This document shows positions 1 to 64,000 of a stretch of 64,000 bases of DNA, in pieces. How positions within the stretch are numbered: the stretch's first letter is position 1; the number at the start of each line of letters is the position of its first letter. The translations under genes were made by a program, and so were the position numbers. This DNA comes from a virus, in the IMG/VR virus record IMGVR_UViG_3300025870_000011, positions 1-64,000 of that record; one strand, written 5' to 3'. The notes under the pieces were generated by a model. That model was not told where the DNA came from. It ran no database searches and saw only the letters and a program-made list of their open reading frames with translations.

Positions 1-1
1 G

Positions 2-148
2 ATTATTCTCTCGATCATTGCATTCGTTGCAGGTTTTTTGGCAACGTGGCTTGCTACTAATGATCTTGGGAGTAATGTGGTAATTTTTACAAGTGAAGAG
101 GAACTTCAAGAATTGTGTTGGGATGGTTTAAGGAAGGGAGAGCCATGA
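2..148 (+). CDS. C-terminal end of a membrane protein (partial)
   Basis: An open frame enters from the left edge and stops at the TGA at 146-148, overlapping the next start as ATGA. The 48 visible residues begin with a hydrophobic stretch (IILSIIAFVAGFLATWLA) that would form one membrane helix, followed by an acidic tail. The tight ATGA coupling to the next gene supports it being real. Its function cannot be told from this fragment. Confidence 0.55.
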   Translation: MILSIIAFVAGFLATWLATNDLGSNVVIFTSEEELQELCWDGLRKGEP

Positions 149-363
149 CTGTTTTTAATCGATCTTGGGCTTTGATGAAGGAAGATATACCTCCTGAGTG
201 GAATAGGGGCTTTGATGAATACAAAGGTGCTGATTACGCACGACGAGATTACTGTGCATCGTGCGATCAATTTTTTGGCGCACCTCTTGACCTTAAGATT
301 ACTGAGGGCGACGAAACGCTTTGGTTTTGTTCACAATACTGCTTGAGGCATTGGTTACGATGA
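145..363 (+). CDS. Tagged small zinc-binding protein
   Basis: A 72-residue protein starting at ATG 145 behind a strong GGAAGGGAG ribosome site. It opens with the shared leader MTVFNRSWALMK, the form of the cassette tag that is nearly identical in the next gene. After the leader come CASC near residue 38 and FCSQYC near the C-terminus, a four-cysteine arrangement that would bind one zinc ion (treble-clef or MYM-like finger). It overlaps its downstream neighbour by four bases (ATGA), so the two are probably translationally coupled. The specific role is unknown. A longer upstream start is possible but would hide the tag and lacks a ribosome site. Confidence 0.75.
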   Translation: MTVFNRSWALMKEDIPPEWNRGFDEYKGADYARRDYCASCDQFFGAPLDLKITEGDETLWFCSQYCLRHWLR

Positions 364-383
364 CTGTTTTTAATCGATCTTGG
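145..383 (+). repeat. 24-bp direct repeat encoding the tag (two copies)
   Basis: Positions 145-168 and 360-383 are identical over 24 bases and encode the first eight residues of two adjacent genes whose remainders differ. The identity is at DNA level, beyond what protein conservation requires. Confidence 0.85.
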
Positions 384-812
384 ACTTTAATGAAAAGCGA
401 TATTGTTCGTTCTTCAATGGAACGAGTTCTTACACCCGAAGAGATTCAAGATATTGCTCAATACAATTACGATGTGACAAGAGGCAACCCAATGGTTTGG
501 GATTATGATATGACGGCAATGTTTCCAAGAGAATGCCGTAGTTGCCCCAACACCATTACTGATTTTGTTACAGGGATTCCAACAGATAATGAGCATGGCA
601 TATGTAGCGTTTGTATGAATCCGTCAATAGATGAGAAGAACGAAGAATCTATGATGGCAGAGGGATTTTTTGGATTATCACCAGATGATTTTAAGGAACA
701 TCTCGAAGGCGTTAAGCGTGGCAAAGAGATTGATGAATCGTCTGTTGATTTTGGCGATATAGGATCTCTCAATCAGAAACGTTTCCGTGATCAGATGGAG
801 GGGTATGAATGA
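360..812 (+). CDS. Tagged protein with zinc-ribbon-like cysteines
   Basis: A 150-residue protein starting at ATG 360, inside the stop of the preceding gene. The leader MTVFNRSWTLMK matches the preceding gene, including identical codons. Two cysteine pairs (CRSC near residue 58 and CSVC near residue 81) suggest a zinc ribbon. The C-terminal half is acidic and predicted helical, ending in EGYE. It ends in an ATGA overlap with the next tagged gene. No catalytic motif is visible, so the function is unassigned; a DNA- or protein-binding virion accessory is possible. Confidence 0.75.
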   Translation: MTVFNRSWTLMKSDIVRSSMERVLTPEEIQDIAQYNYDVTRGNPMVWDYDMTAMFPRECRSCPNTITDFVTGIPTDNEHGICSVCMNPSIDEKNEESMMAEGFFGLSPDDFKEHLEGVKRGKEIDESSVDFGDIGSLNQKRFRDQMEGYE

Positions 813-1135
813 CCGCCTTCGACCGAACATGGGATGTGCTCAAGTTAATGATGCCTCAAAAATTGGAACAAGAGCCAATTGTTGATATTTCATTTGATAC
901 AGGAGAGGATGAATGTTGTTCTCAATTTAGACCTGCTTTGGAGAGATGGTTTAGGAAAGGTATGACTTGTGATGAATTGTATAATGAAGTGACCGAATGT
1001 GTTGAAATGATTGAACGCAATCAAAGGCAAAGAAAACCGATGCCGAACCATGATTGGGTTAAGGTTGTTCCCGAAATATACCGTCAATGGAATGAGTGCA
1101 AAGAAAATAATAATCCGTTTGGGGGGATGGAATGA
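809..1135 (+). CDS. Tagged hypothetical protein
   Basis: A 108-residue protein with the leader MTAFDRTWDVLKLMMP. The remainder is helical and charged, with scattered cysteines (ECCSQF, MTCDEL, TECVEM, NECKEN) that do not form an obvious zinc motif. ATGA overlaps on both sides place it firmly in the translationally coupled cassette. I do not recognise the fold. Confidence 0.72.
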   Translation: MTAFDRTWDVLKLMMPQKLEQEPIVDISFDTGEDECCSQFRPALERWFRKGMTCDELYNEVTECVEMIERNQRQRKPMPNHDWVKVVPEIYRQWNECKENNNPFGGME

Positions 1136-1986
1136 CCGCCTTTGCTCAAACTTGGGATCTGGTAAAAGAGTGGACTCCTAACTGGCGTGAAACTGCCAGG
1201 AAACTGCCTAAATTAGACTGGCATCAGATCAGTCGCGGATATAACAACCGTGAGAATGGTGATTTCGATTTGCTTCCCAGTTATCTTGGATCGGGTGGAT
1301 CCTTTGATGCTTTTTACCACCCCTATGATGACAAATTTGCCATAAAATTACCACGAAAAAATAGTGAATCGTGGAGTGAGAGTGATGCCGATAATGGGGA
1401 AAGAATTATGAATTGGAGAATGGGTAAGCCGACAGGACGTGAGATCCAGGTTGGGCAACCTCTTCCTTCGATTTTAGAAAGTTATGGTTATCCGATTGCA
1501 TCAGAACTGAATGTCGATAACAGGTATATGGTTCAGCCTTACATTGAGCCTTCAACATATGCTCAGGCGACGAGAAGGAATCGAAAGAATAAGAGGCCAA
1601 ATGATGACGTAACAAATCGTTTGTTGCATCACACTTTTGGTGATCGATACCCCTCGAACTTTGGTATTGATCAGACGGGCAATTACCGATTTATAGATCC
1701 AGATATGGATTACAAAGCCACATATGATTGGTGGCCGATTGGTGGTTATGATTACAGAGGGGCAAAGACGAAGGCAAAGACGCAAGGAGAAGTCTTACAA
1801 CAACGATTAGACGATTACGGCATACAGTTGCCAGCAAGTTCTTTGTTAAACACACTTGACAAGTATGGATTTGAAAGAGATCATCATTCTCAATTGTTTG
1901 ATTTATTGACGGCGATAGAACCTTATTCAGATAACCCTCAAAGTGTTTTGATTGATGGCAAGGCCGAATTTTTGGAGGGCTACTGA
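1132..1986 (+). CDS. Tagged kinase-like protein (protein kinase/phosphotransferase fold)
   Basis: A 284-residue protein with the leader MTAFAQTWDLVKEWTP. Residues about 50-75 read LGSGGSFDAFYHPYDD then KFAIKLPRK, which looks like the glycine-rich loop and ATP-binding lysine of a kinase fold. Around residue 168, GDRYPSNFGIDQTGNYRFID resembles the catalytic D-x4-N and the following metal-binding D of aminoglycoside phosphotransferase/protein-kinase-like enzymes. The family is inferred from these motifs and their spacing. The gene at 2432 is a paralogue with the same motifs and the same C-terminal signature (PYSDNP, then DGK and EGY). A phosphotransferase acting on a host protein or small molecule is plausible, but the substrate is unknown. 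Confidence 0.65.
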   Translation: MTAFAQTWDLVKEWTPNWRETARKLPKLDWHQISRGYNNRENGDFDLLPSYLGSGGSFDAFYHPYDDKFAIKLPRKNSESWSESDADNGERIMNWRMGKPTGREIQVGQPLPSILESYGYPIASELNVDNRYMVQPYIEPSTYAQATRRNRKNKRPNDDVTNRLLHHTFGDRYPSNFGIDQTGNYRFIDPDMDYKATYDWWPIGGYDYRGAKTKAKTQGEVLQQRLDDYGIQLPASSLLNTLDKYGFERDHHSQLFDLLTAIEPYSDNPQSVLIDGKAEFLEGY

Positions 1987-2435
1987 TGGTTTTCGATAAA
2001 GCATGGGAACTCATGAAGGCGTACCGTGAACCCTCTTTATGGCATGGAACACTTTCTGAAAATGCTACGAAAATTTTAGAAGAGGGGTTTGAACCCTGGA
2101 CTTTTGGTGCTTTAGAAAGAGAAGAGGCTGAAAGATACGCTGAAGATCGATGGGATGATAGTCGGGATTCTGGACCTGCGGTATTAGGTTTTGATGTTCC
2201 AGAAGGAATGGATATGATTGATCCTCGAACAGAAGGTTATGATTTTGGCTCAGACTATGGGCATTACATTGTGAAACCTCCAATTCCTCCTAAATACATA
2301 CGCCCCTATGCAATAGGACATAACAAAATGACATATCAAGAATGGAGTGATTTTCTTAGAATGTTGCGTATATCGGATAGACTTGATTCGTTTTACTCAG
2401 AACTTGATGACGAGGCTTGGAGGCGAGGGCAATGA
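1986..2435 (+). CDS. Tagged ADP-ribosyltransferase-like protein (possible)
   Basis: A 149-residue protein with the leader MVFDKAWELMK. Immediately afterwards, LWHGTLSENATKILEEGFEP resembles the histidine-containing first strand and helix (H-G-T, then ILEEGF) of the ADP-ribosyltransferase/RNA 2'-phosphotransferase fold. EEAERYAEDRW fits the following helix, with a later hydrophobic strand (VLGFDVP). The catalytic glutamate is not securely placed, so activity is uncertain. The start overlaps the preceding stop by one base and the end overlaps the next gene as ATGA. If it is a transferase, the closest functional precedent is the virion-packaged Alt protein of phage T4, which ADP-ribosylates host targets; this is an analogy, not homology. 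Confidence 0.62.
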   Translation: MVFDKAWELMKAYREPSLWHGTLSENATKILEEGFEPWTFGALEREEAERYAEDRWDDSRDSGPAVLGFDVPEGMDMIDPRTEGYDFGSDYGHYIVKPPIPPKYIRPYAIGHNKMTYQEWSDFLRMLRISDRLDSFYSELDDEAWRRGQ

Positions 2436-3223
2436 GTTCCTTTGATGCTGCTTGGGATTCCATCGCAAAAGAATGGACTCCTGGTTGGCGTTATCGGGCT
2501 GCGGCTTTGCCGACTCTTGGCAAAAAAGATTTGTTGGGAATGTTTAATGACCAACCGTTTGAAAAAATTAAAGACTACGGGCAAGGTCAAACAATGCACT
2601 GGGTTCTCCCCCATCCAAACAATGACAACTTCATGGTAAAAGTTCCACGATCTATCTTTGCGGATATATCGGGTTTTGAACGCCCAATGTATGAACCTGA
2701 GTTTGATCCAGCAGAACGTTTTGGAACTGATTGGAGAGGGAAGAATCTAATTCAAGAGATGGAGGATTTAGGATTCCCTGTTGCTTCCGAACAGATGGCT
2801 GGCGATGGTTATTTGGTTCAGCCCCGACTTGAGATAGATCATCCCGATTTCGGCAAGAATTGGAAAGGAAGACCACGAAAAGGGGTGGCTGATATGTTGT
2901 TAGAACACGCAATTTCAGATCGTGGCAGTTCAAATTGGGGCATTGATCAAACAGGGAATTGGAGAATGCTTGATGTTGATTTAGGTTTGAGCGATCCAAG
3001 TGATTATTGGCCGAGTAGTGCAGAAAACATCGGTGAAACACTTCAACAAGGGTTAGACAAATGGGGAATACAGTTGCCAGCAAACAGGTTGTTGAACTTT
3101 ATGAGCAACATTGATCATAATAGCAAATCTCTTCAACATTACCTTGAAACAATTGAGCCATATTCGGACAATCCAGATAAAGTTGAAGTTGATGGCAAAA
3201 GCCCCTGGTCGGAGGGATATTGA
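2432..3223 (+). CDS. Tagged kinase-like protein, paralogue of the gene at 1132
   Basis: A 263-residue protein starting at ATG 2432 inside the previous stop. The leader MSSFDAAWDSIAKEWTP closely follows that of the 1132 gene. A strand pair ending in FMVKVPR supplies the putative ATP-binding lysine. Around residue 164, DRGSSNWGIDQTGNWRMLDV gives the D-x4-N and final aspartate of a kinase-like active site. The glycine-rich loop (GQGQTMHWVLP) is less typical. The C-terminal signature PYSDNP/DGK/EGY matches its paralogue. Two diverged copies flanking an unrelated gene suggest duplication followed by specialisation. Confidence 0.65.
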   Translation: MSSFDAAWDSIAKEWTPGWRYRAAALPTLGKKDLLGMFNDQPFEKIKDYGQGQTMHWVLPHPNNDNFMVKVPRSIFADISGFERPMYEPEFDPAERFGTDWRGKNLIQEMEDLGFPVASEQMAGDGYLVQPRLEIDHPDFGKNWKGRPRKGVADMLLEHAISDRGSSNWGIDQTGNWRMLDVDLGLSDPSDYWPSSAENIGETLQQGLDKWGIQLPANRLLNFMSNIDHNSKSLQHYLETIEPYSDNPDKVEVDGKSPWSEGY

Positions 3224-3224
3224 T

Positions 3225-4094
3225 ATGATTAGGATTTTTGAAGTTGGACCACGTGATGGGCTACAAAACCTGCCGCACGTTCCATCGACAGAAGATAAAA
3301 TTGAACTCATTAGGCTGCTACGTGATGCTGGCCTTACTCGAATAGAGGTTGCCTCATTCGTTCATCCAAAGGCAGTTCCTAACATGGCCGATGCAAAAGA
3401 TGTGTGTGATGCCTTCGATGACAAAACTGGATTCTCTGTTCTCATCCCAAACCAGCGTGGCCTTGATCGGGCAAGGGAATGTGGGATGACGCAATTCAAC
3501 ATTTTCTTTTCACCCATGAATTCATTCAACCTTGCGAACTATGGTTTAACACAGGAACAGATAATCGCCAACTATGAAACATCGCTGAAAGGGATCCCAA
3601 GAGATTGTATTCGAGTGTATATTTCAGAAGCGTTTGAAGCAACGATTGATGAATTAGCAAAAGCGGTCAAAGAAGGTTTGAAGTTTGGAGATCGGATTGT
3701 TTTGTGTGATACCAAAGGAACTGCTGATCCGTTTCAAATCGCAGTATCTGTACGGGCAACTCGTTATTTGACAGAATTCATATCTCTACATTTACATCAA
3801 GGAAAACATCTGATGGATAACGTTTCAACAGGATATGAACTTGGTGTTCGAGAATTCGATGCGAGCATAGGTGGATTAGGTGGTTGCCCGTTTGTTCAAG
3901 GATCTGGTGCTAACCTCGCAACTGAGGATTTGGTCAAGTGGTGTAATCAACAGGGCATTTCCTGTGGAGTAAAGTTGTCCGATCTCAAAGCGGCTCGCAA
4001 GTTAGCGCACAAGATCAAGAGTCCAACGATTAGGATTGCGGTTAAAAACAAATACAACGAAACAAAGAATAGATTCAAGGCGGTGTGGTTTTGA
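3225..4094 (+). CDS. Hydroxymethylglutaryl-CoA lyase-like protein (DRE-TIM metallolyase)
   Basis: A 289-residue protein, the normal length for HMG-CoA lyase. The family enzyme cleaves HMG-CoA to acetoacetate and acetyl-CoA in leucine catabolism and ketone metabolism. The start at ATG 3225, two bases after the upstream stop, gives the family-typical N-terminus MIRIFEVGPRDGLQN; the open frame further upstream only overlaps the neighbour. Motifs in order are GPRDGLQN (catalytic R and D), IEVASFVHP (metal-ligand E), HLHQGK (metal-binding H-x-H), and GGLGGCPF...NLATEDL with the active-site cysteine and the metal-ligand asparagine. All key residues are present; the aspartate usually after H-x-H is glutamine here. 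It is the only gene in this cassette without the shared leader, and its stop overlaps the next start (TTGA). A related lyase or carboxyltransferase activity cannot be excluded. Confidence 0.88.
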   Translation: MIRIFEVGPRDGLQNLPHVPSTEDKIELIRLLRDAGLTRIEVASFVHPKAVPNMADAKDVCDAFDDKTGFSVLIPNQRGLDRARECGMTQFNIFFSPMNSFNLANYGLTQEQIIANYETSLKGIPRDCIRVYISEAFEATIDELAKAVKEGLKFGDRIVLCDTKGTADPFQIAVSVRATRYLTEFISLHLHQGKHLMDNVSTGYELGVREFDASIGGLGGCPFVQGSGANLATEDLVKWCNQQGISCGVKLSDLKAARKLAHKIKSPTIRIAVKNKYNETKNRFKAVWF

Positions 4095-4789
4095 CGGCCT
4101 TCGACACCGCTTGGTCTTTGCTCAAAATGCCGTTTGTAGATCGTGGGCTTACTGCAACTCGTCTATATCAAGGTCGAAGAAGGGGAGAAGAAGATACAGG
4201 CTATTGGACTCCACATAAAGACAAGGCAGTTGCATACGCACTTTTTGGTCCAAGATATGATTACGACGACGAACCTTTTGTTGATTCAAAAGTTGATATT
4301 CCTGAAGTTTGGCAAGTTGATGCACCAAAAGAACACATTCCTTTGCCTCTTGATATGGATTACGTCGGTTTGGGTGATGCTTCTGGTGCAGTTGATAGAA
4401 GGCGTGTAGCATTTGAGGACAAAGACGGAATTATTTCGTCATTCAATCCCATTCGCATTCCTGATAAAGAATTGGCGAAAATAATCGCTCAAACCTTTAT
4501 TGCAGATTATCATTCAGGTGGTCGGTTTTTACAAGGCGATTCAATACCCAAAGAAAATTTTGAAACCGCTTTTGAGATGAGGAATAGCCCTTCATCGTTT
4601 TCAAATTGGGAGGGTCTATATGTTGATGATTCCGATCCTTCAAACGAAGAACTGATGGAATCACTTTCAACTCAATATGACGACGACCCTGAAGGCGAGA
4701 TTGATTGGGATTCGCTTACAACAACGATGGGCAAGTTGAAAAGAGGACAGTTAATTGATTTCATGCACAACTTGGAGGCTTACGAATGA
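4091..4789 (+). CDS. Tagged possible ADP-ribosyltransferase-like protein
   Basis: A 232-residue protein. The start is chosen at TTG 4091, which overlaps the lyase stop as TTGA and yields exactly the consensus leader MTAFDTAWSLLKMPFV; a GTG at 4085 would add two residues. After the leader, TRLYQGRRRGEEDTGYWTPH followed by DKAVAYALFG resembles the Y-x-G strand and downstream helix of small ADP-ribosyltransferase-like or RES-like proteins. The rest is acidic and helical with no secure catalytic residues. The assignment is tentative; presence of a real gene is secure from coupling and the leader. Confidence 0.68.
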   Translation: MTAFDTAWSLLKMPFVDRGLTATRLYQGRRRGEEDTGYWTPHKDKAVAYALFGPRYDYDDEPFVDSKVDIPEVWQVDAPKEHIPLPLDMDYVGLGDASGAVDRRRVAFEDKDGIISSFNPIRIPDKELAKIIAQTFIADYHSGGRFLQGDSIPKENFETAFEMRNSPSSFSNWEGLYVDDSDPSNEELMESLSTQYDDDPEGEIDWDSLTTTMGKLKRGQLIDFMHNLEAYE

Positions 4790-5109
4790 CGGCATTTGAC
4801 ACGGCTTGGCGATTGATGAAGTCTATTGACGATGATTCCAATGACGATGAGTTCATTGACAATTCTCAATTCAATAATCCAGTTGCCGCAAAGGTTGATG
4901 AAATAATGGATATATTCGGCGGCTCATCTCCACTGGAATGTTATTCATGTGGATTAGAAGGTCCAACTTCAACATTCGTGGGGTGGCATGGTGGGCGTGG
5001 GCGAAAATGTCCCGAATGTGGGTCTTATGAGGTTCACAAATACGATCCATCCATACCTGTTAATCCAGAATGGCTCGAAGACCAAAAAAAGAAGGACAAA
5101 CAACCCTAA
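4786..5109 (+). CDS. Tagged zinc-ribbon protein
   Basis: A 107-residue protein with the leader MTAFDTAWRLMKSIDDD. An acidic linker is followed by CYSCGLEGPTS and then CPECGSYEV, two CxxC knuckles about 20 residues apart, as in a rubredoxin-type zinc ribbon. The tail is lysine-rich. It is coupled to the upstream gene by ATGA and is the last gene before the intergenic region at 5110-5410, so it probably ends a transcription unit. Nucleic-acid or protein binding is the likely role. Confidence 0.75.
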   Translation: MTAFDTAWRLMKSIDDDSNDDEFIDNSQFNNPVAAKVDEIMDIFGGSSPLECYSCGLEGPTSTFVGWHGGRGRKCPECGSYEVHKYDPSIPVNPEWLEDQKKKDKQP

Positions 5110-5154
5110 CAGGGCTGAGAAGGTTTAATTTATAACCTCAACCTCGCAGTTAAT

Positions 5155-5289
5155 GTGCAAGAGGCTTTGCTCAAGCGAAGGCAACGTTTGTTTCGTATGC
5201 TCATGAAGCATGGATTGACCAATTATAGATCTGGAATTAGACCAGAATTGGAATCCGTCGAATCATGTGGTTTTAGTTATCAACGTTGA
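5155..5289 (+). CDS. Possible small basic protein (GTG start)
   Basis: A 44-codon frame begins at GTG 5155 and ends at TGA 5287-5289. The N-terminal half is basic and helical (QEALLKRRQRLFRMLMKHGL) and the rest is polar. There is no convincing ribosome site and the stop falls in a palindrome that may be a terminator, so this may be chance or part of an untranslated RNA. Confidence 0.22.
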   Translation: MQEALLKRRQRLFRMLMKHGLTNYRSGIRPELESVESCGFSYQR

Positions 5290-5306
5290 TCTACGTGTTT
5301 TTTTTT
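5279..5306 (+). terminator. Palindrome plus T9 run
   Basis: The perfect 12-bp palindrome ATCAACGTTGAT (5279-5290) is followed after seven bases by nine thymines (5298-5306). Poly-T after a possible stem fits transcription termination downstream of the tagged gene ending at 5109. Confidence 0.4.
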
Positions 5307-5340
5307 GAGGGGATCGGGCTACGCTCGAAACCATGCTTAA

Positions 5341-5368
5341 TTAGAGAAATCTCGCTAAATTTTTTTTT
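5341..5368 (+). terminator. Hairpin plus T9 run
   Basis: TTAGAGA (5341-5347) can pair with TCTCGCTAA (5350-5358) with a single A-G mismatch, followed directly by AA and nine thymines (5360-5368). This is the best intrinsic-terminator-like structure in the window and lies 40 bases before the next gene. Confidence 0.5.
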
Positions 5369-5410
5369 CCGTTGGAATGGCTTTATGTTTTGATGCGACT
5401 TGCGTAATTT

Positions 5411-5890
5411 ATGCCTAAGCCATTTGACACCGCTTGGGACTTGCTCAAAATGCCTATTGTTCCCCGTTCTCTTGTTCAAGACAAAAACGACAAAAGCAAG
5501 TATAGTGCTTCATTTAGAGATCCAAAAACAAATGAAATAATCCCTATGGAAATTGGTTTGGGAACGGGATGGTCTTATTCTAAAATTAAACACCCTAATG
5601 AAGAATGGCCTCGTTCTGAAACATCAATGACGAATTGGGGGTTTGACGGCTTGGGGAACAGTTATCAGGCCGACCAAACAAATACTCAATTGGAATATAG
5701 TAGAAGAGGATATGCAACCGCTTTGTATAACATTTTGGCGCACCTTTTGAAAGACAAGAGATACAAGGGTGTAATACGCGCAAGCGATGAACAAGCCGAA
5801 GATGGGCGAAGTTTTTGGCAAAATGCAAGGGCGACGGGAAAAACAAGTAAATACGGTTCATGGAGGGATGATTTGTATGACCGCCTTTGA
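5411..5890 (+). CDS. Tagged GNAT-like acetyltransferase (copy 1 of 3)
   Basis: A 159-residue protein with the leader MPKPFDTAWDLLKMPIVP. A beta-rich first half (YSASFRDPKTNEIIPMEIGL) leads to SRRGYATALYNILAHLL near residue 97, matching motif A of GNAT N-acetyltransferases (R-x-x-G-x-A for acetyl-CoA pyrophosphate binding). ASDEQAEDGRSFWQ near residue 125 matches the conserved C-terminal helix of the fold. It is the first of three tandem paralogues, all tagged. The stop overlaps the next gene by 14 bases. The substrate is unknown; protein or small-molecule acetylation is the family norm. Confidence 0.72.
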   Translation: MPKPFDTAWDLLKMPIVPRSLVQDKNDKSKYSASFRDPKTNEIIPMEIGLGTGWSYSKIKHPNEEWPRSETSMTNWGFDGLGNSYQADQTNTQLEYSRRGYATALYNILAHLLKDKRYKGVIRASDEQAEDGRSFWQNARATGKTSKYGSWRDDLYDRL

Positions 5891-6347
5891 TCAAGCGTGG
5901 GCGTTATTGAAAATGCCAATACAACCATACACCATAAGAGAGGTTGATGCCCCAGATTTTGAAAGTGTGTATCATGCCGATTTTTATGATCCCGAAAGTG
6001 ATGAAACATTACCAATGGAAGTTGGTATATCGGGTGAGTATAACTCAATTGAAGGCTTAATCCGAGATTCTAACCAAAATAAACCAAATAGAACAAGAGC
6101 ATTTGCTCGCTATGACGAGGGAGATCAAAGGGTTATGAACATGAAAGATGTTGAAACTTCTGAACCGTTCCGAAGAAGGGGGTATGCTTCTGGCTTGTAT
6201 GATTTGATGGCTTATGCCTTATCTCAAAGAAAAAAACCATACAGATTAGAACCTGATACAAGCCAATCACAAGAAGCGCATGAAATGTGGAATGCCAAAG
6301 CACCAAGCGGCCATTGGCCTCCAGAAAGAGCATGGAGGGATGCGTAG
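5877..6347 (+). CDS. Tagged GNAT-like acetyltransferase (copy 2 of 3)
   Basis: A 156-residue protein starting at ATG 5877, overlapping the previous gene; longer upstream starts would read through the neighbour and bury the tag. The leader is MTAFDQAWALLKMPIQ. YHADFYDPESDETLPMEVGI is the beta-hairpin seen in copy 1, and RRRGYASGLYDLMAYAL near residue 101 is the acetyl-CoA-binding motif A. DTSQSQEAHEMWN near residue 130 is the terminal helix. It ends at TAG, overlapping the following GTG start by one base. Confidence 0.72.
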   Translation: MTAFDQAWALLKMPIQPYTIREVDAPDFESVYHADFYDPESDETLPMEVGISGEYNSIEGLIRDSNQNKPNRTRAFARYDEGDQRVMNMKDVETSEPFRRRGYASGLYDLMAYALSQRKKPYRLEPDTSQSQEAHEMWNAKAPSGHWPPERAWRDA

Positions 6348-6865
6348 TGACCGCCTTCGACACCGCTTGGGCTATTGTGAAGATGCCTATTGTTCCTAAC
6401 CAGTTAGAATATCTCGGTGAAAGCCCCAACTTGGGCGGCGAAGATTCCTTTTTTACGGAAACAAAAAGGTGGAAAACAATGTTTCAAGATCCTAAAACGC
6501 AAGAATTGCTTCCCTTGTTTGTTGATTATGGGAATTATTTGAATCGAGAAGGTAAGAAATATCAATCGTTCAAAGGCTCAATCGGTGATGATAAACGGGG
6601 TGGAAGATTGCGGTATGAGGGTGATGATAGACGATCTATAACGGGAGTCAATTTTCACGATAATGTTGAAAGTCGCCACCCTTATTGGACTGAAACAAGA
6701 AAAGATCATAGAGAGAAAGGTTATGCTTCCGCTTTGTATGATGTGATTGCTTATTTGATGCAAAATGAAGGGGAATATGCGTTAAACCCTTCACATGAAC
6801 AAAAAGCGGCTGCAAAAGAAATGTGGAAAGGGCGAGAAAAATGGCCTGTGAGGGATGACCTATGA
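6347..6865 (+). CDS. Tagged GNAT-like acetyltransferase (copy 3 of 3)
   Basis: A 172-residue protein. GTG 6347 is chosen because it overlaps the previous stop and gives the leader VTAFDTAWAIVKMPIVP. The body repeats the layout of copies 1 and 2: MFQDPKTQELLPLFVDYG, then EKGYASALYDVIAYLM (motif A, here K instead of R before the glycine) and a terminal helix with HEQKAAAKEMW. An insertion of about 30 residues before motif A makes it the longest copy. It ends in ATGA overlap with the next gene. Confidence 0.7.
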   Translation: MTAFDTAWAIVKMPIVPNQLEYLGESPNLGGEDSFFTETKRWKTMFQDPKTQELLPLFVDYGNYLNREGKKYQSFKGSIGDDKRGGRLRYEGDDRRSITGVNFHDNVESRHPYWTETRKDHREKGYASALYDVIAYLMQNEGEYALNPSHEQKAAAKEMWKGREKWPVRDDL

Positions 6866-7485
6866 GTGCCTTCGACACCGCTTGGGAATTGTTAAAAATG
6901 CCAGCCGCAGATCGAAGATACACGCTTACAGAAGATGACATTAAGCGCATATCACAACTCGCATCTGAGGGCATGAGTCAAGCAGCAATTTATAGATTGT
7001 TCAACGAAGAAGGAATTCCAGTAACAAGAGGGATCGTTCACTATTGGGCAAACGAAGCCTCTCGAATGAAGCAACGTGAGAAGAATGCGCTTCGACGGTA
7101 TGAACCAGGATCAGAAGAGAATGCGAGAAGGATTGTACGTGATCAAGAAAAGCGTAGAGAAAATTGGGAAGCAGATCCTGATATGAAAGAACGACATGAA
7201 CTTCAATCAACAAAGGATGAAACCCGATCAACAAGACACACGTTTAGAGGAAAACCAGTTGAAGAAGCCATGAAGCGACTTGAAAGTGGTGAATTGAGGC
7301 GACCTAATGCTAAGGTTTCAGAAGAAGATCTAAACAAAGCCATGTCGGGTCGATTCCCTGCGCGTTATCCAGGCAACTGTGTTGTTTGCCAACGATCTAT
7401 CTCACCAGGAGAAGAAGTCAGATACAATCGACTATTGGGTGGTATTTCCTGTCCGTTTGATTGCGGGAGGAATTACATTGTCTGA
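6862..7485 (+). CDS. Tagged helix-turn-helix protein with C-terminal zinc knuckle
   Basis: A 207-residue protein with the leader MSAFDTAWELLKMPAA. Residues about 22-57 (LTEDDIKRISQLASEGMSQ, then AAIYRLFNEEGIPVTRGIVH) have the pattern of a resolvase- or transposase-type helix-turn-helix in which the recognition helix follows GIPVTRG. A long, highly charged helical middle follows. The C-terminus has CVVCQRSI and CPFDCG, consistent with one zinc site. DNA binding is likely, either viral-genome packing or transcription control after delivery; which is not clear. Confidence 0.68.
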   Translation: MSAFDTAWELLKMPAADRRYTLTEDDIKRISQLASEGMSQAAIYRLFNEEGIPVTRGIVHYWANEASRMKQREKNALRRYEPGSEENARRIVRDQEKRRENWEADPDMKERHELQSTKDETRSTRHTFRGKPVEEAMKRLESGELRRPNAKVSEEDLNKAMSGRFPARYPGNCVVCQRSISPGEEVRYNRLLGGISCPFDCGRNYIV

Positions 7486-8338
7486 TGTGTTTGAACAGGC
7501 ATGGGATTCTATCGTCAAGATCGATGAGGGGATGTGGGAAGAGATCTATGCCCCTCTCTTGGCTGAAACTGCGGGTATGGGCAAAAAACAGTATGCGCGC
7601 CATACTGTTGATTTTGTTCCTACATCCTTTGCTATGGATGTTATGCGAAACAGATCATGGAATCAAGACTTGATGGATGATGATTGGGAAGAATTGATTT
7701 TGGATAGCAATAATCACGGAACTGGTGATACTGGCTTTACAATGGATGAATTGATGGAGAGTATAATGGATCGAGGTTTTACGATGGAGGGGGCGAACAG
7801 ACATGGGAGAATAGATCCTTCTTTTGAGGTGAACCCGCATGGATTGGATATGTATGAAGGAAATCACCGACTTCTTGCTTTGAATGCTTTAGGTGCGCCC
7901 CATGTTCCTTTCATGGGTCGTGGAGTGAAGGGAACAAAGGCTAACAATGCACCACACAAAATGCCTCTTTCACAAGAAGCATTGAACCTTTGGGGAAAGC
8001 GTGAAAATTATTCCCTTGCTGATTACATGACAGGAGGTTCACCTCAAATACCCCCTTCTTGGCTTTATGGTCGTGAAATGGTTCCCGGTATGGGTCGCCT
8101 TGAGCCTGTGAACAGGTTGGGTGAACCTATTGATATGTTCACGCACATAAGCGAAACAGATTCTAATATGGATTCTTTAGAAGCCTTTCATGCTCGAAAT
8201 AAACGTGAGCCAGTAAATCCATTCGATCCAAAATCAGTCAGTCGTAATCAACAACTGTTACAAAGCGAAAACTTTCGTAACAAGGCCAAATGGAATTGGA
8301 AGCAAAAACCTTCTTGGAAAGTAGTGTTTGATGATTGA
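7478..8338 (+). CDS. Tagged ParB/Srx-like domain protein
   Basis: A 286-residue protein. The TTG at 7478 has a GGGAGG site seven bases upstream and gives the leader LSDVFEQAWDSIVK; a longer frame exists but overlaps the previous gene. Near residue 122, GLDMYEGNHRLLALNALGAP matches the G-x-H-R motif of ParB/sulfiredoxin-fold proteins, which bind or hydrolyse nucleotides and in ParB act on DNA. FEVNPHG precedes it as the expected strand. The C-terminal third is polar, rich in W, and ends in WKVVFDD. In phages such domains occur as ParB-like nucleases beside methyltransferases, which fits the next genes. Confidence 0.68.
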   Translation: MSDVFEQAWDSIVKIDEGMWEEIYAPLLAETAGMGKKQYARHTVDFVPTSFAMDVMRNRSWNQDLMDDDWEELILDSNNHGTGDTGFTMDELMESIMDRGFTMEGANRHGRIDPSFEVNPHGLDMYEGNHRLLALNALGAPHVPFMGRGVKGTKANNAPHKMPLSQEALNLWGKRENYSLADYMTGGSPQIPPSWLYGREMVPGMGRLEPVNRLGEPIDMFTHISETDSNMDSLEAFHARNKREPVNPFDPKSVSRNQQLLQSENFRNKAKWNWKQKPSWKVVFDD

Positions 8339-8341
8339 AGG

Positions 8342-8434
8342 TGACGAGCAAGTATTGTTCAGATCGCCCAAAATCCAAACGTGCGTTGTTCGAGAGTAAC
8401 TACGTGATAAACAGGAGTCGCTACTTGCTCGCCA
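8342..8434 (+). ncRNA. Structured intergenic RNA or terminator with long stem
   Basis: Arms 8342-8354 and 8422-8434 form a 13-bp stem with one G-T or A-C mismatch; ten pairs (8345-8354 with 8422-8431) are perfect. The enclosed 67 bases include a second small stem (ACGT at 8381-8384 with ACGT at 8402-8405, and GTT/AAC). The element sits between two tagged genes. It does not fit a tRNA cloverleaf. A short U-run (8435-8438) and a longer T tract follow, so it could be a terminator or a small RNA. Confidence 0.4.
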
Positions 8435-8449
8435 GTTTTGGAAATGTAT

Positions 8450-8463
8450 TTTTATAATTAAAG
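8450..8463 (+). promoter_or_regulatory. TATA-like promoter element
   Basis: TTTTATAATTAAAG lies about 60 bases before the start of the methyltransferase gene, just after the stem-loop. Its composition fits an archaeal TATA box or a phage AT-rich promoter, and it follows a putative terminator. No experimental or consensus support is available. Confidence 0.3.
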
Positions 8464-8522
8464 TCTCTCTATACACTTACTGATTAAGATAAGTTCTTGA
8501 CTGATAGTACAATCCGTCATGC

Positions 8523-9848
8523 ATGGGCGAGGCTTTATTTCAGGAAGCCTACTCGACTATGATTGAGAAGATGACCCCTAAAGATCTAAAAGTGATGGAT
8601 GAAGAATATCTACGCAGATTTCCGCAAATGCCACTTCGAGATGATTTTGGCGCAATCACGCAGTATTCAGGTGGAGGGTTTGCCGATGAAGGTTTCCGAT
8701 CAGCAGGAATCCCGATCTTATCAACTATTGACGCATGGAAACCTGCAAACGATGTCAGATTATTAAATCAAAAAGAAGGTGAAGTCCTAAGTGGTTATCT
8801 TGGCAGAGATCAAGGCCAAAGACATCCAGATGATATGGTTGAGCATTACGCCGACATCTCACAAGGAAAAAAGATTCACTTTCACGCATCGCCTCCGTGT
8901 CAAGCATTCACAAGAGCGCAACGACAAGGAACGAGTGTTGCGGCTAAAACACCCGAAGAAATGGAAGAAGATAGAGTCGCTGCTATGCCTTTGATTGGGG
9001 ATGCTCTCTACACAGTAGAACAGATGATAAAACACCCTGATATAGACTTGGCATCATGGTCACTTGAAGAAGCACCAGATGTTGCTAAATATCTAAAAGA
9101 AAATCCACATTTTCTCGATAAATATGTCTCCCCTCCCTTTAAGAAAAAGGTAATGGGACTATTGACGAATCATCCAAAATTAGATGCAATTGACTTTGGC
9201 GCACCTACTACAAGAGGTCGAACATTTATCGGTGAAGGATGGAATGCAGAACCTACGCATTACAATTCAACTTACAAACCAAAACCAGGTAGGCTACCTA
9301 ACCCTTCTGTGCTTGATTTTTTGCCACATCTTCAACGAGAAGAAGAAGAGAACAAGCCAAATAAATTAGCAAAATTGACTGATTATAGAGATAAAGGTCG
9401 AATCAGTCAAGAAGTTCTTGATCACCTCATGGCTCAAGGTTACATTTCACAATCGGGTGGCATCAATCCAGGTAAAGGGGGTGCTTCTTGGCGTAACATA
9501 AATTCAAAGCATCCAAGTCAAGAAGGCGGTCCTGGAACGGCTTTCCTACACAGAAAACCACTCACTTCATCTGTAACTGGAATTACACATAACAAACCAT
9601 CGCATATGTATAATCGGTATTTGACCCCTCAAGAAATCATGATGCTTCAAGGTGGGCGACCTACTTACGATCTATCACCAGCAGAAGGACAGTATTGGCG
9701 TAAAACTAATCCACGATCAGGCAACGTAAAATCAATTGCTGCTGTTGATCAAATAATTGGTAATGCAGTTGCCCCTCCAGTAGCAAGAGCAATAGGCAGA
9801 TCAGTAGTAGGTAACAACCTCCAACGCAGGTTGATGGATTATAATTGA
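8523..9848 (+). CDS. Tagged C5-cytosine DNA methyltransferase
   Basis: A 441-residue protein; the N-terminus (GEALFQEAYSTMIEKM) carries a divergent form of the leader, with Y for W. Motif I is YSGGGFADEGFRSAGI near residue 42 (SAM binding). The catalytic motif is SPPCQAF near residue 122, with the nucleophilic cysteine. EEAPDV near residue 181 occupies motif VI (usually ENV, degenerate here). TTRGRTFIG near residue 230 fits motif VIII. QEIMMLQGGRP is motif IX and IIGNAVAPPVARAIG is motif X. The order is that of 5-methylcytosine enzymes. It would methylate the viral or host genome. It is followed by a Gp88-like gene and an adenine methyltransferase, both tagged. Confidence 0.85.
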   Translation: MGEALFQEAYSTMIEKMTPKDLKVMDEEYLRRFPQMPLRDDFGAITQYSGGGFADEGFRSAGIPILSTIDAWKPANDVRLLNQKEGEVLSGYLGRDQGQRHPDDMVEHYADISQGKKIHFHASPPCQAFTRAQRQGTSVAAKTPEEMEEDRVAAMPLIGDALYTVEQMIKHPDIDLASWSLEEAPDVAKYLKENPHFLDKYVSPPFKKKVMGLLTNHPKLDAIDFGAPTTRGRTFIGEGWNAEPTHYNSTYKPKPGRLPNPSVLDFLPHLQREEEENKPNKLAKLTDYRDKGRISQEVLDHLMAQGYISQSGGINPGKGGASWRNINSKHPSQEGGPGTAFLHRKPLTSSVTGITHNKPSHMYNRYLTPQEIMMLQGGRPTYDLSPAEGQYWRKTNPRSGNVKSIAAVDQIIGNAVAPPVARAIGRSVVGNNLQRRLMDYN

Positions 9849-9857
9849 GGTGATCGC

Positions 9858-10859
9858 ATGAATTGTTTTGAAACGGTTTGGGATTTCATCAAAGCAATTC
9901 CAGAAATTGATCTCGATGATTTTACGCTCGATCAGGTGGTAAATACAGATTATGTATTTCCAAAAGGCGGCCAAATTATGAGGCACATGAAAACCCCTCA
10001 AGGAAAAAAAGAAATGGCGATGATGCAAGCAAGGAACATTGATTATCCATTAGAAGGGATAGATCTTCCTAAATATCAACCTAAAAACGCATGGAATTTG
10101 CATGAGGAACTAAGACCTTTGCTTGGTGGTTCAGCAGTTCAAGGAAAGCGATGGGATTTTCTCTCTTCACCAGGAAAAATGATAAATAGAACTTTTTCAT
10201 TACCAACTCATATGTGTAATGTTGGGGGGAAACTACGAGAAGTTCCAGGTTCAGTTTGTGAACATTGTTATGCACACGGAAGTAATTATAATTACAATGC
10301 AGTTCAACAAAAATTGCTTCGTAACTACAACGCTTTGACCAGTAGCGATCCTGTCGAATGGGCATCAGCCGTTGCAGGTGCAATTCCTGGTGAAACAACG
10401 AGATTTCCAATGTTCAGATTCCATGATTCAGGAGATTTGCATTCTGCATCACACGCTTCAATGATTGCGGATATTTCTTCTAATAATCCAGATGTAATGA
10501 ATTGGCTTCCAACAAGAGAATGGGAAATGATTGCCGATTTAGTTCGAGCAAGAGGGGGAGATCTCCCTCCTAATTTTGTTCCACGTATATCTTTGCCAAT
10601 GGTAAATCAAACGCTTGATAATGACGAAAATGAACGAAGAGGTGTTGATTCATTACCTCAAGAGTTGATTGATTTGATACAGGATAACCCTCAAGTAGAT
10701 TATTCAACTGTTATTACAAAACCAGAATATCGCAGTAGCCGTTCATCTGTTTTATGTCCTGCTTCAAATCCAATAGTCGGAGGTAATACCTGTGCTGATA
10801 ACAAATGTAGTGCTTGCTATAATCCAAAAGTCAAAGCAACGGAGTATTTCAAACATTGA
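9858..10859 (+). CDS. Tagged Gp88-like cysteine-rich phage protein
   Basis: A 333-residue protein with a GAGGTGATC ribosome site and the leader MNCFETVWDFIKAIPE. Mid-protein cysteines (MCNVGG, then VCEHCYAHG), the motif RFHDSGDLHSASH near residue 188, NWLPTREWEM after it, and a final CPAS...CADNKCSACYNP cluster match the layout of the phage gene product 88 family (C-x-x-CYA, R-x-HxSGD, W/TRSW, C-terminal Cys cluster). Family members have no firmly established function; the cysteines suggest a metal or iron-sulfur centre. It lies between two DNA methyltransferase genes. Confidence 0.68.
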   Translation: MNCFETVWDFIKAIPEIDLDDFTLDQVVNTDYVFPKGGQIMRHMKTPQGKKEMAMMQARNIDYPLEGIDLPKYQPKNAWNLHEELRPLLGGSAVQGKRWDFLSSPGKMINRTFSLPTHMCNVGGKLREVPGSVCEHCYAHGSNYNYNAVQQKLLRNYNALTSSDPVEWASAVAGAIPGETTRFPMFRFHDSGDLHSASHASMIADISSNNPDVMNWLPTREWEMIADLVRARGGDLPPNFVPRISLPMVNQTLDNDENERRGVDSLPQELIDLIQDNPQVDYSTVITKPEYRSSRSSVLCPASNPIVGGNTCADNKCSACYNPKVKATEYFKH

Positions 10860-10868
10860 GGCAATACT

Positions 10869-13133
10869 ATGAGCGAAATTTTTGAGAAGGCTTGGTATGA
10901 TCAGTTCAAGCGCAATAAGCGTGATCGGCCTGAGATGGGTACGGTTTCTCTTGATGGCGTTACGGCATATCCTCTCGAAGATAGATCAGGTAATCTCAAT
11001 TTAGACCGAATGACCAATTTTCGAGTGGGCAGACCACACAACATAGAGGCATTCCGTAACATCGACTCTACGAGTTTGCATTTAAATCCCGGTCGTATAA
11101 AATCTACTGGGGAAATCAGACCAAATACTGGCGCATTAAGCGTTATGAGAGGTCAAAAACCAATAGCGATTTCCAACGTATTGCCAATCAATAATCCTTT
11201 CTTTAGATTAGATGAAAAGGCGCAACGTTCAGCATTTCTTGGCAATCCTGAACGGGATCGAAAAGCAAATCGAACTGCCCATATGTGGACGGCAGGAGAT
11301 CTGAGTGCGGCAGAATTGAATGCGATGATGGGTGGGACACAAACACCTCAACAAATTCTTGGCATGACTGATGATTTGGTTTTAGATCGAAACGACTTTG
11401 GCGACAGTATGTTATCATGGAAGTATGGTGATGATCTGTACGAAGCCCCTCGTTTTGCATATGAGGTTTATGATCTGGAAGATAAGTCATTGCCACACAA
11501 TAAAAAATGGAAAATGGAAAATCGAAAATACCGTGATGATTTTGCTTTGCCATTCCGTTCCGCACGTGGTCACAGAGTATCTGGTTCAGTAGATCCATTG
11601 CTCAGAATACCGCTACACTTCGCTGGTCAGCAAGCACCTGAACTCGCACGTCAAAGCAAAGGAGGCCGATATGTTGAATGGGAACATCCAGAAACGGGCT
11701 ATCGCTATGAAGGCGTTCCTGTTCCATTGAGTTTGACTGGTGATTATGATCAACCTGCGGTTTCGAGAGGTATTTCAACTGGAACGCATGGATTGTATTT
11801 TGATCCACGTGATTTGACGGGCGCAGGAAGAGAGGTTTGGGATTCCGCTTTATCAGGCGATGTTATTCGCAGAGCGTTAGAGAGCATACAAATACGAGAT
11901 GAAATGAGTCTTGAAAAGATGCCGCATCCATCTTCGGGGGATTTCAGCCGAAGGCAAGCATTACCAACTGCGTTTCGACTTCAAGGGGTCAAAAACAATA
12001 CTATGTATTCTCAAATAATGGCAGCATTACGTGAAACGCTTGGTGATCGTGAAATGATTGAAACGTTTGGCGGTGGTGGAGGACTCTCATTGGGGTTTAA
12101 GCCATCAAAAGCAATCATTAACGACATAAACCCCGACATAGGAAACCTGATGCGAAGAATCATCCGAGAACCAATGAAAATAGACCCGGAACAATACAAT
12201 GTGGGCGTTGGCGAACCAATCACAATCCCTCATCCATCATTAGGTCAAATGAACATTGGAACAATGACGGAAGAGATGAAGAATCGTTTTGGTGAAGGCA
12301 ACAGAACCTTTATTCCAGCACATTTTTACAATCTTCGCAATCAATACGCTGGATTAAGGGAAAAGGCTGCAAGTGGAACTGCAACTCCCGAAGAACACGA
12401 CAAAATGGCTGAAATCTTCTATATGCTTCAATTGACTGGCTTCAACAGTTTGGTTCGATACGGCAAAGGAAAAGAATTGCCTTCATGGGATAATCCATAT
12501 TCAACTCCACCAGGAACTACACGTTCAAAGCACCATATCCCCGAAGATGAAGAATTAGCAGGTTCGTTTTTCCAACAAATGAAGGATGCTGGACTTTACG
12601 ACGCTGAAAAAGACCGATACAAAGGCCGTATTCAACCAGGGGGCAACGCTTTCCGACCAACTCCAATTCGAGGGGGAATCGGAGAACACGATTTCGCACC
12701 CTGGCATGATGCTATGAAAGACTGGGATTGGAGGACTGGAAATGCTTTTGAGTTCTATGATGACATCAAAGACCAAATGAAAGCCGACAAGAACCTATTG
12801 ACATTTGACCCGCCTTACTTTGGTGAAGAGGGCGCACATGGTTTCTTTGGAAAAGATGAGCAAGAACGGCTTATTCAACAAATGATTGATGCAAAGGACA
12901 GGGGCATTCCGACTATGGTTTTCAATTCAATGCATCCTTCAATTGTTGAACCGTTGCGTGAGGCTGGATTCCACATTGAACCATTAGATCGAAAAGACCT
13001 TTCAAGTTCCGATCCAAACTCAAGAGGAACGGTTGGAGAACTTATGGCTATGGCGAACATTGATCAAGACGCATTCCAAACAGCATGGGAGAGGCGTAAG
13101 AATCCCCCACCAGCGCAACGCACTTTGTTCTAA
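10869..13133 (+). CDS. Tagged D12-class adenine DNA methyltransferase with large N-terminal domain and PIP-like tail
   Basis: A 754-residue protein with the leader MSEIFEKAWYDQFKRN. Residues about 20-370 are an unrecognised domain. From about 375 the D12 (Dam-like) N6-adenine methyltransferase begins: GVKNNTMYSQIMAAL, then ETFGGGGGLSLGF (SAM-binding motif I, near residue 397) and LTFDPPYFGEEG (catalytic DPPY near residue 646), in the alpha-class order. The C-terminus has a second tag-like segment DAFQTAWERRK (residues 734-744) and ends in AQRTLF, which resembles a terminal PCNA-interacting peptide (Q-x-T-L-F). The length is about 2.5 times a stand-alone Dam enzyme. Genome modification on entry or during replication is likely. 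Confidence 0.82.
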   Translation: MSEIFEKAWYDQFKRNKRDRPEMGTVSLDGVTAYPLEDRSGNLNLDRMTNFRVGRPHNIEAFRNIDSTSLHLNPGRIKSTGEIRPNTGALSVMRGQKPIAISNVLPINNPFFRLDEKAQRSAFLGNPERDRKANRTAHMWTAGDLSAAELNAMMGGTQTPQQILGMTDDLVLDRNDFGDSMLSWKYGDDLYEAPRFAYEVYDLEDKSLPHNKKWKMENRKYRDDFALPFRSARGHRVSGSVDPLLRIPLHFAGQQAPELARQSKGGRYVEWEHPETGYRYEGVPVPLSLTGDYDQPAVSRGISTGTHGLYFDPRDLTGAGREVWDSALSGDVIRRALESIQIRDEMSLEKMPHPSSGDFSRRQALPTAFRLQGVKNNTMYSQIMAALRETLGDREMIETFGGGGGLSLGFKPSKAIINDINPDIGNLMRRIIREPMKIDPEQYNVGVGEPITIPHPSLGQMNIGTMTEEMKNRFGEGNRTFIPAHFYNLRNQYAGLREKAASGTATPEEHDKMAEIFYMLQLTGFNSLVRYGKGKELPSWDNPYSTPPGTTRSKHHIPEDEELAGSFFQQMKDAGLYDAEKDRYKGRIQPGGNAFRPTPIRGGIGEHDFAPWHDAMKDWDWRTGNAFEFYDDIKDQMKADKNLLTFDPPYFGEEGAHGFFGKDEQERLIQQMIDAKDRGIPTMVFNSMHPSIVEPLREAGFHIEPLDRKDLSSSDPNSRGTVGELMAMANIDQDAFQTAWERRKNPPPAQRTLF

Positions 13134-13642
13134 GGAATCGGTTGTTGCATACTTGGCGGAGTCATTGGAGAATGAGAGATCCCACCTGCGCCATTTGAAC
13201 CTTGACAGGTTCGGAAATCGGTGATTATTTTATTCACAAAATACTCAAACGAAACATCAGAAGGATATTGAAGAGATTGGCTGTAAAGTTGAATCCATTG
13301 AATATCTGAACTGAATAAGCGAGCAAAAGAAGTTTGAGTCGATTGGGATAACTGGCTGTTTTGCCAATTTGCTTCTTCAATTAAAGCCTGTTCAGCACTA
13401 CCGTATATTCCCGACCATTGTTGCTGTTTGTTGTTAATATTTCCATATCCATAGATCGGGTTTCCTAAATGACACAATAAACCAATGGCTGCATCCTTAC
13501 AAAAATTAGGTGCTTTGCCATCGTTTTCAGCATAGCGTGTAATCCATGAAGTAACGCTTTGCGGATCATTAGTCATTCCAGATAATGCTACGTTGTAAGA
13601 TCGAAGTGTGTGTACGGCTTCAATCATATTGACTTCGCTCAT
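13130..13642 (-). CDS. Minus-strand protein of unknown function
   Basis: A 170-residue protein and the only convincing gene on the minus strand. A GGTGG site lies about eight bases before its ATG. The sequence is helical and polar in the first two thirds (MSEVNMIEAVHTLRSYNV near the start; SSDIQWIQLYSQSLQYP near residue 110), then ends in a Gly/Pro/Met/Gln-rich tail. No family is recognised. It is convergent with the methyltransferase gene, overlapping its stop by four bases, and divergent from the ribbon-helix-helix gene, which may regulate it. Confidence 0.6.
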   Translation of the reverse strand: MSEVNMIEAVHTLRSYNVALSGMTNDPQSVTSWITRYAENDGKAPNFCKDAAIGLLCHLGNPIYGYGNINNKQQQWSGIYGSAEQALIEEANWQNSQLSQSTQTSFARLFSSDIQWIQLYSQSLQYPSDVSFEYFVNKIITDFRTCQGSNGAGGISHSPMTPPSMQQPIP

Positions 13643-13722
13643 GTCATTGCCACCGTATAACTCTTATTTCATATTGTTTATACCGTCATAGTTCATATAC
13701 CTGTCAAACATGGGAGGTATCA
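13643..13722. promoter_or_regulatory. Divergent intergenic promoter region
   Basis: This 80-base AT-rich gap separates the minus-strand gene from the plus-strand regulator. It contains TGTTTATACC and CATATACC elements that could serve as TATA boxes on either strand, and a GGGAGG ribosome site (13712-13717). As the only divergent gap, next to a ribbon-helix-helix gene, it is a natural operator candidate. Confidence 0.4.
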
Positions 13723-13869
13723 ATGGGCAAGCACGTTTCTGTTGTTATGAGAGAGCAACTTTTTGCTAAAATGGAAGAAGAAAGAGGGCGTGAGTCTAAA
13801 TCTTCCTTTGTTAATCACGCGCTTGCGTTTTACTTCCAAAATAAAGACAAGGTGAAGCAAGATGAATAA
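13723..13869 (+). CDS. Ribbon-helix-helix DNA-binding protein
   Basis: A 48-residue protein with a GGGAGG site six bases before ATG 13723. The pattern HVSVVMREQLFAKMEEER, then GRESKSSFVNHALAFYF, is the classic ribbon-helix-helix layout: a short strand, a first helix, an S-K-S-S-F turn and a second helix. Such proteins bind operators as dimers and usually autoregulate. It overlaps the next gene by eight bases and faces the minus-strand gene across an 80-base gap. Confidence 0.75.
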   Translation: MGKHVSVVMREQLFAKMEEERGRESKSSFVNHALAFYFQNKDKVKQDE

Positions 13870-14344
13870 ACCAGACCCTGAAAATCGTAGCCTATATCCT
13901 CCGCCATACGCCGCAGAGGACTCAAACCGAATTGACATCAATCTTATTGCTATGTTGCTATGGCAATCACTCTTGACAGGAATCGCTGTTGCAGTTTCGC
14001 ATATGGGATGGTATCTTCCAGAGGCAGGTGCTGCTGAAATGGGACTCCAGTATGGCTTAATCTGTTTTGGATTCCTATGCGTTTCAATGGTACTGTTTCA
14101 TGTAGGAGGGGTTCGTGACTCTTTAGCATTACGAGCCGAATTTTCGAGAGAAAACCAAGTAGATAAGTGGCAAAGACAACAAGCGCGTTTGAATCAACGC
14201 AGAGCAAGTAAAAATCGTTACTGGCACGATCAACAACAGCCTGGTAATGGTTACGGGAACAATCAGACTCCCTCACAATTCGGAGTTCCTACTCAAATCC
14301 CTCAAGTTATCGCAAGTAGTCATAATAAGGAAGATGACAACTGA
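13862..14344 (+). CDS. Membrane protein with two transmembrane segments
   Basis: A 160-residue protein. Residues about 27-48 (INLIAMLLWQSLLTGIAVAV) and 60-82 (LQYGLICFGFLCVSMVLFHV) are hydrophobic helices. The C-terminal half is basic, then Gln/Asn/Pro-rich. Hairpin membrane topology with a charged tail fits a holin-like or virion membrane-interacting protein, but no family evidence exists. It lies in a run of small membrane protein genes. Confidence 0.6.
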   Translation: MNKPDPENRSLYPPPYAAEDSNRIDINLIAMLLWQSLLTGIAVAVSHMGWYLPEAGAAEMGLQYGLICFGFLCVSMVLFHVGGVRDSLALRAEFSRENQVDKWQRQQARLNQRRASKNRYWHDQQQPGNGYGNNQTPSQFGVPTQIPQVIASSHNKEDDN

Positions 14345-14364
14345 TAGGATCTAAGGGTGGCATC

Positions 14365-14589
14365 ATGTGGCCTTTCACTACACAACAAGAACGACAAACA
14401 GAAGCCATGTCTCAGATTTTGGCTGAAAACGCATATGAGCGAAAGATGGAACGGGCTACTGGATGGGTACGGACTTTTATTGCTTTGATCGGGGGTGTTG
14501 CATTGACATTTATGATCTTAATCGGCTTGGAATCACTCGAAATAAATCCTTCGGACGTATGGACTTGGATCAAAGGATTATTTTCTTGA
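14365..14589 (+). CDS. Small membrane protein with one transmembrane segment
   Basis: A 74-residue protein. A charged amphipathic N-terminal half is followed by WVRTFIALIGGVALTFMILI (about residues 34-53), a single membrane helix, and a Trp-rich end. A start codon close behind the upstream gene and small size suggest a role beside its membrane-protein neighbours. No family is recognised. Confidence 0.6.
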   Translation: MWPFTTQQERQTEAMSQILAENAYERKMERATGWVRTFIALIGGVALTFMILIGLESLEINPSDVWTWIKGLFS

Positions 14590-14602
14590 ATAAGGTGGCA
14601 TA

Positions 14603-15334
14603 ATGTCTGCTCTAATCGCAGGGCATATGCTCATGGCATCTGCATCAGCATTTTATTCATTTTATAGAATTCTTAGACCATATCGAATCGGTGTGTATGG
14701 TCCTTCAATGGTTGGAAAAACAACTCTCGATCAATACCTTACCGTTCCTGGTGACATTGATCCAATCCCTCTTGCTATGAGAACCGCACACCCCAAAGCA
14801 AACACTCATACTGGATTTAGAGAGCCAAACGAAACAAGAAAACAAATTCGTTTAATTAAAGACAAAAAACCAATTAGAACAACTGATTTAGCGGGAGATG
14901 CGATGTTTCGCAATCTATGGATCGATGATATGTTTCGTAGAAATGTTGAATTGATAATATTCATGGTTGATCACAGAGCAATGACCTCACCACAGTTTGC
15001 TATGGATGCTTCTGCCAGCCTTTCATACTTAGTTGATAACATTACAAAAAAAAGCATCACTAAGAACATAACTCGAAAAGCAAAAAGAAAATCAAAAAAG
15101 TATCAGCCAAAGTTAATCTGTCTCATGATTAACAAAATGGATATTTGGTGGGATGATCGGGCGCAATACTTGTGGCAGATGGGATTGCGAAAAGAACACC
15201 CAATAGTTGCGCCGTTTCGTGAATCATTGAAACGTTTGAGGAAAGCAGGCTATCGTGCTGAGATCATGGCAATGTCATCACAACACGGAATAAATGTTGA
15301 AAAGGGTTTAATTGAATTATTGGAGTCTTTGTAA
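14603..15334 (+). CDS. Small Ras-like P-loop GTPase
   Basis: A 243-residue protein. A hydrophobic N-terminal segment precedes GVYGPSMVGKTTLDQYL near residue 30 (G1/Walker A). TTDLAGDAMFR near residue 93 is the G3 box (D-x-x-G), and LICLMINKMDIWW near residue 172 contains the G4 box NKMD that specifies guanine. EIMAMSSQHG near residue 222 occupies the G5 (S-A-K-like) position. The layout is that of an Arf/Rab/SRPRB-type small GTPase. The N-terminal hydrophobic stretch could anchor it to membrane. Small GTPases are rare in tailed viruses. Its neighbours are membrane proteins. Confidence 0.75.
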   Translation: MSALIAGHMLMASASAFYSFYRILRPYRIGVYGPSMVGKTTLDQYLTVPGDIDPIPLAMRTAHPKANTHTGFREPNETRKQIRLIKDKKPIRTTDLAGDAMFRNLWIDDMFRRNVELIIFMVDHRAMTSPQFAMDASASLSYLVDNITKKSITKNITRKAKRKSKKYQPKLICLMINKMDIWWDDRAQYLWQMGLRKEHPIVAPFRESLKRLRKAGYRAEIMAMSSQHGINVEKGLIELLESL

Positions 15335-15344
15335 GAAAAGCCTT

Positions 15345-16346
15345 ATGATGTTGTCAGTTATGGGAGGGTTAATGGCGTGGAATGCTCAGGCGTTGAATCC
15401 GATGTCGTATTTGCCTTATCAAAGGGGCTTAACATTAAATGGTCTTGACAATGAACAATTGAAAATAGTTTCTGCACAGACAGGAATTTCATTTGAATTG
15501 TTAAAGTCCCAACAACGTGCTGAAATGGCAAGTGCAGGTTCAACTGGAGATGTAGGTGATGAGCAATTGATGCCTACTGTTGAGATCCAGTTAAAATCAA
15601 ATCCAAAAAACCCAAACAAAGCGCGTCGAAAAAACATCAAAATGTTGCGAAAAGCACTCAGACCCCCAAATTACAACTTAGGTTTGTTTAAGATATATCG
15701 CTATAATGCTGCACATGAATGTGCTTGCTGTGGAGTTGATATTCGGAGATTTCTTGAGGGGGATAATGCTTATGCTCACATTGTTGATGAGAGAACATCT
15801 CTTTCCCTTGCCGACATCTACTGGTTTGATGAAGAAACAGGTAATGCAAAAAAGCCATTGGCGAGAACGCATGGTGATCACGGCGATGAAATGAATAGTT
15901 CGCTTTGCCCTGCCCATCTTCACATTTACCACACTTTGAAATCATTGGTTCAAGAACATGAAATGGCGGAAGAAGGATTTTCACGAATCGCCTCAAAGGG
16001 AACTAAATTCACAAAGATACCAGGAGTATCTGCTCTGATGGGATCTGGTTCATCAAAGAATAGAAGCACTCCTGAATCATTGTTAAAGTATGAAGAATTC
16101 TTCTCTTTAATTCACAAAGATGCACAGCATAGCAAAGGAGTTAGTTTAACAACTCTCCCAAATCCAACAACAGGAATAGTCGATATTGTTCAAGTTACAT
16201 TCGATCTTCGTGCATTACAAGCGGAGTCGGTATTGGCTCAAAGAAATGCAATGGCAACTGGAGTTCCTATGCAAAATGCTATGAATACGGCAATGATGCA
16301 ACAACAAATGCCGCCTGTAACGCAACAAACGGCAACACAAGTATAA
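15345..16346 (+). CDS. Zinc-binding protein with HNH-like Cys/His cluster
   Basis: A 333-residue protein. ATG 15345 is chosen because it follows the upstream stop by ten bases; a TTG at 15312 would add KKSL before a hydrophobic stretch and AQA, giving a signal-peptide-like N-terminus. ECACCGVDIRRF near residue 125, AYAHIVDE near 143, HGDHGD near 178 and LCPAHLHIYHTL near 188 provide two Cys pairs and His residues suited to a treble-clef or HNH-type metal site, though a complete HNH catalytic set is not certain. The C-terminus is Met/Gln-rich low complexity, as in the next gene. Confidence 0.62.
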   Translation: MMLSVMGGLMAWNAQALNPMSYLPYQRGLTLNGLDNEQLKIVSAQTGISFELLKSQQRAEMASAGSTGDVGDEQLMPTVEIQLKSNPKNPNKARRKNIKMLRKALRPPNYNLGLFKIYRYNAAHECACCGVDIRRFLEGDNAYAHIVDERTSLSLADIYWFDEETGNAKKPLARTHGDHGDEMNSSLCPAHLHIYHTLKSLVQEHEMAEEGFSRIASKGTKFTKIPGVSALMGSGSSKNRSTPESLLKYEEFFSLIHKDAQHSKGVSLTTLPNPTTGIVDIVQVTFDLRALQAESVLAQRNAMATGVPMQNAMNTAMMQQQMPPVTQQTATQV

Positions 16347-16358
16347 GGGTGAATAAAT

Positions 16359-16997
16359 ATGGGATGGTTTAGCAAGAACGATACGCAAGCAAGCACACAA
16401 TTTGGATCGCCAAATGGAAATATGGGTATGCAAGGAATGGGTATGCAAGGAATGGGTATGCAAGGAATGGGCATGGATCCTTCAATGATGGGTATGCAAA
16501 TGGCTCAAAATCCAATGATGCAACAAATGGCTAATGACCCTATTACTGCAACTGCACGTTTGCTTCAACTAAACGATCCAGTAGCACAATTCATAACAAC
16601 ACCAAATATTGGGCTGGTCATGGACTTGATCGGGGAAGTCGTTAGATTGTCAATTAAAGAGTTCTTTACTCAAGTTTCCTTTACTCAAGACGATACAGGC
16701 AAAATTATTCTTGATGCGGCTTCTTTACCACCTGCAATCAATACGCTTTCACCAGAAAATCTTGGTTTGACTATGACTCGCCTTCAATCTTCGGCGCAAC
16801 AAACCATCGCAATGAATGAGCAACAGAGGCAGATGTTTATGCAAGCACATTCGATGGGGATGAATATGAATCCGCAACAACAACCTGGATTCTTCGGCAG
16901 TTTGCTCGGAGGTATGCTCGGTAATCAAGTCCAGCAACAAGGCGGCTTCGGAACGACAGTCGCTAAGGGTGCAGCAATGGGGGCGACTGTTATATGA
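16359..16997 (+). CDS. Met/Gly/Gln-rich protein with repeat region
   Basis: A 212-residue protein. The N-terminus has the five-residue repeat MGMQG encoded by a 15-bp tandem repeat, followed by more Met/Gln. The middle (about residues 60-155) is a folded-looking helical domain. The C-terminus is glycine-rich (FFGSLLGGMLGNQ) and could be membrane-active. It is conserved in style with the preceding gene's tail. The function is unknown, perhaps a minor virion protein. Confidence 0.6.
   Translation: MGWFSKNDTQASTQFGSPNGNMGMQGMGMQGMGMQGMGMDPSMMGMQMAQNPMMQQMANDPITATARLLQLNDPVAQFITTPNIGLVMDLIGEVVRLSIKEFFTQVSFTQDDTGKIILDAASLPPAINTLSPENLGLTMTRLQSSAQQTIAMNEQQRQMFMQAHSMGMNMNPQQQPGFFGSLLGGMLGNQVQQQGGFGTTVAKGAAMGATVI
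16422..16466 (+). repeat. Three tandem 15-bp repeats
   Basis: ATGGGTATGCAAGGA occurs three times exactly in tandem (16422-16436, 16437-16451, 16452-16466), with a partial fourth. It encodes M-G-M-Q-G repeats and is prone to length change by slippage. Confidence 0.9.
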
Positions 16998-17245
16998 AAC
17001 AACAACAAGAAAATAACCAACAATACACTCAGAGTCATTACGACACGACAATTCAATTGATGAGTCCAAGCAAGATGATTGTTGAGAGCGCAACGATGAT
17101 TTTCATTATTTCTTTTATGCTTGCTTCCTTTGTGATATTGATTTGGAGAGGTTCGACGTTATCATCGACTCAAATTCTTTTAGGAACATTTGGTTTGCTC
17201 TTTACCTTTGCATTAGCAGTTCGACAATTTGCTTCTTTTCGGTAG
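16994..17245 (+). CDS. Membrane protein with two transmembrane segments
   Basis: An 83-residue protein, coupled to the upstream gene by a four-base overlap. A Gln/Asn-rich start is followed by MIFIISFMLASFVILIW (about residues 34-50) and ILLGTFGLLFTFALAV (about 61-77), two helices linked by a short polar loop. This hairpin resembles small holin-like proteins; no family assignment is possible. Confidence 0.6.
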   Translation: MKQQQENNQQYTQSHYDTTIQLMSPSKMIVESATMIFIISFMLASFVILIWRGSTLSSTQILLGTFGLLFTFALAVRQFASFR

Positions 17246-17256
17246 CCTCATCGGGT

Positions 17257-17475
17257 GTGAGGCGGTTTAATCCGTTACCGTATAGCCCTCTGCTAACACG
17301 GTTCGATCAAGATGGCGATGGTGATTTTGATATGGATGATGTAAAAATTATTTTAGGCAAGAAAGAAAAGCCAACGAAACAATGTGCAGCCATGACAAAA
17401 AGTGGCAACAGATGCAAACGAAAGTCCGATCTTGATGACAATAACTTGTGTTATATGCATAGAAAGCATGAATAA
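17257..17475 (+). CDS. EF-hand plus C2HC zinc mini-protein
   Basis: A 72-residue protein from GTG 17257; an upstream ATG at 17143 would run through the membrane-protein gene in another frame. FDQDGDGDFDMDDVK is a complete EF-hand-like calcium loop (D-x-D-x-D-G-x-F-x-x-x-D). It is followed by CAAMTKSGNRCKRKS and LCYMHRKH, the Cys/His pattern of small phage zinc proteins of the DUF5763 type (C-x7-9-C, then C-x-x-H). It combines calcium and zinc binding, possibly for virion stability or DNA contact. Confidence 0.62.
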   Translation: MRRFNPLPYSPLLTRFDQDGDGDFDMDDVKIILGKKEKPTKQCAAMTKSGNRCKRKSDLDDNNLCYMHRKHE

Positions 17476-17506
17476 GCCAATAAACACAACGAGCGTGGGA
17501 TAAATT

Positions 17507-18217
17507 ATGGCTGGTCGTCAGACACGCAAAAATTGTGCGTTTTGCCAACACCCTAAAAGAGATTTACTTGAAAAGCAAATACTTGAAGGTTCATTAGACG
17601 TTCAAGATTGCGATCATCAAAACCAATGGGCGGAAGGAACATCTCATCGGCATATGCGGAGGCACTCTGGAGAATATTACAACAACAGTAATACTCAATG
17701 CCCCATATGCACAGATCCAAATCGCTCACACATTGAATCTGCAATACTCGAAGGAAGGGCAGGCATTGATGACTTTGCTATTGAGTTGGGTATTGCCAGT
17801 AGTTTGGTATCAAACCACATGGAAAAGCATACAAAACCAATTATTCAACAACATATTCACATAGAAGCATTGCCAAATGCAATGAAAACGGTTCATGAAT
17901 CATTAGGCCGTGTTGAAAAAAATATGAATCGTTTAGATCGACTTCTTGGCCGAGTTCTCGATCATGTAGAAAATCAATTCGATGATGAAGAAGAAGTTAT
18001 TGAAATGCGCGATGTTGAAACAGCATTAAAGGTACATCGTGAAGTTAGAGATACTTTGGTTGAACTGGCAAAATGGATGGATAAGGCTGAAACCATTGAA
18101 GATAAGCAATCAGTTTCTATCTTAAATGTTTTACAACAGTTTTACACAGAAAAATCACCTCAAGAATGGATTGAGTTGAAAAGTCGATTAGTTTCTTCTG
18201 GAGTGATGAGTGAATGA
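17507..18217 (+). CDS. Zinc-finger/HTH DNA-binding protein, possible terminase small subunit
   Basis: A 236-residue protein. It has two related N-terminal modules: CAFCQHPKRDLLEKQILEGS and CPICTDPNRSHIESAILEGR, each a Cys pair followed by a helix and, in the second, AIELGIASSLVSNHMEKH, a helix-turn-helix ending in a His. The rest is a long coiled coil (residues about 120-215). Zinc-HTH proteins of this form are found near terminase genes and may recognise the packaging site. Large terminase lies 7 kb downstream, so the assignment is tentative. Confidence 0.6.
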   Translation: MAGRQTRKNCAFCQHPKRDLLEKQILEGSLDVQDCDHQNQWAEGTSHRHMRRHSGEYYNNSNTQCPICTDPNRSHIESAILEGRAGIDDFAIELGIASSLVSNHMEKHTKPIIQQHIHIEALPNAMKTVHESLGRVEKNMNRLDRLLGRVLDHVENQFDDEEEVIEMRDVETALKVHREVRDTLVELAKWMDKAETIEDKQSVSILNVLQQFYTEKSPQEWIELKSRLVSSGVMSE

Positions 18218-18654
18218 AATCAGTCCGACACTTGATGCTCAAAGATATGCCTGAGCATGATTCTATTCTAAACACAAAAATTCCAAAAGATGAATGGACT
18301 GTTGAAGATTTGCTTTTTTATACAGATTCAGTTGATCAGGTTGTTAAGCGATGGGTGGAGGCTATTTCAGAACACCTTGAATATCCGAGCGAAGTGGTTT
18401 CAAACATATGGGGTTCTTTGATTATGACTCGTTTGCTAATTGATGATTTAAAAATACTAAAAACTAATCCTGGTGCTGATTGTATCTCTTTACTTGACGG
18501 AACACAGATTATCACCGATCTTAAACAAAAGATGTTGCCTATGTCAAAATCATATGCGCGTGTACCTTCATTGGCTCAATGGTACATGACCCTGCCAAAT
18601 GAAATAGATGTAGTGTATAGAGCCATACGACGGAGGTTGAAGGATGGTCAGTAG
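18214..18654 (+). CDS. Helical protein of unknown function
   Basis: A 146-residue protein overlapping the previous gene by ATGA. Its sequence is mostly helical (VEDLLFYTDSVDQVVKRW; IWGSLIMTRLLIDDLKILK) with a basic end (IRRRLKDG). No motif is recognised. Tight coupling to the Zn-HTH gene suggests a shared complex. Confidence 0.6.
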   Translation: MKSVRHLMLKDMPEHDSILNTKIPKDEWTVEDLLFYTDSVDQVVKRWVEAISEHLEYPSEVVSNIWGSLIMTRLLIDDLKILKTNPGADCISLLDGTQIITDLKQKMLPMSKSYARVPSLAQWYMTLPNEIDVVYRAIRRRLKDGQ

Positions 18655-19939
18655 CAACCCAAGAGAATCTGTTCTTTGGACTCCAAGAACTCAAGAAATT
18701 ACAGGCGGATTCCGCCCACGTGAGATGATTGATCACGACATCAATCCGAATGAGGATAGTGACGGTTTATCTCATCATGGTCGTGAAACACCAGAAGATA
18801 CCCATAGTCGTGATCAGAAAGATCCTGCAAAACGAAAAGAACGTGCAGTGGCTGAATTAGAACCAAAGATACCGCATATTAGTATTAAACCAGAAAAAAT
18901 AGATGATACTTTAGGAAGATCGCCCCAATTTGAACAAGAACAAACTATGCTTGAAGCAGGTATTGGACTGGACATGAATAGAAACGGAATCGGTTTATCA
19001 AATGGATTCAATGCGGGTTCTGTTCGTAGCGAAGGACCTAACGTAAAATATGGTCAAAGCAATTCAGTAGTCCCTGCTATGCTTGGAAAAACCAGCGACG
19101 AGATATTTAATTTTACTTGGGATAGCATCTCAAAAGGCAGACGGAAATACAAAGGCCGTCATATGTATGATGATGAAGATTCTGATGAAGATGAACGTAA
19201 AGGAAAGGCCAAGCGAAAGCGAAAAAAGAAGCGACAGGCAAAGAAAGGGAAGGCGGCACGTGGAGGCCGACAAATCAAATCTATGACGAAGCGACGTGCT
19301 GGTAATCTTGAATTGGATGTTGATCGAGGTTCACGTAGGCAAGCGTTTCACCCAATTAAACACACAGAAGCAGTTAGGGGCGTAGGCCGTTCAAGATCAG
19401 AGTCTATTCCGCTTCGATTGAGAGATCCTATTGCATGGGAACGAAAAAAGGCGTATGAGCGAATGCGAAGGCAAGTCGGTTCTTTGCCACGTGGATTAAC
19501 TCACCACGCTGATACAAGAGGTGTGGGAACAAAGCGTGGTGCTATTCAAGGAGGCACAATTGGTCCTGGAACAAAGTTGCCAACCGTTGCACGTATGGGA
19601 ACTGGGACAACAAAATTTTCAAGAAACGCAATAGGTGATGCTCTTGGAATTCACGATCCTTTAGTTGCTAAATCAGACATTCACAAATCCAAATTAAATA
19701 TTTCACGTTCCGAGATAATGGCTATGAAACGTAAGATTGAGAAGTTAGTTCAACAACTCAACAAATTGACAAAAGCCACACCTGAACTTGGAAACGAAGG
19801 TAAGGTTGGCGCACAGGTAAATGGCGATACTGCATCAGCACCAACTGGTGCAACTAAATTGAATGAGGAAGAGAAACCTTACAGGGCTTTTGTCGATATG
19901 GCTTTGAGCAATGAGATGGGATTAACAGGCAAAAGGTGA
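18644..19939 (+). CDS. Long basic protein with internal tag-like motif
   Basis: A 431-residue protein overlapping its upstream neighbour. The first 150 residues are polar and probably disordered. TSDEIFNFTWDSISKGRRK (from residue 150) reproduces the cassette tag pattern F-x-x-[ST]-W-x-x-I-x-K in an internal position. It is followed by an acidic patch and a strongly basic stretch (KAKRKRKKKRQAKKGKAARG, near 190) that would bind DNA. The end contains a helical segment and Thr/Ala-rich linker. A DNA-condensing or scaffold-associated internal virion protein is a reasonable guess. Confidence 0.6.
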   Translation: MVSSNPRESVLWTPRTQEITGGFRPREMIDHDINPNEDSDGLSHHGRETPEDTHSRDQKDPAKRKERAVAELEPKIPHISIKPEKIDDTLGRSPQFEQEQTMLEAGIGLDMNRNGIGLSNGFNAGSVRSEGPNVKYGQSNSVVPAMLGKTSDEIFNFTWDSISKGRRKYKGRHMYDDEDSDEDERKGKAKRKRKKKRQAKKGKAARGGRQIKSMTKRRAGNLELDVDRGSRRQAFHPIKHTEAVRGVGRSRSESIPLRLRDPIAWERKKAYERMRRQVGSLPRGLTHHADTRGVGTKRGAIQGGTIGPGTKLPTVARMGTGTTKFSRNAIGDALGIHDPLVAKSDIHKSKLNISRSEIMAMKRKIEKLVQQLNKLTKATPELGNEGKVGAQVNGDTASAPTGATKLNEEEKPYRAFVDMALSNEMGLTGKR

Positions 19940-19943
19940 TCTA

Positions 19944-20024
19944 ATGAGTAGATTAGATGATGAGTTTTGGAGATGGTACAATTCTCTTTCATGGTGGGAT
20001 CAATATAATTTGGAGGGTGTTTGA
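19944..20024 (+). CDS. Possible 26-residue Trp-rich peptide
   Basis: An ATG at 19944 with an AAGGTGATC ribosome site opens a 26-codon frame, MSRLDDEFWRWYNSLSWW and onward, ending at TGA 20022-20024, which overlaps the next start. The strong ribosome site, the exact coupling at both ends and the unusual four tryptophans favour a real peptide. The function is unknown. Confidence 0.5.
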   Translation: MSRLDDEFWRWYNSLSWWDQYNLEGV

Positions 20025-21859
20025 TGCCTCTCGTTGTCTTAGATGATTTTCTTATTCGTAAAGGACATGGATTGTTTAACATTCATGAATTTATTGAGGC
20101 TATGTTAAGCACAGATAGTGTTGAAGATGGATATGCTGCACTTCAAGACAGCCATCACGATCTAAACCATGACAATTTTGCAGGGGTCGAAGCCGATGCG
20201 GTAAAATTAGCCTCAAATCGAGGGATAGGCGGATTGACACCTCAAGATATTGAAATCATAAATCAAGGCGAGGCAGCAAATCCTCAAGCATGGCATCAAG
20301 CATTCCAAAAGGCTGTAAACGTTGGCGCACCGTTGATCAATGAAGCCATTGCTAAGACCAATGAAATAAACAAACAGAAAAATTTTGAAGCAGGTGTGCC
20401 GCATCGAGATATACCTATGGCATTTGAAAATGACATGGGAAATTATGTTGCTGTTCAAGCATGGAGGCAACCTGTTATTGGATCGAAGAACGGACAAACT
20501 CATAATCAACAAGGTGCGTTAATTACACAATACAAAAGTGCATTGACTGGAAAACCCGAAGCATATGCACGTCCATACGGTATCGGACTCCAGGTATTAA
20601 GAAAAGAAAAATATCCTGATCTCAAAATGCCAAAAGCAAGCGATGAAATCAATCCAAGAATTTTACATGGCGATTCGATTTACATTCGAGATGGAAACCT
20701 TCGATCAAGATTTGGTCAAGCAGTTCAAAATATAAAAATGGCATATCCAAATTCCCCTCCCGATCAATTAAAGGGAATGGCTCTACAAGCGTTGCGAAAC
20801 CTTCCTGAATTTGATAAATTCGGAGGAATACGACACAGTAGCGGATTACAATATGGAAACTTTTCTGAGGGTAATATGCAACAAAGGGTAACTGAACAAA
20901 AATATGAAAATGCAGATTCAAGAGATTCTTTGTTGGAATTCATACCGCCCGAAGCAAGAGAACATTCAATGTATCGAACAACAGGAAATTCTTATTATCA
21001 CAAACCTGATCCATCTAATGCACAAATAAAATTTTATGCTAAGCATTTTGGATGGGATGAAGAAAAATCAAGAGAAGTCCACCAAAATGCTTACTCTGGA
21101 AAATACGACCACATCTCAAATTCAAGAGATCAACTTATGGCTGCAAAGCGTGATGAATTGTTGGCAAGTGGAAAGAAACTTGATTATTTGAGTCCAGATG
21201 CAGTTATGCCAAGAGATGCCAACATTCCCTCTCCAGTTGATGAACAACAGACCCCTTCTGAACAACCAAAACAACCAAACGCAGGGTCAATGTCAGAGTT
21301 CTTCAATCCTGCATTTACTGAAACACCAATACAAGAGGCTGTTTCACGGCCTCCGCCTCTTCCAATTCAACCTCCTGCTGAACCTCCCAAACAAAATCAA
21401 TTTGTTGTCGGTGCTTTACCTGCACCACAAAAACCACCTGCACCCCCTGTCTCTTCCCTAAATGCTTATCCCTCAAGACCAACTCCGAACCAAAGTACGG
21501 GGCGTGGATTCTTGGATAATTTGATGTCAAGGCTCGGTTATGCCTACGAAACATTGTTTCCGTCATTTGGTAAAGCCGACTTCTCAAATAAAGATGCTTT
21601 GAGTGAAATGCTTGAAAACGTGCAGTTAGAGATCGCTAAAAAAGAAATGAATGTTCCATATCAACATCAAAGCCTTATCAAATCCTCTTTGTCGATCAAA
21701 TCAATTGAAGATGTAACAAAGGTCGGCAATACAATGAAAAGACCAAATTCCGATATAATCACAGTTTTTCACAGTAGGGGAGATTGGGATAATTTAGCGA
21801 AATCTTTCGATATGACAAAAATAGAAGTTCAAATGGTGAAGGTGATTTTTAATGAATGA
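20024..21859 (+). CDS. Large protein with proline-rich region, unknown function
   Basis: A 611-residue protein; ATG 20024 overlaps the small upstream ORF stop. The first 380 residues look like a folded domain without recognised motifs (DDFLIRKGHGLFNIHEFIEA at the start). Residues about 400-490 are Pro/Gln-rich (PPLPIQPPAEPPKQNQ), a flexible linker, followed by a C-terminal helical domain (KDALSEMLENVQLEIAKKEM) and a DNA-binding-like ending. It is probably a virion-internal or morphogenesis protein from its position. Confidence 0.6.
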   Translation: MPLVVLDDFLIRKGHGLFNIHEFIEAMLSTDSVEDGYAALQDSHHDLNHDNFAGVEADAVKLASNRGIGGLTPQDIEIINQGEAANPQAWHQAFQKAVNVGAPLINEAIAKTNEINKQKNFEAGVPHRDIPMAFENDMGNYVAVQAWRQPVIGSKNGQTHNQQGALITQYKSALTGKPEAYARPYGIGLQVLRKEKYPDLKMPKASDEINPRILHGDSIYIRDGNLRSRFGQAVQNIKMAYPNSPPDQLKGMALQALRNLPEFDKFGGIRHSSGLQYGNFSEGNMQQRVTEQKYENADSRDSLLEFIPPEAREHSMYRTTGNSYYHKPDPSNAQIKFYAKHFGWDEEKSREVHQNAYSGKYDHISNSRDQLMAAKRDELLASGKKLDYLSPDAVMPRDANIPSPVDEQQTPSEQPKQPNAGSMSEFFNPAFTETPIQEAVSRPPPLPIQPPAEPPKQNQFVVGALPAPQKPPAPPVSSLNAYPSRPTPNQSTGRGFLDNLMSRLGYAYETLFPSFGKADFSNKDALSEMLENVQLEIAKKEMNVPYQHQSLIKSSLSIKSIEDVTKVGNTMKRPNSDIITVFHSRGDWDNLAKSFDMTKIEVQMVKVIFNE

Positions 21860-22835
21860 TGATTTAATTTTAAGAGCAAGACTTGATGCACTGGGGTATT
21901 CAGACGAATATATTCAAAAAAATGTTATAGGACAAAGTTCTTTACCAGGATCAAGAAGAGGCTCGATTCCCGTTTTTGGTGCAGCGTTACATCGAAAAAA
22001 AATGGGGATGAGCAAGGATGATTATAAACAACAGGTAAGGGACAATAAGACTACTGGTCAGCAAACGGCAAGAAATGAGATGTTTGATGCAAATGCTGCG
22101 AAAGGAAACATTAACACCGCGCCTCAAACTGTACCAGCAATGACTGAGCCATCAATTAAGAACGCAGATGGCACTACGCAATCCTTACAGGAAGTAGGTA
22201 TGCAACAAGCGGGGATTGGTAATGATGATGGCTCAGTTACAGGAACAGGAACTCCTGATCAAGTCAAAACAGACACAAAAATGGGTGCAGATGGCAACCC
22301 CGCACAAACCACAACAACAGAAGTCCATAATGCCAATGCAGATACTACGGGACCGAGTGGTGCTGGAAATGTTACAGATACAACTCAACAACAGCAACCT
22401 GATCAACAACAACCGCAGCAACAACCACAGGCTCAAGGTCAAGGTGGCGTAAATGCTCAAGTTCAAGGAATGGCTCAACAATTCCAAGCGGGACAGGATA
22501 TGCAAACGGTTCAGCAAGGAAAAGGTGCAGCAGATCAAACATGGGCGAAAAATAGATCTGGAATGGGCAAGTTTTTCGATGTCGCTACTTTTGGTGCAAC
22601 TGCTGGATTAGGAAAAACAGGCGCAGGTGGACGTAGACAGGCCAATGAGCAATCTCAACAACAGACTAAAAACTACAATCAGGCTCAACAACGCAACAAT
22701 CAACGAGCAATGGGAATGGGAGCATCAATGCCTATCGCTACATCATTCGATTCTCAACTATCGGCCTATTCCGATGTCTTGTCTCTTAGAAAACAAATTC
22801 AAGAAAGAACTACAACTCACAATCTACGAAGGTGA
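21852..22835 (+). CDS. Gln-rich protein carrying a GKFxDVATFG motif
   Basis: A 327-residue protein. A short folded start (ILRARLDALGYSDEYIQKNV) is followed by long Gln/Thr/Asn low-complexity sequence, including QQQQPDQQQPQQQPQ. Near residue 235 there is a conserved island, GMGKFFDVATFGATAGLGKT, that reappears in the unrelated gene at 26728. The overlap with the upstream gene is eight bases. A flexible virion protein with a docking motif is plausible. Confidence 0.6.
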   Translation: MNDDLILRARLDALGYSDEYIQKNVIGQSSLPGSRRGSIPVFGAALHRKKMGMSKDDYKQQVRDNKTTGQQTARNEMFDANAAKGNINTAPQTVPAMTEPSIKNADGTTQSLQEVGMQQAGIGNDDGSVTGTGTPDQVKTDTKMGADGNPAQTTTTEVHNANADTTGPSGAGNVTDTTQQQQPDQQQPQQQPQAQGQGGVNAQVQGMAQQFQAGQDMQTVQQGKGAADQTWAKNRSGMGKFFDVATFGATAGLGKTGAGGRRQANEQSQQQTKNYNQAQQRNNQRAMGMGASMPIATSFDSQLSAYSDVLSLRKQIQERTTTHNLRR

Positions 22836-22839
22836 TACG

Positions 22840-25290
22840 ATGGAAGATCGTGATGACGCTTTGGATTTTATTTACAAGGGCTTTAGGGATGGCCGTCAAA
22901 ATCGACGTGATTTTAGACGACAAAGAGGAATTGATCGATTACGATCTACGCTCGCACCAACATTAGAACCTCATCAACGAAGCGGCTACATACAACCTCA
23001 ACAAGAGATGGCTTCATCACCTCCTGCACAAGAACAACCAACTACATTTGGGGATGATATAACAACCCCTGATGATGAATCAACGCCTCAAAATGAGGCA
23101 GCACCAGTTCAAGAAGCGGTTGCATCTCCGCCAACGCTTAGTCCTCAAGAACTCCAAGAACAATTTGCGAATTTAGGCGTTCCAGGCCACAACCCCGAAG
23201 GGGGTTCAAATGCAGACCGACACGATTATGTCAATGATGGATTTCCAACACAAACTCCAGACATTACTCAAAACGTTCCCGAAGCAGCACCAGTTCAACC
23301 CCAAACACCCGAAAGAAATTTAGGAACTCGCGCAGAGGGAGATGATCCATTTCCAACAAATTATAACGACCTATCTGATGAGCAAAGGAGCAGAATAGTT
23401 GAAGATATGAGTCGCAGACATCAAGACTTCAATTTGGGAACTGAACAATATAAGCAAGCCGTAATAGATGGAGTCATCACTCAGGAAGAAGCAGACGAAA
23501 AAATTCAAGAGTACAGAAAAAGGGTATTTCGAGAGGTTCCAGAAGAACATCACCCACAGACTCAGACATCAGAACAAATTGCTGAACCGTCTGATGAACA
23601 ACGGGCTGTTCAAGAAGCAACTCAAAGTGAAGAACCCTTTAAACCTCCGACAAGAGAAGAAACTGAACACAGCAACGCATTTGAAGAGGCATATCCATTG
23701 ATGTTCGATGATACATCGGAAGTTACTCAAGGCGTACATCGAGGCATAGATGAAGGATGGAACGAGTTCAATAGACTTGGCGAAGAGTTAGAAAGCGAAG
23801 AAGCGCAGCCAACTCCTGAGCAAACGCCTCCTAAAGAGCCAACAAAGGAAAAAGCAACTACTGAGGGAAAGAAGCGAGTAACAAAATTGGCAGATAAGTT
23901 GAATGCACAAGTTGGCCGATCTATGGGCAATTCAAAACCAACTCCAAAAGAAGAATCAAAGGTTCCAAAATTAGGATCGAGTCCTAAAGGTGAGGATGTT
24001 TTGAGTGTCATTGAGATGGTTCGAGATGGCGACGCAAATGCTAAATCAGAATTGTATAACGCTCTTGGTGATTTAGAAGATAATGATTCACCTCATTATG
24101 ATGATGCTTTAGAAGCGATCAGCGATTTCAATAATTCATCATCGAATGAAAAAAAAAAAGTAAATAGCGATTCTAAGGATAGAAAAACGCAAGATCTCAA
24201 AACAACGATTAAGCGCAAACCTAAATCTGATGAATTCACACGTTCTTTGGTAAAGGCATTACCAATGAAAGACCTTAATTTGTTACAAGCAGCATTAAGT
24301 CTGTCAAAACCTGCTTATGGAAATGATGGTTTTAGTCCTGTTTTGGTGGATCAATTAGGCCGAATTACAAATATCAAAAACGTAAATCATCCACATACTG
24401 CAATGATGCAAATTGCTGAAAATCCCGACACACATTTCCCAATGGATCCCGCATTGTCATTCCCAACTTACAATGTCGGCAAGATAAATCCAAATGCAAA
24501 ACCCATATATGAAGGACAAAATTATTCAATAGATAATATCGACAACCTAAATCAATACTACCAGGAAGGAAAAAGAAGAAGTAAAAAGCCCGATATGGAA
24601 GTGGCTCTACAAAGCGATGATTTTTCAATTCTTGATGGTGGCAAACCAAGATCATTAACCAGTAAAGATCGAAAAGAGATTATAGCCTCGCTGCCACGTA
24701 GAGCAAGACAACCCAAACTTCCAAAATTAGAATACGGATCTCCATTCTTTGATCCATCAGGAAACGCTTATGGTGGAACATGGCAACTGCCAATTTTACA
24801 GGGAGGAAAATCTCATAGTGGAGTAATGCCTCATGACATTTTAGGCATGAGAACCATAGGAGGGGGAAACTACACTGAAAAATACGGGAACTTTAGTAAT
24901 ATCCAATTCCCCAGTTCCGAAGGTTACAAAGAAGTAGGTAGCATACACCCAAGTGAATTCCGTAAATTGATTCGTAATGTTCACAAAGACAAAAATAAAA
25001 CCAAAGATGGCAGAGTTCGCATAGGAGAATCTCTATATGATCTGGATCATTTGAAACGTCTTGCAGGAGGAATGGATGATGACATTGCTTCTGAAAAATT
25101 AAAGTTTACTCAAATGGCAGCAGAAGATACCAAAGCATATGATGGAGAGGCGGCAGGACCTATCAACATAAGAGGAAGAGGATTTGAACAGTATCAAGCA
25201 GAACCAAGTTTCTTTGATTTTATGCAAGCCCCTGAGTTTGAAGATACTAACCCAACTGAATGGACGAGTATGAATGATTTGTTTGAGTAG
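22840..25290 (+). CDS. Large Glu/Pro-rich protein, probable virion component
   Basis: An 816-residue protein; ATG 22840 has a GGTGAT site and follows the upstream stop, so a longer in-frame extension from 22627 is rejected. Residues 30-440 are Glu/Pro/Gln-rich and probably disordered. NAFEEAYPLMFDD near residue 279 resembles the cassette tag pattern. A lysine-rich stretch follows. The C-terminal 280 residues appear folded (GGTWQLPILQGGKSHSGV; VGSIHPSEFRKLIRNVH). The gene directly precedes terminase. The function is unassigned. Confidence 0.6.
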   Translation: MEDRDDALDFIYKGFRDGRQNRRDFRRQRGIDRLRSTLAPTLEPHQRSGYIQPQQEMASSPPAQEQPTTFGDDITTPDDESTPQNEAAPVQEAVASPPTLSPQELQEQFANLGVPGHNPEGGSNADRHDYVNDGFPTQTPDITQNVPEAAPVQPQTPERNLGTRAEGDDPFPTNYNDLSDEQRSRIVEDMSRRHQDFNLGTEQYKQAVIDGVITQEEADEKIQEYRKRVFREVPEEHHPQTQTSEQIAEPSDEQRAVQEATQSEEPFKPPTREETEHSNAFEEAYPLMFDDTSEVTQGVHRGIDEGWNEFNRLGEELESEEAQPTPEQTPPKEPTKEKATTEGKKRVTKLADKLNAQVGRSMGNSKPTPKEESKVPKLGSSPKGEDVLSVIEMVRDGDANAKSELYNALGDLEDNDSPHYDDALEAISDFNNSSSNEKKKVNSDSKDRKTQDLKTTIKRKPKSDEFTRSLVKALPMKDLNLLQAALSLSKPAYGNDGFSPVLVDQLGRITNIKNVNHPHTAMMQIAENPDTHFPMDPALSFPTYNVGKINPNAKPIYEGQNYSIDNIDNLNQYYQEGKRRSKKPDMEVALQSDDFSILDGGKPRSLTSKDRKEIIASLPRRARQPKLPKLEYGSPFFDPSGNAYGGTWQLPILQGGKSHSGVMPHDILGMRTIGGGNYTEKYGNFSNIQFPSSEGYKEVGSIHPSEFRKLIRNVHKDKNKTKDGRVRIGESLYDLDHLKRLAGGMDDDIASEKLKFTQMAAEDTKAYDGEAAGPINIRGRGFEQYQAEPSFFDFMQAPEFEDTNPTEWTSMNDLFE

Positions 25291-25298
25291 GTGTAATT

Positions 25299-26735
25299 AT
25301 GTCTGATATGCTTAATCAATTATCTGCGAATGTCGATTACGAAATGGGTCGAAAGGATTTCAAGTATTTTTTTGAAGAAATATGTGGGAAGTACGATAAA
25401 AAGAACCCCTGGATTTTGACAAAGTTTCATCAGGAGTGGTTCGATCTTTCAGAAAACACAAGCAAAACCTGTATTATTGCGAGCCGTGATCATGGGAAGT
25501 CTGTATTTTATCGTGTGTATTTGCTGTGGAAAATGGCCTACAATCCTGGTACAGAAGTTCTTTTCTTTTCACACAGTCAGCACCAATCCATCGAACACAT
25601 GGGGAAAATGAATGAGTTGATCGAGTCAATACCTGCGTTACAACACCTCAAACCAAAGCGAGGATGGGCTAAACAAAAATTCAAGTTTACTAACAAATCA
25701 TCAATATCGGCTATGTCGGTTGGCAAGGCTGTGCGTGGAGCGCACCCTGATATTGTTGTTCTTGACGATATTCTTTCGAGTGAAGCCCAAACGCAACTAA
25801 AACATATATCTTCATGGTTTTACACGGCATTATTGCCTGTTCTTCACCACACAGCGCAGTTGTGTATTGTTGGAACTCCTTTTTCTTATACGGATCTGTA
25901 CGCTGAATTGAAGAAGTTGAAATCTTATGCGGTTCGAGAATATCCTGCGATCAATGAACAGACAGGAGAGCCACTATTCCCTGAGCGTTGGTCATTAGAA
26001 GCATTAAACAATCGTCGTAATGATATGACTTCAATTGCATTTACACGTGAGTATCTCTGCAAACCAATTGCCAGTGAAGCAAGCCTATTTCCAGAAGAAG
26101 TTCTTGAACGAGTCAAGGACGAAGAACTATCTTTGTCCTATTATCCTCATGACGGTGAGGAATACAATTACTACATTGGGTGGGACCCTGCAATTTCAGC
26201 AGATCGTAGAGCCGACTATACTTGCATGATGGTAATTGCAGTAGATAAAGATCGGAATAAGCACATCATTCATACTCATCATGAAAAAGGAATGGATTTT
26301 TCATCACAAATCGACAAGATTATTGAATTGAATGCACGTTTTAATCCAGTAATTATCGAACTTGAAACAAATAACTTCGCAATAGCATTCAATCAAGTTC
26401 TAAACGAGATTAGCGATTTACCAATAAAACCATTCAATATGAGCCGATTGAAGAAAGAGGCTTTAATTCATACCCTTCAACTACAATTTGAACAGGGGAA
26501 GTTATCAATACCCTACAAAGACGAAGGAGGAACGCGTAGATTGATGAATACTTTATTGACTGAACTCTCCACGTTCACCATGTTGGATAATGGTCGAATG
26601 GAAAGTCTCGGAGGTCATGACGATATGGTGATGTCTCTTGCGCTATCTGTTCAAGCAACAAAGGAATACCGTGATAATATAGTCATTTTGGATGCTGAGG
26701 CATGGCAAAGCAGGTTAGGGTGGGCAAATGTTTGA
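25299..26735 (+). CDS. terL: Terminase large subunit
   Basis: A 478-residue protein of normal length for TerL, the ATPase-nuclease that packages DNA through the portal. The ATPase has SRDHGKS near residue 62 (Walker A) and DIVVLDDI near 152 (Walker B with catalytic acidic residue), with CIVGTPF near 190 as the coupling motif. The nuclease domain has YIGWDPAISAD near 292 (first metal-binding aspartate), IIELETNN near 350 and GGHDDMVMSLALS near 437, the three acidic clusters of the RNase H-like fold. It overlaps the next gene by eight bases. No intein is visible. Confidence 0.95.
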   Translation: MSDMLNQLSANVDYEMGRKDFKYFFEEICGKYDKKNPWILTKFHQEWFDLSENTSKTCIIASRDHGKSVFYRVYLLWKMAYNPGTEVLFFSHSQHQSIEHMGKMNELIESIPALQHLKPKRGWAKQKFKFTNKSSISAMSVGKAVRGAHPDIVVLDDILSSEAQTQLKHISSWFYTALLPVLHHTAQLCIVGTPFSYTDLYAELKKLKSYAVREYPAINEQTGEPLFPERWSLEALNNRRNDMTSIAFTREYLCKPIASEASLFPEEVLERVKDEELSLSYYPHDGEEYNYYIGWDPAISADRRADYTCMMVIAVDKDRNKHIIHTHHEKGMDFSSQIDKIIELNARFNPVIIELETNNFAIAFNQVLNEISDLPIKPFNMSRLKKEALIHTLQLQFEQGKLSIPYKDEGGTRRLMNTLLTELSTFTMLDNGRMESLGGHDDMVMSLALSVQATKEYRDNIVILDAEAWQSRLGWANV

Positions 26736-28107
26736 TCAACGAATAGAAGGAATTTTTGGCGTAGAATCATCGGAAGATGTTTTGAAGTTGCTTGATGAGA
26801 AGTTAATTAGTCAAAAAATAAAGTTGAATCAACAAGAAAAACAGTTGCTTGAGGCACAGAAAAAAGTATCAGGTAAATCAGGTTCAACAGAATCATTGGT
26901 TGGCGAAACAGCAACAGAAGAAGAACCTAAAGAAAAAAATTGGATGAACAGCCGTTCTTTGACTGGAAAATTTGCTGATGTTGCTACTTTTGGTTTGACT
27001 TCAAATATGGGGAAAACTGGAAAAGAAGGCAGAGGCGGTCCACGTGAAGATGCAGGGATTGAGGGTTTTGACTCTCCCGAAATGGGTGGTGGAACACAAC
27101 AACCAGGAACATCAGTAGACACGCAAATATCGCCTATTCCAGTAACTAAGACATGGTTTGTTGATAACTTTGGTATGCAAGGTAATGAGATCGTTGATTT
27201 GTTGGTAAAATCAGGAAAAGATGAATTAGTTCAAGTGATTGCGCCATTGATCGTTGAAGAACGAAAGGCTTTGCTCAAATCATTCCCGTCTGTTTCACAA
27301 GATTTAGTTGAAACATTACCATTCAATGATTTCGATTGGAAGATGTTACAGAAAAACACACAATCATTGGAAATACCATTCAGAAGATTTGTTAAAAGTT
27401 GGTCAGATGGAGATCAGGAAAAAGCGTATGAACTTTGGTCAAATCGAATTACAAAAGAGCAACATCTTAGCCGACCTGAACGAAAAACATTAGAAAAAAC
27501 ACAGAAAATTTTAGAGCAGAATGGGAGCATGAATGCTCAATCCCTACAATCATATGGTGTTCAAGGTAATCCTACAAAGATTGCTATGCTCATCAAATCA
27601 CACGGCTTCTTATACGATATTGTTGCGTTAGGTACTGGCAAGAAAAACAATGATCAGGCCAAATATTACTCCTTGAAAAAGAACGATTTGTTTGTCAAAG
27701 ACGCAGGGGCTTTGATCGGTAATTTGTTTGATGACGGAGGATCTATTGAAATAAGTCCACGCGGGACTCCAAGAATTATCATTCCTTTCAATTCTAAAGT
27801 CCGTAAAGAATACGCCAATGCACTTAACATCGAATTGGGTGTAGCAGGTATTATTGCAGAAGGAGATGGGCTTGTTATTGAGGGCGAATTCTCAGTAACA
27901 AAAGCCATAGAGGTTTCATTACCACATCTTAGAGAGAAGCGAAGCGAGGTCGTTATTTTGAAGAAAGCACTTGAAGATGACAAAGATGCTTTGTTTTGTT
28001 TGAACTTCTCTCATTCCAGTCCAAATAAGCAAGTTGATTTGTTGAAAAGTCGAAACATCTCACCAGAACAACTTGAAGAATTGAAGAAGGGTGTAATAAA
28101 TGGCTGA
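26728..28107 (+). CDS. Protein with LAGLIDADG-like domain, between terminase and portal
   Basis: A 459-residue protein. The N-terminal 120 residues are flexible and include LTGKFADVATFGLTSNMGKT, matching the island in the gene at 21852. The middle (residues 140-265) is helical. Residues about 327-430 resemble a LAGLIDADG endonuclease domain: GALIGNLFDDGGSIEI is the helix-plus-acidic motif (usually F-D-A/G-D-G-S; here FDDGGS), then PRIIIPFNSKVRKEYANAL, LGVAGIIAEGDGLVI and SLPHLREKRSEVVILKKAL. The gene overlaps both neighbours, so it may be a domesticated structural protein rather than a mobile element. The alternative is a freestanding homing endonuclease. Confidence 0.62.
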   Translation: MFDQRIEGIFGVESSEDVLKLLDEKLISQKIKLNQQEKQLLEAQKKVSGKSGSTESLVGETATEEEPKEKNWMNSRSLTGKFADVATFGLTSNMGKTGKEGRGGPREDAGIEGFDSPEMGGGTQQPGTSVDTQISPIPVTKTWFVDNFGMQGNEIVDLLVKSGKDELVQVIAPLIVEERKALLKSFPSVSQDLVETLPFNDFDWKMLQKNTQSLEIPFRRFVKSWSDGDQEKAYELWSNRITKEQHLSRPERKTLEKTQKILEQNGSMNAQSLQSYGVQGNPTKIAMLIKSHGFLYDIVALGTGKKNNDQAKYYSLKKNDLFVKDAGALIGNLFDDGGSIEISPRGTPRIIIPFNSKVRKEYANALNIELGVAGIIAEGDGLVIEGEFSVTKAIEVSLPHLREKRSEVVILKKALEDDKDALFCLNFSHSSPNKQVDLLKSRNISPEQLEELKKGVING

Positions 28108-29899
28108 TCGAGAAAGAATGGAACGTCTTTTTTCCGCTATCGGAATCGACATGGAACGGCATTCAACGCCTATGCCCACAATGCCTTTGTTTCAAGCAGG
28201 AATTCAAGAACCTGCATTATTGCAGGGAATCACTATACCTGCGCTTTATGCTGCTACGTTTGAATGCGTTGTTCTCCGATCAATTCTAAATCATCTTTCT
28301 GTTGAAACATTTCGTAAAGGATTCGGATGGAAGCCGAAATTTGTAGTCAAGTGCAAAGAATGTGATGAGGTTTTTCATCAAGAAGTCGAATCATGTGCAA
28401 AATGTGGTGGTGAAGTTCGTAAGGCAGATAAATCTGAAATTGAATATGCCGAAGTATTGTTGGAAAATCAAAACAGCATGATGCAAAGTTTTGTTGAAAT
28501 TCTAAAAGAAATTGAAATGGATTTGAATGTAGTAGATGACGCATATCTTATTTTGACCAAAGAGTATTTTGTTGATCCAGATACAAAGAAAGTCATGTTC
28601 TTCCGTGTAAAAGAGATCACACGTGCAGATCCCATTTTCATGCGTATGCTTGCTGATAAAAGAGGTGTTCGAGGGGGAAGTCAATATACCAGTCTTGTCG
28701 AAAGAACATTTAGAACGAGCGATCCAAAAGATAAATGCCCAACAACAGGTATGCCAGTTGTTCCTATTCATTACATGAACCTTGCAGGTGTTGGTAAAGG
28801 CCAAGTCTATACTGAGGGTGAAGTTATACACATAAGTAAATGGTCGCCTGGAAAGTTGTATGGCCGTAGTCCAGTAGCAAGTATGTGGAGGCAAGTGAAT
28901 ACTCTTATTGCTATGGATAACTATGTTTATTCGGCATATCAGAAGAAACGTATGCCACGTGGAGTTATGGTCATTAAATCATCCAACATGGAAACCGTTG
29001 AGAGAACGGCTCGCAATATCCAAGAGCATCTTGAACGAGATCCAAATTACATCCCAACAATTGGTGTAGAAACAGAATCAGGGCGTGGAGGTCTTGAGTA
29101 TGTGCGTATGATGGACACTCTTGAAGAACTACAATATATCCCGATTAAAGACGATATTAGGCAACGTATCGCCGCATTCTTTGGAGTGTCAAATGTGTTC
29201 ATGAATGACGTGTCAGGAGGTGGGCTAAATAACGAAGGTATGCAAATCGTTGTGAGCAACAGGGCTGTGGCATATGCACAGTCAATTTACAATCGAATAC
29301 TATTCCCTCAAATTGCTAAGGCTTTTGAAATTACAGAATGGGAACTCGTATTGAATCCACATGAAGAAGAAGATGAAATCATGCAACTTCGCAGAGATGA
29401 AATGGCAATTCGCAACATGATGCAAATGAAGCAAGCAGGATATGAGGCTACATTGCGAGATGGTATTGATGACAAAATACTACACTTCGATTTCAAACAA
29501 CCAGATCCCCAAGAAGTTGCGGCGGCTGAGGCTCAAGCACAGCAACAGCAAGGAGGGCAGGGGCAACCTGTTCAGAAAGGAGACTTAGAACTCGATCCAA
29601 GCATGATGTTTAAGCGAACCACGTTTGATTCCAGTAGAGGCTCAGTACCATTTGCTGATTCTTTGGCTACAACTGCTGGAACCGATTTGCCGCCTTTGAG
29701 AACTGCAAGTGAAAACACACGGCAAAGTGGTGGTTCAAGTCCTGGTATGATCCGCAGAGTCGATGGCGCACCAACAGGGGCTTCAATAAAAACGGACAAA
29801 CGAGAACATAAAACTCCACAAGAGAAAGCCATAGACCATCAAATCAAAGAAACAGAAAAACGTAACGGTTTGGGCAGTTCGAGGGACAATAGTAAATAA
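28100..29899 (+). CDS. Portal protein with inserted zinc ribbon
   Basis: A 599-residue protein immediately after terminase. The clip/stem/wing layout is seen as ALYAATFECVVLRSILNHLS, then a region with GEVIHISKWSPGKLYGRSPV near residue 245, DNYVYSAYQKKRMPRGVM near 272 and DIRQRIAAFFGVSNVFMND near 350, typical of portal proteins. A zinc ribbon, CKECDEV and CAKCGG (residues about 85-104), is inserted in the N-terminal part, which is unusual. The C-terminal 130 residues are Gln-rich and polar. It would form the dodecameric DNA channel. Confidence 0.9.
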   Translation: MADRERMERLFSAIGIDMERHSTPMPTMPLFQAGIQEPALLQGITIPALYAATFECVVLRSILNHLSVETFRKGFGWKPKFVVKCKECDEVFHQEVESCAKCGGEVRKADKSEIEYAEVLLENQNSMMQSFVEILKEIEMDLNVVDDAYLILTKEYFVDPDTKKVMFFRVKEITRADPIFMRMLADKRGVRGGSQYTSLVERTFRTSDPKDKCPTTGMPVVPIHYMNLAGVGKGQVYTEGEVIHISKWSPGKLYGRSPVASMWRQVNTLIAMDNYVYSAYQKKRMPRGVMVIKSSNMETVERTARNIQEHLERDPNYIPTIGVETESGRGGLEYVRMMDTLEELQYIPIKDDIRQRIAAFFGVSNVFMNDVSGGGLNNEGMQIVVSNRAVAYAQSIYNRILFPQIAKAFEITEWELVLNPHEEEDEIMQLRRDEMAIRNMMQMKQAGYEATLRDGIDDKILHFDFKQPDPQEVAAAEAQAQQQQGGQGQPVQKGDLELDPSMMFKRTTFDSSRGSVPFADSLATTAGTDLPPLRTASENTRQSGGSSPGMIRRVDGAPTGASIKTDKREHKTPQEKAIDHQIKETEKRNGLGSSRDNSK

Positions 29900-29918
29900 A
29901 CAGGACGTTGTGCGAAAG

Positions 29919-30266
29919 ATGAGTCAGATGTCAGATATTATTAGTAAGATGGATCCAATGGCACGTAGAGCATTGGCTGCAACAGAAGGATTACAAAAAG
30001 CAATTGAGGCAAAAGACTCAGATGCGATAAAGGCGCATATCATGGCTGCTGAGAATGCATTGTCAATGCTAAAGTCTGATTTAGCACTTCACGATCAACT
30101 CAACAAAGCAATGACAAGAACAAATCCTGCTGAACAATTTATGGGCGTAATACCTCAATATGATAACAATGCCTCAGATTACAACGGCACAGAAAATGCA
30201 GTTGCTATGGGTGTTAGTCGTCATGGACGTGCTGCGGGATTCTTCACACCTCATAGGATTGTGTGA
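29919..30266 (+). CDS. Small helical protein downstream of portal
   Basis: A 115-residue protein from ATG 29919; a GTG at 29910 with AGGA upstream is the alternative start. It is largely helical (MARRALAATEGLQKAIEAKD; IMAAENALSMLKSDLALHDQ) with a polar end. No family is recognised. Its position next to portal suggests a head assembly accessory. Confidence 0.6.
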   Translation: MSQMSDIISKMDPMARRALAATEGLQKAIEAKDSDAIKAHIMAAENALSMLKSDLALHDQLNKAMTRTNPAEQFMGVIPQYDNNASDYNGTENAVAMGVSRHGRAAGFFTPHRIV

Positions 30267-30271
30267 TTATA

Positions 30272-30706
30272 ATGTGGAAAATGGATGGTTGGAAAAACCC
30301 AACTCAGCGAGCGCACATTTATGATATGTTTGTTAAGCAAGAACCCATTCCTAACACTTCTGTATCAACTGCACCTGCAAGGCAACTCCTTGATGAGATC
30401 GACGCTGATATTCAAGAATTAGCCCAAAAGTTGGGTGGAATGCATGGCATCGCTGCTCAAACACGCGGGGCTAACGTGGCAGGTGAACCAACCATTGATT
30501 TACAAAAGAACATACTCGCCCTACAAGAAAAAATCTTATCTCTAAGTCAAGATGTTTCTATGATTCGTGATGCTCACGCTCCTGTTCTTGAAACACAGAA
30601 CATGGCTGTCGGACCACCAATGCAAAATGATCCAATGGGCGCATCAATGCAACAACAACCTCCAATGAACCCAATGGGCGGAGGAATGGGAGGCATGGGT
30701 GTATGA
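30272..30706 (+). CDS. Helical protein with Met/Gly-rich tail
   Basis: A 144-residue protein. ATG 30272 has a GTGAT site; GTG 30263, inside the previous stop, is an alternative. A coiled-coil-like middle (LLDEIDADIQELAQKLGG; ILALQEKILSLSQDVSMIRD) is followed by Pro/Met/Gly repeats at the C-terminus. It overlaps the next gene as ATGA. The function is unknown. Confidence 0.58.
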   Translation: MWKMDGWKNPTQRAHIYDMFVKQEPIPNTSVSTAPARQLLDEIDADIQELAQKLGGMHGIAAQTRGANVAGEPTIDLQKNILALQEKILSLSQDVSMIRDAHAPVLETQNMAVGPPMQNDPMGASMQQQPPMNPMGGGMGGMGV

Positions 30707-31023
30707 GCGAAGAAGATAATCAAGAACATATTGACATCCTAAAACAAGTCATTACTGAGGTTCGTATTCTTAATCAACGAGTCCAGGCTCTCGAAGCAGA
30801 AAACAACACTCTACACAAAGCAATGAGCGATCCTGAAATGCTTATGCGAAAACAGGGATGGAAGAAATTTTCAACACCCCATGCCGATGAAACATTCGAT
30901 CCATTGAATCGAACTGTTTCAGTCGATAACACTCCCTTCTCAGGAAGCGGAGATTTATTTCTTAAATCAAGAGATGAACGACTACGTGAGTGGGAAGAAG
31001 CAGAAAAGCAGGTGAAAGCATGA
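30703..31023 (+). CDS. Small coiled-coil protein
   Basis: A 106-residue protein coupled on both sides by ATGA overlaps. Residues about 8-40 (ILKQVITEVRILNQRVQALE) form a heptad-like coiled coil. The rest is polar, with a charged terminal helix. A scaffold or head accessory role is inferred only from position. Confidence 0.6.
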   Translation: MSEEDNQEHIDILKQVITEVRILNQRVQALEAENNTLHKAMSDPEMLMRKQGWKKFSTPHADETFDPLNRTVSVDNTPFSGSGDLFLKSRDERLREWEEAEKQVKA

Positions 31024-31871
31024 GCATACAATGGTTTAATCCCCTCGAACAAACTCCAGAAGGCAGATTATTGAAAGACGTAGCAACGTTGCTCAAAGAA
31101 GTCAAAAACAAGAAAAAGGCTGATCTTGACAAAGATGGCAAATTATCAGGGTATGAAAAGAAACGTGCAAAGGCAATTGAAGGATCAATGGGTTACAAGT
31201 CTGATCGGGGCGAAAGAAAATCACCTAATTTACCTACTCCAAAAGGCAATACTACTAAAATTGACAAAACAACAGAATTTCTTAGAGAGTTAGGAATTAT
31301 CAAGAACGATGAGAAAAACACCGAATGTTCCGTCTGTAAGAATGTTGATTGCATGGGTGGCTGCGGGATGACTAAAGCAGACATGAACGAAAAGAACAAA
31401 TACTGTAAAAAGCACTTTAATTGCAGTTATTCTGAATGTTCATCCAAACAAAAAGCACAATGCGATAGAGAGTGCGGAAAAGAACTCAAAAAATACAGTC
31501 AAGAATCAAGTGTTGAAAACCTATTCCCTAAGTTCCAAAACGTTGATGGCGGAATGCCAGTCGATGCACACGGATTTACAACCAACGGCACATACCCTGC
31601 AACGAATGACGGACCCAAAAAATCCATTGTAAGTGAAACAGTAAAGATGCCTGCGTTTGCTAAAACCGAATATACTCCAAAGGGAAGTAGCCTACATATG
31701 CACTACAATGATGCAGGAGGTTCACGTGCTAATGGACCAAACATTGACACTATTGAGCAACGTCTTGCTTCTTTGACAAAACACGCAGGGCGAAACAATC
31801 TTGGCGTTATTGGCGAGATTGAAGGATTGCTCAAGCAGGTTAAAGACCTCATGGATAATCCTTCCAATTAA
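31020..31871 (+). CDS. EF-hand and Cys-rich protein
   Basis: A 283-residue protein starting at ATG 31020 in the previous stop. DLDKDGKLSGYEKKRAKAIE near residue 37 is an EF-hand-like calcium loop and exit helix. CSVCKNVDCMGGCG near 102, CKKHFNCSYSECSS and CDRECG near 130-157 form a dense cluster of ten cysteines, suggesting two zinc sites. A flexible linker follows, then a C-terminal helix (QRLASLTKHAGRNNLGVIGE). It is the second EF-hand plus zinc protein in the window. The role is unknown; it lies in the head module. Confidence 0.62.
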   Translation: MSIQWFNPLEQTPEGRLLKDVATLLKEVKNKKKADLDKDGKLSGYEKKRAKAIEGSMGYKSDRGERKSPNLPTPKGNTTKIDKTTEFLRELGIIKNDEKNTECSVCKNVDCMGGCGMTKADMNEKNKYCKKHFNCSYSECSSKQKAQCDRECGKELKKYSQESSVENLFPKFQNVDGGMPVDAHGFTTNGTYPATNDGPKKSIVSETVKMPAFAKTEYTPKGSSLHMHYNDAGGSRANGPNIDTIEQRLASLTKHAGRNNLGVIGEIEGLLKQVKDLMDNPSN

Positions 31872-31882
31872 GGAGGGGTTAG

Positions 31883-34800
31883 ATGACAACAAATCTTGAC
31901 AGATTGAGAACCGATGCAATCATCTCGATCCATCAAGGATCTGATTTTGATTATGATCAATACATTAGTCAATTACCAACAGAAAACATATCCAAACAAG
32001 ATACAGCGACAATGCTTGGGGCTATGCCTCCCGAAATTCCTGAATATCAAATGGTGGATCTAAATGCGCCAATGGCAGTATCTCAAATGAAGATACCAAA
32101 TCACAAAGATTTTCTTGCAGGTCATACCAAAGTATCGAATAATCCTTTGACCGATTGGCCTACTGCTTCTCCTACTAATCAGTTTGGAAAACATCATCCT
32201 TTTGGCATGGAATCAAACAGTTGCCCGTTGTTGCATGGTGCATCATGGGGTGAACCAGCATATGCAGAACATATCGCTCATGCTATGCCTATGTTAAAAT
32301 CAATAGCAGAAAATGAAAGGCGTTTAAACTTCGATACTCAGATTTTTGGAGATCCAAAAGAATCTATGCACGATTTAATGACACGTGATCGAAACAGATA
32401 CAAAACTCATACAGATGAGGAATATTCCGCAGGCAAGATTGCTGAATGGCAAAAGAGATTTGGTTTGATTCCATATCTGTTTGGTCTTGAATATAATACG
32501 GAAGATCAGCGTAATTCATTCCTTGACATCGTAAAACAAATGGCTACAAAACAACATATGGATTCGCCTGATTCTAAGTTTTTACAAAATAAAATGCAAG
32601 AAAAAGCAGGGATTTCATGGGGTCGTGCATTACGTTCATTTCGAGCAAGATTTATGCCGATGCTCCAATGGTGGCGTAGAGCCAGTGATCGACACGGACC
32701 AATCGCTCCTGGTAAACCAGTTAATTCTGAACTTGAATTGACAAAGAGCGATTCTGATGCTTTATTGCACTTTGTCAGTCCTTATGTAGAGATACCTCCG
32801 ATGACCATAGAACCATCTTTTACATCTCATTGGTGGGACTTATTTCAATCATGGGGCGGAGTTGGAAGAGATAGTAAATCCCTGCATGATATTTTGAAAC
32901 AGTCCTATCCAAAGTTATTCAATGGCGGCTGGTTAGATGATGTATTGATGAATCAATCGAATGAAATGTTAAACGTTTATTCAACTGATGGGGGAAGTCA
33001 TTTCCCGCATATCACAAATCATTCAGATGCAAAAATGCATCCCGATCATAAATCATTTACATCAGAATTTGCTGATGCCGATTTCTTTGAAAAGCGAAGA
33101 TCTAACTGGAGTCACGCATCTAATTTGCATTTTTTACATCCAAGTGAAATAAAAGGTCAAGGAGGCCGTATGATTATGCCATCTGATAAAATGATGTTAA
33201 GTCGTTTAGGTCGTTCTTTGGCAAGTCAAGCAGATATGGGTTCGCCAAGAATTGGCTTAGGGCGTGAAGAACATCCATCATCGAATAAACAATATTGGGA
33301 TAGTCATAACGCATTGTTCGCTGCAAATGACAAGCACTTAGGGACAGTCATGAAAAACATGGCTCAAAGAGTCATGAAACAATTTGGTCCAGAAATTTTA
33401 AATCCTACTGATTCAAAAGATATGCAACAGTCTACATTGGCACGTGGCAATCTACAACAGTTGGCTTCTGCCGCAGATTATGCTATGAAAAAGGTGAACA
33501 TGGGTGAAGAATATCGGGCTTTAGCACCTGTATTTGAGAATGGTGGGATCTCTTTGAACATAAAATCATTAGGACCAGTCAATCCTACATCGTTTGCTAC
33601 AACCCCTCCTATTTACAATACAGGAAACACACATCTTTGGGGTCATGAAATGCCATCAAATCTAACCTGGAAGTTCGATCCTCAAAGCGGAGGCATCAAT
33701 TTTGGAATGGCTGATGAGCCGTTTAATATTATGCAACGAACAGTTCACGAAAACAAAGTAAAAGAGGTATTGCCTTCGTTACTCGGAACTAATGTTCAAC
33801 CAAAACAACAAGACATTTATGCATTAAGCGCAGTAGATCAAAGAGGGCTTTCACCCATTACTACTGGCAGTATTCTAAAAGCCGATGAATACAAACCAAC
33901 AGGTGTATTTCAAACCAAAACAATACCTGCGTACACCATTCATAAATTAGATGATATGGATAAGTTGCGTGGATTCTCAGGCGATTGGATTGTTCAAAAA
34001 ATGCCAAATGGAAAGCGAATGTTTGTTGAAAAAAGTGGCAATCATTTGAAAAATGCAAATGTTCCTAAAGAAATAAAAAAGCAATTGAGAGAGATAAAGG
34101 GTGATTTTGTATTCGACGCATATCTTGATGATGATACATTAAGAGTTGTTGATTTGTTAGTACATAAGGGTACAGATATGGCTCTCGAACCATTAGAAGA
34201 TCGAGTCAATGCCCTCCGTACATTGTATGATTCAACTGAAAATGTTCACTTCCCCATGCCCACAAATTGTGTATCTACGGATCAAGAAGGTCTAAACAAA
34301 GCGATTTACAATTTTGATGAAGGAGAGGTTCTGATTCGAGATTCAAAATCAACTTTTATGAAAGAGAAAGAAGTTCATCCTAAATGGATTCGATATGCAA
34401 AAGAATCTATTGCTAAATCATTCTATCCCCCAATGCCTGAACTAATTGTTTATCCTGATCAGGTTAAACTATGCTATCCCTCTATCATTGATCCTGTGGT
34501 TGTAAAAGGTGATTTTGATGGTAAAGCATTCACGATTAAACACGTACAAGGTAACGAAGCATTATTTTCAAAGGCTGAAAGAGATATTCCATTATGGGGT
34601 CCTTTAGCAATAAGTCTGTTGAAAGAAGGAGGTGCGGCGACAGGTGGAGGTGCTGCAAATAGCGGTTCTTTCACTTCATCTAATACAGGGTCATATCAAC
34701 CGATCCATTCCTTTTCAAAACGAAAGCGACCACGTAAGTTAAAAATAGCCAAGCAAACAATCTTACGTGCGCCTGCAATTATTGGGGAAGACGAGGAAGG

Positions 34801-35323
34801 AGATGGCGTGGCTCATACGATGAAACACGCTCGTTCTGAAATTACCAGGGATGATAAAACAAAAACAACTGAGGAATTGATTTCTAAAGTAAAAGGACTT
34901 AACGAAAAGATGCTTGAAATGTTTGCAGGAGAATATGGTCTTGAGCAAACAGAAAACGGCAATTGGACTGTTAATGAGGCTATTGATGATGACATCATTG
35001 AAAGAATGTTCCCTCGAATGAATAGGATCTCTCCAGATGGCGGAGCGTGGGCAGGTATGCAAGCCGATATTACTGCGCCAAGAGGACCTACTGAATTGAT
35101 CGAGGATAGTGGAACTACTTTCTATGATCCAAAAGAAGGCGAAGAAACTGAGGAAATTCCTATGAAGCACTTGCAGGTTAAAGACAATGCAACTGGAGAA
35201 GAAGCAGTTGTTGATATTGAAAATGGCAAGGCTACTCTCAGAATGCCGTTGAAAACGCAACAAGAGATTGCAGATGAACAAGAAGTTGATCCCAACGATA
35301 GATCAGAAGCAGAAGAAATTTGA
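31883..35323 (+). CDS. 1146-residue head-region protein with embedded DNA-ligase-like nucleotidyltransferase domain
   Basis: It has a GGAGGGG ribosome site. The first 670 residues are an unrecognised large domain. Residues about 680-845 carry the ordered motifs of the ATP-dependent DNA ligase/RNA capping superfamily: WIVQKMPNGKRMFVEKSG near 700 (motif I, K-x-x-N-G-x-R), KGDFVFDAYLDDDTLRVVDL near 740 (motif III/IIIa), EGEVLIRD near 814 (motif IV) and HPKWIRYAK near 833 (motif V). Motif I has one extra residue compared with K-x-D-G-x-R, so activity is uncertain. The C-terminal 250 residues are acidic/polar. It sits between head accessories and the capsid protease. Ligation of packaged or injected DNA ends would be a speculative role. 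Confidence 0.65.
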   Translation: MTTNLDRLRTDAIISIHQGSDFDYDQYISQLPTENISKQDTATMLGAMPPEIPEYQMVDLNAPMAVSQMKIPNHKDFLAGHTKVSNNPLTDWPTASPTNQFGKHHPFGMESNSCPLLHGASWGEPAYAEHIAHAMPMLKSIAENERRLNFDTQIFGDPKESMHDLMTRDRNRYKTHTDEEYSAGKIAEWQKRFGLIPYLFGLEYNTEDQRNSFLDIVKQMATKQHMDSPDSKFLQNKMQEKAGISWGRALRSFRARFMPMLQWWRRASDRHGPIAPGKPVNSELELTKSDSDALLHFVSPYVEIPPMTIEPSFTSHWWDLFQSWGGVGRDSKSLHDILKQSYPKLFNGGWLDDVLMNQSNEMLNVYSTDGGSHFPHITNHSDAKMHPDHKSFTSEFADADFFEKRRSNWSHASNLHFLHPSEIKGQGGRMIMPSDKMMLSRLGRSLASQADMGSPRIGLGREEHPSSNKQYWDSHNALFAANDKHLGTVMKNMAQRVMKQFGPEILNPTDSKDMQQSTLARGNLQQLASAADYAMKKVNMGEEYRALAPVFENGGISLNIKSLGPVNPTSFATTPPIYNTGNTHLWGHEMPSNLTWKFDPQSGGINFGMADEPFNIMQRTVHENKVKEVLPSLLGTNVQPKQQDIYALSAVDQRGLSPITTGSILKADEYKPTGVFQTKTIPAYTIHKLDDMDKLRGFSGDWIVQKMPNGKRMFVEKSGNHLKNANVPKEIKKQLREIKGDFVFDAYLDDDTLRVVDLLVHKGTDMALEPLEDRVNALRTLYDSTENVHFPMPTNCVSTDQEGLNKAIYNFDEGEVLIRDSKSTFMKEKEVHPKWIRYAKESIAKSFYPPMPELIVYPDQVKLCYPSIIDPVVVKGDFDGKAFTIKHVQGNEALFSKAERDIPLWGPLAISLLKEGGAATGGGAANSGSFTSSNTGSYQPIHSFSKRKRPRKLKIAKQTILRAPAIIGEDEEGDGVAHTMKHARSEITRDDKTKTTEELISKVKGLNEKMLEMFAGEYGLEQTENGNWTVNEAIDDDIIERMFPRMNRISPDGGAWAGMQADITAPRGPTELIEDSGTTFYDPKEGEETEEIPMKHLQVKDNATGEEAVVDIENGKATLRMPLKTQQEIADEQEVDPNDRSEAEEI

Positions 35324-35365
35324 ACCTATTCCTTCATATAGGATTACACTTGATGAGATGGTTTA

Positions 35366-36724
35366 ATGGCAACAGTCCTTGAACACAAATCGGCATCATG
35401 GAGTGCCGAAGGTTCAGATTTCTTGTTGAAGTCCTCTGGAAGCGGAGGGGAACTTTATGTTGCTGGCTATGCATCTGTTGATATGGTCGATAAGCAGGGA
35501 GATAGAATCCCTACAAACGCTTTGAAAAAGGCATTTGGGCAATTCATGGGTAACAAAGCATTCCGCAATGTGCAGTTGGCTCATTCAGGAATCCAAGTCG
35601 GTGAAGTAGTAAATGATCACACCGATTCAAATGGACGTGTTTGGAAATCAGAAGTTGATGATCACGGACTTTTCGTTGTGTGCAAGATTCGCAGCGATAT
35701 TCAGAAAGCACGTGAAGTGCAGAAACAAATTCGTAGCGGAGATCTACGAGCATTCTCGATTGGGGGTCAAGCCCTATTCCGTGTTAGTAAAACAACACCT
35801 GAACTTGGCAACCATCGAGAGATTACCGATCTTGAATTGCATGAAATAACGCTATGCAAGAAAGGAATCAACCCCGAATCGACTTATACGATACTAAAAA
35901 TGGAAGACGATAACATGAGCAACACAGAAGTTTTGAACGAAATAAAAGCAGGATTGAGCGAAGTTCTCAAAGAACTAAGCGATAAAGAAGATGAAAAAGG
36001 CGACATGAAGTCCTATAAAGAAGAAAAAGGATCTTACATGGAAGATGATGACGATAGCGACACAAGAAAGTCTCAAGAAGCCGCATTAGATTATGTTACC
36101 ACTCTCGAAAAATTTGCACACGAAGCAGGAGTAAACTTAAACGGACTTCGCGACCACTTTGGTTTGGAGAAGGCATACCTTCTCGAACAAGGTCGTGGAG
36201 GCTACAACCATCGTGGACAAGGTGATGAGATCGGATCTGGCGAAGATGCAACTGAGCCTTCTTATCCTTCTCTCCCAAGTCCTGGTGGCAATCAACACGT
36301 CATCAAGTCTCCAAGTGTGCGAAACATGAACATGAACGCACCAAATGGTAACGGGAATGTCATCAAGTCTTTGACTCCTGATGTTCTCGAAAAGGGCTAC
36401 CGACATTATGCTTCTCTTCGTGATGAAGAAGCAGTAAAGGGGCTTGTTGAGAAAGAATGGCAAAACCGATACGATGCTGAAACACAACAGGCTCTTGAAG
36501 TTCGCAAGGCAAACGATGTTGGACTCCAACTAAATGCCCTCCGTAACGAAATTTCATCCCTTAAGAATGAAAACGCATCTCTTCTAAAGAGCGATGTTAC
36601 ACCTACTTCCCCCACAACAACGATCCGTGTGCCAACTCATTCCGAGTTTGCACAGATGGGCAATGACCTTGACGGATGGCGAGCCGCAGAAGCACTCGCT
36701 GCTAAAGCATTGAGGGGCGAGTGA
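35366..36724 (+). CDS. Capsid maturation protease fused to scaffold domain
   Basis: A 452-residue protein. Residues 28-185 are the HK97 prohead-protease fold (herpesvirus-assemblin-like serine protease): VAGYASVDMVDKQGDRI, VQLAHSGIQVGEVV with the catalytic His near 72, and LRAFSIGGQALF with the catalytic Ser near 130, then LELHEITLCKKGINPES. Residues 190-452 are charged and coiled (EIKAGLSEVLKELSDKEDEK; LQLNALRNEISSLKNENASL), typical of a delta/scaffold domain. It would organise and then cleave capsid precursors, and is the natural candidate to recognise tagged cargo. Confidence 0.88.
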   Translation: MATVLEHKSASWSAEGSDFLLKSSGSGGELYVAGYASVDMVDKQGDRIPTNALKKAFGQFMGNKAFRNVQLAHSGIQVGEVVNDHTDSNGRVWKSEVDDHGLFVVCKIRSDIQKAREVQKQIRSGDLRAFSIGGQALFRVSKTTPELGNHREITDLELHEITLCKKGINPESTYTILKMEDDNMSNTEVLNEIKAGLSEVLKELSDKEDEKGDMKSYKEEKGSYMEDDDDSDTRKSQEAALDYVTTLEKFAHEAGVNLNGLRDHFGLEKAYLLEQGRGGYNHRGQGDEIGSGEDATEPSYPSLPSPGGNQHVIKSPSVRNMNMNAPNGNGNVIKSLTPDVLEKGYRHYASLRDEEAVKGLVEKEWQNRYDAETQQALEVRKANDVGLQLNALRNEISSLKNENASLLKSDVTPTSPTTTIRVPTHSEFAQMGNDLDGWRAAEALAAKALRGE

Positions 36725-36751
36725 AACTCAAAATAAATGGAGATGACTAAG

Positions 36752-37921
36752 ATGACACAAGGATATATTAGAACAATCGAAGACATGGAACGCCTTTACT
36801 ATGGTGCTGGCGCAGGAACAAACGCATGGGCATACAGCGGAACAGACTTACTCAAGGCTGATTCACCGTTGATGTCCTCAACCGCTGGAACTTACCAAGC
36901 GATCTTTGGTCGTAAGGTTTGGTCACAACTCAACCAAGAATTTAACGCATTTTCAATCCTCCCAAAGAAACCTTGGGAAAAGAGTGGATGGCGTGTTGTT
37001 ACTGGCAAGCCTGATGACGCTGTTGGGCTTCCTGAAAACGGAACACTTCCTGATTCAACCAAGCCAACTTTTGAAGAAGTAGCCACCAAGCCAAAGACTG
37101 TTGCGAGCAAGTTCGACCTGAGCGAAACCGCAATGTTCCTTGCAGACAAGGATGATGGTCTTGGCGATGCAAGAGCCGTCATTAAGATGGAAATGTCAAA
37201 ATCTCACGCAGAGTCAATCAACAAGATGCTTTTGAAGGACTTTGGAGACAACGCTACAAACGGCGGTGGACTTGCAGGTAACTCCTTTGAATCTCTTGAT
37301 CGAGCAACTTCTTCTTCCCTTTCAGAAACGGCTGCTTTTGCTGAGGTCGATAACCTATCGGCTCACAATATGTATTCAATTACACGCAACTCTACTGGAA
37401 CACGAAGTTGGTTTGATGCTAACGTCGATGTCGGTGGAAATGGTGCTGAACGTCCTCTAACTCTTAACATTCTTGACGGTATGTTCCGTGAAGTTTGGGA
37501 GCGTGGTGGTCAGCCAAAGGTTATGCTAACAGGCTATGACACCATTGAGAAGATCCAACAACTCTTGCAGCCGCAACAACGTTTCACTGAAATGAAGCGT
37601 GTTACGCCATCTGTAAACGGTGTTCAAGGAATACCTGGAATGGAAGGTGGATTTGTCGTCGCTACATACAACGGTGTCCCGATCATCCCTGCAAAGGACG
37701 TTCACGCACCATCTGGTGGACTATCTCGCATCTATATGCTTGATACAGACTATATGTATTTCTGCACAGCAAAACCAACTCTTTACCACGAAAGTGGAAT
37801 TGAAACTGGCGACCCATTCGGTATCAACCGTCTTGGTCAAGTCGGACTCTTCCACACAATGGGTGAACTTTGGCAACTCTTCTATGGCGCACACGGCAAG
37901 GTCAGAGATCTTAGTGCATGA
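36752..37921 (+). CDS. Major capsid protein (HK97 fold)
   Basis: A 389-residue protein located directly after the protease. ATG 36752 is preferred over 36737 because GGAGATGACT upstream then works as the ribosome site, as in the next gene. The N-terminal arm is helical. FGRKVWSQLNQEFNAFSILP and WRVVTGKPDDAVGLPENG fit the E-loop region, and VASKFDLSETAMFL with a later GVPIIPAKDVHAP fits the P- and A-domains of HK97-like capsids. Homology is judged from order, length and pattern, without a search. Confidence 0.88.
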   Translation: MTQGYIRTIEDMERLYYGAGAGTNAWAYSGTDLLKADSPLMSSTAGTYQAIFGRKVWSQLNQEFNAFSILPKKPWEKSGWRVVTGKPDDAVGLPENGTLPDSTKPTFEEVATKPKTVASKFDLSETAMFLADKDDGLGDARAVIKMEMSKSHAESINKMLLKDFGDNATNGGGLAGNSFESLDRATSSSLSETAAFAEVDNLSAHNMYSITRNSTGTRSWFDANVDVGGNGAERPLTLNILDGMFREVWERGGQPKVMLTGYDTIEKIQQLLQPQQRFTEMKRVTPSVNGVQGIPGMEGGFVVATYNGVPIIPAKDVHAPSGGLSRIYMLDTDYMYFCTAKPTLYHESGIETGDPFGINRLGQVGLFHTMGELWQLFYGAHGKVRDLSA

Positions 37922-37952
37922 GGATAAAAAAAAAAATTGGAGATGATTTAGA

Positions 37953-38357
37953 ATGGCAAGCGCAAACCTAACAGAAGCAAGCACAACAGTAGTATTTAGC
38001 CTCCCTATGTGGGCAGGTGTAGCAGAACGAGATGACACGTCTTGGTTGCAGACCCCTATTGGGTCAAATGCAGCCATTGGCGCAATCCGCATGGGTTGTG
38101 TTGATGTAACAGCAACAGCAGCAACAACCAACACAACATTGGACTTTGCAGATGCTAATACACCTACGGCAGTAACCTCTCGAATTAACCCTGCACAGAT
38201 TATCGCTGTTCTTTCAGTTGTAAACAAAACATCAGCAGCAGCAGGCGATATTCCAAACATTGGATTCGGTGCAAAGACGATCTCTTTCGATACAGATACT
38301 GGCGGAGACACAGACGTTCACCGATTGACTTTCCTATACCGAGAAACCATCGCTTGA
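37953..38357 (+). CDS. Probable capsid decoration or stabilisation protein
   Basis: A 134-residue beta-rich, Ala/Thr-rich protein with a GGAGATGATT ribosome site. Absence of charged helices, no catalytic motif and location straight after the major capsid gene fit a decoration protein. An A11 homopolymer (37926-37936) lies just upstream. Confidence 0.62.
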   Translation: MASANLTEASTTVVFSLPMWAGVAERDDTSWLQTPIGSNAAIGAIRMGCVDVTATAATTNTTLDFADANTPTAVTSRINPAQIIAVLSVVNKTSAAAGDIPNIGFGAKTISFDTDTGGDTDVHRLTFLYRETIA

Positions 38358-38367
38358 GGCGATTCTC

Positions 38368-38724
38368 ATGGGAATTAAAGTCCAATACGTGGGCGGAAGA
38401 TCTTACACCGAATTCAGAACGGCAAACGGACCTATTGGTTTCGCACGTGGAATGACACGTGAACTTTCTGATTCAGATGGTCTTGTAGTCAAAAAACTCG
38501 TTGATGATGGATCAACTATGTGGCAAATCATTGGTGACGAACCTACTCAAACAGATGCTATGAAATCTGCAATTGAGCCGACTGTCGAAGAACCAGGAGA
38601 AGAAGCAGAGATCGATTACAATGAACTTTCAAGGGCTAAACTAATGGCTTTGTGCAAGGAACGTGGCATTGCTGTTAAGAACACCTCGAAGAAAGCAGAA
38701 CTCATTGAACTTTTGTCGGCATGA
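38368..38724 (+). CDS. Head accessory with C-terminal SAP domain
   Basis: A 118-residue protein. An N-terminal beta domain (IKVQYVGGRSYTEFRT) is followed by an acidic linker and LSRAKLMALCKERGIAVKNT then KKAELIELL, the two-helix SAP DNA-binding motif (residues about 86-117). It could link the capsid surface or interior to DNA. A second SAP domain protein lies at 44689. Confidence 0.7.
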   Translation: MGIKVQYVGGRSYTEFRTANGPIGFARGMTRELSDSDGLVVKKLVDDGSTMWQIIGDEPTQTDAMKSAIEPTVEEPGEEAEIDYNELSRAKLMALCKERGIAVKNTSKKAELIELLSA

Positions 38725-38738
38725 TCAGGTGATTTACC

Positions 38739-39260
38739 ATGACAGGCAACAGGCAAACATTGACTGATGGAGAGAATTACCTCAGTCGTTGCCGTGTTAA
38801 TCGTCATGTTGTTGAAATCTCAGGTGCTACCCCCTCAGTTCAAGTCCGAATGAACGGAAAGGTTTCAAAGGTCATTATTGATGCAACAGGGGCAACAACG
38901 GCTGGCTCAACTGCTAATGTAGGGGAAATACAATTTTTCATGGATGTTGAAACAGATGGGGGAGAACCGCATCCTTATTTCGACAAAATATCAAAATTGA
39001 ACTATACAGGATCTGGCGGAGATATGGTTTCAATGCACGAAGTCACGCAAGGATCGAATCAAGGAACTGCCAACGCAAAGAACTCACTTCACTTTTCAGT
39101 CTCAACCACCGCTGCCTCCGAATCAGGGGCTGGCGCAATTAACGAACCCGCAGCCTGGAACGGACTTGTTTGTGGAAATGTTAGGATTACTGTTGGTTGC
39201 ACAGCACCAGCAGCATTATTGCCTCCCTCCGTTATCCGAGTCATTATCCTTACGGAATAA
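38739..39260 (+). CDS. Structural beta-rich protein, unassigned
   Basis: A 173-residue protein with a GGTGATT ribosome site. It is composed largely of predicted strands (VEISGATPSVQVRMNGKVSK; VRITVGCTAPAALLPPSVIR) with few charged residues. It resembles virion surface or head-fibre proteins in composition. No specific family is recognised. Confidence 0.6.
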   Translation: MTGNRQTLTDGENYLSRCRVNRHVVEISGATPSVQVRMNGKVSKVIIDATGATTAGSTANVGEIQFFMDVETDGGEPHPYFDKISKLNYTGSGGDMVSMHEVTQGSNQGTANAKNSLHFSVSTTAASESGAGAINEPAAWNGLVCGNVRITVGCTAPAALLPPSVIRVIILTE

Positions 39261-39309
39261 GCATCTATTATGAAAAGGGATATAAACAAAGACACATTGA
39301 GGAATAAAC

Positions 39310-39624
39310 ATGGCATTGACAGTCACACAAGAAGGAAGAGATAACGTAAGCGGTTCACGAAAAACCGTTGTATTGAAAGTAGTGCCTGATATTTCATGGC
39401 TTGCTGCTGGCGAAGAACTTGATCTTAATAATTACGTTAAGACAATTGAATCTATTTCTCTTGACGGTGGCGCAACTGGCTATGTTTGGCAATATGACCG
39501 AACCAACAAAAAGTTACTCGCTTTTGAAGCGGGTGCTGATGGTGCAGCATTGGATCAAGTAGCAGATGCAACTAACCTTTCAACTCACACCGTCTTTATC
39601 ACTGTGACTGGCCGACGTGCATGA
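39310..39624 (+). CDS. Small beta-rich virion protein, unassigned
   Basis: A 104-residue protein preceded by TTGAGGAATAAAC. It has alternating strands (RKTVVLKVVPDISW; VWQYDRTNKKLLAFEAG) and a Thr/Val-rich end. A minor head or decoration protein is inferred from position between the capsid and adaptor genes. Confidence 0.6.
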   Translation: MALTVTQEGRDNVSGSRKTVVLKVVPDISWLAAGEELDLNNYVKTIESISLDGGATGYVWQYDRTNKKLLAFEAGADGAALDQVADATNLSTHTVFITVTGRRA

Positions 39625-39637
39625 GGGGGAATACCCC

Positions 39638-39952
39638 ATGCCACGTCTTGAAGTCGGTGAAATTGACCTTGAAACTTCTTTAGAGATAAAGAAGAGAAGG
39701 AACACTCGTATGTTTGAAATGGCAACGAGTCAAGGATCAATTGGCGAAAAAGATTCTCCGTTCAGTAAAAAGAATATGGATCGTGCAGGTACATCTTTTG
39801 TTAAAGTTACAAAACAACAAGCACAGGACATTCAAAACATAGGCTCTGGAACACGCTGTATTGCGTGTGGGATGCTCCACTTCTGTTGGACTCCCGAATG
39901 TGCCGTATGCGGGGAAGCAATGCACTACAACTTAGGAGGACACCACCAATGA
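39638..39952 (+). CDS. Zinc-ribbon protein in head module
   Basis: A 104-residue protein; ATG 39638 follows a GAGGGGGA site. The C-terminus contains CIACGMLHFCWTPECAVCGE, a four-cysteine zinc ribbon with an additional Cys, and ends in HYNLGGHHQ. The N-terminal half is helical and charged. It overlaps the next gene as ATGA, and that gene is also zinc-binding. Confidence 0.65.
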   Translation: MPRLEVGEIDLETSLEIKKRRNTRMFEMATSQGSIGEKDSPFSKKNMDRAGTSFVKVTKQQAQDIQNIGSGTRCIACGMLHFCWTPECAVCGEAMHYNLGGHHQ

Positions 39953-40158
39953 GCAAAGAAGATCATACACCAAATACCGAAGAAAAAGCATTTCAGAAGT
40001 CATGGGAAGATATTATCAAATTTGGTGATTGTCCCGTATGTCATGGTGATCCTATGGCTTGCCCAACACCAGATGTACCTGCGTCGTTTTGCAGAACTCG
40101 AAAGAACGCAATTAAACATATGAGAGTACGGGCAGTACCGCCGATGCGCCGCCTATGA
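39949..40158 (+). CDS. Tagged zinc-knuckle protein in the head module
   Basis: A 69-residue protein from ATG 39949, with AGGAGGA upstream. EKAFQKSWEDIIKFGD (residues 12-27) is the cassette tag pattern F-x-x-S-W-x-x-I-x-K, found here 27 kb from the main cassette. CPVCHGDP, then CPTP and FCRTRKN, give four cysteines for a zinc site and a basic tail follows. It is the only tagged gene among the structural genes and links the tag to virion assembly. Confidence 0.65.
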   Translation: MSKEDHTPNTEEKAFQKSWEDIIKFGDCPVCHGDPMACPTPDVPASFCRTRKNAIKHMRVRAVPPMRRL

Positions 40159-40171
40159 GGGGGAATCGGTT

Positions 40172-41755
40172 TTGCCACAAATCTTCAATCCGGGTCACAG
40201 GCCAAGTTCACCGCTATACCCCGATGATTTGGTATATTGTTCTGTTGATGATGTGGCAAACTTCCTTCAATTGCCATTACCTGATCCCGTAGCGTTATCA
40301 GGAAATAGTAGCATCGTTTCAACAGATTTAAAGTTGCCAATAACAGGTGCAAATTATCGTCGTTGGAAAATTGAGGCAGGAACCTCGATCACCGTTTATG
40401 ATGATGCAGATTCTCTTGGCAAGACTTATACTGTGAACAGCGTTGAAAGTGCAGGTGGAGGCAACATAAATGTCATCGTAACAAAGAAAGGTGCAGAAGC
40501 ATTCACTACTGCCAATAGCGCACAGATCCAAATCAATTCGGCTTTAACCAATAGCACAGAACGAGGTTTGACTAAATCACAGGTTGAAACGCTCATTCGT
40601 GAAAAACAAGATTACATTGATACAGTATGTCGAATGGCATGGCGACCTCATTTAGTGTCGGATGAATACCAAAATTTCACTACGTTCAAACCATATCGAA
40701 GAAGATACTATACTGATTATGTCGGTGCTGTTTATTTGAGAAACAGATCGATACAACGTATTCTTCGTTTAGGCGTTTGGCAAGGAGATAAATATAGAGA
40801 GTTGGGTTCATCTATCATAAAATTAACAGTAAAAGCAAGTGCTGTTGGTGCAAGTGATAAGATTTTCTTATGTCCTGGTGTCGCTCACACGGCCACTTTA
40901 CAACGTGGTAAAACTGCAACCACATGGGATGGAGATTTTGGCGATAAAACAACTGCACAAAACATTTCCAATCTAATCAATAAAGATGGTGCAACAAGTA
41001 GGGGAGATGTCCCAATTGGAACTCTACAAGAAAATAGCGTACAATTGAATGTTGATGATGAATTTTTGGCTACTGCAAACAGTGATGATGGAGATGGCGT
41101 TATTATGATTTCATCTATGCGATCAACGGAAGAAGGCCAAGATACAACCATAGCCGTTTCTAATCCTGATGCCTTCGCTTTTGATTTGATGCTAAATCCA
41201 TCAAGCACAATTACAAATGTTGCAGGTTCTAACTTCACTTTATCTACTGCAACTGATTTTACCTTGCGTGAGAGTTTAGTATTTTACACAACAGGAGGCA
41301 ACACATACATTGCTCGATGTTCTCGCAATGGAAATGTATTCACAGTTACGGATGATACCTTGACTACTAACTTTGTTGCGAATTTAGCAGAAGGCATTGA
41401 AATCAAACAATTCCGTTTGAAAACTGATGTTATTGATGAAGCACGTCAAAAAGATTGGTGGTCAATGGAAGATAATGGGGCGATCATGTTCAATAATCAA
41501 TACCCTTTCTATGAAAATCATTCTCTGAAAGTGTCTTACATATTTGGGGAACGTTATTTAGACAAGGTTATCAAAGAGGCTTGTATTAAACTGGTTTGTA
41601 TGGATATTTACCTTACTGATGATTACACGGTTTTGTTTCCAGAAGGAACGAGTAACATCGATCTAAACGCTAAAATTCAGAAACTGGATGAAGAAGTCAA
41701 GCGTATGTTGATCCCATATCAAGAATCAATTATAGTTGCGGGAATGGGTGGTTAA
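40172..41755 (+). CDS. Head-tail adaptor (connector) with inserted beta domain
   Basis: A 527-residue protein from TTG 40172, seven bases after GAGGGGGA. LVYCSVDDVANFLQLPLPD near residue 20 and, at the C-terminus, IKEACIKLVCMDIYLTDDYT with LDEEVKRMLIPYQE form the helical bundle typical of gp6-like adaptors that sit below the portal. The intervening 400 residues are beta-rich (probably Ig-like) and make it far longer than the usual 100-170 residues. The assignment rests on position and the terminal helices. Confidence 0.6.
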   Translation: MPQIFNPGHRPSSPLYPDDLVYCSVDDVANFLQLPLPDPVALSGNSSIVSTDLKLPITGANYRRWKIEAGTSITVYDDADSLGKTYTVNSVESAGGGNINVIVTKKGAEAFTTANSAQIQINSALTNSTERGLTKSQVETLIREKQDYIDTVCRMAWRPHLVSDEYQNFTTFKPYRRRYYTDYVGAVYLRNRSIQRILRLGVWQGDKYRELGSSIIKLTVKASAVGASDKIFLCPGVAHTATLQRGKTATTWDGDFGDKTTAQNISNLINKDGATSRGDVPIGTLQENSVQLNVDDEFLATANSDDGDGVIMISSMRSTEEGQDTTIAVSNPDAFAFDLMLNPSSTITNVAGSNFTLSTATDFTLRESLVFYTTGGNTYIARCSRNGNVFTVTDDTLTTNFVANLAEGIEIKQFRLKTDVIDEARQKDWWSMEDNGAIMFNNQYPFYENHSLKVSYIFGERYLDKVIKEACIKLVCMDIYLTDDYTVLFPEGTSNIDLNAKIQKLDEEVKRMLIPYQESIIVAGMGG

Positions 41756-42025
41756 ATGCTATTTATCTTTATGCAAATGTATTTGGAAGAACTTCAAAAA
41801 TCTTTCAAAGACATAGCCAACTCAACTGAGGCCGCTATTACTGGAGAGGCCGATTATCGCAAACAAAACAAACAACGTGAGATCGCAATGGCTGAGGCAG
41901 ATGGTATTGAAATGAGTGATGAAGATATTGAAAACAATGTGGCTATATTGTCTGAATCAAGCCCTCATAAAATGAAAGTAGAACGGGATTTTCAGCGAAT
42001 GTTAAAGGTGATGCAAAATGGCTAA
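41756..42025 (+). CDS. Small helical protein, possible neck component
   Basis: An 89-residue protein starting right after the adaptor stop, with GGTGG upstream. It is almost entirely helical and charged (LEELQKSFKDIANSTEAAIT). It overlaps the next gene by eight bases. The exact role is unknown. Confidence 0.6.
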   Translation: MLFIFMQMYLEELQKSFKDIANSTEAAITGEADYRKQNKQREIAMAEADGIEMSDEDIENNVAILSESSPHKMKVERDFQRMLKVMQNG

Positions 42026-42455
42026 AGATGCTTTGCTTGCTATTCGTGATTTGTTAGATTCCGATTGGAATGTTTCGCCTAAGCCATCCATTGAGGATAT
42101 TACGGTTTTAGATCGGGGCGAAGGTAAGAGAACTCGTTTACAAGATCATGATGTGATTCGTTTGTTTGAAACGGCTCATAATGAAGCACAGCCTGAGTTG
42201 TTATTCGATTTTGTAAATATAAATGTCAATCTAACAATCGACATAAGGACTGTAAAAGGACGTGAAAGATTAGCAAAATTAAGAGATGAGGTACGGCGAA
42301 TACTTCATAAGCATAGAAAAGGCAGTAATAATGACTTTGATAGGGTTATCTTCAAGACGAGAACCGATTTGTCTGATCGTAGTAAGAGGTTCTTTAGATA
42401 CACTATGCAAGCAGAAGTAGTCATCTTTGCAGATCCGTTAGAAACAATAATATGA
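42018..42455 (+). CDS. Probable tail completion / neck protein
   Basis: A 145-residue protein with GGTGATG upstream. ALLAIRDLLDSDWNVSPKPS near the start, the strand-rich middle (VNINVNLTIDIRTVKGRERL) and ending resemble head-tail joining or tail terminator proteins of siphoviruses, which occupy exactly this position before the tail tube gene. Confidence 0.6.
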   Translation: MAKDALLAIRDLLDSDWNVSPKPSIEDITVLDRGEGKRTRLQDHDVIRLFETAHNEAQPELLFDFVNINVNLTIDIRTVKGRERLAKLRDEVRRILHKHRKGSNNDFDRVIFKTRTDLSDRSKRFFRYTMQAEVVIFADPLETII

Positions 42456-42465
42456 GGAATGAAAG

Positions 42466-44649
42466 ATGGTTGGAACAATTTTCAAGGGTGACGTAGCCGA
42501 AGTGTCTTGGGGCAAAGAAACAGGATTGATGGTTACTGGAACAGGATCAGCGACTGGATTTACACATACCTCAACATCTGATGGTTCGAGCGTCATTACG
42601 GTTGGAACTGCAACATATTGGCATACTGGATCGGGAACTGTTGTAGAAATACCAGATAACGCTCTTGTAGGCTGTATTGTTCGTATTACAGGCGGATCAA
42701 ACTTTAGTTCTGATGATTACGCATCTACACGCCGAGCATATTACATTACTGCTAATGATACTACTACTGGAACAATTACAGTTCAACCTGCATTAGTTAC
42801 TGGAACGACAGTACATGGCGCAGCAGACGATTTGATTATTTTAGATTCATTACGATCTCCAACCTTTGAATCAGCCATGACTGATGCAGCACAACAGGTC
42901 AAGACCGATCAGTTCTTTGGACTTCTTGACAACTTCTCTCTCCCTGAGCCTGAGATTGATGTTCGCAAACAACACATTGTCGGCATGGGTCGTGATGTAA
43001 ACGTTCTCACAAGTGGTCGTGAAACCCTCGCTGGCGGTTCTTTCGCTCTCAATGCTCATACTCTCCGTTGGATGAGGTATGCGCTTGGAGGCCACGTAGC
43101 AAAGAGCAAAGGCGAGTTTGTCACACTTTCCGATAACTCAGGCGGCATTACAGGTGGAGAGCAACCGCTTAACATCGCCGCCGCAACTAAAGTCTATCAG
43201 GCACAACAATACGGGACAGCCGACACCGATACCCTTAGTGCTGTTTCATCAAGCACTTTGACAGGAACAAGCAGTTTGGTATCGGGGGATCATGTTCTTG
43301 TTGGAGCAAAGACCAACACTTCGACAGATGCAGCAAGTGTGATTACACTTCTCACCGACCCTCCCGCCGACACTCACGTATCGGTTGATGCTACAAATGG
43401 AGGCATATTCAAAACCCTAAGCGGCACAGGCGAAGTTTTGTTTGGATCATATACAGGCATTTCTACACTAAATCTAACAGGGGCGGCAGATATTGATACT
43501 GGCGCATTAGCAAGAGCAGTAGTAGCAGGGAATACCGTCTATCTCCTTGCCCCTCTTACTGCCGCCGTATCTCGGAGAGATGTTCGAGTAAAGGTTGGTG
43601 CAACAATACGGGCATTATTCACAGCAGGAGATTACATTCAAATCATTGACAAAGATACTCATTCAATACCAGGACAAGATGCAACTTTGCCGACAGTATT
43701 CAAAAATGAGATTCGTAGAGTTATTGCTGTTGATGGAGATTACGTGTATGTCGAAGAACCATTCTTTTTCGCTCACGCCATCGGTTCAGCAGGTGTTGAA
43801 AGACTTCAATATACAACTTCTGATTCAAGAGGTAGCCCAAACATTGGAGGAACAACCAAAGAACTTCAATTCGGCGTTGAACACACCTTGTTTGGAGATA
43901 CCGCTTTGCCTACTTTCATGATCGAGCAATCATTTAGACGAGATAATGCAACACCTGGAAGTGAACAATTGCTTCGTCTTTACAATGGCTGTAAAGTCAA
44001 TTCATTATCCTTTAGTGCAAATACTGAGGGTGAGATAAAGTTGCAGGTTGAATATGAAGGAGGCCGACATTACACCGATACAGCAAATGCCTTTACACCT
44101 CACCGAATGTTTGAGAATACTGCTAACACAGCAATCAACAGAAAGGCATCAGGTATTGCTATCAATGGTGAAAAGCCGTACCTCTTCCAAGATCTCAACT
44201 TTGAGGTTTTTGGACGACCAGTATTGCGAGCCACACAAGTTGAATTTGGAATTAGCAATTCAAACCAAGCACGTCATTTCATTAGAGGTTATAGCGGCAA
44301 CACGACAGACAACGATCAAGTTCAACTCGCAGGTGTTCAGATGCCACTTGACATCACAGAAGCACAACGAGAATACACTTTTTCGTTTAGTGCAATGATT
44401 GAAGATGACCAACTATGGGAACAAATAAGAACTCGAAAGCATCATCAAAACACAAATGACATTACTTTGACAATGAAGAAGCGTGGCAGCAATAGCACAC
44501 GTGAGAATGCAACTATCACAATTGAAGATTATACCATAGTAAAGGCGGATCATCAAATTCCTGATGATAAGGGTGCAGTTATTGTTCAAGTAGAATTGGC
44601 TGTTCGACATCTCAAAGTTGTCGAAAACTCACCATATTTCACGCTTTGA
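42466..44649 (+). CDS. Major tail tube protein with large insertion
   Basis: A 727-residue protein with a GAGGAATGAAAG ribosome site. Two conserved-looking halves, DNFSLPEPEIDVRKQHIVGM with GRETLAGGSFALNAHTLRWM near residue 185, and the C-terminal LQVEYEGGRHY with VEFGISNSNQARHFIRGYSG and AMIEDDQLWEQI, look like tube-forming beta-sandwich domains. The middle (residues 240-440) is probably a decorated Ig-like insertion. At 727 residues it is three times the usual length, so two fused tube domains are possible. It lies directly before the chaperone genes, as expected. Confidence 0.65.
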   Translation: MVGTIFKGDVAEVSWGKETGLMVTGTGSATGFTHTSTSDGSSVITVGTATYWHTGSGTVVEIPDNALVGCIVRITGGSNFSSDDYASTRRAYYITANDTTTGTITVQPALVTGTTVHGAADDLIILDSLRSPTFESAMTDAAQQVKTDQFFGLLDNFSLPEPEIDVRKQHIVGMGRDVNVLTSGRETLAGGSFALNAHTLRWMRYALGGHVAKSKGEFVTLSDNSGGITGGEQPLNIAAATKVYQAQQYGTADTDTLSAVSSSTLTGTSSLVSGDHVLVGAKTNTSTDAASVITLLTDPPADTHVSVDATNGGIFKTLSGTGEVLFGSYTGISTLNLTGAADIDTGALARAVVAGNTVYLLAPLTAAVSRRDVRVKVGATIRALFTAGDYIQIIDKDTHSIPGQDATLPTVFKNEIRRVIAVDGDYVYVEEPFFFAHAIGSAGVERLQYTTSDSRGSPNIGGTTKELQFGVEHTLFGDTALPTFMIEQSFRRDNATPGSEQLLRLYNGCKVNSLSFSANTEGEIKLQVEYEGGRHYTDTANAFTPHRMFENTANTAINRKASGIAINGEKPYLFQDLNFEVFGRPVLRATQVEFGISNSNQARHFIRGYSGNTTDNDQVQLAGVQMPLDITEAQREYTFSFSAMIEDDQLWEQIRTRKHHQNTNDITLTMKKRGSNSTRENATITIEDYTIVKADHQIPDDKGAVIVQVELAVRHLKVVENSPYFTL

Positions 44650-44688
44650 TTATGAGGCTTTAAGTTAAAAGAATACAACGGTGATACA

Positions 44689-45024
44689 ATGCGACTTACT
44701 GGAACGATAAATGTTGATGGAAAAAGAGTGTCTTTAGACTGGAAAATAAACGGAGTATCTGTGGTTGCAGGACCTGGATTATCTGCTGATGACGTAAAAG
44801 TTCACACTTATTTGCCCGATCTCAAAAATGCAACAGAGGATAACACCCCTCTCGCAGAAGTTACAACAAACCGTTGGGATGCTTTAACCGTAACAGAACT
44901 CCGTGTCGAATTACAAAATCGAAGTCTTACAGTAACAGGTAACAAAGCAGACCTAATTGCACGTTTGTTGGAACACGACAATGACGAAGATGATCTTGAA
45001 GGAGATGAAGAGGATGTCGAATAA
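44689..45024 (+). CDS. SAP-domain protein in tail module
   Basis: A 111-residue protein with a GGTGATAC ribosome site. A short beta domain (TINVDGKRVSLDWKINGVSV) precedes WDALTVTELRVELQNRSLTV and NKADLIARLLEHDN, the SAP DNA-binding motif (residues about 64-98), and a Glu/Asp tail. SAP domains often bind AT-rich DNA. It overlaps the next gene by 11 bases. Confidence 0.68.
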   Translation: MRLTGTINVDGKRVSLDWKINGVSVVAGPGLSADDVKVHTYLPDLKNATEDNTPLAEVTTNRWDALTVTELRVELQNRSLTVTGNKADLIARLLEHDNDEDDLEGDEEDVE

Positions 45025-45367
45025 TCCCTTTGTCCTAAGCAATACACCTCAAAGACATGAACTTCAAACACCAGTAGGTGAACTCGTTGTTTATGTAAAA
45101 CCACTTTCATGGGTGGCTCAACAAGAAGCAATGTCTAATTTTGTTTCATTTAAGACTGGTTCAGATGGGGAAGTTAGCCCCAACATTGATCTTGGCGGTT
45201 ATTGGAAATACGTTCTTATCAACTGCATTGTCAAAACGGAACCTGTTCTTTCTAAGAACGATCTTCTCAACCTCACTCCAGAAGCAGGAGATGCAATCAG
45301 AACAGTATTACCAGATCTGAATGACATCATCTCCAAGTTTGCGGGTGGTGTAAGCCCTTTGGGTTAA
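45014..45367 (+). CDS. Tail assembly chaperone, upstream (G-type) frame
   Basis: A 117-residue protein from ATG 45014; a longer in-frame start at 44957 would overlap the SAP gene. The position directly before the tape measure and the overlap with a second frame match the G/GT chaperones of long-tailed phages. The body is mixed alpha/beta (LVVYVKPLSWVAQQEAMSNF). Six bases before its TAA stop it contains the heptamer C-CCT-TTG, which would move a fraction of ribosomes into the following frame. Confidence 0.72.
   Translation: MSNNPFVLSNTPQRHELQTPVGELVVYVKPLSWVAQQEAMSNFVSFKTGSDGEVSPNIDLGGYWKYVLINCIVKTEPVLSKNDLLNLTPEAGDAIRTVLPDLNDIISKFAGGVSPLG
45355..45361 (+). promoter_or_regulatory. Candidate -1 ribosomal frameshift site
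   Basis: CCCTTTG fits X-XXY-YYZ in the reading frame (codons AGC CCT TTG GGT TAA). Slipping back one base pairs CCC and TTT, and translation continues as GLSYEDLVSFLDEDLDPSEK without a stop to 45735. The location in a chaperone just upstream of a tape measure is the classical place for programmed frameshifting. Confidence 0.7.
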
Positions 45368-45735
45368 GTTATGAGGACTTAGTGTCCTTCCTTGACGAAG
45401 ATTTAGATCCAAGCGAAAAACCCGATCTCAACATACAACAAGCAACTATATTGTCTTACCAGGCAATTACATTTTCACTTGGAACGCATTTTAACTGCCC
45501 CCCTCATTTTTGGGATAATTTGCCCTCTGATCGGGTTATGCTCGATTATATGATTATGAGAGCCGCCAATGAGAAGAAGGCGGAGATGATTGACCGTATG
45601 CAAAAAGACGCAGAAAGACAGATGAAGAATGGAAGAGGCAATAAGGGACAACCTATACGCACAACAAGCGATGGCGAAGCGTTAGATGATTTCTTTGAAC
45701 GTCATAATGCAAAATTAACGGGTGATGAATTATGA
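45361..45735 (+). CDS. Tail assembly chaperone, downstream (T-type) frame
   Basis: The extension of the chaperone in the -1 frame, open from 45325 and ending at 45735. It reads naturally across the shift point, and no ribosome site precedes the only internal alternative start (GTG 45382). FSLGTHFNCPPHFWDNLPSD resembles the tail of tape-measure chaperones and a helical, Lys-rich end follows. The fused product would be about 240 residues. It overlaps the tape measure by four bases. Confidence 0.68.
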   Translation, partial: GLSYEDLVSFLDEDLDPSEKPDLNIQQATILSYQAITFSLGTHFNCPPHFWDNLPSDRVMLDYMIMRAANEKKAEMIDRMQKDAERQMKNGRGNKGQPIRTTSDGEALDDFFERHNAKLTGDEL

Positions 45736-47159
45736 GCGATGAACTCAATAATTTTCTTACATCTCAAAGCAAACTCAATACTCTTGTAAAGGATCAAGGT
45801 AAATCGATCAACATTCTAAACATGAAATATAAGGTTCTGAATAAGGTTTTAGGACCATTTTACAGATTGTTTGTCGATGTATCAAGCAAAATAGAAACAA
45901 CAAAAGATGTTTTTGAAGAATTCACAGGCGCAACAGAAAAAGTAGGAGAGGCAACTGAGAAAACACTGGGTCCGTTAGGGAAACTTCTTGGATTTTTTAC
46001 AAAGATCAACACAATAATGATTTTTGTTTTGGGCGCATTTGCTCTGTTAGGCATAGGCATATTGTTGCTTTCTAAACACTTAGGAGGTGGTGAATCGGCT
46101 CTTGGGGCTTTCAACATGGTTATGGAGGCAGGTAAAGGATTAGTAGATGCATTTATTGGAGTCATCGGAACTATTGCAGGAGTCATTGCTGGATTGGATT
46201 TCTCAGCATTTGGAGGCGACTTTATGCCTGTTCTTGAAACTGTTTTTGCTGTTTTGGGCGGGATCTTGACATTATATATCACATTTATCACCACAGTATT
46301 GGAAGGTATTGGGCAGATTGTAGAACGCATGGGGAAAGAAGGTATGTTACAACGAGTTGTTGATGCCTTTGCTACATTCTTTGGACTTATTGGTATGGCA
46401 TTGGGCATCATTCTTGGGGCTTTCAAAGAAACTGGTTTAACAATGGATGATTTAATCTCAGGAATTGAAAATACAGTTCAGTATTTTGTTGATTTCTTAT
46501 TCAGTAGCGGGATATTAGATTTTGCAGTTCAAGTGATCGAGTATGTTGGTGTAATTTATGGAGTAATAGCAGTTGTAGCCGCAAGCATCATTGCACTTTT
46601 CATTAAAATTTGGGCGAAATTAGGACCTCATATCATTAAATTTGTTAAGGCTTTCTTTGATTTCTTAAACCCAATTATTCGCATAATTACAGGTATTTTA
46701 GGCGTTGTTATGAGATTGATAATGGGGTTAATTGGATGGCTCATGCCATACTTCCAAATGGCAATGGATGGGATTATGGTCATTCTTGATCCCGTTATTA
46801 CTGTTATAGAAGCCATCCTTGATGGTGCATCTGCTGTTCTTGACATCGGAGGCAGTATATTGGGAGGTGCTGCCAGTATGATGGGCTTTAGTGATGGTGG
46901 GGTGGCAAGCGGTCCGAAAAGTGGCTATCCAGTAGCACTACACGGAACAGAAGCCGTAGTCCCTCTTCCTGATGGCCGCACAATCCCAGTATCTATCAAA
47001 GGGGGAGCAGGAGGCGGATCATCAAACACGAACAACATCACAATCAATGTAAGTGGTGGAGGAAACGCTAAAGAGATCGCAAAAGCCGTCAGCGATGAAG
47101 TGACTAAGGTTATGCGAAATCGTTCAAGAGGCGGAAGTTTCACAAGAGGGGTGATCTGA
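45732..47159 (+). CDS. Tape measure protein
   Basis: A 475-residue protein after the chaperone pair. The N-terminal 90 residues are coiled-coil. The middle has many hydrophobic segments (INTIMIFVLGAFALLGIGIL; AGVIAGLDFSAFGGDFMPVL), the usual tape measure composition, and the C-terminus is Gly/Ser-rich with SGYPVALHGTEAVVPLPDGR, a common terminal motif of tape measure proteins. The modest length predicts a fairly short tail, if the rule of about 0.15 nm per residue holds (near 70 nm). Confidence 0.82.
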   Translation: MSDELNNFLTSQSKLNTLVKDQGKSINILNMKYKVLNKVLGPFYRLFVDVSSKIETTKDVFEEFTGATEKVGEATEKTLGPLGKLLGFFTKINTIMIFVLGAFALLGIGILLLSKHLGGGESALGAFNMVMEAGKGLVDAFIGVIGTIAGVIAGLDFSAFGGDFMPVLETVFAVLGGILTLYITFITTVLEGIGQIVERMGKEGMLQRVVDAFATFFGLIGMALGIILGAFKETGLTMDDLISGIENTVQYFVDFLFSSGILDFAVQVIEYVGVIYGVIAVVAASIIALFIKIWAKLGPHIIKFVKAFFDFLNPIIRIITGILGVVMRLIMGLIGWLMPYFQMAMDGIMVILDPVITVIEAILDGASAVLDIGGSILGGAASMMGFSDGGVASGPKSGYPVALHGTEAVVPLPDGRTIPVSIKGGAGGGSSNTNNITINVSGGGNAKEIAKAVSDEVTKVMRNRSRGGSFTRGVI

Positions 47160-48406
47160 TGCCAATGATACAACTGATCCGTAGAGATAGCACAATCATT
47201 GAACTCGAAGCAACCGATATAAATTTTTCAATTCAACGAACTGTTTTGGTTCATCCCATTCCTTTGATTGCTACACGTGCGGCTCTCGATCTTAATCAGC
47301 CTCAAGTTGGCATCACAATCAATGGCATCATTACTGATGATGAAGAAGCAACAGGTAGTGCTTCTGCTGAAATGGCTATTGATCTATCTTTGGCTTTTGG
47401 AAGTGCAGGGGCATCATCATGGTATGCATCACTAAACACTACATGGGCGGGTGTCAAAACAGAAATGGATGGCGTGACAATCATATTCAAAACGAAAGGA
47501 CAAATTGATGCCGATCTTGGAGAATCTATTGAATTACAATTAAAGAATGGATCTGGAGTGAATGTTGTTGCTACAAAAAGCATCATTTATGCAGATATTT
47601 CTTCGACTACAAATACCAGTGGGGTGTCAAGCGCAATCAAAACAGCGTTAGAAGCCGCCAATATCAAAGTTGATGCTGCAACAGTAGCCTTTACAACTGA
47701 GGCGACTGTATCTACAAAAGCAGGTCAAGCCGCATCAGTTTCTTATTTTAACCAAAATGGTTCAACAGGAAAATATGCCGATGAGATGTTAATTATCTCA
47801 AATAAAGCAACAGGCGTAACAGGAAATTCAAGCACGTCTGTAAAGAAAACAACTAATTCAATACAAGCAGCCTGGATTAAGCAATTTTTTGTTACCAACA
47901 TAACAGGTGGAGTGACTGGCGTAAAGATGACGCGCGGAGATAAATTACAGGATCTTATCAATTCTATTACAAATCCAAGTGCAGGAGGTGCTTTGATTAG
48001 CCCACAGGTTTTGACAGGATCCTTGATTGATTTACCTGATTCTATTGCTTCTTTTGATTCTGCACAATTTTTACAAATAGAGAATGCAAAAGCCGTTAAG
48101 AAATACATCATAGGTGTCAGAATACCATATGAGTCAATTGTTTCTTCGACAACAGGTAATCGAGAGTTGAGGCAATTCTTGATACCTGCGGGTCCAGGAA
48201 CAGATCATTCGGCTGAATCTAATACAGAACCTTTCGATCCTGTTGAAATAATTAACAATAAACCAGTAAGGCCAAATCCGTTTCTTCGTCAAGGCGTAGC
48301 CATACCTGCTGTTGTTCAAACATTTGATCCAAGTTATGAAGCGGGAGATTCAGTGTGGACTTATCAAATAACTCTTAACCCAGTTGAACAGTTGGTGGGA
48401 TTGTGA
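47159..48406 (+). CDS. Distal tail or tail-tip protein
   Basis: A 415-residue protein starting at ATG 47159, overlapping the tape measure stop by one base. The N-terminus MIQLIRRDSTIIELEATDIN and VGITINGIITDDEEATG, plus the C-terminal SVWTYQITLNPVEQLVGL, are typical of beta-rich distal tail proteins. The middle third is a Thr/Ser/Val-rich inserted beta domain. No catalytic motif is seen. The role is inferred from order. Confidence 0.65.
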   Translation: MPMIQLIRRDSTIIELEATDINFSIQRTVLVHPIPLIATRAALDLNQPQVGITINGIITDDEEATGSASAEMAIDLSLAFGSAGASSWYASLNTTWAGVKTEMDGVTIIFKTKGQIDADLGESIELQLKNGSGVNVVATKSIIYADISSTTNTSGVSSAIKTALEAANIKVDAATVAFTTEATVSTKAGQAASVSYFNQNGSTGKYADEMLIISNKATGVTGNSSTSVKKTTNSIQAAWIKQFFVTNITGGVTGVKMTRGDKLQDLINSITNPSAGGALISPQVLTGSLIDLPDSIASFDSAQFLQIENAKAVKKYIIGVRIPYESIVSSTTGNRELRQFLIPAGPGTDHSAESNTEPFDPVEIINNKPVRPNPFLRQGVAIPAVVQTFDPSYEAGDSVWTYQITLNPVEQLVGL

Positions 48407-48407
48407 A

Positions 48408-50786
48408 ATGGGGTTACACAAAATTACCAGCAATGCCATACGCTTCAATGGCTTCACAGACGGAATTGTAGTTCCAACTGGTCAATTCAAGGAATCTGGT
48501 GTTAATCTATTACACCCAACCTATTCAGGAGGGTCAGCCACTCTCAAAAGCGATGCGACTAAGATCGGGAGATTGCATCTTCCAACTGAAACGAATCCCC
48601 TAAATCGAATTTTAAGTGCCTTTACTATTGATGCTTTTGTTGTTCCAAATTATGGAGGAACTGTTGTGGTTAAACCTAATTGTTTTGAATTGAAAGTTGG
48701 CGACCCATTCAAAAACGCCCCAATTGAATTTACTATTCATTGCATTGGTCGTGTTTTTAGACTAACAACAACCTTTGACATCAATACGTTAAGAGAGTCG
48801 CATTCGGGAACTTATGGAGGTGGTGAGCATTTACCAAATGATATTTCAGAAGGAGCGCAACCTTTGATGTTAGTTACGGCGCAATTTACAGGCGATGAAA
48901 TGAGAGTTTATGTAAATACAAATCTTGTCGGTAAGTTGAATTTAATTGAGCAACGTATTTTGGATAACGTATCATCAGACTTTTTTATTGGAGGCAGAGG
49001 TGGAGAATTTCGAGGTATCATCGAAAGTGTGCGGATCAACAGGGGGGAAACCGTTGCTTCTCTTTCACCATTGGCTGTGACCGATCAGACCATTGGCCTT
49101 TGGGATTTTGAAGATGAGATGCACATACCCGATATTCACTTTTTTGACAATGCTAACGAAGCATCGGCTACACAAGGCCGTGATGGTAATTTGAATCGAA
49201 AGAGTCTTTTTGAAACTCCTTTGGTATGCGTGGCTTATGATTTTCAGAACATCAATGATTTAGGATATTTTAAGATCTATGAAAGACCTGAACATCCAAA
49301 TGATAATGATGACAACTACACGGCTTTAGAGAAATTAGCCGCAATAGCCACAGGAATACCCTTATCAGACATCAAAAGGCAAACATGGTACTCTACCTCA
49401 CTAAACCTAAATGCGTACACATACGGGACAAATACAGGGTCTTTGGATTATCTTACGTCTGATAGAATCAAGCATTCTTCGTTAAACGGAGTTGTTAATC
49501 AATCAGGAACTCACCCCTTGACTGGATTGACAAAAACAGCAAGTGGCCGAACACAAGATATTACGAATGGTACAGATGTGTTTCTTGCCAACATATCAGA
49601 CTTAGATCCTATGGTTAATCCGATTGAACGTATTAGAATACTATCTTTGGATTTTGCCAACAATAGAGTGATTTGCCAATCAGTTCATTTACAAAATGAC
49701 ACCTCTGTATCGGCAACAATAGAAAACCACCCTAAAGGACAAGGTTTCATTTTCGACCATGCCGATGGAACGCCTGTTTGGTTTGTTTTGGGCAATGCCG
49801 ATTTGGTTATAGATCCTGGTAATAAGTCTACATCGGTATCAGTAGCAAATCAGGTAACTCGGCAAAAAGATGCATTTACAAGATCAAGATTCACACAAGG
49901 GCAACGCTTTGAAGATCGTAGTGGCAATCGCAATACTGCTTTCTTTGTTTCAAAACAAAGCCGAATACCATCCACAATTGGAAGTTCTGCCGCTACAACA
50001 GAAGCACCCGATCCAGATCCTCCCTTCCAAAGCGATATGATTATGTGGTTGCCAGTCAATGCATTAACAGGTTATTCTGATGGCGGAACAGTAACTCACG
50101 TTCCTGATTATAGCGGGAATGGATTTGGAGTGTATGCTGTTGGAACTTGGGCGTATCAAGCCCAAAGTGCTGAATTCAATTCATTCCCTTCGCTTAAGAT
50201 CACGTCAAGCAATGGGGCTTTAGTGAACATAGGAACAAACGATGGTGAATCAAAACAAATTACGCATCAGACTGGAACAGATGGATTTACTGCATTTTGG
50301 ATGATCCATTCGAGTGCCGCATTCAACCTTTCTTCAACTTATGACTTGATCGGTGAAAACGCAAGCACTAACAAAACCTTCTTTGGAGGTGGAACAGTAG
50401 CAAATCGGGTAACTCTAACAAATAACGGAGTTACTACAACATTGAGTCTTGCACGTGGAGGGACGGGTGCGGGTTCGATACAAACACCTGGATTGCTCTC
50501 AATCACCTTTAATCACACCACTAACAATGCGGTAATTCACCGCTTTGCTCAAGAGATGGGTACTTTTGTTGCTAAAGTTGTTAATGATTATCGTTTTGAT
50601 AACGCACTTTTTGGTTTATTCGGAAGGGCTTTATCTACCGACCCTGCCGCTAAAACAGGAACGGCAAGCAACAAAGCCCCTCAAAACACCGAATTTGCAG
50701 AATTTATTCTGTATGATCGAGTTTTGACTGATGCTGAAAGACAACAAGTGCAAGGTTATTTCCTCGACAAATACACGGTGATTTGA
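48408..50786 (+). CDS. Tail adhesin/fibre with two LamG-like domains
   Basis: A 792-residue protein from ATG 48408, just after the upstream stop. DFFIGGRGGEFRGIIESVRI with VTDQTIGLWDFEDEMH near residue 220 and, near the C-terminus, DMIMWLPVNALTGYSDGGTV together with AEFILYDRVLTDAERQQVQG are the signatures of concanavalin-A/LamG-like carbohydrate-binding domains. Such modules bind cell-surface sugars. It is the first of four large tail-tip genes. Confidence 0.72.
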   Translation: MGLHKITSNAIRFNGFTDGIVVPTGQFKESGVNLLHPTYSGGSATLKSDATKIGRLHLPTETNPLNRILSAFTIDAFVVPNYGGTVVVKPNCFELKVGDPFKNAPIEFTIHCIGRVFRLTTTFDINTLRESHSGTYGGGEHLPNDISEGAQPLMLVTAQFTGDEMRVYVNTNLVGKLNLIEQRILDNVSSDFFIGGRGGEFRGIIESVRINRGETVASLSPLAVTDQTIGLWDFEDEMHIPDIHFFDNANEASATQGRDGNLNRKSLFETPLVCVAYDFQNINDLGYFKIYERPEHPNDNDDNYTALEKLAAIATGIPLSDIKRQTWYSTSLNLNAYTYGTNTGSLDYLTSDRIKHSSLNGVVNQSGTHPLTGLTKTASGRTQDITNGTDVFLANISDLDPMVNPIERIRILSLDFANNRVICQSVHLQNDTSVSATIENHPKGQGFIFDHADGTPVWFVLGNADLVIDPGNKSTSVSVANQVTRQKDAFTRSRFTQGQRFEDRSGNRNTAFFVSKQSRIPSTIGSSAATTEAPDPDPPFQSDMIMWLPVNALTGYSDGGTVTHVPDYSGNGFGVYAVGTWAYQAQSAEFNSFPSLKITSSNGALVNIGTNDGESKQITHQTGTDGFTAFWMIHSSAAFNLSSTYDLIGENASTNKTFFGGGTVANRVTLTNNGVTTTLSLARGGTGAGSIQTPGLLSITFNHTTNNAVIHRFAQEMGTFVAKVVNDYRFDNALFGLFGRALSTDPAAKTGTASNKAPQNTEFAEFILYDRVLTDAERQQVQGYFLDKYTVI

Positions 50787-53700
50787 TGGCAGATTTAGAA
50801 AATTCAGATGATGATGGCTACGCAGGTATGTCGGGGATGACGACATACAATCGAGTAAAAGGTGAGTTCTTTTTACATCAAATGCCATCGCCTGATGAAC
50901 AGATGGTTCGTCAGACAATTCAAGGAGTTGTAGATGAATTTATTTACAAAACAGATGATTTGTCTCTGCAATCGATCTTAAAACAAAACGAAAAAGTTAA
51001 TGTTACTGAGAATGTGTATCTTGGAGATACCAGTTCAGTAGCAAATCAAAGCGTTACTTCATACTCCACCGACTCAGGCGGCAATCCTTTCAATCGTATG
51101 GTTATTCAAGGGGGAGTAGGATCATATAGCGATACGATGGAGGTTACGCTTTCGTCGTCAGTTCACGATGAAATAATTGCTATTGCTGTTGATGACATAA
51201 AGCCGTTTATGATAAAAGGATTAGACACGGATCATACTGCTAACTTAATCAAAGATAAACCAACTAATGACGGTTATATTAAACATCTAAGCCCCTCGAA
51301 ACAACCGTTAATCGCTTCAATCGAATCGCCAACTATCTTGATAAACGCAGGGGGTCCGAAAAGAGTTCTTGTTTTCTATGATGCTATTGATTTAACTGGA
51401 GAGGTTGTTGCAGGGAATACTCTAACTCCATCCCAAGTCAATCCTCATCAACGGCCTTATCACGTAGAAGGAGACAATAAAGGATATTTAGTGGTCAAGA
51501 AAACAATCCCTGCATCATCAACTTTGTATGAAGTCTCATCAGGAGTATATAGAACCTTATCAGATATTTTGCTCAAGCCATATTCCTCAGCACCTGCGAC
51601 TGATTCAGATGTTCAAATGAAGATCACAGCAGCAGGAGGGTTGATTACTTTGCCAACTAAAAATTTCAAGCAAGCAATAAGATCTCACGTTCTTAAATCT
51701 CATGCATTTGAAGGTTCATTCCCCTCTCCTTTCATAGACATAAGCGATTGTGTTATTTCAGTAAAAAACAATTTGAAGGGCTATGGCCGTCCTCAAAATA
51801 TTGCTAATCCCAACACTCCAGATGAAACCTCAAATCCTACTCACCATGTAATGACAATACAATCAAATATTGGCAGGAATTTAGAAACATTTGACTCAAC
51901 ACAAAGAACTCCACCCGAATTATCTCGATCAACTCTTCAAGTATTCAACATCATCGACAATGAAGTATCTCAAAACGCAAATACAATTCTTGTAGTACCT
52001 GCAAATCGAAATCGTTATGCAGTTCTTGATGATTTTTTGACCCTTACAGATCATGAGGAATCATCAACTGTTTCTATTGAAATTTCATTGCTAAGTGGAA
52101 GGGCAGAGGAATTTAACACACAAATGAAAAATGGCAATGCAAGTCTTGAACTTCGTGGTCGTTCAAATCTCATGGATATTACAGGTAAAGAAACAAAGAG
52201 GAATTTAAATTTGGGCGAAAGTGTTCCAATCAAAGAGATTGGCGATACTGGAACTCCTACTGTATCAATTACATTGGGGGGAGTTGGTCAAGGAGGAATT
52301 GATGCTAAACCTGAATGGACTGAACATCCTTTCTTACCAGGATGGAAAGATCGAATTGTAGGATCAGGAAATGCATCGGTTCGCAATGATCGGCAAACTT
52401 CAACAGATTATGCTTCGACACGTGCGTTAGTTGAGTTGCCATTGTTCCCCTCTATGTTCTATGATGTGGATGGAATCTATGAGAAAGTAGAGGGCAATAC
52501 TGATGGATTTCACTCAGAAGGAAAAGACTTTGAAATGACGATTGATTGCACCATGACGGCAAAAAACCGTGTGCAGATGAGAAACTATGAGGCACGAAAT
52601 TCAGTCGATTGGGGTTTTCAAGATAGTCTTGCGGCAATTGAAATTGCTAATCCAATTATAAATGCATACCAAGGCAGTAACAATAGTTTTCTCAGTTTCA
52701 AAAGATGGTGCATAAGAGCGCAAAAAACATCAATTCAAGCAGTTGTAACAGCCCACGATCTTACGTTAGGGGCAAATTCATACATTACTGTTGATGATGT
52801 TGAGCCATTTATCAATGAAACAGTTCAAGGTTCGTTTGGTCCGCAAATTGACGGAACAACAGGAGTATTGGCAAATAAATTCTACATTACTGTTGGCGAA
52901 GGGGCTGTAAAAGGTTATTCAATACCAGGTACTTTGATTGATCAAACAAACGGTGTTTTCTTTATGCTAAGAGTTCACAAAATTGTCAATGCAACAAATA
53001 AGATCTATGTCGATACAGCAATAGTTCGCAATGTAAATAGAGATATGGTGTTGAATTTAAGCGGGGTTGCCCCAACTGCATCATCTACAATTTTTAACGG
53101 GGCAGTTGTAACTTATGGAGGCGCAATTCGTAATCAGAGTTTAGGGGGATCCGAAGAACCAATCTTCGTATTTACATCTACTAACACTACTGATGGACTT
53201 GCTTCTTCGATTGAAGGGGGGCTAAAACAGTGCTTAGGAATCGAAAATGGCTTGATAAATCAAGTTAAAACAAGTAAAAGAACGTATGTAATCATAGGGG
53301 GAACGAATACACGCACACCTGTTGATGTCGGGGGTTTTGAATTTGATGTATGGAACAGATATGGTTTTGATAACAACCGTGAATTGAAAGAACCGATCAT
53401 ATGTCATCCCAACTTTACAAGTTTGAAAGGAAAATCATCTAACGGAACATCGCTGGAGTATGTTTTGCCGAGTCACTTAAACTTTCGAGACATTGCGTTA
53501 AAAAGCGTGAGTTTTGAATCATGTGTGAACGAATTGATACGCCAAATAAACATGGCAGGGCATCCTCAAGCAAAGAACTCTTTTGGCGCAAGTGCCTATG
53601 AAACGCCTTTGCAGGGTGAAAATAAATCAGGAAGTCACATGGGATATGTTCGAGCATTTATTGGCAAAGAAGTCGAATCACGAACTGGTGAAAAAGGCAT

Positions 53701-55855
53701 TTCTATTGTAATTCACAGCACAGTTCCTGGTGCATCAGGGAGAGAATTTGCAGTATGGCTATCAAACAAATCAGTATATCCTTATCGACCAATTCAAGCA
53801 ATTGGGCATGGAGGTTTACTCGCAACCAACAGCAGATCGTATCAGATGAATTCGTTCCCTGCTCCCATGCCTATTGGCGCAGATGGTGAAACTTTTGTTC
53901 CCATAACCACTTTTACTGGTGCGCCTCATGGACCGTTGATTCACCACGAAGATAAAACAAACACAATCAGAACATACAACGGAGTAGGAAATATTTTCAA
54001 AGGAAAAACAAAATCAACAGCCTCATCTACATTACAAAGTGCAACTGGATCATACGAATGGGATGATTCACAAAAGGAATTTAAATATATCACGGTAGAA
54101 GGTAAAGCGTTGGATTATATGCTTAGAACCTCTCATACCTATACTGGGATAAATAATGTTCCCGCCAATCAACGGGATAGCCGATTGTTGCGAATTGGAG
54201 GTGTTTTAGCAACTTTCAGTTCTGTCAAACCAAGTCCAAATGGGATAGCATACACTCCCTTAGCAACAGGAGGGGAAGATGAAGCGTATATTTGGAACGT
54301 GAGGCCGTTATCCAACCCTGATAGATTTGTAAAACAATTCTATGATGGAAATTTTAACACCTTTGCTGATGAAATAACAGACATAGACGTAGAATTCCTA
54401 TACCCTGCAATTGATCAAGAAGCAATTTTGTTCTTTGGTGGAGGGCATACTGGATTGACTTTTGACATCAGCGATGGAACTAATAATGACTACTCAGATT
54501 TTTACACACACCCTCTTTCCAAAGGACCAACTGGTTTTGCTGGTTTTCAAAATCTTGGCGAAACATCATCTCCCTTTGCTGTGCTTGATTTCACAGATGT
54601 GCTGAACGAAGATACAATCAATAGTGATACATTGAGAGGGTTTCATCACACAACTGTTCTCAATTCAGATAACGAACCAGAGGGCAAGTGTGCTTTCTAT
54701 GCAAGATTACAGAATGGAGTTTATGGATCGGGCGAGGACTTGGGAACTGGTGCTGTGAGTCAAGATAACACCAAATGGCGTGAAGATCTCTACAATCGAA
54801 AGGTTCGAGTTACCTCTGCCAATGGAATGGGTACACCCAAAAATGGAGTTACAAACACCGTAGAAGTAACCCCTACTGGGTCAGCACCAACAGCCAAATT
54901 ATTTGCTCATGGCGATGTTGTTGCACTTCATAATAACAATTCGGGAACGGTTGAAGCGGAACACGCTGAGGTCAAAGGCTTTGATCCTGGTAATGCAAAC
55001 TGGTGTATATCAGCAATATGCGCCCCCCCTGCATCCAATCCTAATTACATGACGGGACCTATTTTTCATGCGATTTATGACGATGGAACACCTAATGGCC
55101 GACCTTATGGATTGCATCTTGGCGCAGCAGCCCCTTCGTCGGGAAATATACCGATTTCTCTTGCGATTACAGGGTTCAATCCAGCACCATTTCCAGGCAA
55201 TCCGAAGGTTGAGGCAGCAGTTCTTGTTCCCTCAACTGTAACTGGGAGTTCAGTCAAAGTAGATGAAACAGGATATACGTTCATAATGGCAGGTCAAAGA
55301 GATCCTTCATCACCCGTTCCATCATTCCTATACATCGGAAATACAGTAGGAATTACAAACCCCGAAACAGGATCAATGGCCGCAGGTATCTTTGATTTCT
55401 CCGATTATATGATTCGGCTTCCTGATCAACAATACTCAGCAGCAGGTATTCCTGGTGCATCGCCAAATGGAAAAACCAACTTTGAAACAGAAACCAGTGG
55501 ATATGGAGGCGGCGATGCCGATCACCCTGATTTGCCTACTGCGGTGCATTCTATTCGAGATAAAAATATGGCAACAATTGGATGCGCTTTGATCGGTGCG
55601 CCTTTCATCAATATGTTACCTGGAGTAACGCAGGGAGGAAAAGCAATACTTGCCCCTGTAAATGATTATTTTACGGCTTTACAATCGGGAACCCCTACAT
55701 ATGGGGTTACTGGGACAGGAGGATCTTTTGGCGATGGCAAGAATTCGGCAGGACCCATTCACTTTGCAGGGTATTTGACCGATGTTGCTTTATGGAAGCG
55801 TTATATGTCCTTTACTGAGGCAACCAACTGGTTCGCATCATATAACAAATGGTGA
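50786..55855 (+). CDS. Giant tail-tip/fibre protein
   Basis: A 1689-residue protein from ATG 50786, overlapping the upstream stop. It is a series of beta-rich domains without obvious enzymatic motifs, ending with FAGYLTDVALWKRYMSFTEA, the terminal signature of a LamG-like domain also seen in the neighbours. Size and position indicate a tail-tip adhesin or baseplate-extension protein. Confidence 0.7.
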   Translation: MADLENSDDDGYAGMSGMTTYNRVKGEFFLHQMPSPDEQMVRQTIQGVVDEFIYKTDDLSLQSILKQNEKVNVTENVYLGDTSSVANQSVTSYSTDSGGNPFNRMVIQGGVGSYSDTMEVTLSSSVHDEIIAIAVDDIKPFMIKGLDTDHTANLIKDKPTNDGYIKHLSPSKQPLIASIESPTILINAGGPKRVLVFYDAIDLTGEVVAGNTLTPSQVNPHQRPYHVEGDNKGYLVVKKTIPASSTLYEVSSGVYRTLSDILLKPYSSAPATDSDVQMKITAAGGLITLPTKNFKQAIRSHVLKSHAFEGSFPSPFIDISDCVISVKNNLKGYGRPQNIANPNTPDETSNPTHHVMTIQSNIGRNLETFDSTQRTPPELSRSTLQVFNIIDNEVSQNANTILVVPANRNRYAVLDDFLTLTDHEESSTVSIEISLLSGRAEEFNTQMKNGNASLELRGRSNLMDITGKETKRNLNLGESVPIKEIGDTGTPTVSITLGGVGQGGIDAKPEWTEHPFLPGWKDRIVGSGNASVRNDRQTSTDYASTRALVELPLFPSMFYDVDGIYEKVEGNTDGFHSEGKDFEMTIDCTMTAKNRVQMRNYEARNSVDWGFQDSLAAIEIANPIINAYQGSNNSFLSFKRWCIRAQKTSIQAVVTAHDLTLGANSYITVDDVEPFINETVQGSFGPQIDGTTGVLANKFYITVGEGAVKGYSIPGTLIDQTNGVFFMLRVHKIVNATNKIYVDTAIVRNVNRDMVLNLSGVAPTASSTIFNGAVVTYGGAIRNQSLGGSEEPIFVFTSTNTTDGLASSIEGGLKQCLGIENGLINQVKTSKRTYVIIGGTNTRTPVDVGGFEFDVWNRYGFDNNRELKEPIICHPNFTSLKGKSSNGTSLEYVLPSHLNFRDIALKSVSFESCVNELIRQINMAGHPQAKNSFGASAYETPLQGENKSGSHMGYVRAFIGKEVESRTGEKGISIVIHSTVPGASGREFAVWLSNKSVYPYRPIQAIGHGGLLATNSRSYQMNSFPAPMPIGADGETFVPITTFTGAPHGPLIHHEDKTNTIRTYNGVGNIFKGKTKSTASSTLQSATGSYEWDDSQKEFKYITVEGKALDYMLRTSHTYTGINNVPANQRDSRLLRIGGVLATFSSVKPSPNGIAYTPLATGGEDEAYIWNVRPLSNPDRFVKQFYDGNFNTFADEITDIDVEFLYPAIDQEAILFFGGGHTGLTFDISDGTNNDYSDFYTHPLSKGPTGFAGFQNLGETSSPFAVLDFTDVLNEDTINSDTLRGFHHTTVLNSDNEPEGKCAFYARLQNGVYGSGEDLGTGAVSQDNTKWREDLYNRKVRVTSANGMGTPKNGVTNTVEVTPTGSAPTAKLFAHGDVVALHNNNSGTVEAEHAEVKGFDPGNANWCISAICAPPASNPNYMTGPIFHAIYDDGTPNGRPYGLHLGAAAPSSGNIPISLAITGFNPAPFPGNPKVEAAVLVPSTVTGSSVKVDETGYTFIMAGQRDPSSPVPSFLYIGNTVGITNPETGSMAAGIFDFSDYMIRLPDQQYSAAGIPGASPNGKTNFETETSGYGGGDADHPDLPTAVHSIRDKNMATIGCALIGAPFINMLPGVTQGGKAILAPVNDYFTALQSGTPTYGVTGTGGSFGDGKNSAGPIHFAGYLTDVALWKRYMSFTEATNWFASYNKW

Positions 55856-55860
55856 TTCGC

Positions 55861-58800
55861 ATGGCTGATGTGTATTCCAGATACCTTGAACCTGCTGAGA
55901 CAGGATCATGGGGTGCTACATCGACAGGAGAATTTAAATCGGGCATCTTCGCAATGCACATTGCTTATCCCGATACTGAATATGGAGATACGGTTGAAGA
56001 TTGGCAATCAGGAGTAAATACAGTCGATTGGAGACAAGGACTTACAATCTTGATTAGAACTCCTTTAGCGGCCAGTTCAGCGACTATTGCTGAGGCTAAG
56101 AACGTAATTGCCATTGATTTAAAACAGGCTGCTATTGATCATGGAAGTTCAGATCATACTTACGATTTAGGAACAGAAGAAGCCGCCCGTTTCATAGCGG
56201 CAAAAATCAACTCACGTAAAATCAAGATGCAAGGTGAAAGAGATTTGACTAAGTATCTACGTGCAAAATACATCCGTCAATCTTTGCCACCTACTTACCA
56301 TCCTTACGAAGTATCGCACGTATCACAATCAGGAGGTCAAACAGTTATGGAATTTGATTTAGGCTGTGCTGGTGAATCATTCCCTACTGAATTTCAAAGT
56401 AGTGATTTTTCCATAAAAATTGAATCCAGTTCCACCTCACCCCATATTGCTGCGGGAACTTATGAGGGAATTTCTTTCAAAGTAACAGGAGGGTCTTTTG
56501 GCGGTTTTGGTGGTATCAACAGTAACATAACGATTGATGGAACGCCAACAATAACGGGTTCACCTGCTGCTGGAGATGCATTCACAAATACATTTACCAT
56601 AATTGGAGAACCTGCAAAACACACCGTTGCGTTATCGTGGGAAACATACTCACCAAGCACCAATCAAGGATATTGGTCAGCCGCTAATTGTGGACCAATT
56701 GTTCAAGGGATGGGTGCTATTGGCGTTCATAGATTGGTGACAAAACCAATGGATGGAGGCAACATGGGGTTGCCAGCGTTAAATTATGATTCTCGAAGCG
56801 GTATTACTGCAAATCAACACAGTTCAAATCACGGCTATAATCGCTTTTCCATTGAAGGATTAAATTCTTGTTTGATGCCAAATATGCCCCCCCCTGATCG
56901 AAAGCAAACGCAACCATCTGTTCAAGGAATTATATCGTTGCATCCCAACACCGAATCGGATCTATCTTCATCTAATCGGTTACGAATTCAAGACCTTGAA
57001 TATGGAACAGAAGTGGTATCATCATCAGGAAGGCCAGCGACAGTAGATACAATTGTTGGTGGTTCGGGATATACTGGTTCTTGGACAGGGGTAGAAACAA
57101 CTGGCGGAACAGGCTTTGGTTTATTGGTTAATACAACTGTATCAACAGGGGCATTGACAGCAATCGCAATCAATAGTAAAGGAACAGGATATTCAATCAA
57201 TGACGTGATAAATGTCGAAGGCGGAACTGGAACATTCAGAATCGCAACCGTAGAATCAGATGGCGTAATTGAGTTGGAAAATGGCGATTATTCAAAGCCA
57301 TTTACATCAGCAGACACAAAACACTACATTCCTTCTGGATCGAATGGGGTTCATCTCACCAAAGTTACGCACAGCAATATTGAGGTGAAACATGGATTAA
57401 ACGATAGTTCTGAAAAATCATATGCCAGATCATTCAGAACCGTTTCGCCAACAAATACTGAGCGTGTGAATGGATTACAAATAAGCAATGAAGAACGTGT
57501 TTTTGAATCAATCGACGTTATTGATGATTTAGGAAATAAATTAGTTCTTAGGGGAGGCTCGCCATTTGGAACAATCATCCGTGATTTTGAGGTGACAAAA
57601 GGTCAAGAAAATAAAGAAACGGGAGAAATCGAAATAAGGCCGTCAGCCCCCTCTGATGTAATCCCTCCAAATATGAAAATTCAATTGCCTAAACCAGAAG
57701 ATATTCCTGGTAGTATCTTTGTCAGAAGCGGCCATGATCGAGTTCAAGCGTGGTCAAACCAAACATGGGGTTTAGGAGGTCTTTCGCCGCCAAACCCAAG
57801 ACTTGCAGGGGATGCTGAAACAGATAGCAATGAAGCATCACAGTATGAAACACATGATCGAACTTTGGTTTTCCATTGTCAAAGAATACTGCATGACAAA
57901 TTAGAAACTATCTTTGGTTTAGAAACCAACTCAACTCCAGGTGCAGTTCCAAGCGGAACAACAAGACTCTTTGCAGCACATCGAATGTCAGATCATGCTG
58001 AACGAGGAAGTTTATTGACACAAACCAACAATGGGGTCGCAACAGGCAACCCAATAGCACATCACAGGATTCGTTTTGGCCGTCAAGGACATTCGTTTGT
58101 TATGCCTCTTTGTCATCGTGGAACTCCCATGTCAATGAGGCGACAATTGCATCGATCTCACGGTTCAGCCTATTCGCTCATGTTTGAGGCTGAAACAGAA
58201 TACAAACACTTTGGTTTTGGAAGCACAAATACAACCAATTCATCAACAGTGTTTGAATTAGATACTATCGACGTTATGGAAAATTCAGCCGTTTATGCAA
58301 CTGGATCTTTCGTTTCAGATGGATTGCCTCTTGATGAATTGAAAGGAATGCGATTGTATGATGCTGATGGCGCATATACCTCTGCCACGCACAGAAGCAT
58401 ACCCGATTATTTGTTTGCACCAGGACAAAAGCACACTAATGTAGAAGGTGTTGCAGAATCAGTAGGTTTTGCTGAAACAGGAATCAACGGTTCAGTAACT
58501 ACTGGCGGTGCTACAAAATTGACGCTGCAAGGCAGCACTTTATCAGCCAATAACCGCTTCAATACAGCAAGCGAGATTATGATTAACGGATTCTTCTTGA
58601 ATAATCATCTTGGCATGGGTGGCCGACCAGAGCCGATCAAGCGTGTTGGCATTGATAGCGGTGGTAACTGGTTTGTTAGAGGGCATCATGAAGGCGTGAT
58701 TCGACCACGTGTTGCTACTGAATTGGCAACAGTTCCTCCATTATTACATCACGATCCTGAAATGTTAAACATGGCAGGTGCGCCAGTTTCATCTTCTGTA

Positions 58801-61800
58801 GCAGTTCCTTCAACAGCATTTACAAAACCAGAAATTGATTATCAGGATATGGCTTTAACAAAAGCAAGAAACACAGGATCAGGTGGAGAGCCTGATGCAT
58901 TCCTATGCACGTGGCTTGCAGAATATAGCCATCCTACGTTTTTTGGAACAATGCGTGAACATTTCATGACTTTACGTTATAGAGAATCTGGAATGCCGAG
59001 ATCGTTGAATTATCCATCAACGAGAGGTCTATTATTGCGTAACTTTTCTGCCGATGGTAACTATGGAACCACAGGTTCACCAGCGACGGCATTGCCCTTT
59101 GAACGACTTTATGTTAATCAATGGTTACAAAATTATGGTTACAATGGACTCAACGCAGGTGGTCATGGCAATGTCGAAGGATTGCGTAGTGCGAGTTCTG
59201 TTCTTATGGGGCATACTACTCGAAGAGAAGCACATGGAACGATTCAATTGTATAATCAGAATGGAACGGCAAGATACTCACGTGGAGAAGGCATAGGAGA
59301 TTCTTTGAATCCAAACGTTACTTTGGCTGCTGTCAAAGGGATTGATTTAGATTCTGATAGCGAAGATCTCAATAGACAATTCTTCGTGTTAAATCCCTAT
59401 GTGGGAATAGATGTAAGCCGCAGATTGCCTGTTCGTGCATGGGGTTTCAAAACCGCATCAAGTAGTCACGATATGCTTGCAGGTGATCCTACTGAAACGC
59501 AGAATACCTATGCAATAACAAATAGTGGTCGGTTTGATGGAGGCAAGCATGACTCAATGGAGGATGTACCTCTCCTTGATGGATTTGTCAATGATACAAA
59601 TGTAATTCATCATGAAAGAGGGATTCATCGTTCAGTCCCAGTTGGATTCGTTACAAATGATTTCACGGCTGAGGCTCATCCGTTTGAGCGAAACATCCGA
59701 CAAAGTAATGATCGGGTTAAAGAACAAGATGAAAAAATGGGAATTGGTGCTAATTTGGGCATCACACAACATGGAATGCTCGCGCCAGATTCGATGGCCG
59801 CAGGTGCATGGGATTATGAGTTGAATGATACAAGGCCAACGACCCTGCCAATCAATAATCCAGTTCTTTGGTTGAAAGCCGATTCTCTTGATTTGAAAGA
59901 TGGCGAATCCATCCCAAAGTGGGTTGATTCATCACCAAACGCCTTTGAATTTATTCAATCATCGGGATCACGGCAACCGACTTTCATCAAACGTGAAAGT
60001 GCTGTGAACAATATGCCTGTCGTTGATTGCGACGGCAATGACTATTTACAATTGCCATTCAGTGAAAAATTAAATTCAGTTGAAATGACCCTCTTTGTTG
60101 TTGGTTTTGCAGACTCCGACGATGGCAACATTCACGGCCTTGTAGAATCCCGATCTTCAACGCCTGTCGCTCGAAGCGGATTCAATATGTATGCGAGGAT
60201 GGATTCAGGGAACGAATATCAATTTTGGGCGGGTGCTAACGCAGGTTATGTAATAGCCGTTACACCAAATGACACCGCTATTGGAGGCGAAGCAGCAATT
60301 TTAACTGGACGAATTTTTGGAGGAAATGGTGGCGGTACAACAGCCACCGTTGAACTGTATCAGAACGGCTACATGGAGGCAACTGCGGGAACTGCCACAG
60401 GAACATGGTATAGGGCTACTGGCGGAACTTACATGGCGGGAAGAGTCCCAAGTTCTTATTATTTGAACGGCAAGATTGCTGAGGTTATACAGTATGATCG
60501 TAAATTGACCAGTGCTGAACAACAAGAAGTTGAATCATATTTGGCGAGAAAATACAACTTACCAATTTCAATCAACGTGGCTCACACAGGACATAAGCAA
60601 GACTATGACAATATCCCAATCAACAAAGGAACTGATCCGTTTATTGATCTCGTTCAACGAAGCGGAAGCCCAACTTATGCTCAACAAGATTCAGTTGGAG
60701 CGATGATCACGGCTTCTGATTCAAACAGTCGTTTTGGTCATGGAAGTGATTTTTACCATCTTCGAGGCAACGCATTACACACTAACGTACACGCAATCAA
60801 TGAAACAAAAGGTCAATTAGCATACCCTCCGAGTGGTCATTCTAAGGTAATTACAACTGGTGCATCAAAACGAATAAACGACATTTTGCCCGATGTTTTG
60901 AATGAAATCTCAGACACAAGGCAAATACAAGCAAGAACAGAACCTCGATTGGGATTGATTATGGAGGTTGAAAGCGAAAGAAACAGCAACAAAAATGTCG
61001 ATTATGCCGTAACTGGAACTCGATCCACTTCTTTGCATACTGATCTTATGTTGGGGCATCACTTCCCTGTTCTTCCTTCTCACACAATAAAAACACATTT
61101 CCCAAACAACGGTTTTACCGTCGATGGAACAGGATCAGCGTCTGTCGCCCCCGATTACTCAGTTAAGCCAACATGGAGTCCCGATTCCAATGGCAACAAA
61201 GGTGCAGTTCATGTTTCACTTACAGACACCACTCAAAATACGTTCAAGACTCATGCTTTAGATCACTGGGCTGTTAGAGGCGTTTCAGAATTACCTGCGT
61301 GGGGAGGTGTGTATATTCTTAGAAAAACGTATCTCAACAGAAATGATGAAGATGAAGGCGTTTTGAATACTGAGGTGAATGAAGGCGAAACGAGGCCAAC
61401 AACATCACATCCTCGCCGTAAATACGTGGATTACATTGTAAGACCTGTTAGGCCATTGAAGTTATTTGGTTTTGCATCCGATCTCTTACAGGATGGATGG
61501 GTTTTAGGCGCAAGAAGTTCGATGACCGCTTCTCTTTACAATTCACATTCGTTTGATCGAGATAAGCGATATGGCGTATTTGAGATGAATTATTCAAGAG
61601 GCGAGAATCAAACAGAACACATTTCATCGGCAGGTTCAGCGTTTACAATCGACTATCCTGATGCAAATGAATACGATGTCACATGGCACTTAATACCAAC
61701 TGCAAATATGCTTCAATTTGCTAAATCAGACGCTCACCGATTTGACAGTGAAGGAAATTTCAATGCTGAGATTGAAGCAAGATATTCGCAATCTCAAATT

Positions 61801-63651
61801 CCAGGTGGCGGAGAGCCAATCTATCAATCTGAAACAAATTATGATGTTGATAAGGGCATCATGGGCGATCATTCAATACATAGCAAAAGGGCGAAAATTA
61901 CACAGTCTAAAGAGGCTATGCGTTACTATCCACGTGTAAATGTCAAGGCATCCAAAGGCGGTGGAGTGTATTTGGTCGATGACGCTTCTGTGTTGCCTCC
62001 AACGGGGAAATTATTTGCTTTGGAACATACAGGATCAATCACTTATACTTCGATCTTAGATAACGATGTTACAACTTCTGGAACAATAACAAATGCAAAT
62101 GGCGATACTGTTTCTGATTTTACAGGATTGAACTTATACTTCACAGATGTATCTTCATCAACAGGTCTGTTAGTCGATGCGAGAAGTCCTTTGGTTAAAC
62201 AAGCCATTGCCCCTACGTTTGTAGATAACGCTGTCATAGCAACGGGAATTCAGAGTCAATCATGGTATCACTACGACGCTGAATCAAATGAGGTTACAAG
62301 AACTTCGCTCAGTTATCGAGGATTATTGCATTATGAGCCATCAGACTTTATTATGGCTCAACAACAACCATTCAACATTGCCAATGGAAACAATCAGGGG
62401 GTTATCAGCAACAAAAACGATCTCGACCAAATCTTTAGCGATGGCAAGGTTATTTCAGTAGATTATTCACCTCCTTATCTGATTGATTCTAATAACATCA
62501 AATGGAGAGTATCAGAAGTTATCCGTGAACGAAAGAAATCGGTTATGGTGTTCAAAGAGATGTCTGGAAAAAACCTTGCAGATTCAGGGATGGCAGTTGG
62601 AGATGTTATCACAGGACAGGCAGGGTATATTGGGCTGAGAACAACAGATGCCGCATTACACCTTCTAAACGATGCAGGAGGCGATGTAGCAGGTATTACT
62701 ATTACGCCGTCTAACGCTTTCTACAACAATCAAAGAGATGTTGAAACCTACTTAAACGCACATCCAATGTTGCGCCAGATCAATGACCACAGCACAAAGT
62801 ATGTTTCACGTGATACGAGAGGCTTGAACACAATGGAGGTTCTTCGCAATTTATCACAACTCGATGGTCGTCAAATCATAAATGAACGTAATGGGACTAT
62901 TCTTTTCTCAGACAAAGTATTCAATGAAAAGGATGTTCGCATAGGAATTCAAAATGGTGTTCAATCCGTTGAAGTAAGCAAATTGTTTGATTCACCAAAC
63001 GAAATAGTTGTCGTTGGTGATGTGATTGCAGGTAATGAGATTGTATTTATCCGTGTGCGTGATAGTGAGAAGATCAAACAGGCATCGGCAGGTGGAGAAG
63101 AAGAAGTTGTCAAAACTCTACGGCAACAGATTCCTGGTATTAAGAGCGTGTCAGCAGCACGTAAGTTAGCAAAGACATTGTTAGCAAGAACAGAAAATGG
63201 TGCGCCTATGATCGTCATCAAGGGCTTGATGAATTCAACCTCTATTCGAGCAGGTGATATTATTGATATTAACTTGCCAATTCAAGGAGTGATTGGCAAA
63301 TTCGTGGTCTTTGAATCGAAACACCACTTGCATTCTCTACAATCGGATCTTATTGTAGCCCAATATGAGAAGGGTATCGAAGGTATCTTGACCGATCTTA
63401 AAACTGAAACAATTGATTCAAGCGGCCTTAGTGAAAGTTCAAGCGATAAAGACATCAAAGAAAATCTTTCGATGTCGGCATCAGTAAATGTCATTGCGGT
63501 TCATAAAATCCGTGTTCGCAACGTCAATGAAACAGGTTTCATCATTGGTGCAAAACACAAAAACGGGCTTGGAAAGATAGGTGTTCGAGATGGAAATAAA
63601 AGGGGATTCCCCATCGGCATGAGCAAGAGCCGTAATTACGTGGTGAAATGA
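55861..63651 (+). CDS. Giant (2597-residue) tail hub/adhesin with LamG-like and fibre repeats
   Basis: It has GGTGATTC three bases before ATG 55861; the ATG at 55849 lies within the upstream gene. Near residue 400, GGSGYTGSWTG and SKGTGYSINDVINVEGGTGT resemble the GxGYT/GGTG repeats of phage fibres. Near residue 1340-1565 there is a full LamG-like domain (PVLWLKADSLDLKDGESIPK to EVIQYDRKLTSAEQQEVES). The last 300 residues (VEVSKLFDSPNEIVVVGDVI; INLPIQGVIGKFVVFESKHH) look like a gp27/gpD-type tail hub. One polypeptide therefore seems to join the hub to receptor-binding parts. Confidence 0.75.
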   Translation: MADVYSRYLEPAETGSWGATSTGEFKSGIFAMHIAYPDTEYGDTVEDWQSGVNTVDWRQGLTILIRTPLAASSATIAEAKNVIAIDLKQAAIDHGSSDHTYDLGTEEAARFIAAKINSRKIKMQGERDLTKYLRAKYIRQSLPPTYHPYEVSHVSQSGGQTVMEFDLGCAGESFPTEFQSSDFSIKIESSSTSPHIAAGTYEGISFKVTGGSFGGFGGINSNITIDGTPTITGSPAAGDAFTNTFTIIGEPAKHTVALSWETYSPSTNQGYWSAANCGPIVQGMGAIGVHRLVTKPMDGGNMGLPALNYDSRSGITANQHSSNHGYNRFSIEGLNSCLMPNMPPPDRKQTQPSVQGIISLHPNTESDLSSSNRLRIQDLEYGTEVVSSSGRPATVDTIVGGSGYTGSWTGVETTGGTGFGLLVNTTVSTGALTAIAINSKGTGYSINDVINVEGGTGTFRIATVESDGVIELENGDYSKPFTSADTKHYIPSGSNGVHLTKVTHSNIEVKHGLNDSSEKSYARSFRTVSPTNTERVNGLQISNEERVFESIDVIDDLGNKLVLRGGSPFGTIIRDFEVTKGQENKETGEIEIRPSAPSDVIPPNMKIQLPKPEDIPGSIFVRSGHDRVQAWSNQTWGLGGLSPPNPRLAGDAETDSNEASQYETHDRTLVFHCQRILHDKLETIFGLETNSTPGAVPSGTTRLFAAHRMSDHAERGSLLTQTNNGVATGNPIAHHRIRFGRQGHSFVMPLCHRGTPMSMRRQLHRSHGSAYSLMFEAETEYKHFGFGSTNTTNSSTVFELDTIDVMENSAVYATGSFVSDGLPLDELKGMRLYDADGAYTSATHRSIPDYLFAPGQKHTNVEGVAESVGFAETGINGSVTTGGATKLTLQGSTLSANNRFNTASEIMINGFFLNNHLGMGGRPEPIKRVGIDSGGNWFVRGHHEGVIRPRVATELATVPPLLHHDPEMLNMAGAPVSSSVAVPSTAFTKPEIDYQDMALTKARNTGSGGEPDAFLCTWLAEYSHPTFFGTMREHFMTLRYRESGMPRSLNYPSTRGLLLRNFSADGNYGTTGSPATALPFERLYVNQWLQNYGYNGLNAGGHGNVEGLRSASSVLMGHTTRREAHGTIQLYNQNGTARYSRGEGIGDSLNPNVTLAAVKGIDLDSDSEDLNRQFFVLNPYVGIDVSRRLPVRAWGFKTASSSHDMLAGDPTETQNTYAITNSGRFDGGKHDSMEDVPLLDGFVNDTNVIHHERGIHRSVPVGFVTNDFTAEAHPFERNIRQSNDRVKEQDEKMGIGANLGITQHGMLAPDSMAAGAWDYELNDTRPTTLPINNPVLWLKADSLDLKDGESIPKWVDSSPNAFEFIQSSGSRQPTFIKRESAVNNMPVVDCDGNDYLQLPFSEKLNSVEMTLFVVGFADSDDGNIHGLVESRSSTPVARSGFNMYARMDSGNEYQFWAGANAGYVIAVTPNDTAIGGEAAILTGRIFGGNGGGTTATVELYQNGYMEATAGTATGTWYRATGGTYMAGRVPSSYYLNGKIAEVIQYDRKLTSAEQQEVESYLARKYNLPISINVAHTGHKQDYDNIPINKGTDPFIDLVQRSGSPTYAQQDSVGAMITASDSNSRFGHGSDFYHLRGNALHTNVHAINETKGQLAYPPSGHSKVITTGASKRINDILPDVLNEISDTRQIQARTEPRLGLIMEVESERNSNKNVDYAVTGTRSTSLHTDLMLGHHFPVLPSHTIKTHFPNNGFTVDGTGSASVAPDYSVKPTWSPDSNGNKGAVHVSLTDTTQNTFKTHALDHWAVRGVSELPAWGGVYILRKTYLNRNDEDEGVLNTEVNEGETRPTTSHPRRKYVDYIVRPVRPLKLFGFASDLLQDGWVLGARSSMTASLYNSHSFDRDKRYGVFEMNYSRGENQTEHISSAGSAFTIDYPDANEYDVTWHLIPTANMLQFAKSDAHRFDSEGNFNAEIEARYSQSQIPGGGEPIYQSETNYDVDKGIMGDHSIHSKRAKITQSKEAMRYYPRVNVKASKGGGVYLVDDASVLPPTGKLFALEHTGSITYTSILDNDVTTSGTITNANGDTVSDFTGLNLYFTDVSSSTGLLVDARSPLVKQAIAPTFVDNAVIATGIQSQSWYHYDAESNEVTRTSLSYRGLLHYEPSDFIMAQQQPFNIANGNNQGVISNKNDLDQIFSDGKVISVDYSPPYLIDSNNIKWRVSEVIRERKKSVMVFKEMSGKNLADSGMAVGDVITGQAGYIGLRTTDAALHLLNDAGGDVAGITITPSNAFYNNQRDVETYLNAHPMLRQINDHSTKYVSRDTRGLNTMEVLRNLSQLDGRQIINERNGTILFSDKVFNEKDVRIGIQNGVQSVEVSKLFDSPNEIVVVGDVIAGNEIVFIRVRDSEKIKQASAGGEEEVVKTLRQQIPGIKSVSAARKLAKTLLARTENGAPMIVIKGLMNSTSIRAGDIIDINLPIQGVIGKFVVFESKHHLHSLQSDLIVAQYEKGIEGILTDLKTETIDSSGLSESSSDKDIKENLSMSASVNVIAVHKIRVRNVNETGFIIGAKHKNGLGKIGVRDGNKRGFPIGMSKSRNYVVK

Positions 63652-63660
63652 GGAATAATT

Positions 63661-64000
63661 ATGCCAGTTCTTGACCCCTTGAAAGCCGCTTTAACCGACC
63701 ACCTGCAAACGCTCATCAAAAAGTGTTCACTTGGATCGGGTGCAAATGACGCATCCAGTAGAGATGGGGGCGCAGGTAATATCAAGATGAGCAAAGAAAC
63801 TCTGATTCAAAGAATTGATGATCGCACTATCTCTGTGAGCGCACTATTCGACACTCAATTGTCAAGTGAACAGGCTATTACAGAGATTGTTCTTCATGGG
63901 ACCAACCCTCTTGATTCCCCCAGTTTTAGGGCTACATTTATGCCGATCAGCAAGAACGGAACTAACGAAGTCCGTGTGGATATTTTGATGGAGGTTCGAT
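63661..64000 (+). CDS. Tail protein, truncated by the window edge
   Basis: ATG 63661 follows a GAGGAATAATT site nine bases after the hub stop. The 113 visible residues are helical at first (LDPLKAALTDHLQTLIKKCS), then strand-rich (TEIVLHGTNPLDSPSFRATF). The frame runs open to the edge. A tail fibre or baseplate protein is inferred from context. Confidence 0.6.
   Translation, partial: MPVLDPLKAALTDHLQTLIKKCSLGSGANDASSRDGGAGNIKMSKETLIQRIDDRTISVSALFDTQLSSEQAITEIVLHGTNPLDSPSFRATFMPISKNGTNEVRVDILMEVR

Follow-up and report, generated by a model that had tools for sequence, protein, structure and literature searches.

Leaders that bring proteins into the head are described for several phages. The internal proteins and Alt of phage T4 carry a capsid targeting sequence (CTS), whose cargo is diverse and host-directed according to the parts of two accounts that cover it (PMC3012670; PMC5694885). 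In phage P1, the N-terminal 30 residues of DarB direct the protein to the capsid, and the cargo includes defence-related proteins (PMC9024508, in part). N-terminal leaders are also found on many inner-head proteins of SPN3US and phiKZ-like giant phages, for which sections of PMC5694885 suggest prohead targeting.

We compared these systems with a tag found in the window, that is, the whole stretch of DNA that was analysed (64,000 nucleotides; positions 1 to 64,000 of IMG/VR record IMGVR_UViG_3300025870_000011). The tag is about ten residues long, with the consensus M-T-A-F-[DE]-x-A-W-x-[LVI]-[LVI]-K, in which D and K are conserved. Like the T4 CTS, it is a short N-terminal leader on diverse proteins, in a virus with an HK97-type head and a prohead protease. 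In contrast to the T4 leader, for which packaging has been demonstrated and which is cleaved, the tag is known from sequence alone; it also serves far more cargo families, has internal and C-terminal copies as well, and belongs to an archaeal virus. No consensus is reported for the P1 Dar proteins in the relevant portions of PMC9024508, which also describe no cleavage of the DarB signal, whereas here one consensus spans about 170 clusters. The ejection-protein propeptides of giant phages are mostly >100 residues long and are cleaved, as sections of PMC5694885 have it, and are thus unlike the short tag. The tag may work like the T4 and P1 targeting sequences, a likeness drawn from descriptions of those systems rather than from their leader sequences. 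From the patterns set out below, we infer head location, docking, injection and an effector role: the tag probably brings proteins into the virion head, and, more cautiously, we favor injection of most of this cargo into the host.

On its gene content, the window is from an uncultured, magrovirus-like archaeal tailed virus. Its record is linear, 69.8 kb long and probably incomplete; the largest relatives measure 96–111 kb. Magrovirales have genomes of 90–110 kb in which replication and virion genes point opposite ways (ICTV profile), and maps and strand counts revealed the same opposed directions in this lineage. Besides the two opposite-strand modules, magroviruses and this lineage have in common an HMG-CoA lyase gene and a Druskaviridae-like capsid protein. 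Eight of the 11 records matched by the major capsid protein (36737–37921, plus strand; phrog_24667, 1.4e-43) were haloarchaeal tailed viruses at ~30% identity, consistent with kinship to the Druskaviridae, to which HCTV-1 belongs. A family B DNA polymerase match (PF00136) was obtained in 8 of 35 searched records, most of which are fragments, and the window's own record had none. The terminase large subunit (25299–26735, plus strand; phrog_38, 1.6e-75) served with the capsid protein as a lineage marker. The capsid protein is of the HK97 type, and the prohead protease (35366–36724, plus strand; PF04586, 5.6e-10, residues 29–183) is of the S78 type, with a long C-terminal region that is a possible scaffold and a candidate receptor. 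A Pfam search with the 1146-aa head-module protein gave no family. The tag goes without mention for magroviruses in two ICTV profiles and the consulted parts of PMC10160649.

Sixteen genes of the window, all on the plus strand and all open from their assigned starts (TTG or GTG at 4091, 6347 and 7478), carry an N-terminal tag. The first three encode a small Cys-rich protein with no Pfam family above the cut-off (145–363, tag MTVFNRSWALMK), a Cys-containing protein (360–812, MTVFNRSWTLMK) and a protein without assigned family (809–1135, MTAFDRTWDVLK). Two related kinase-like proteins (1132–1986, MTAFAQTWDLVK; 2432–3223, MSSFDAAWDSIAK, alignment A7, with weak kinase fold matches) flank an ART-fold protein (1986–2435, MVFDKAWELMK) whose profile matched Tpt1 (1.7e-4) and DarT1 (2.1e-3). 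A member of a conserved family of 23 (4091–4789, MTAFDTAWSLLKMP) and another small Cys-rich protein (4786–5109, MTAFDTAWRLMK) precede a GNAT-like protein (5877–6347, MTAFDQAWALLKMP; Acetyltransf_CG, 9.7e-4, below the Pfam cut-off) and the two GNAT-like cluster proteins on either side of it (5411–5890, MPKPFDTAWDLLKMP; 6347–6865, VTAFDTAWAIVKMP). These are followed by a protein with a possible HTH region (6862–7485, MSAFDTAWELLKMP; HTH_7, weak at 0.096) and by a tagged protein (7478–8338, LSDVFEQAWDSIVK) that the sequence-only reading had called ParB-like, a label not borne out by the Pfam search, which returned no match. The last three are a cytosine DNA methylase-like protein (8523–9848; PF00145, 7.8e-7) with the weak tag FQEAYSTMIEK, a Gp88-like protein (9858–10859; PF17338, 7.7e-23) with the variant FETVWDFIK, and a D12-class adenine methyltransferase-like protein (10869–13133; PF02086, 2.2e-9) with the weak N-terminal tag FEKAWYDQFK and a second tag-like stretch, FQTAWERRK, near its C-terminus.

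The sequence-only reading had described one leader pattern in all 16 of these genes, often followed by M-P, on proteins of different families. Twelve fitted the pattern as written, and those at 1132 (FAQTW), 9858 (FETVW), 8523 (FQEAY) and 10869 (FEKAWYDQF) deviated from it. By a position-weight matrix, 14 of the 16 tags scored at least 17 (22.5 for the gene at 9858), the weak ones being those at 8523 (5.3) and 10869 (3.3). K-M-P followed the tag in five of the 16 genes. With leaders removed, the proteins made up about 13 families rather than 16, because those at 1132 and 2432 are related, as are those at 5411, 5877 and 6347.

The tag motif is far above chance. In 33 contigs (the window's record plus 32 relatives, which include sets of near-copies), the motif class gave 219 matches near start codons versus a mean of 2.85 for 20 order-shuffled motifs, and 38 versus a mean of 4.85 away from starts. 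At a matrix score of at least 14 there were 292 matches, versus a mean of 0.125 over eight shuffled matrices. Among 310 distinct tags, T2 was present in 72% and A3 in 81%. Identity among six window tags was 0.71, 0.86 and 0.51 at codon positions 1, 2 and 3, and it was 0.32 for the 21 bases upstream of the 16 starts. The constraint thus acts on the protein and not on the DNA: the third position of codons is the most variable of the three, and the DNA ahead of the starts shows no relationship. In alignments A1–A7, F, W and K are invariant partly by construction, because members were picked by motif.

When leaders were removed from the tagged proteins, 177 BLAST clusters resulted, 171 of them with a high-scoring tag, giving about 170 BLAST-separate families; the clusters were built from sequences of at least 45 residues, and remote homology would merge some of them. 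Single linkage chained the members of cluster 1, while a chance match inside the gene at 40172 gave cluster 124. The 177 clusters ruled out a single homologous domain that includes the leader. Homologues that lack a tag count against the cargo reading. Among 107 matches positioned at least 100 residues into a longer protein, 82 were tagged neither next to the domain nor at the N-terminus; one chance cluster accounted for 39 of the 82 and portals for 25, and 18 were left. Some of these 18 have degenerate tags or a tag elsewhere. Some Gp88 and cluster-12 homologues also had no tag. Proteins >500 aa accounted for 36 of 386 tagged proteins, which would make passage through the tail harder.

Searches with a strict DNA pattern of the tag reached this virus lineage alone, with zero matches in the genomes of 84,980 cellular species. 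All 45 newly reached tag-bearing viral contigs hold lineage genes: 35 have the lineage terminase (21 of these also the capsid protein), and the other ten have neither terminase nor capsid gene but do carry the lineage's replication-strand gene. The tag is thus not mainly a property of genomes outside this HK97-type lineage, in keeping with the sequence-only reading. The GTPase-like gene was present in 0 of these ten terminase-less contigs. Across 40 contigs, 357 of 1918 genes on the capsid-gene strand were tagged versus 13 of 801 on the other strand (Fisher 4.7e-42), with genes <60 aa left out along with contig G062, whose capsid gene was not recognised; the other-strand tags, which count against a tie to the virion genes, were two in the window's own record and 11 in relatives. 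Together with the presence of the S78-type protease gene, these counts upheld the expectation that tagged genes go with capsid and protease genes. In all 16 mapped contigs that hold the GTPase-like gene, the main tag cluster lay upstream of both this gene and the virion genes, and each of 29 contigs with the gene had 3–22 tags. Contigs G017, G025 and G028 had 0–1 tags; we do not count them as counter-examples, because they lack the GTPase-like gene, beside which the cluster lies, and the homologues they hold have degenerate tags below the cut-off. The tag cluster was absent from vir519 (whole record) and from the 50 kb examined of the 103 kb of HCTV-1. One HCTV-1 9-mer scored 15 but had no tryptophan.

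Further copies escaped the sequence-only reading, some of them away from the N-terminus. A basic protein upstream of the terminase (18644–19939, plus strand) has the internal variant FNFTWDSISK at residue 155, a regex match that is weak by matrix; the protein was found in 21 of 32 relatives, and some of their copies score higher. A Cys-rich head-module protein (39865–40158, plus strand) has FQKSWEDIIK at residue 43, also a regex match that is weak by matrix (score 7.7), and relatives hold better tag copies; a regex for the protein itself recovered just the window's own copy, so its share among relatives is not given. Just beyond the window end, the gene at 64004–64588 has an internal copy, and further N-terminal tags lie at 66041–66475 and 66481–66831 on the minus strand. 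C-terminal copies occur in relatives. Internal and C-terminal copies fit a docking module.

The portal protein (28100–29899, plus strand; phrog_18178, 1.8e-58) ends in a fused, untagged basic tail that starts at about residue 497 by the tail profile. In loci fetched by capsid protein, this tail of about 100 residues lacked the tag in 49 of 49 cases of fusion to the portal, and where it was a separate gene it was tagged in 8 of 8. The eight separate tails represent about six independent sequences, because L060/L063 and L087/L088 are near-copies. Loci L028 and L045, cut by a contig edge, were kept out of the portal count yet stood as fused in one tree. The trees gave few changes of state, two or three, and in L280 the separate tail gene was split again, with both pieces tagged. 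Because the portal tail swaps fusion for tag, and portal C-termini are thought to face the head, the tag likely leads into the head. The swap is a new line of support for the head as destination, independent of the others, with the lumenal C-terminus taken from other phages.

The same swap bears on a place in the virion but outside the head interior, with the tag docking at the neck, the tail or the outer portal face and release at adsorption. The portal is also part of the neck, and tagged or tag-bearing genes come after tail genes in several relatives. However, what is exchanged is the C-terminal tail of the portal, which in P22 is thought, in the partial account drawn on here, to be inside the head, and its basic character suits DNA contact; we judge neck or tail docking quite improbable. 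If the tag instead bound one host or viral protein in the infected cell (for example a polymerase, ribosome, protease or replication site), gathering many small viral proteins at a single site with no packaging, one would expect cargo such as the many families of enzymes or small Cys-rich proteins able to act in the cell, and the few tags on the non-capsid strand would be accommodated. The excess on the capsid-gene strand speaks against such docking, which also gives no reason for the exchange of tag and portal fusion, and we regard it as unlikely.

The hydrophobic F, W and L share one helix face, as would be required of an amphipathic helix that holds proteins to the host membrane from inside. 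Yet the tag has only about ten residues with conserved D and K, internal and C-terminal copies exist, and separated portal tails are preceded by the tag, so we give membrane anchoring hardly any credence. The same holds for a gene-start cassette, in which recombination would have spread a DNA or translation-start element with no role in the protein: most copies are at a start and MTA is common, but third codon positions and upstream DNA are poorly conserved, and a start is not needed for copies that are internal or C-terminal.

Capsid loading, as first proposed, gained support from the lineage restriction, the lack of a single shared domain, the capsid-gene strand and the portal-tail split. 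The tag would be a portable docking helix that loads the virion head during assembly, its F-A-W-L face binding one procapsid receptor (candidates are the portal, the protease-scaffold, the capsid protein and a core protein). The main cargo would be a fast-changing set, roughly 6–22 tagged proteins in each well-covered virus, with genes upstream of those for the virion; it includes ADP-ribosyltransferase-fold, acetyltransferase-like, kinase-like, protease-like and DNA-methylating proteins. Entering the next cell together with the DNA, this set would act there at once. On balance, we lean towards a general head-cargo system in magroviruses, in which one exchangeable helix (N-terminal, internal or C-terminal) would serve some 6–22 proteins in each virus, drawn from well over 100 families, with portal fusion and tag as interchangeable routes to the head interior. 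If so, this would be, to our knowledge, a targeting code undescribed for archaeal viruses and the widest known set of virion-delivered enzymes. Any protein with the tag in a marine metagenome would then be recognisable as virion cargo, and the tag would serve as an address label for hundreds of proteins that lack annotation, from ocean viruses with uncultured hosts. Marine archaeal viruses may deliver a large enzyme kit into the host, and the system would illustrate a way in which archaeal viruses may bring enzymes along at entry, a topic poor in data. It would also provide a very short loading peptide for cargo in HK97-type shells. Through the portal-tail swap, the head-cargo idea is open to a direct test with few expressed genes.

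Structural comparisons were made for several cargo families. Profile searches against the PDB gave only unrelated weak matches for the kinase-like family, no match for the HExGH family, and weak matches for the GNAT-like family (best E 0.12). The model of the kinase-like protein at 2432 (pLDDT 71) had weak kinase matches (best E 4e-3), and its tag residues, at pLDDT <50, had no confident position relative to the enzyme. In the ART-fold protein at 1986, which had a Foldseek match to KptA/Tpt1 (1e-4), the tag was modelled as a helix at residues 2–12 (model pLDDT 86).

Reading the window sequence confirmed the positions and described starts of all 16 genes (starting at 145 to 10869) that a sequence-only reading had proposed to share one N-terminal tag. 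The consensus derived in the present analysis is M-T-A-F-[DE]-x-A-W-x-[LVI]-[LVI]-K. The pattern as written in that reading held in 12 of the 16 and failed in the remaining four. On a position-weight matrix built from tags, 14 of the 16 scored highly; the genes starting at 8523 and 10869 were weak variants. In the window's record and 32 relatives, some of them near-copies, the motif was found 219 times near a start codon versus a mean of 2.85 for 20 order-shuffled motifs, and 38 times away from starts versus a mean of 4.85. Matrix scores of at least 14 gave 292 matches versus a mean of 0.125 for eight shuffled matrices. The search itself set the tag's F and W but left T2 and A3 free, and these positions were also sharp among 310 distinct tags (T2 in 72%, A3 in 81%). 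Tag codons were more variable at position 3 than at positions 1 and 2, and the DNA upstream of tagged starts was unrelated between genes, indicating that selection acts on the tag peptide.

Once the leader had been cut off, 435 distinct sequences with an N-terminal tag, drawn from overlapping sources, formed 177 BLAST clusters (110 of them singletons), and 171 of these contained at least one member with a high-scoring tag. The largest cluster (n = 30) was GNAT-like, with weak Pfam and PDB matches. A chained cluster (n = 29) showed an HExGH signature in the consensus of 16 aligned members, and another conserved cluster had 23 members. The ART-fold cluster (n = 26) matched Tpt1 (1.7e-4) and DarT1 (2.1e-3) by profile; its protein model (pLDDT 86) matched KptA/Tpt1, with the tag modelled as a helix at residues 2–12. 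Support for the kinase-like tagged proteins was weak, and their model did not place residues 1–14 confidently. Further tagged types were Gp88-like proteins, two methyltransferase types and numerous small Cys-rich proteins. Among 147 cluster representatives, 31 Pfam families were matched at E 0.01, mostly by one member each.

Past residue 26 there were 98 matrix matches (score ≥10), some reflecting over-long gene starts. Many followed linkers such as xFTASxDPF, and 12 (near-copies included) ended within 10 residues of the C-terminus. Because of these linker-preceded and C-terminal copies, the tag peptide looks like a module rather than a secretion signal. Past the tail genes, the protein at 64004–64588 of the record (L009 4005–4592) carries its tag internally in some genomes and at the N-terminus in others, and in relatives KG[KR]FxGY directly follows it. 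A DUF6321 protein (1e-15) on the other strand (record positions 66822–67685; L009 6823–7686, minus) has a degenerate tag-like start, FNDAYDQML, and tagged homologues of one part of it occur in relatives.

A GTPase-like gene was present in 16 of 18 mapped contigs, each time with the main tag cluster upstream of it, on the strand leading to terminase, portal, protease, capsid and tail. Across 40 contigs, tags were concentrated on the capsid strand: 357 of its 1918 genes were tagged, compared with 13 of the 801 genes on the opposite strand (Fisher 4.7e-42, an overstatement in that single genes do not count as independent trials). For the 20 contigs that have 12 or more other-strand genes, the counts were 173/1024 versus 13/695. 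Five of the 13 other-strand tagged genes fell in one stretch of a single relative and two in the window's own record. All 29 contigs with the GTPase-like gene held 3–22 tags, versus 0–6 in the 12 contigs lacking it. Within the window's otherwise packed tag cluster, 5110–5410 is a gap of about 300 bases without a credible gene.

The window comes from a 69,779-base record with virion and replication genes on opposed strands. Its capsid protein had 137 relatives among viral contigs (80 retained) and matched 11 records in a phage collection (eight of them haloarchaeal tailed viruses; about 30% identity). An HMG-CoA lyase-like gene (3201–4094, PF00682, 3.5e-24), itself untagged, lies within the tag cluster; HMG-CoA lyase is known from magroviruses as a metabolic gene (PMC10160649). 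ICTV texts on two Magrovirales families agree with the opposed strands, this gene and the haloarchaeal capsid kinship, and because of this fit we describe the virus, from its genes, as magrovirus-like.

A strict DNA form of the tag (ATG-Thr-Ala-Phe-Asp-x-Ala-Trp followed by two NTN codons and Lys) occurred in 86 stretches on 64 (by our count) of 2.9 million viral contigs, and 84,980 cellular species gave zero matches in their genomes. The set of capsid-protein relatives had already included 19 of the 64. Among the 45 new contigs, 35 had the lineage terminase (21 of these also the capsid protein), and the other 10 had a homologue of the replication-strand gene at 68491–69777 (37–89% identity). 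All 45 carry lineage genes; the tag was therefore not mainly in genomes outside this HK97-type lineage, a distribution that the sequence-only reading had named as refuting. A sister group (capsid identity 62–68%, terminase 46–49%) is also tagged, in the same genomic place.

Most portals of the lineage have a basic C-terminal tail, about 100 residues long, whose profile we searched in open frames of the available contigs and loci. Loci fetched by capsid protein gave 49 tails fused to the portal core, all of them lacking a preceding tag, and eight separate tail genes (two near-copy pairs included), all with a tag in front; two further loci were cut by a contig edge. A ninth separate tail gene, in contig G036, was likewise tagged. 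Tag-fetched loci, a biased sample, gave nine separate tails, all tagged, three of them on contigs already counted. None of four sister-group portals matched the tail profile. Contig G033 has a 170-residue tail gene with a single tag; in the tag-fetched locus L280 its counterpart is split in two, each piece starting with a tag. Read simply, these arrangements suggest that a chain must have one of two things, portal fusion or the tag, to arrive at the same place. P22 portal C-termini are thought to reach into the head (PMC4992974). In a head-module protein (30990–31871), one domain of the homologue in G006 is a separate tagged gene in G012, a possible second instance of splitting plus tag.

We consider it likely that the tag is a head-docking helix, whose receptor might be the portal, protease-scaffold, capsid or a core protein; that the next host receives most of the tagged cargo seems somewhat favoured. 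Several observations count against head docking. Untagged homologues exist, with 82 matches inside longer proteins (39 in one chance cluster, 25 portals, 18 others); independent portal-tail events are few, since fused and separate states changed only three times on the capsid tree and twice on the portal-core tree; and 36 of 386 tagged genes exceed 500 aa. A head-docking tag would work like the leaders described for T4, P1 and giant phages. In T4, the internal proteins are said to vary widely and to have only a conserved CTS in common (PMC3012670); for P1 DarB an N-terminal signal is sufficient, and that study reports no consensus among the Dar proteins (PMC9024508); giant-phage leaders are longer and cleaved (PMC5694885). 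Searches under magroviruses, archaeal capsid targeting sequences and the tag letters found no published account of the tag, though core magrovirus papers may mention one.

Other genes were noted in passing. The otherwise different proteins at 26728–28107 and 21852–22835 have in common a stretch resembling GKFxDVATFGxTxxxGKTGxxGR, which may be another short motif of the shared kind. A 1146-aa head-module protein (31883–35323), present in all 32 relatives, resembles an ATP-dependent ligase domain by eye in its C-terminal part, with no match in Pfam. Upstream of terminase, a conserved protein (17507–18217) matched the hemerythrin HHE domain at cut-off (2.4e-5).

Follow-up and report, generated by a model that had tools for sequence, protein, structure and literature searches.

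A DNA-ligase-type fold with degenerate catalytic motifs in a portal-adjacent protein of putative Poseidoniales viruses

A protein of 1146 amino acids, encoded upstream of the prohead protease gene in a virus likely to infect marine Poseidoniales archaea, carries a domain that is related in fold to ATP-dependent DNA ligases. The gene occupies a fixed place in the head block, the domain is retained in every intact relative examined and is under strong purifying selection, and its catalytic residues have been lost. Our preferred reading, which we hold with slightly more confidence than doubt, is that a portal-adjacent head protein of Poseidoniales viruses acquired a ligase-type nucleotidyltransferase (NTase) plus OB unit, which was retained for its shape, lost self-adenylation, and probably serves as a binding clamp. 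Judged from its residues, the domain is probably not an active ligase.

Results

Gene position and protein layout

The window, i.e., the whole stretch of 64,000 nucleotides that was analysed, contains the following features.

28100–29899, plus strand: portal protein, as context (PF04860; phrog_18178, E 1.8e-58)
31883–35323, plus strand: head-module protein with the ligase-like domain, 1146 amino acids (open reading frame)
31883–33802, plus strand: N-terminal region, residues 1–640, mainly helical, then beta-rich at residues 545–618 (AF2 full-length model)
33929–34402, plus strand: ligase-type NTase domain, residues 683–840 (weak PF01068 match, hhalign to ligases, AF2 and Foldseek)
33998–34018, plus strand: degenerate motif I, K706-M707-P-N-G710-K-R712 (residue counts in 69 distinct domains)
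34106–34156, plus strand: degenerate motifs III and IIIa, with D745, Y747, V756, and D757 (profile alignment, residue counts)
34319–34402, plus strand: degenerate motifs IV and V, EGE815VLIR819D and HPKW835IR837YA839K (residue counts, 69 domains)
34403–34636, plus strand: OB-like C-terminal lobe and following helix, residues 841–918 (strand order in AF2 models)
34805–34972, plus strand: small conserved helix-helix-helix-strand-strand domain, residues 975–1030 (AF2 full-length model, conservation)
35366–36724, plus strand: S78-type prohead protease, as context (PF04586, E 5.6e-10; phrog_23555)
36737–37921, plus strand: major capsid protein of SU10/HK97 type, related to HVTV-1 and HCTV-1, as context (phrog_24667, E 1.4e-43)

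A first-pass annotation of this DNA had placed the 1146-residue open reading frame between portal-associated genes and the capsid protease, and the gene order bears this out. Four small genes of unknown function lie between the portal gene and the open reading frame. The place is fixed among relatives: at testable loci, the portal gene is upstream in 48 of 48 and the protease or capsid gene downstream in 66 of 66. About 70 relatives carry a version of the gene, with products of about 1085–1195 amino acids.

For residues 1–640, no known family was recognised, as scans of 35 members gave no Pfam or PHROG match. Over the same 35 members, Pfam and PHROG at E ≤ 1 returned only the ligase family and chance-level matches; a MuF or other known delivery domain was not found. 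The NTase and OB parts together span residues 683–905. We infer the OB fold of residues 841–918 from position and Foldseek coverage of the model. The small domain at residues 975–1030 looks winged-helix-like in the model, which is a guess by eye. It belongs to a second conserved block (34805–34972 and 35006–35107, from EYGLExTEDGxWTVNEAIDDD onward), whose conservation exceeds that of most of the protein.

Relationship to DNA ligases

Direct searches with the single protein gave no match in Pfam, PHROG, PDB, or the phage collection, and ankyrin matches from a PDB profile search were chance only. When family members were scanned singly, PF01068 (DNA_ligase_A_M) touched 24 of 35, with a best E of 5.7e-4. 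The domain from the window itself reached E 0.08 and 13 bits, where the curated cut-off is 26.2, and a genome scan of 20 virus records gave no PF01068 match above that cut-off. Profile–profile comparison (hhalign) of the family with 30 archaeal ligases scored 39.7. As controls, 200 column shuffles had a mean of 15.7 (s.d. 2.7, maximum 25.8) and the reversed alignment scored 21.6; other parts of the 1146-residue protein scored 13–18 against the same ligase profile.

The AF2 model of the domain (pLDDT 80.6, pTM 0.75) was compared with the PDB by Foldseek. DNA ligases came out on top, with archaeal and human ATP-dependent enzymes best (E 4.5e-8), and 93 PDB chains matched at E ≤ 0.001. The TM-scores are modest (0.4–0.5 on the query) and the rmsd is large in many rows, as expected for a two-lobed protein at a different opening angle; other rows align at 4.5–5 Å. 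Among viral models, DNA ligases and capping enzymes were matched; the top BFVD match is A0A516LT18 (827 amino acids, E 6e-13). On sequence profiles and predicted models, we regard the ligase resemblance of residues 683–905 as real. The nucleotidyltransferase fold proposed earlier for this head-module protein is thus present in the prediction.

Residues at the ligase motifs

The four motif strings on which that proposal was based all occur, in order: KMPNGKR at residues 706–712, FVFDAYLDDDTLRVVDL at 742–758, EGEVLIRD at 813–820, and HPKWIRYAK at 832–840. A relaxed pattern of the ordered motifs matched none of 20,000 protein shuffles, which is a rough guide only because the pattern was composed after the sequence had been seen. 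We counted residues in a sample gathered with the N-terminal domain (115 rows, which overlapping collections reduce to 69 distinct cores). Both [ED]xKxDGxR and WxKxK are present in each of the 30 archaeal PF01068 loci fetched for comparison.

Motif I: The family pattern is V-Q-K706-[K/M/R]707-P-x-G-x-[R/H], with Q705, P708, and G710 invariant in the 69 distinct domains. K706 is found in 60 of them; the other nine have H, A, S, T, or E there, and in the tree these losses fall on three or more separate branches. At position 707, K stands in 49, M in 19 (the virus of the window and 18 others), and R in one. An ungapped profile alignment anchored on G-x-R makes 707 the nucleophile of KxxG and Q705 the counterpart of the conserved preceding Glu. 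In an alternative register, the strand at 701–706 and the four-residue turn of the AF2 model would allow K706 as the nucleophile with one extra residue. On alignment and model, the register is uncertain by one residue, and neither choice yields a conserved lysine. The Asp of motif I is absent in the family. A first conservation table of 58 rows had K706 invariant, which would favour an active enzyme; the wider sample overturned this. The motif I lysine had been proposed as the nucleophile, yet K706 is replaced in nine domains, the canonical place 707 is Met in the window, and one member (L227) has Ser-Arg at 706–707 and hence no lysine at either position.

Motifs III and IIIa: The Glu of motif III is lost. 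The aligned position 747 is Y in 49 domains, V in 13, F in six, and T in one. D745, two residues ahead of it, is invariant, as is D757. The aromatic residue of motif IIIa is replaced by V, I, M, or L in 67 of 69.

Motif IV: In EGxxxK, the Lys has become the invariant R819. An acidic residue stands at 815 in 63 of 69, one residue closer than in ligases.

Motif V: The KxK pair is lost. Position 837 is L, R, H, C, or T, with Lys once in the 69 domains, and position 839 is A, P, T, S, I, or V, with Lys never.

Other positions: R819, D820, K827, H832, and W835 are invariant in all 69. In total, about 40 positions are invariant in 69–115 rows, including, besides those named, H761, D765, D773, R774, and S823.

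As the motifs are degenerate, the earlier identification of motifs I, III, IV, and V holds for their surroundings, and fails for the catalytic residues.

These counts bear on the reading first suggested, an active DNA ligase, with K706 or an adjacent lysine as its nucleophile, that would seal nicks or the ends of the genome during packaging or ejection. Fold and motif order agree with it, a lysine stands at 706 or 707 in 68 of 69 domains, and the register is uncertain by just that one residue. Moreover, no other PF01068 or PF01653 ligase was found in the related virus contigs searched, some of which measure 90–107 kb; this is weak evidence because the contigs may be incomplete and the hosts encode LigA themselves. 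However, essentially all members lack the motif III Glu, the aromatic of motif IIIa, and the lysines of motif V; the Glu of motif IV seems displaced or lost, motif I has no Asp, and the lysine shifts between members and is missing from L227. We consider an active ligase very improbable, the least so favoured of the readings, and do not uphold a sealing function.

Retention and selection

All 77 N-terminal homologues whose open reading frame reaches the domain, uncut by a contig end before it, carry it. The dN/dS ratio is about 0.065 for residues 690–840, the lowest in the protein, compared with 0.099 for residues 1–640 and 0.125 for the OB part; as dS is near saturation, these values are rough and their ranking is safer. 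Because the domain is never missing, the gene position is fixed, dN/dS is lowest here, and about 40 positions are invariant, we reject decay. The purpose for which the domain is maintained is probably something different from standard adenyl transfer.

Could this purpose be purely architectural, with the domain as a spacer or protein–protein interface in a scaffold or neck protein and no nucleic acid or nucleotide ligand? Such a role would account for the same constraints as the pseudo-ligase reading, and the net charge of the domain is negative. Nevertheless, conserved residues cluster at the motif sites that form the pocket, and the domain is better conserved than the remainder of the protein, beyond what a spacer would require. 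We therefore hold an architectural role to be improbable, if a little less so than an active ligase.

The invariant residues raise another alternative, an active nucleotide-handling enzyme with a rewired pocket. It would bind a nucleotide or nucleic-acid end and act through D745, H761, R819-D820, K827, and H832 rather than a lysyl-nucleotide, and might be delivered with the genome. The many ionisable residues among the invariant positions and the strongest purifying selection within the protein are in line with it. Specifically, D745, D757, H761, D765, D773, R774, R819, D820, K827, and H832, all strictly invariant, would also fit a rewired active site and thus speak against the pseudo-ligase reading, as do the lysine at 706 or 707 in most members and the acidic residue at 815, which might take the place of the Glu in motif IV. 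A further parallel is HVTV-1, which has a related capsid and, at the corresponding place before the protease, a 1313-residue protein with zeta-toxin kinase and ADP-ribosyltransferase matches; that protein (gp115) is, however, not homologous. Invariance also need not mean catalysis because many invariant residues, such as D757, D765, R774, L778, and W835, are structural in true ligases too. We know of no superfamily member that transfers a nucleotidyl group without the motif I lysine, which counts against the rewired enzyme. On balance we see it as an unlikely explanation, but the strongest of the alternatives. Its fuller form is somewhat more doubtful still: the virion would carry a rewired ligase/capping superfamily member, able to act on a nucleotide or on the end of the viral genome with no lysyl-nucleotide as intermediate, and a widespread clade of marine archaeal viruses could not do without it.

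Virus and host

The capsid protein in the window is 30% identical to that of HCTV-1 over 98% of its length, and HVTV-1 is likewise related. Relatives of the 1146-residue protein are frequent in IMG/VR. In the Poseidoniales single-cell assembly AG-422-I20, a 106-kb contig carries one of them in an identical gene order; a sorted virus particle could explain its presence as well. The host assignment, namely a tailed virus of marine Poseidoniales archaea, is drawn from this one single-cell assembly and the capsid kinship. A match to NAD-dependent LigA was obtained in 39 of 40 genomes of one Poseidoniales family (that of G020), so the viral domain of ATP-dependent type is not obviously derived from the host.

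Further genes of the window include two DNA methyltransferases, of C5-cytosine type (8523–9848) and D12 adenine type (10869–13133), an HMGL-like gene (3111–4094, E 4.8e-24), and a gene with a hemerythrin-like domain at the Pfam cut-off (17507–18217). HMG-CoA-related genes are mentioned for magroviruses, too.

Discussion

Few enzymes are as well understood as DNA ligases, whose cores wrap DNA between the NTase and OB lobes. Since the residues needed for joining are missing, gripping of DNA or of a partner protein is likelier than the sealing of breaks. In the pseudo-ligase reading, a clamp without chemistry would sit in the virion and grip DNA, for instance the genome end or portal-proximal DNA; the ligand might instead be a partner head protein. 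The clamp would act during packaging or ejection. The computations show the fold relationship, the fixed place, the retention, the strong purifying selection, and the loss of catalytic residues, whereas location in the virion, DNA as ligand, the timing, and the lack of catalytic activity are inferred. Charge does not indicate DNA binding: the domain is negatively charged on balance, although true ligases are as well.

If the pseudo-ligase reading is correct, it would offer a clear example of a repair enzyme that has become part of the virus head, in which a ligase core became permanent in every intact relative examined while its catalytic residues were stripped. It also suggests a specific role for an unannotated protein class in an abundant group of ocean viruses. 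Descriptions of such viruses should not label this gene a DNA ligase.

Enzyme folds in head-block proteins are already known. As far as we have seen in the open-access literature, a ligase-type domain in a head protein of a tailed virus has not been reported before, in agreement with the first-pass annotation, which knew of no such architecture.

Comparison with known systems

ATP-dependent DNA ligases (PF01068 plus OB; archaeal Lig, human LIG1/3/4, T7 ligase): The order of secondary structures is shared, NTase and then OB. The viral neighbourhood xVVDLLVHKGTD..EPLxDRxxALRTL resembles xxFDxLxxdGxDL..xPyxeRrxxLeel in ligases, and the spacing between motifs IV and V, R/K-x-x-x-S-x-F/Y-x-x-G, is common to both. 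Unlike these ligases, the viral domain has no conserved nucleophile, motif III Glu, motif IIIa aromatic, or motif V lysines, is embedded at residues 683–905 of 1146, and is accompanied by no helical DNA-binding domain that we could recognise. One Thermoplasmatota open reading frame of 1146 residues (L151, G032:C13:3000-9770) was considered as a relative and rejected, being an unrelated metallo-beta-lactamase/ligase fusion. Its ligase domain is intact (MKIDGMR, DAEGIM, WCKIKK), and the equal length is a coincidence.

Magroviruses (Magrovirales, viruses of MGII/Poseidoniales): Host group, capsid clade, and an HMG-CoA-lyase-like gene are shared (PMC10768690, PMC8651126). Published accounts give magroviruses PolB and a separate ATP-dependent ligase for replication (PMC10160649, PMC10768690). 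Neither was found in the 69.8-kb record of the window, and PolB was found in only three of 12 records searched; records may be fragments. Hence, the virus is related to the described magroviruses but not clearly among them.

HVTV-1 gp115 (haloarchaeal Druskaviridae): A large protein with enzyme domains before the prohead protease and a related capsid are shared. The differences are the enzyme folds, the lack of detectable homology, and the MuF-like gp114 that precedes gp115, for which no counterpart was recognised in the window. Homology of the N-terminal part to head genes of HVTV-1, HGTV-1, vir519, and vir335 was rejected; the best case, HVTV-1 gp113 (P 0.014), rests on 19 residues. In gp113 itself (L026:164-3310), we noticed by eye an HEMGH metalloprotease-like motif. 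It adjoins the MuF-like gp114 and the zeta-toxin/ART gp115, which suggests a cluster of enzyme-bearing head-block proteins.

Polyvalent and MuF-fused head proteins: These are likewise large multidomain proteins of the portal-to-capsid block with an enzyme fold on a probable head component (PMC5512222). A ligase-type NTase domain is not among the polyvalent-protein domains in the passages found there. In contrast to the proteins described there, the 1146-residue protein has no detected MuF, portal, or other listed polyvalent domain, and its domain is fixed across the clade rather than swapped. That a head protein can contain an enzyme domain without activity has a precedent in phage Mu MuF, whose inactive PBECR domain is proposed to act by RNA binding (PMC5512222).
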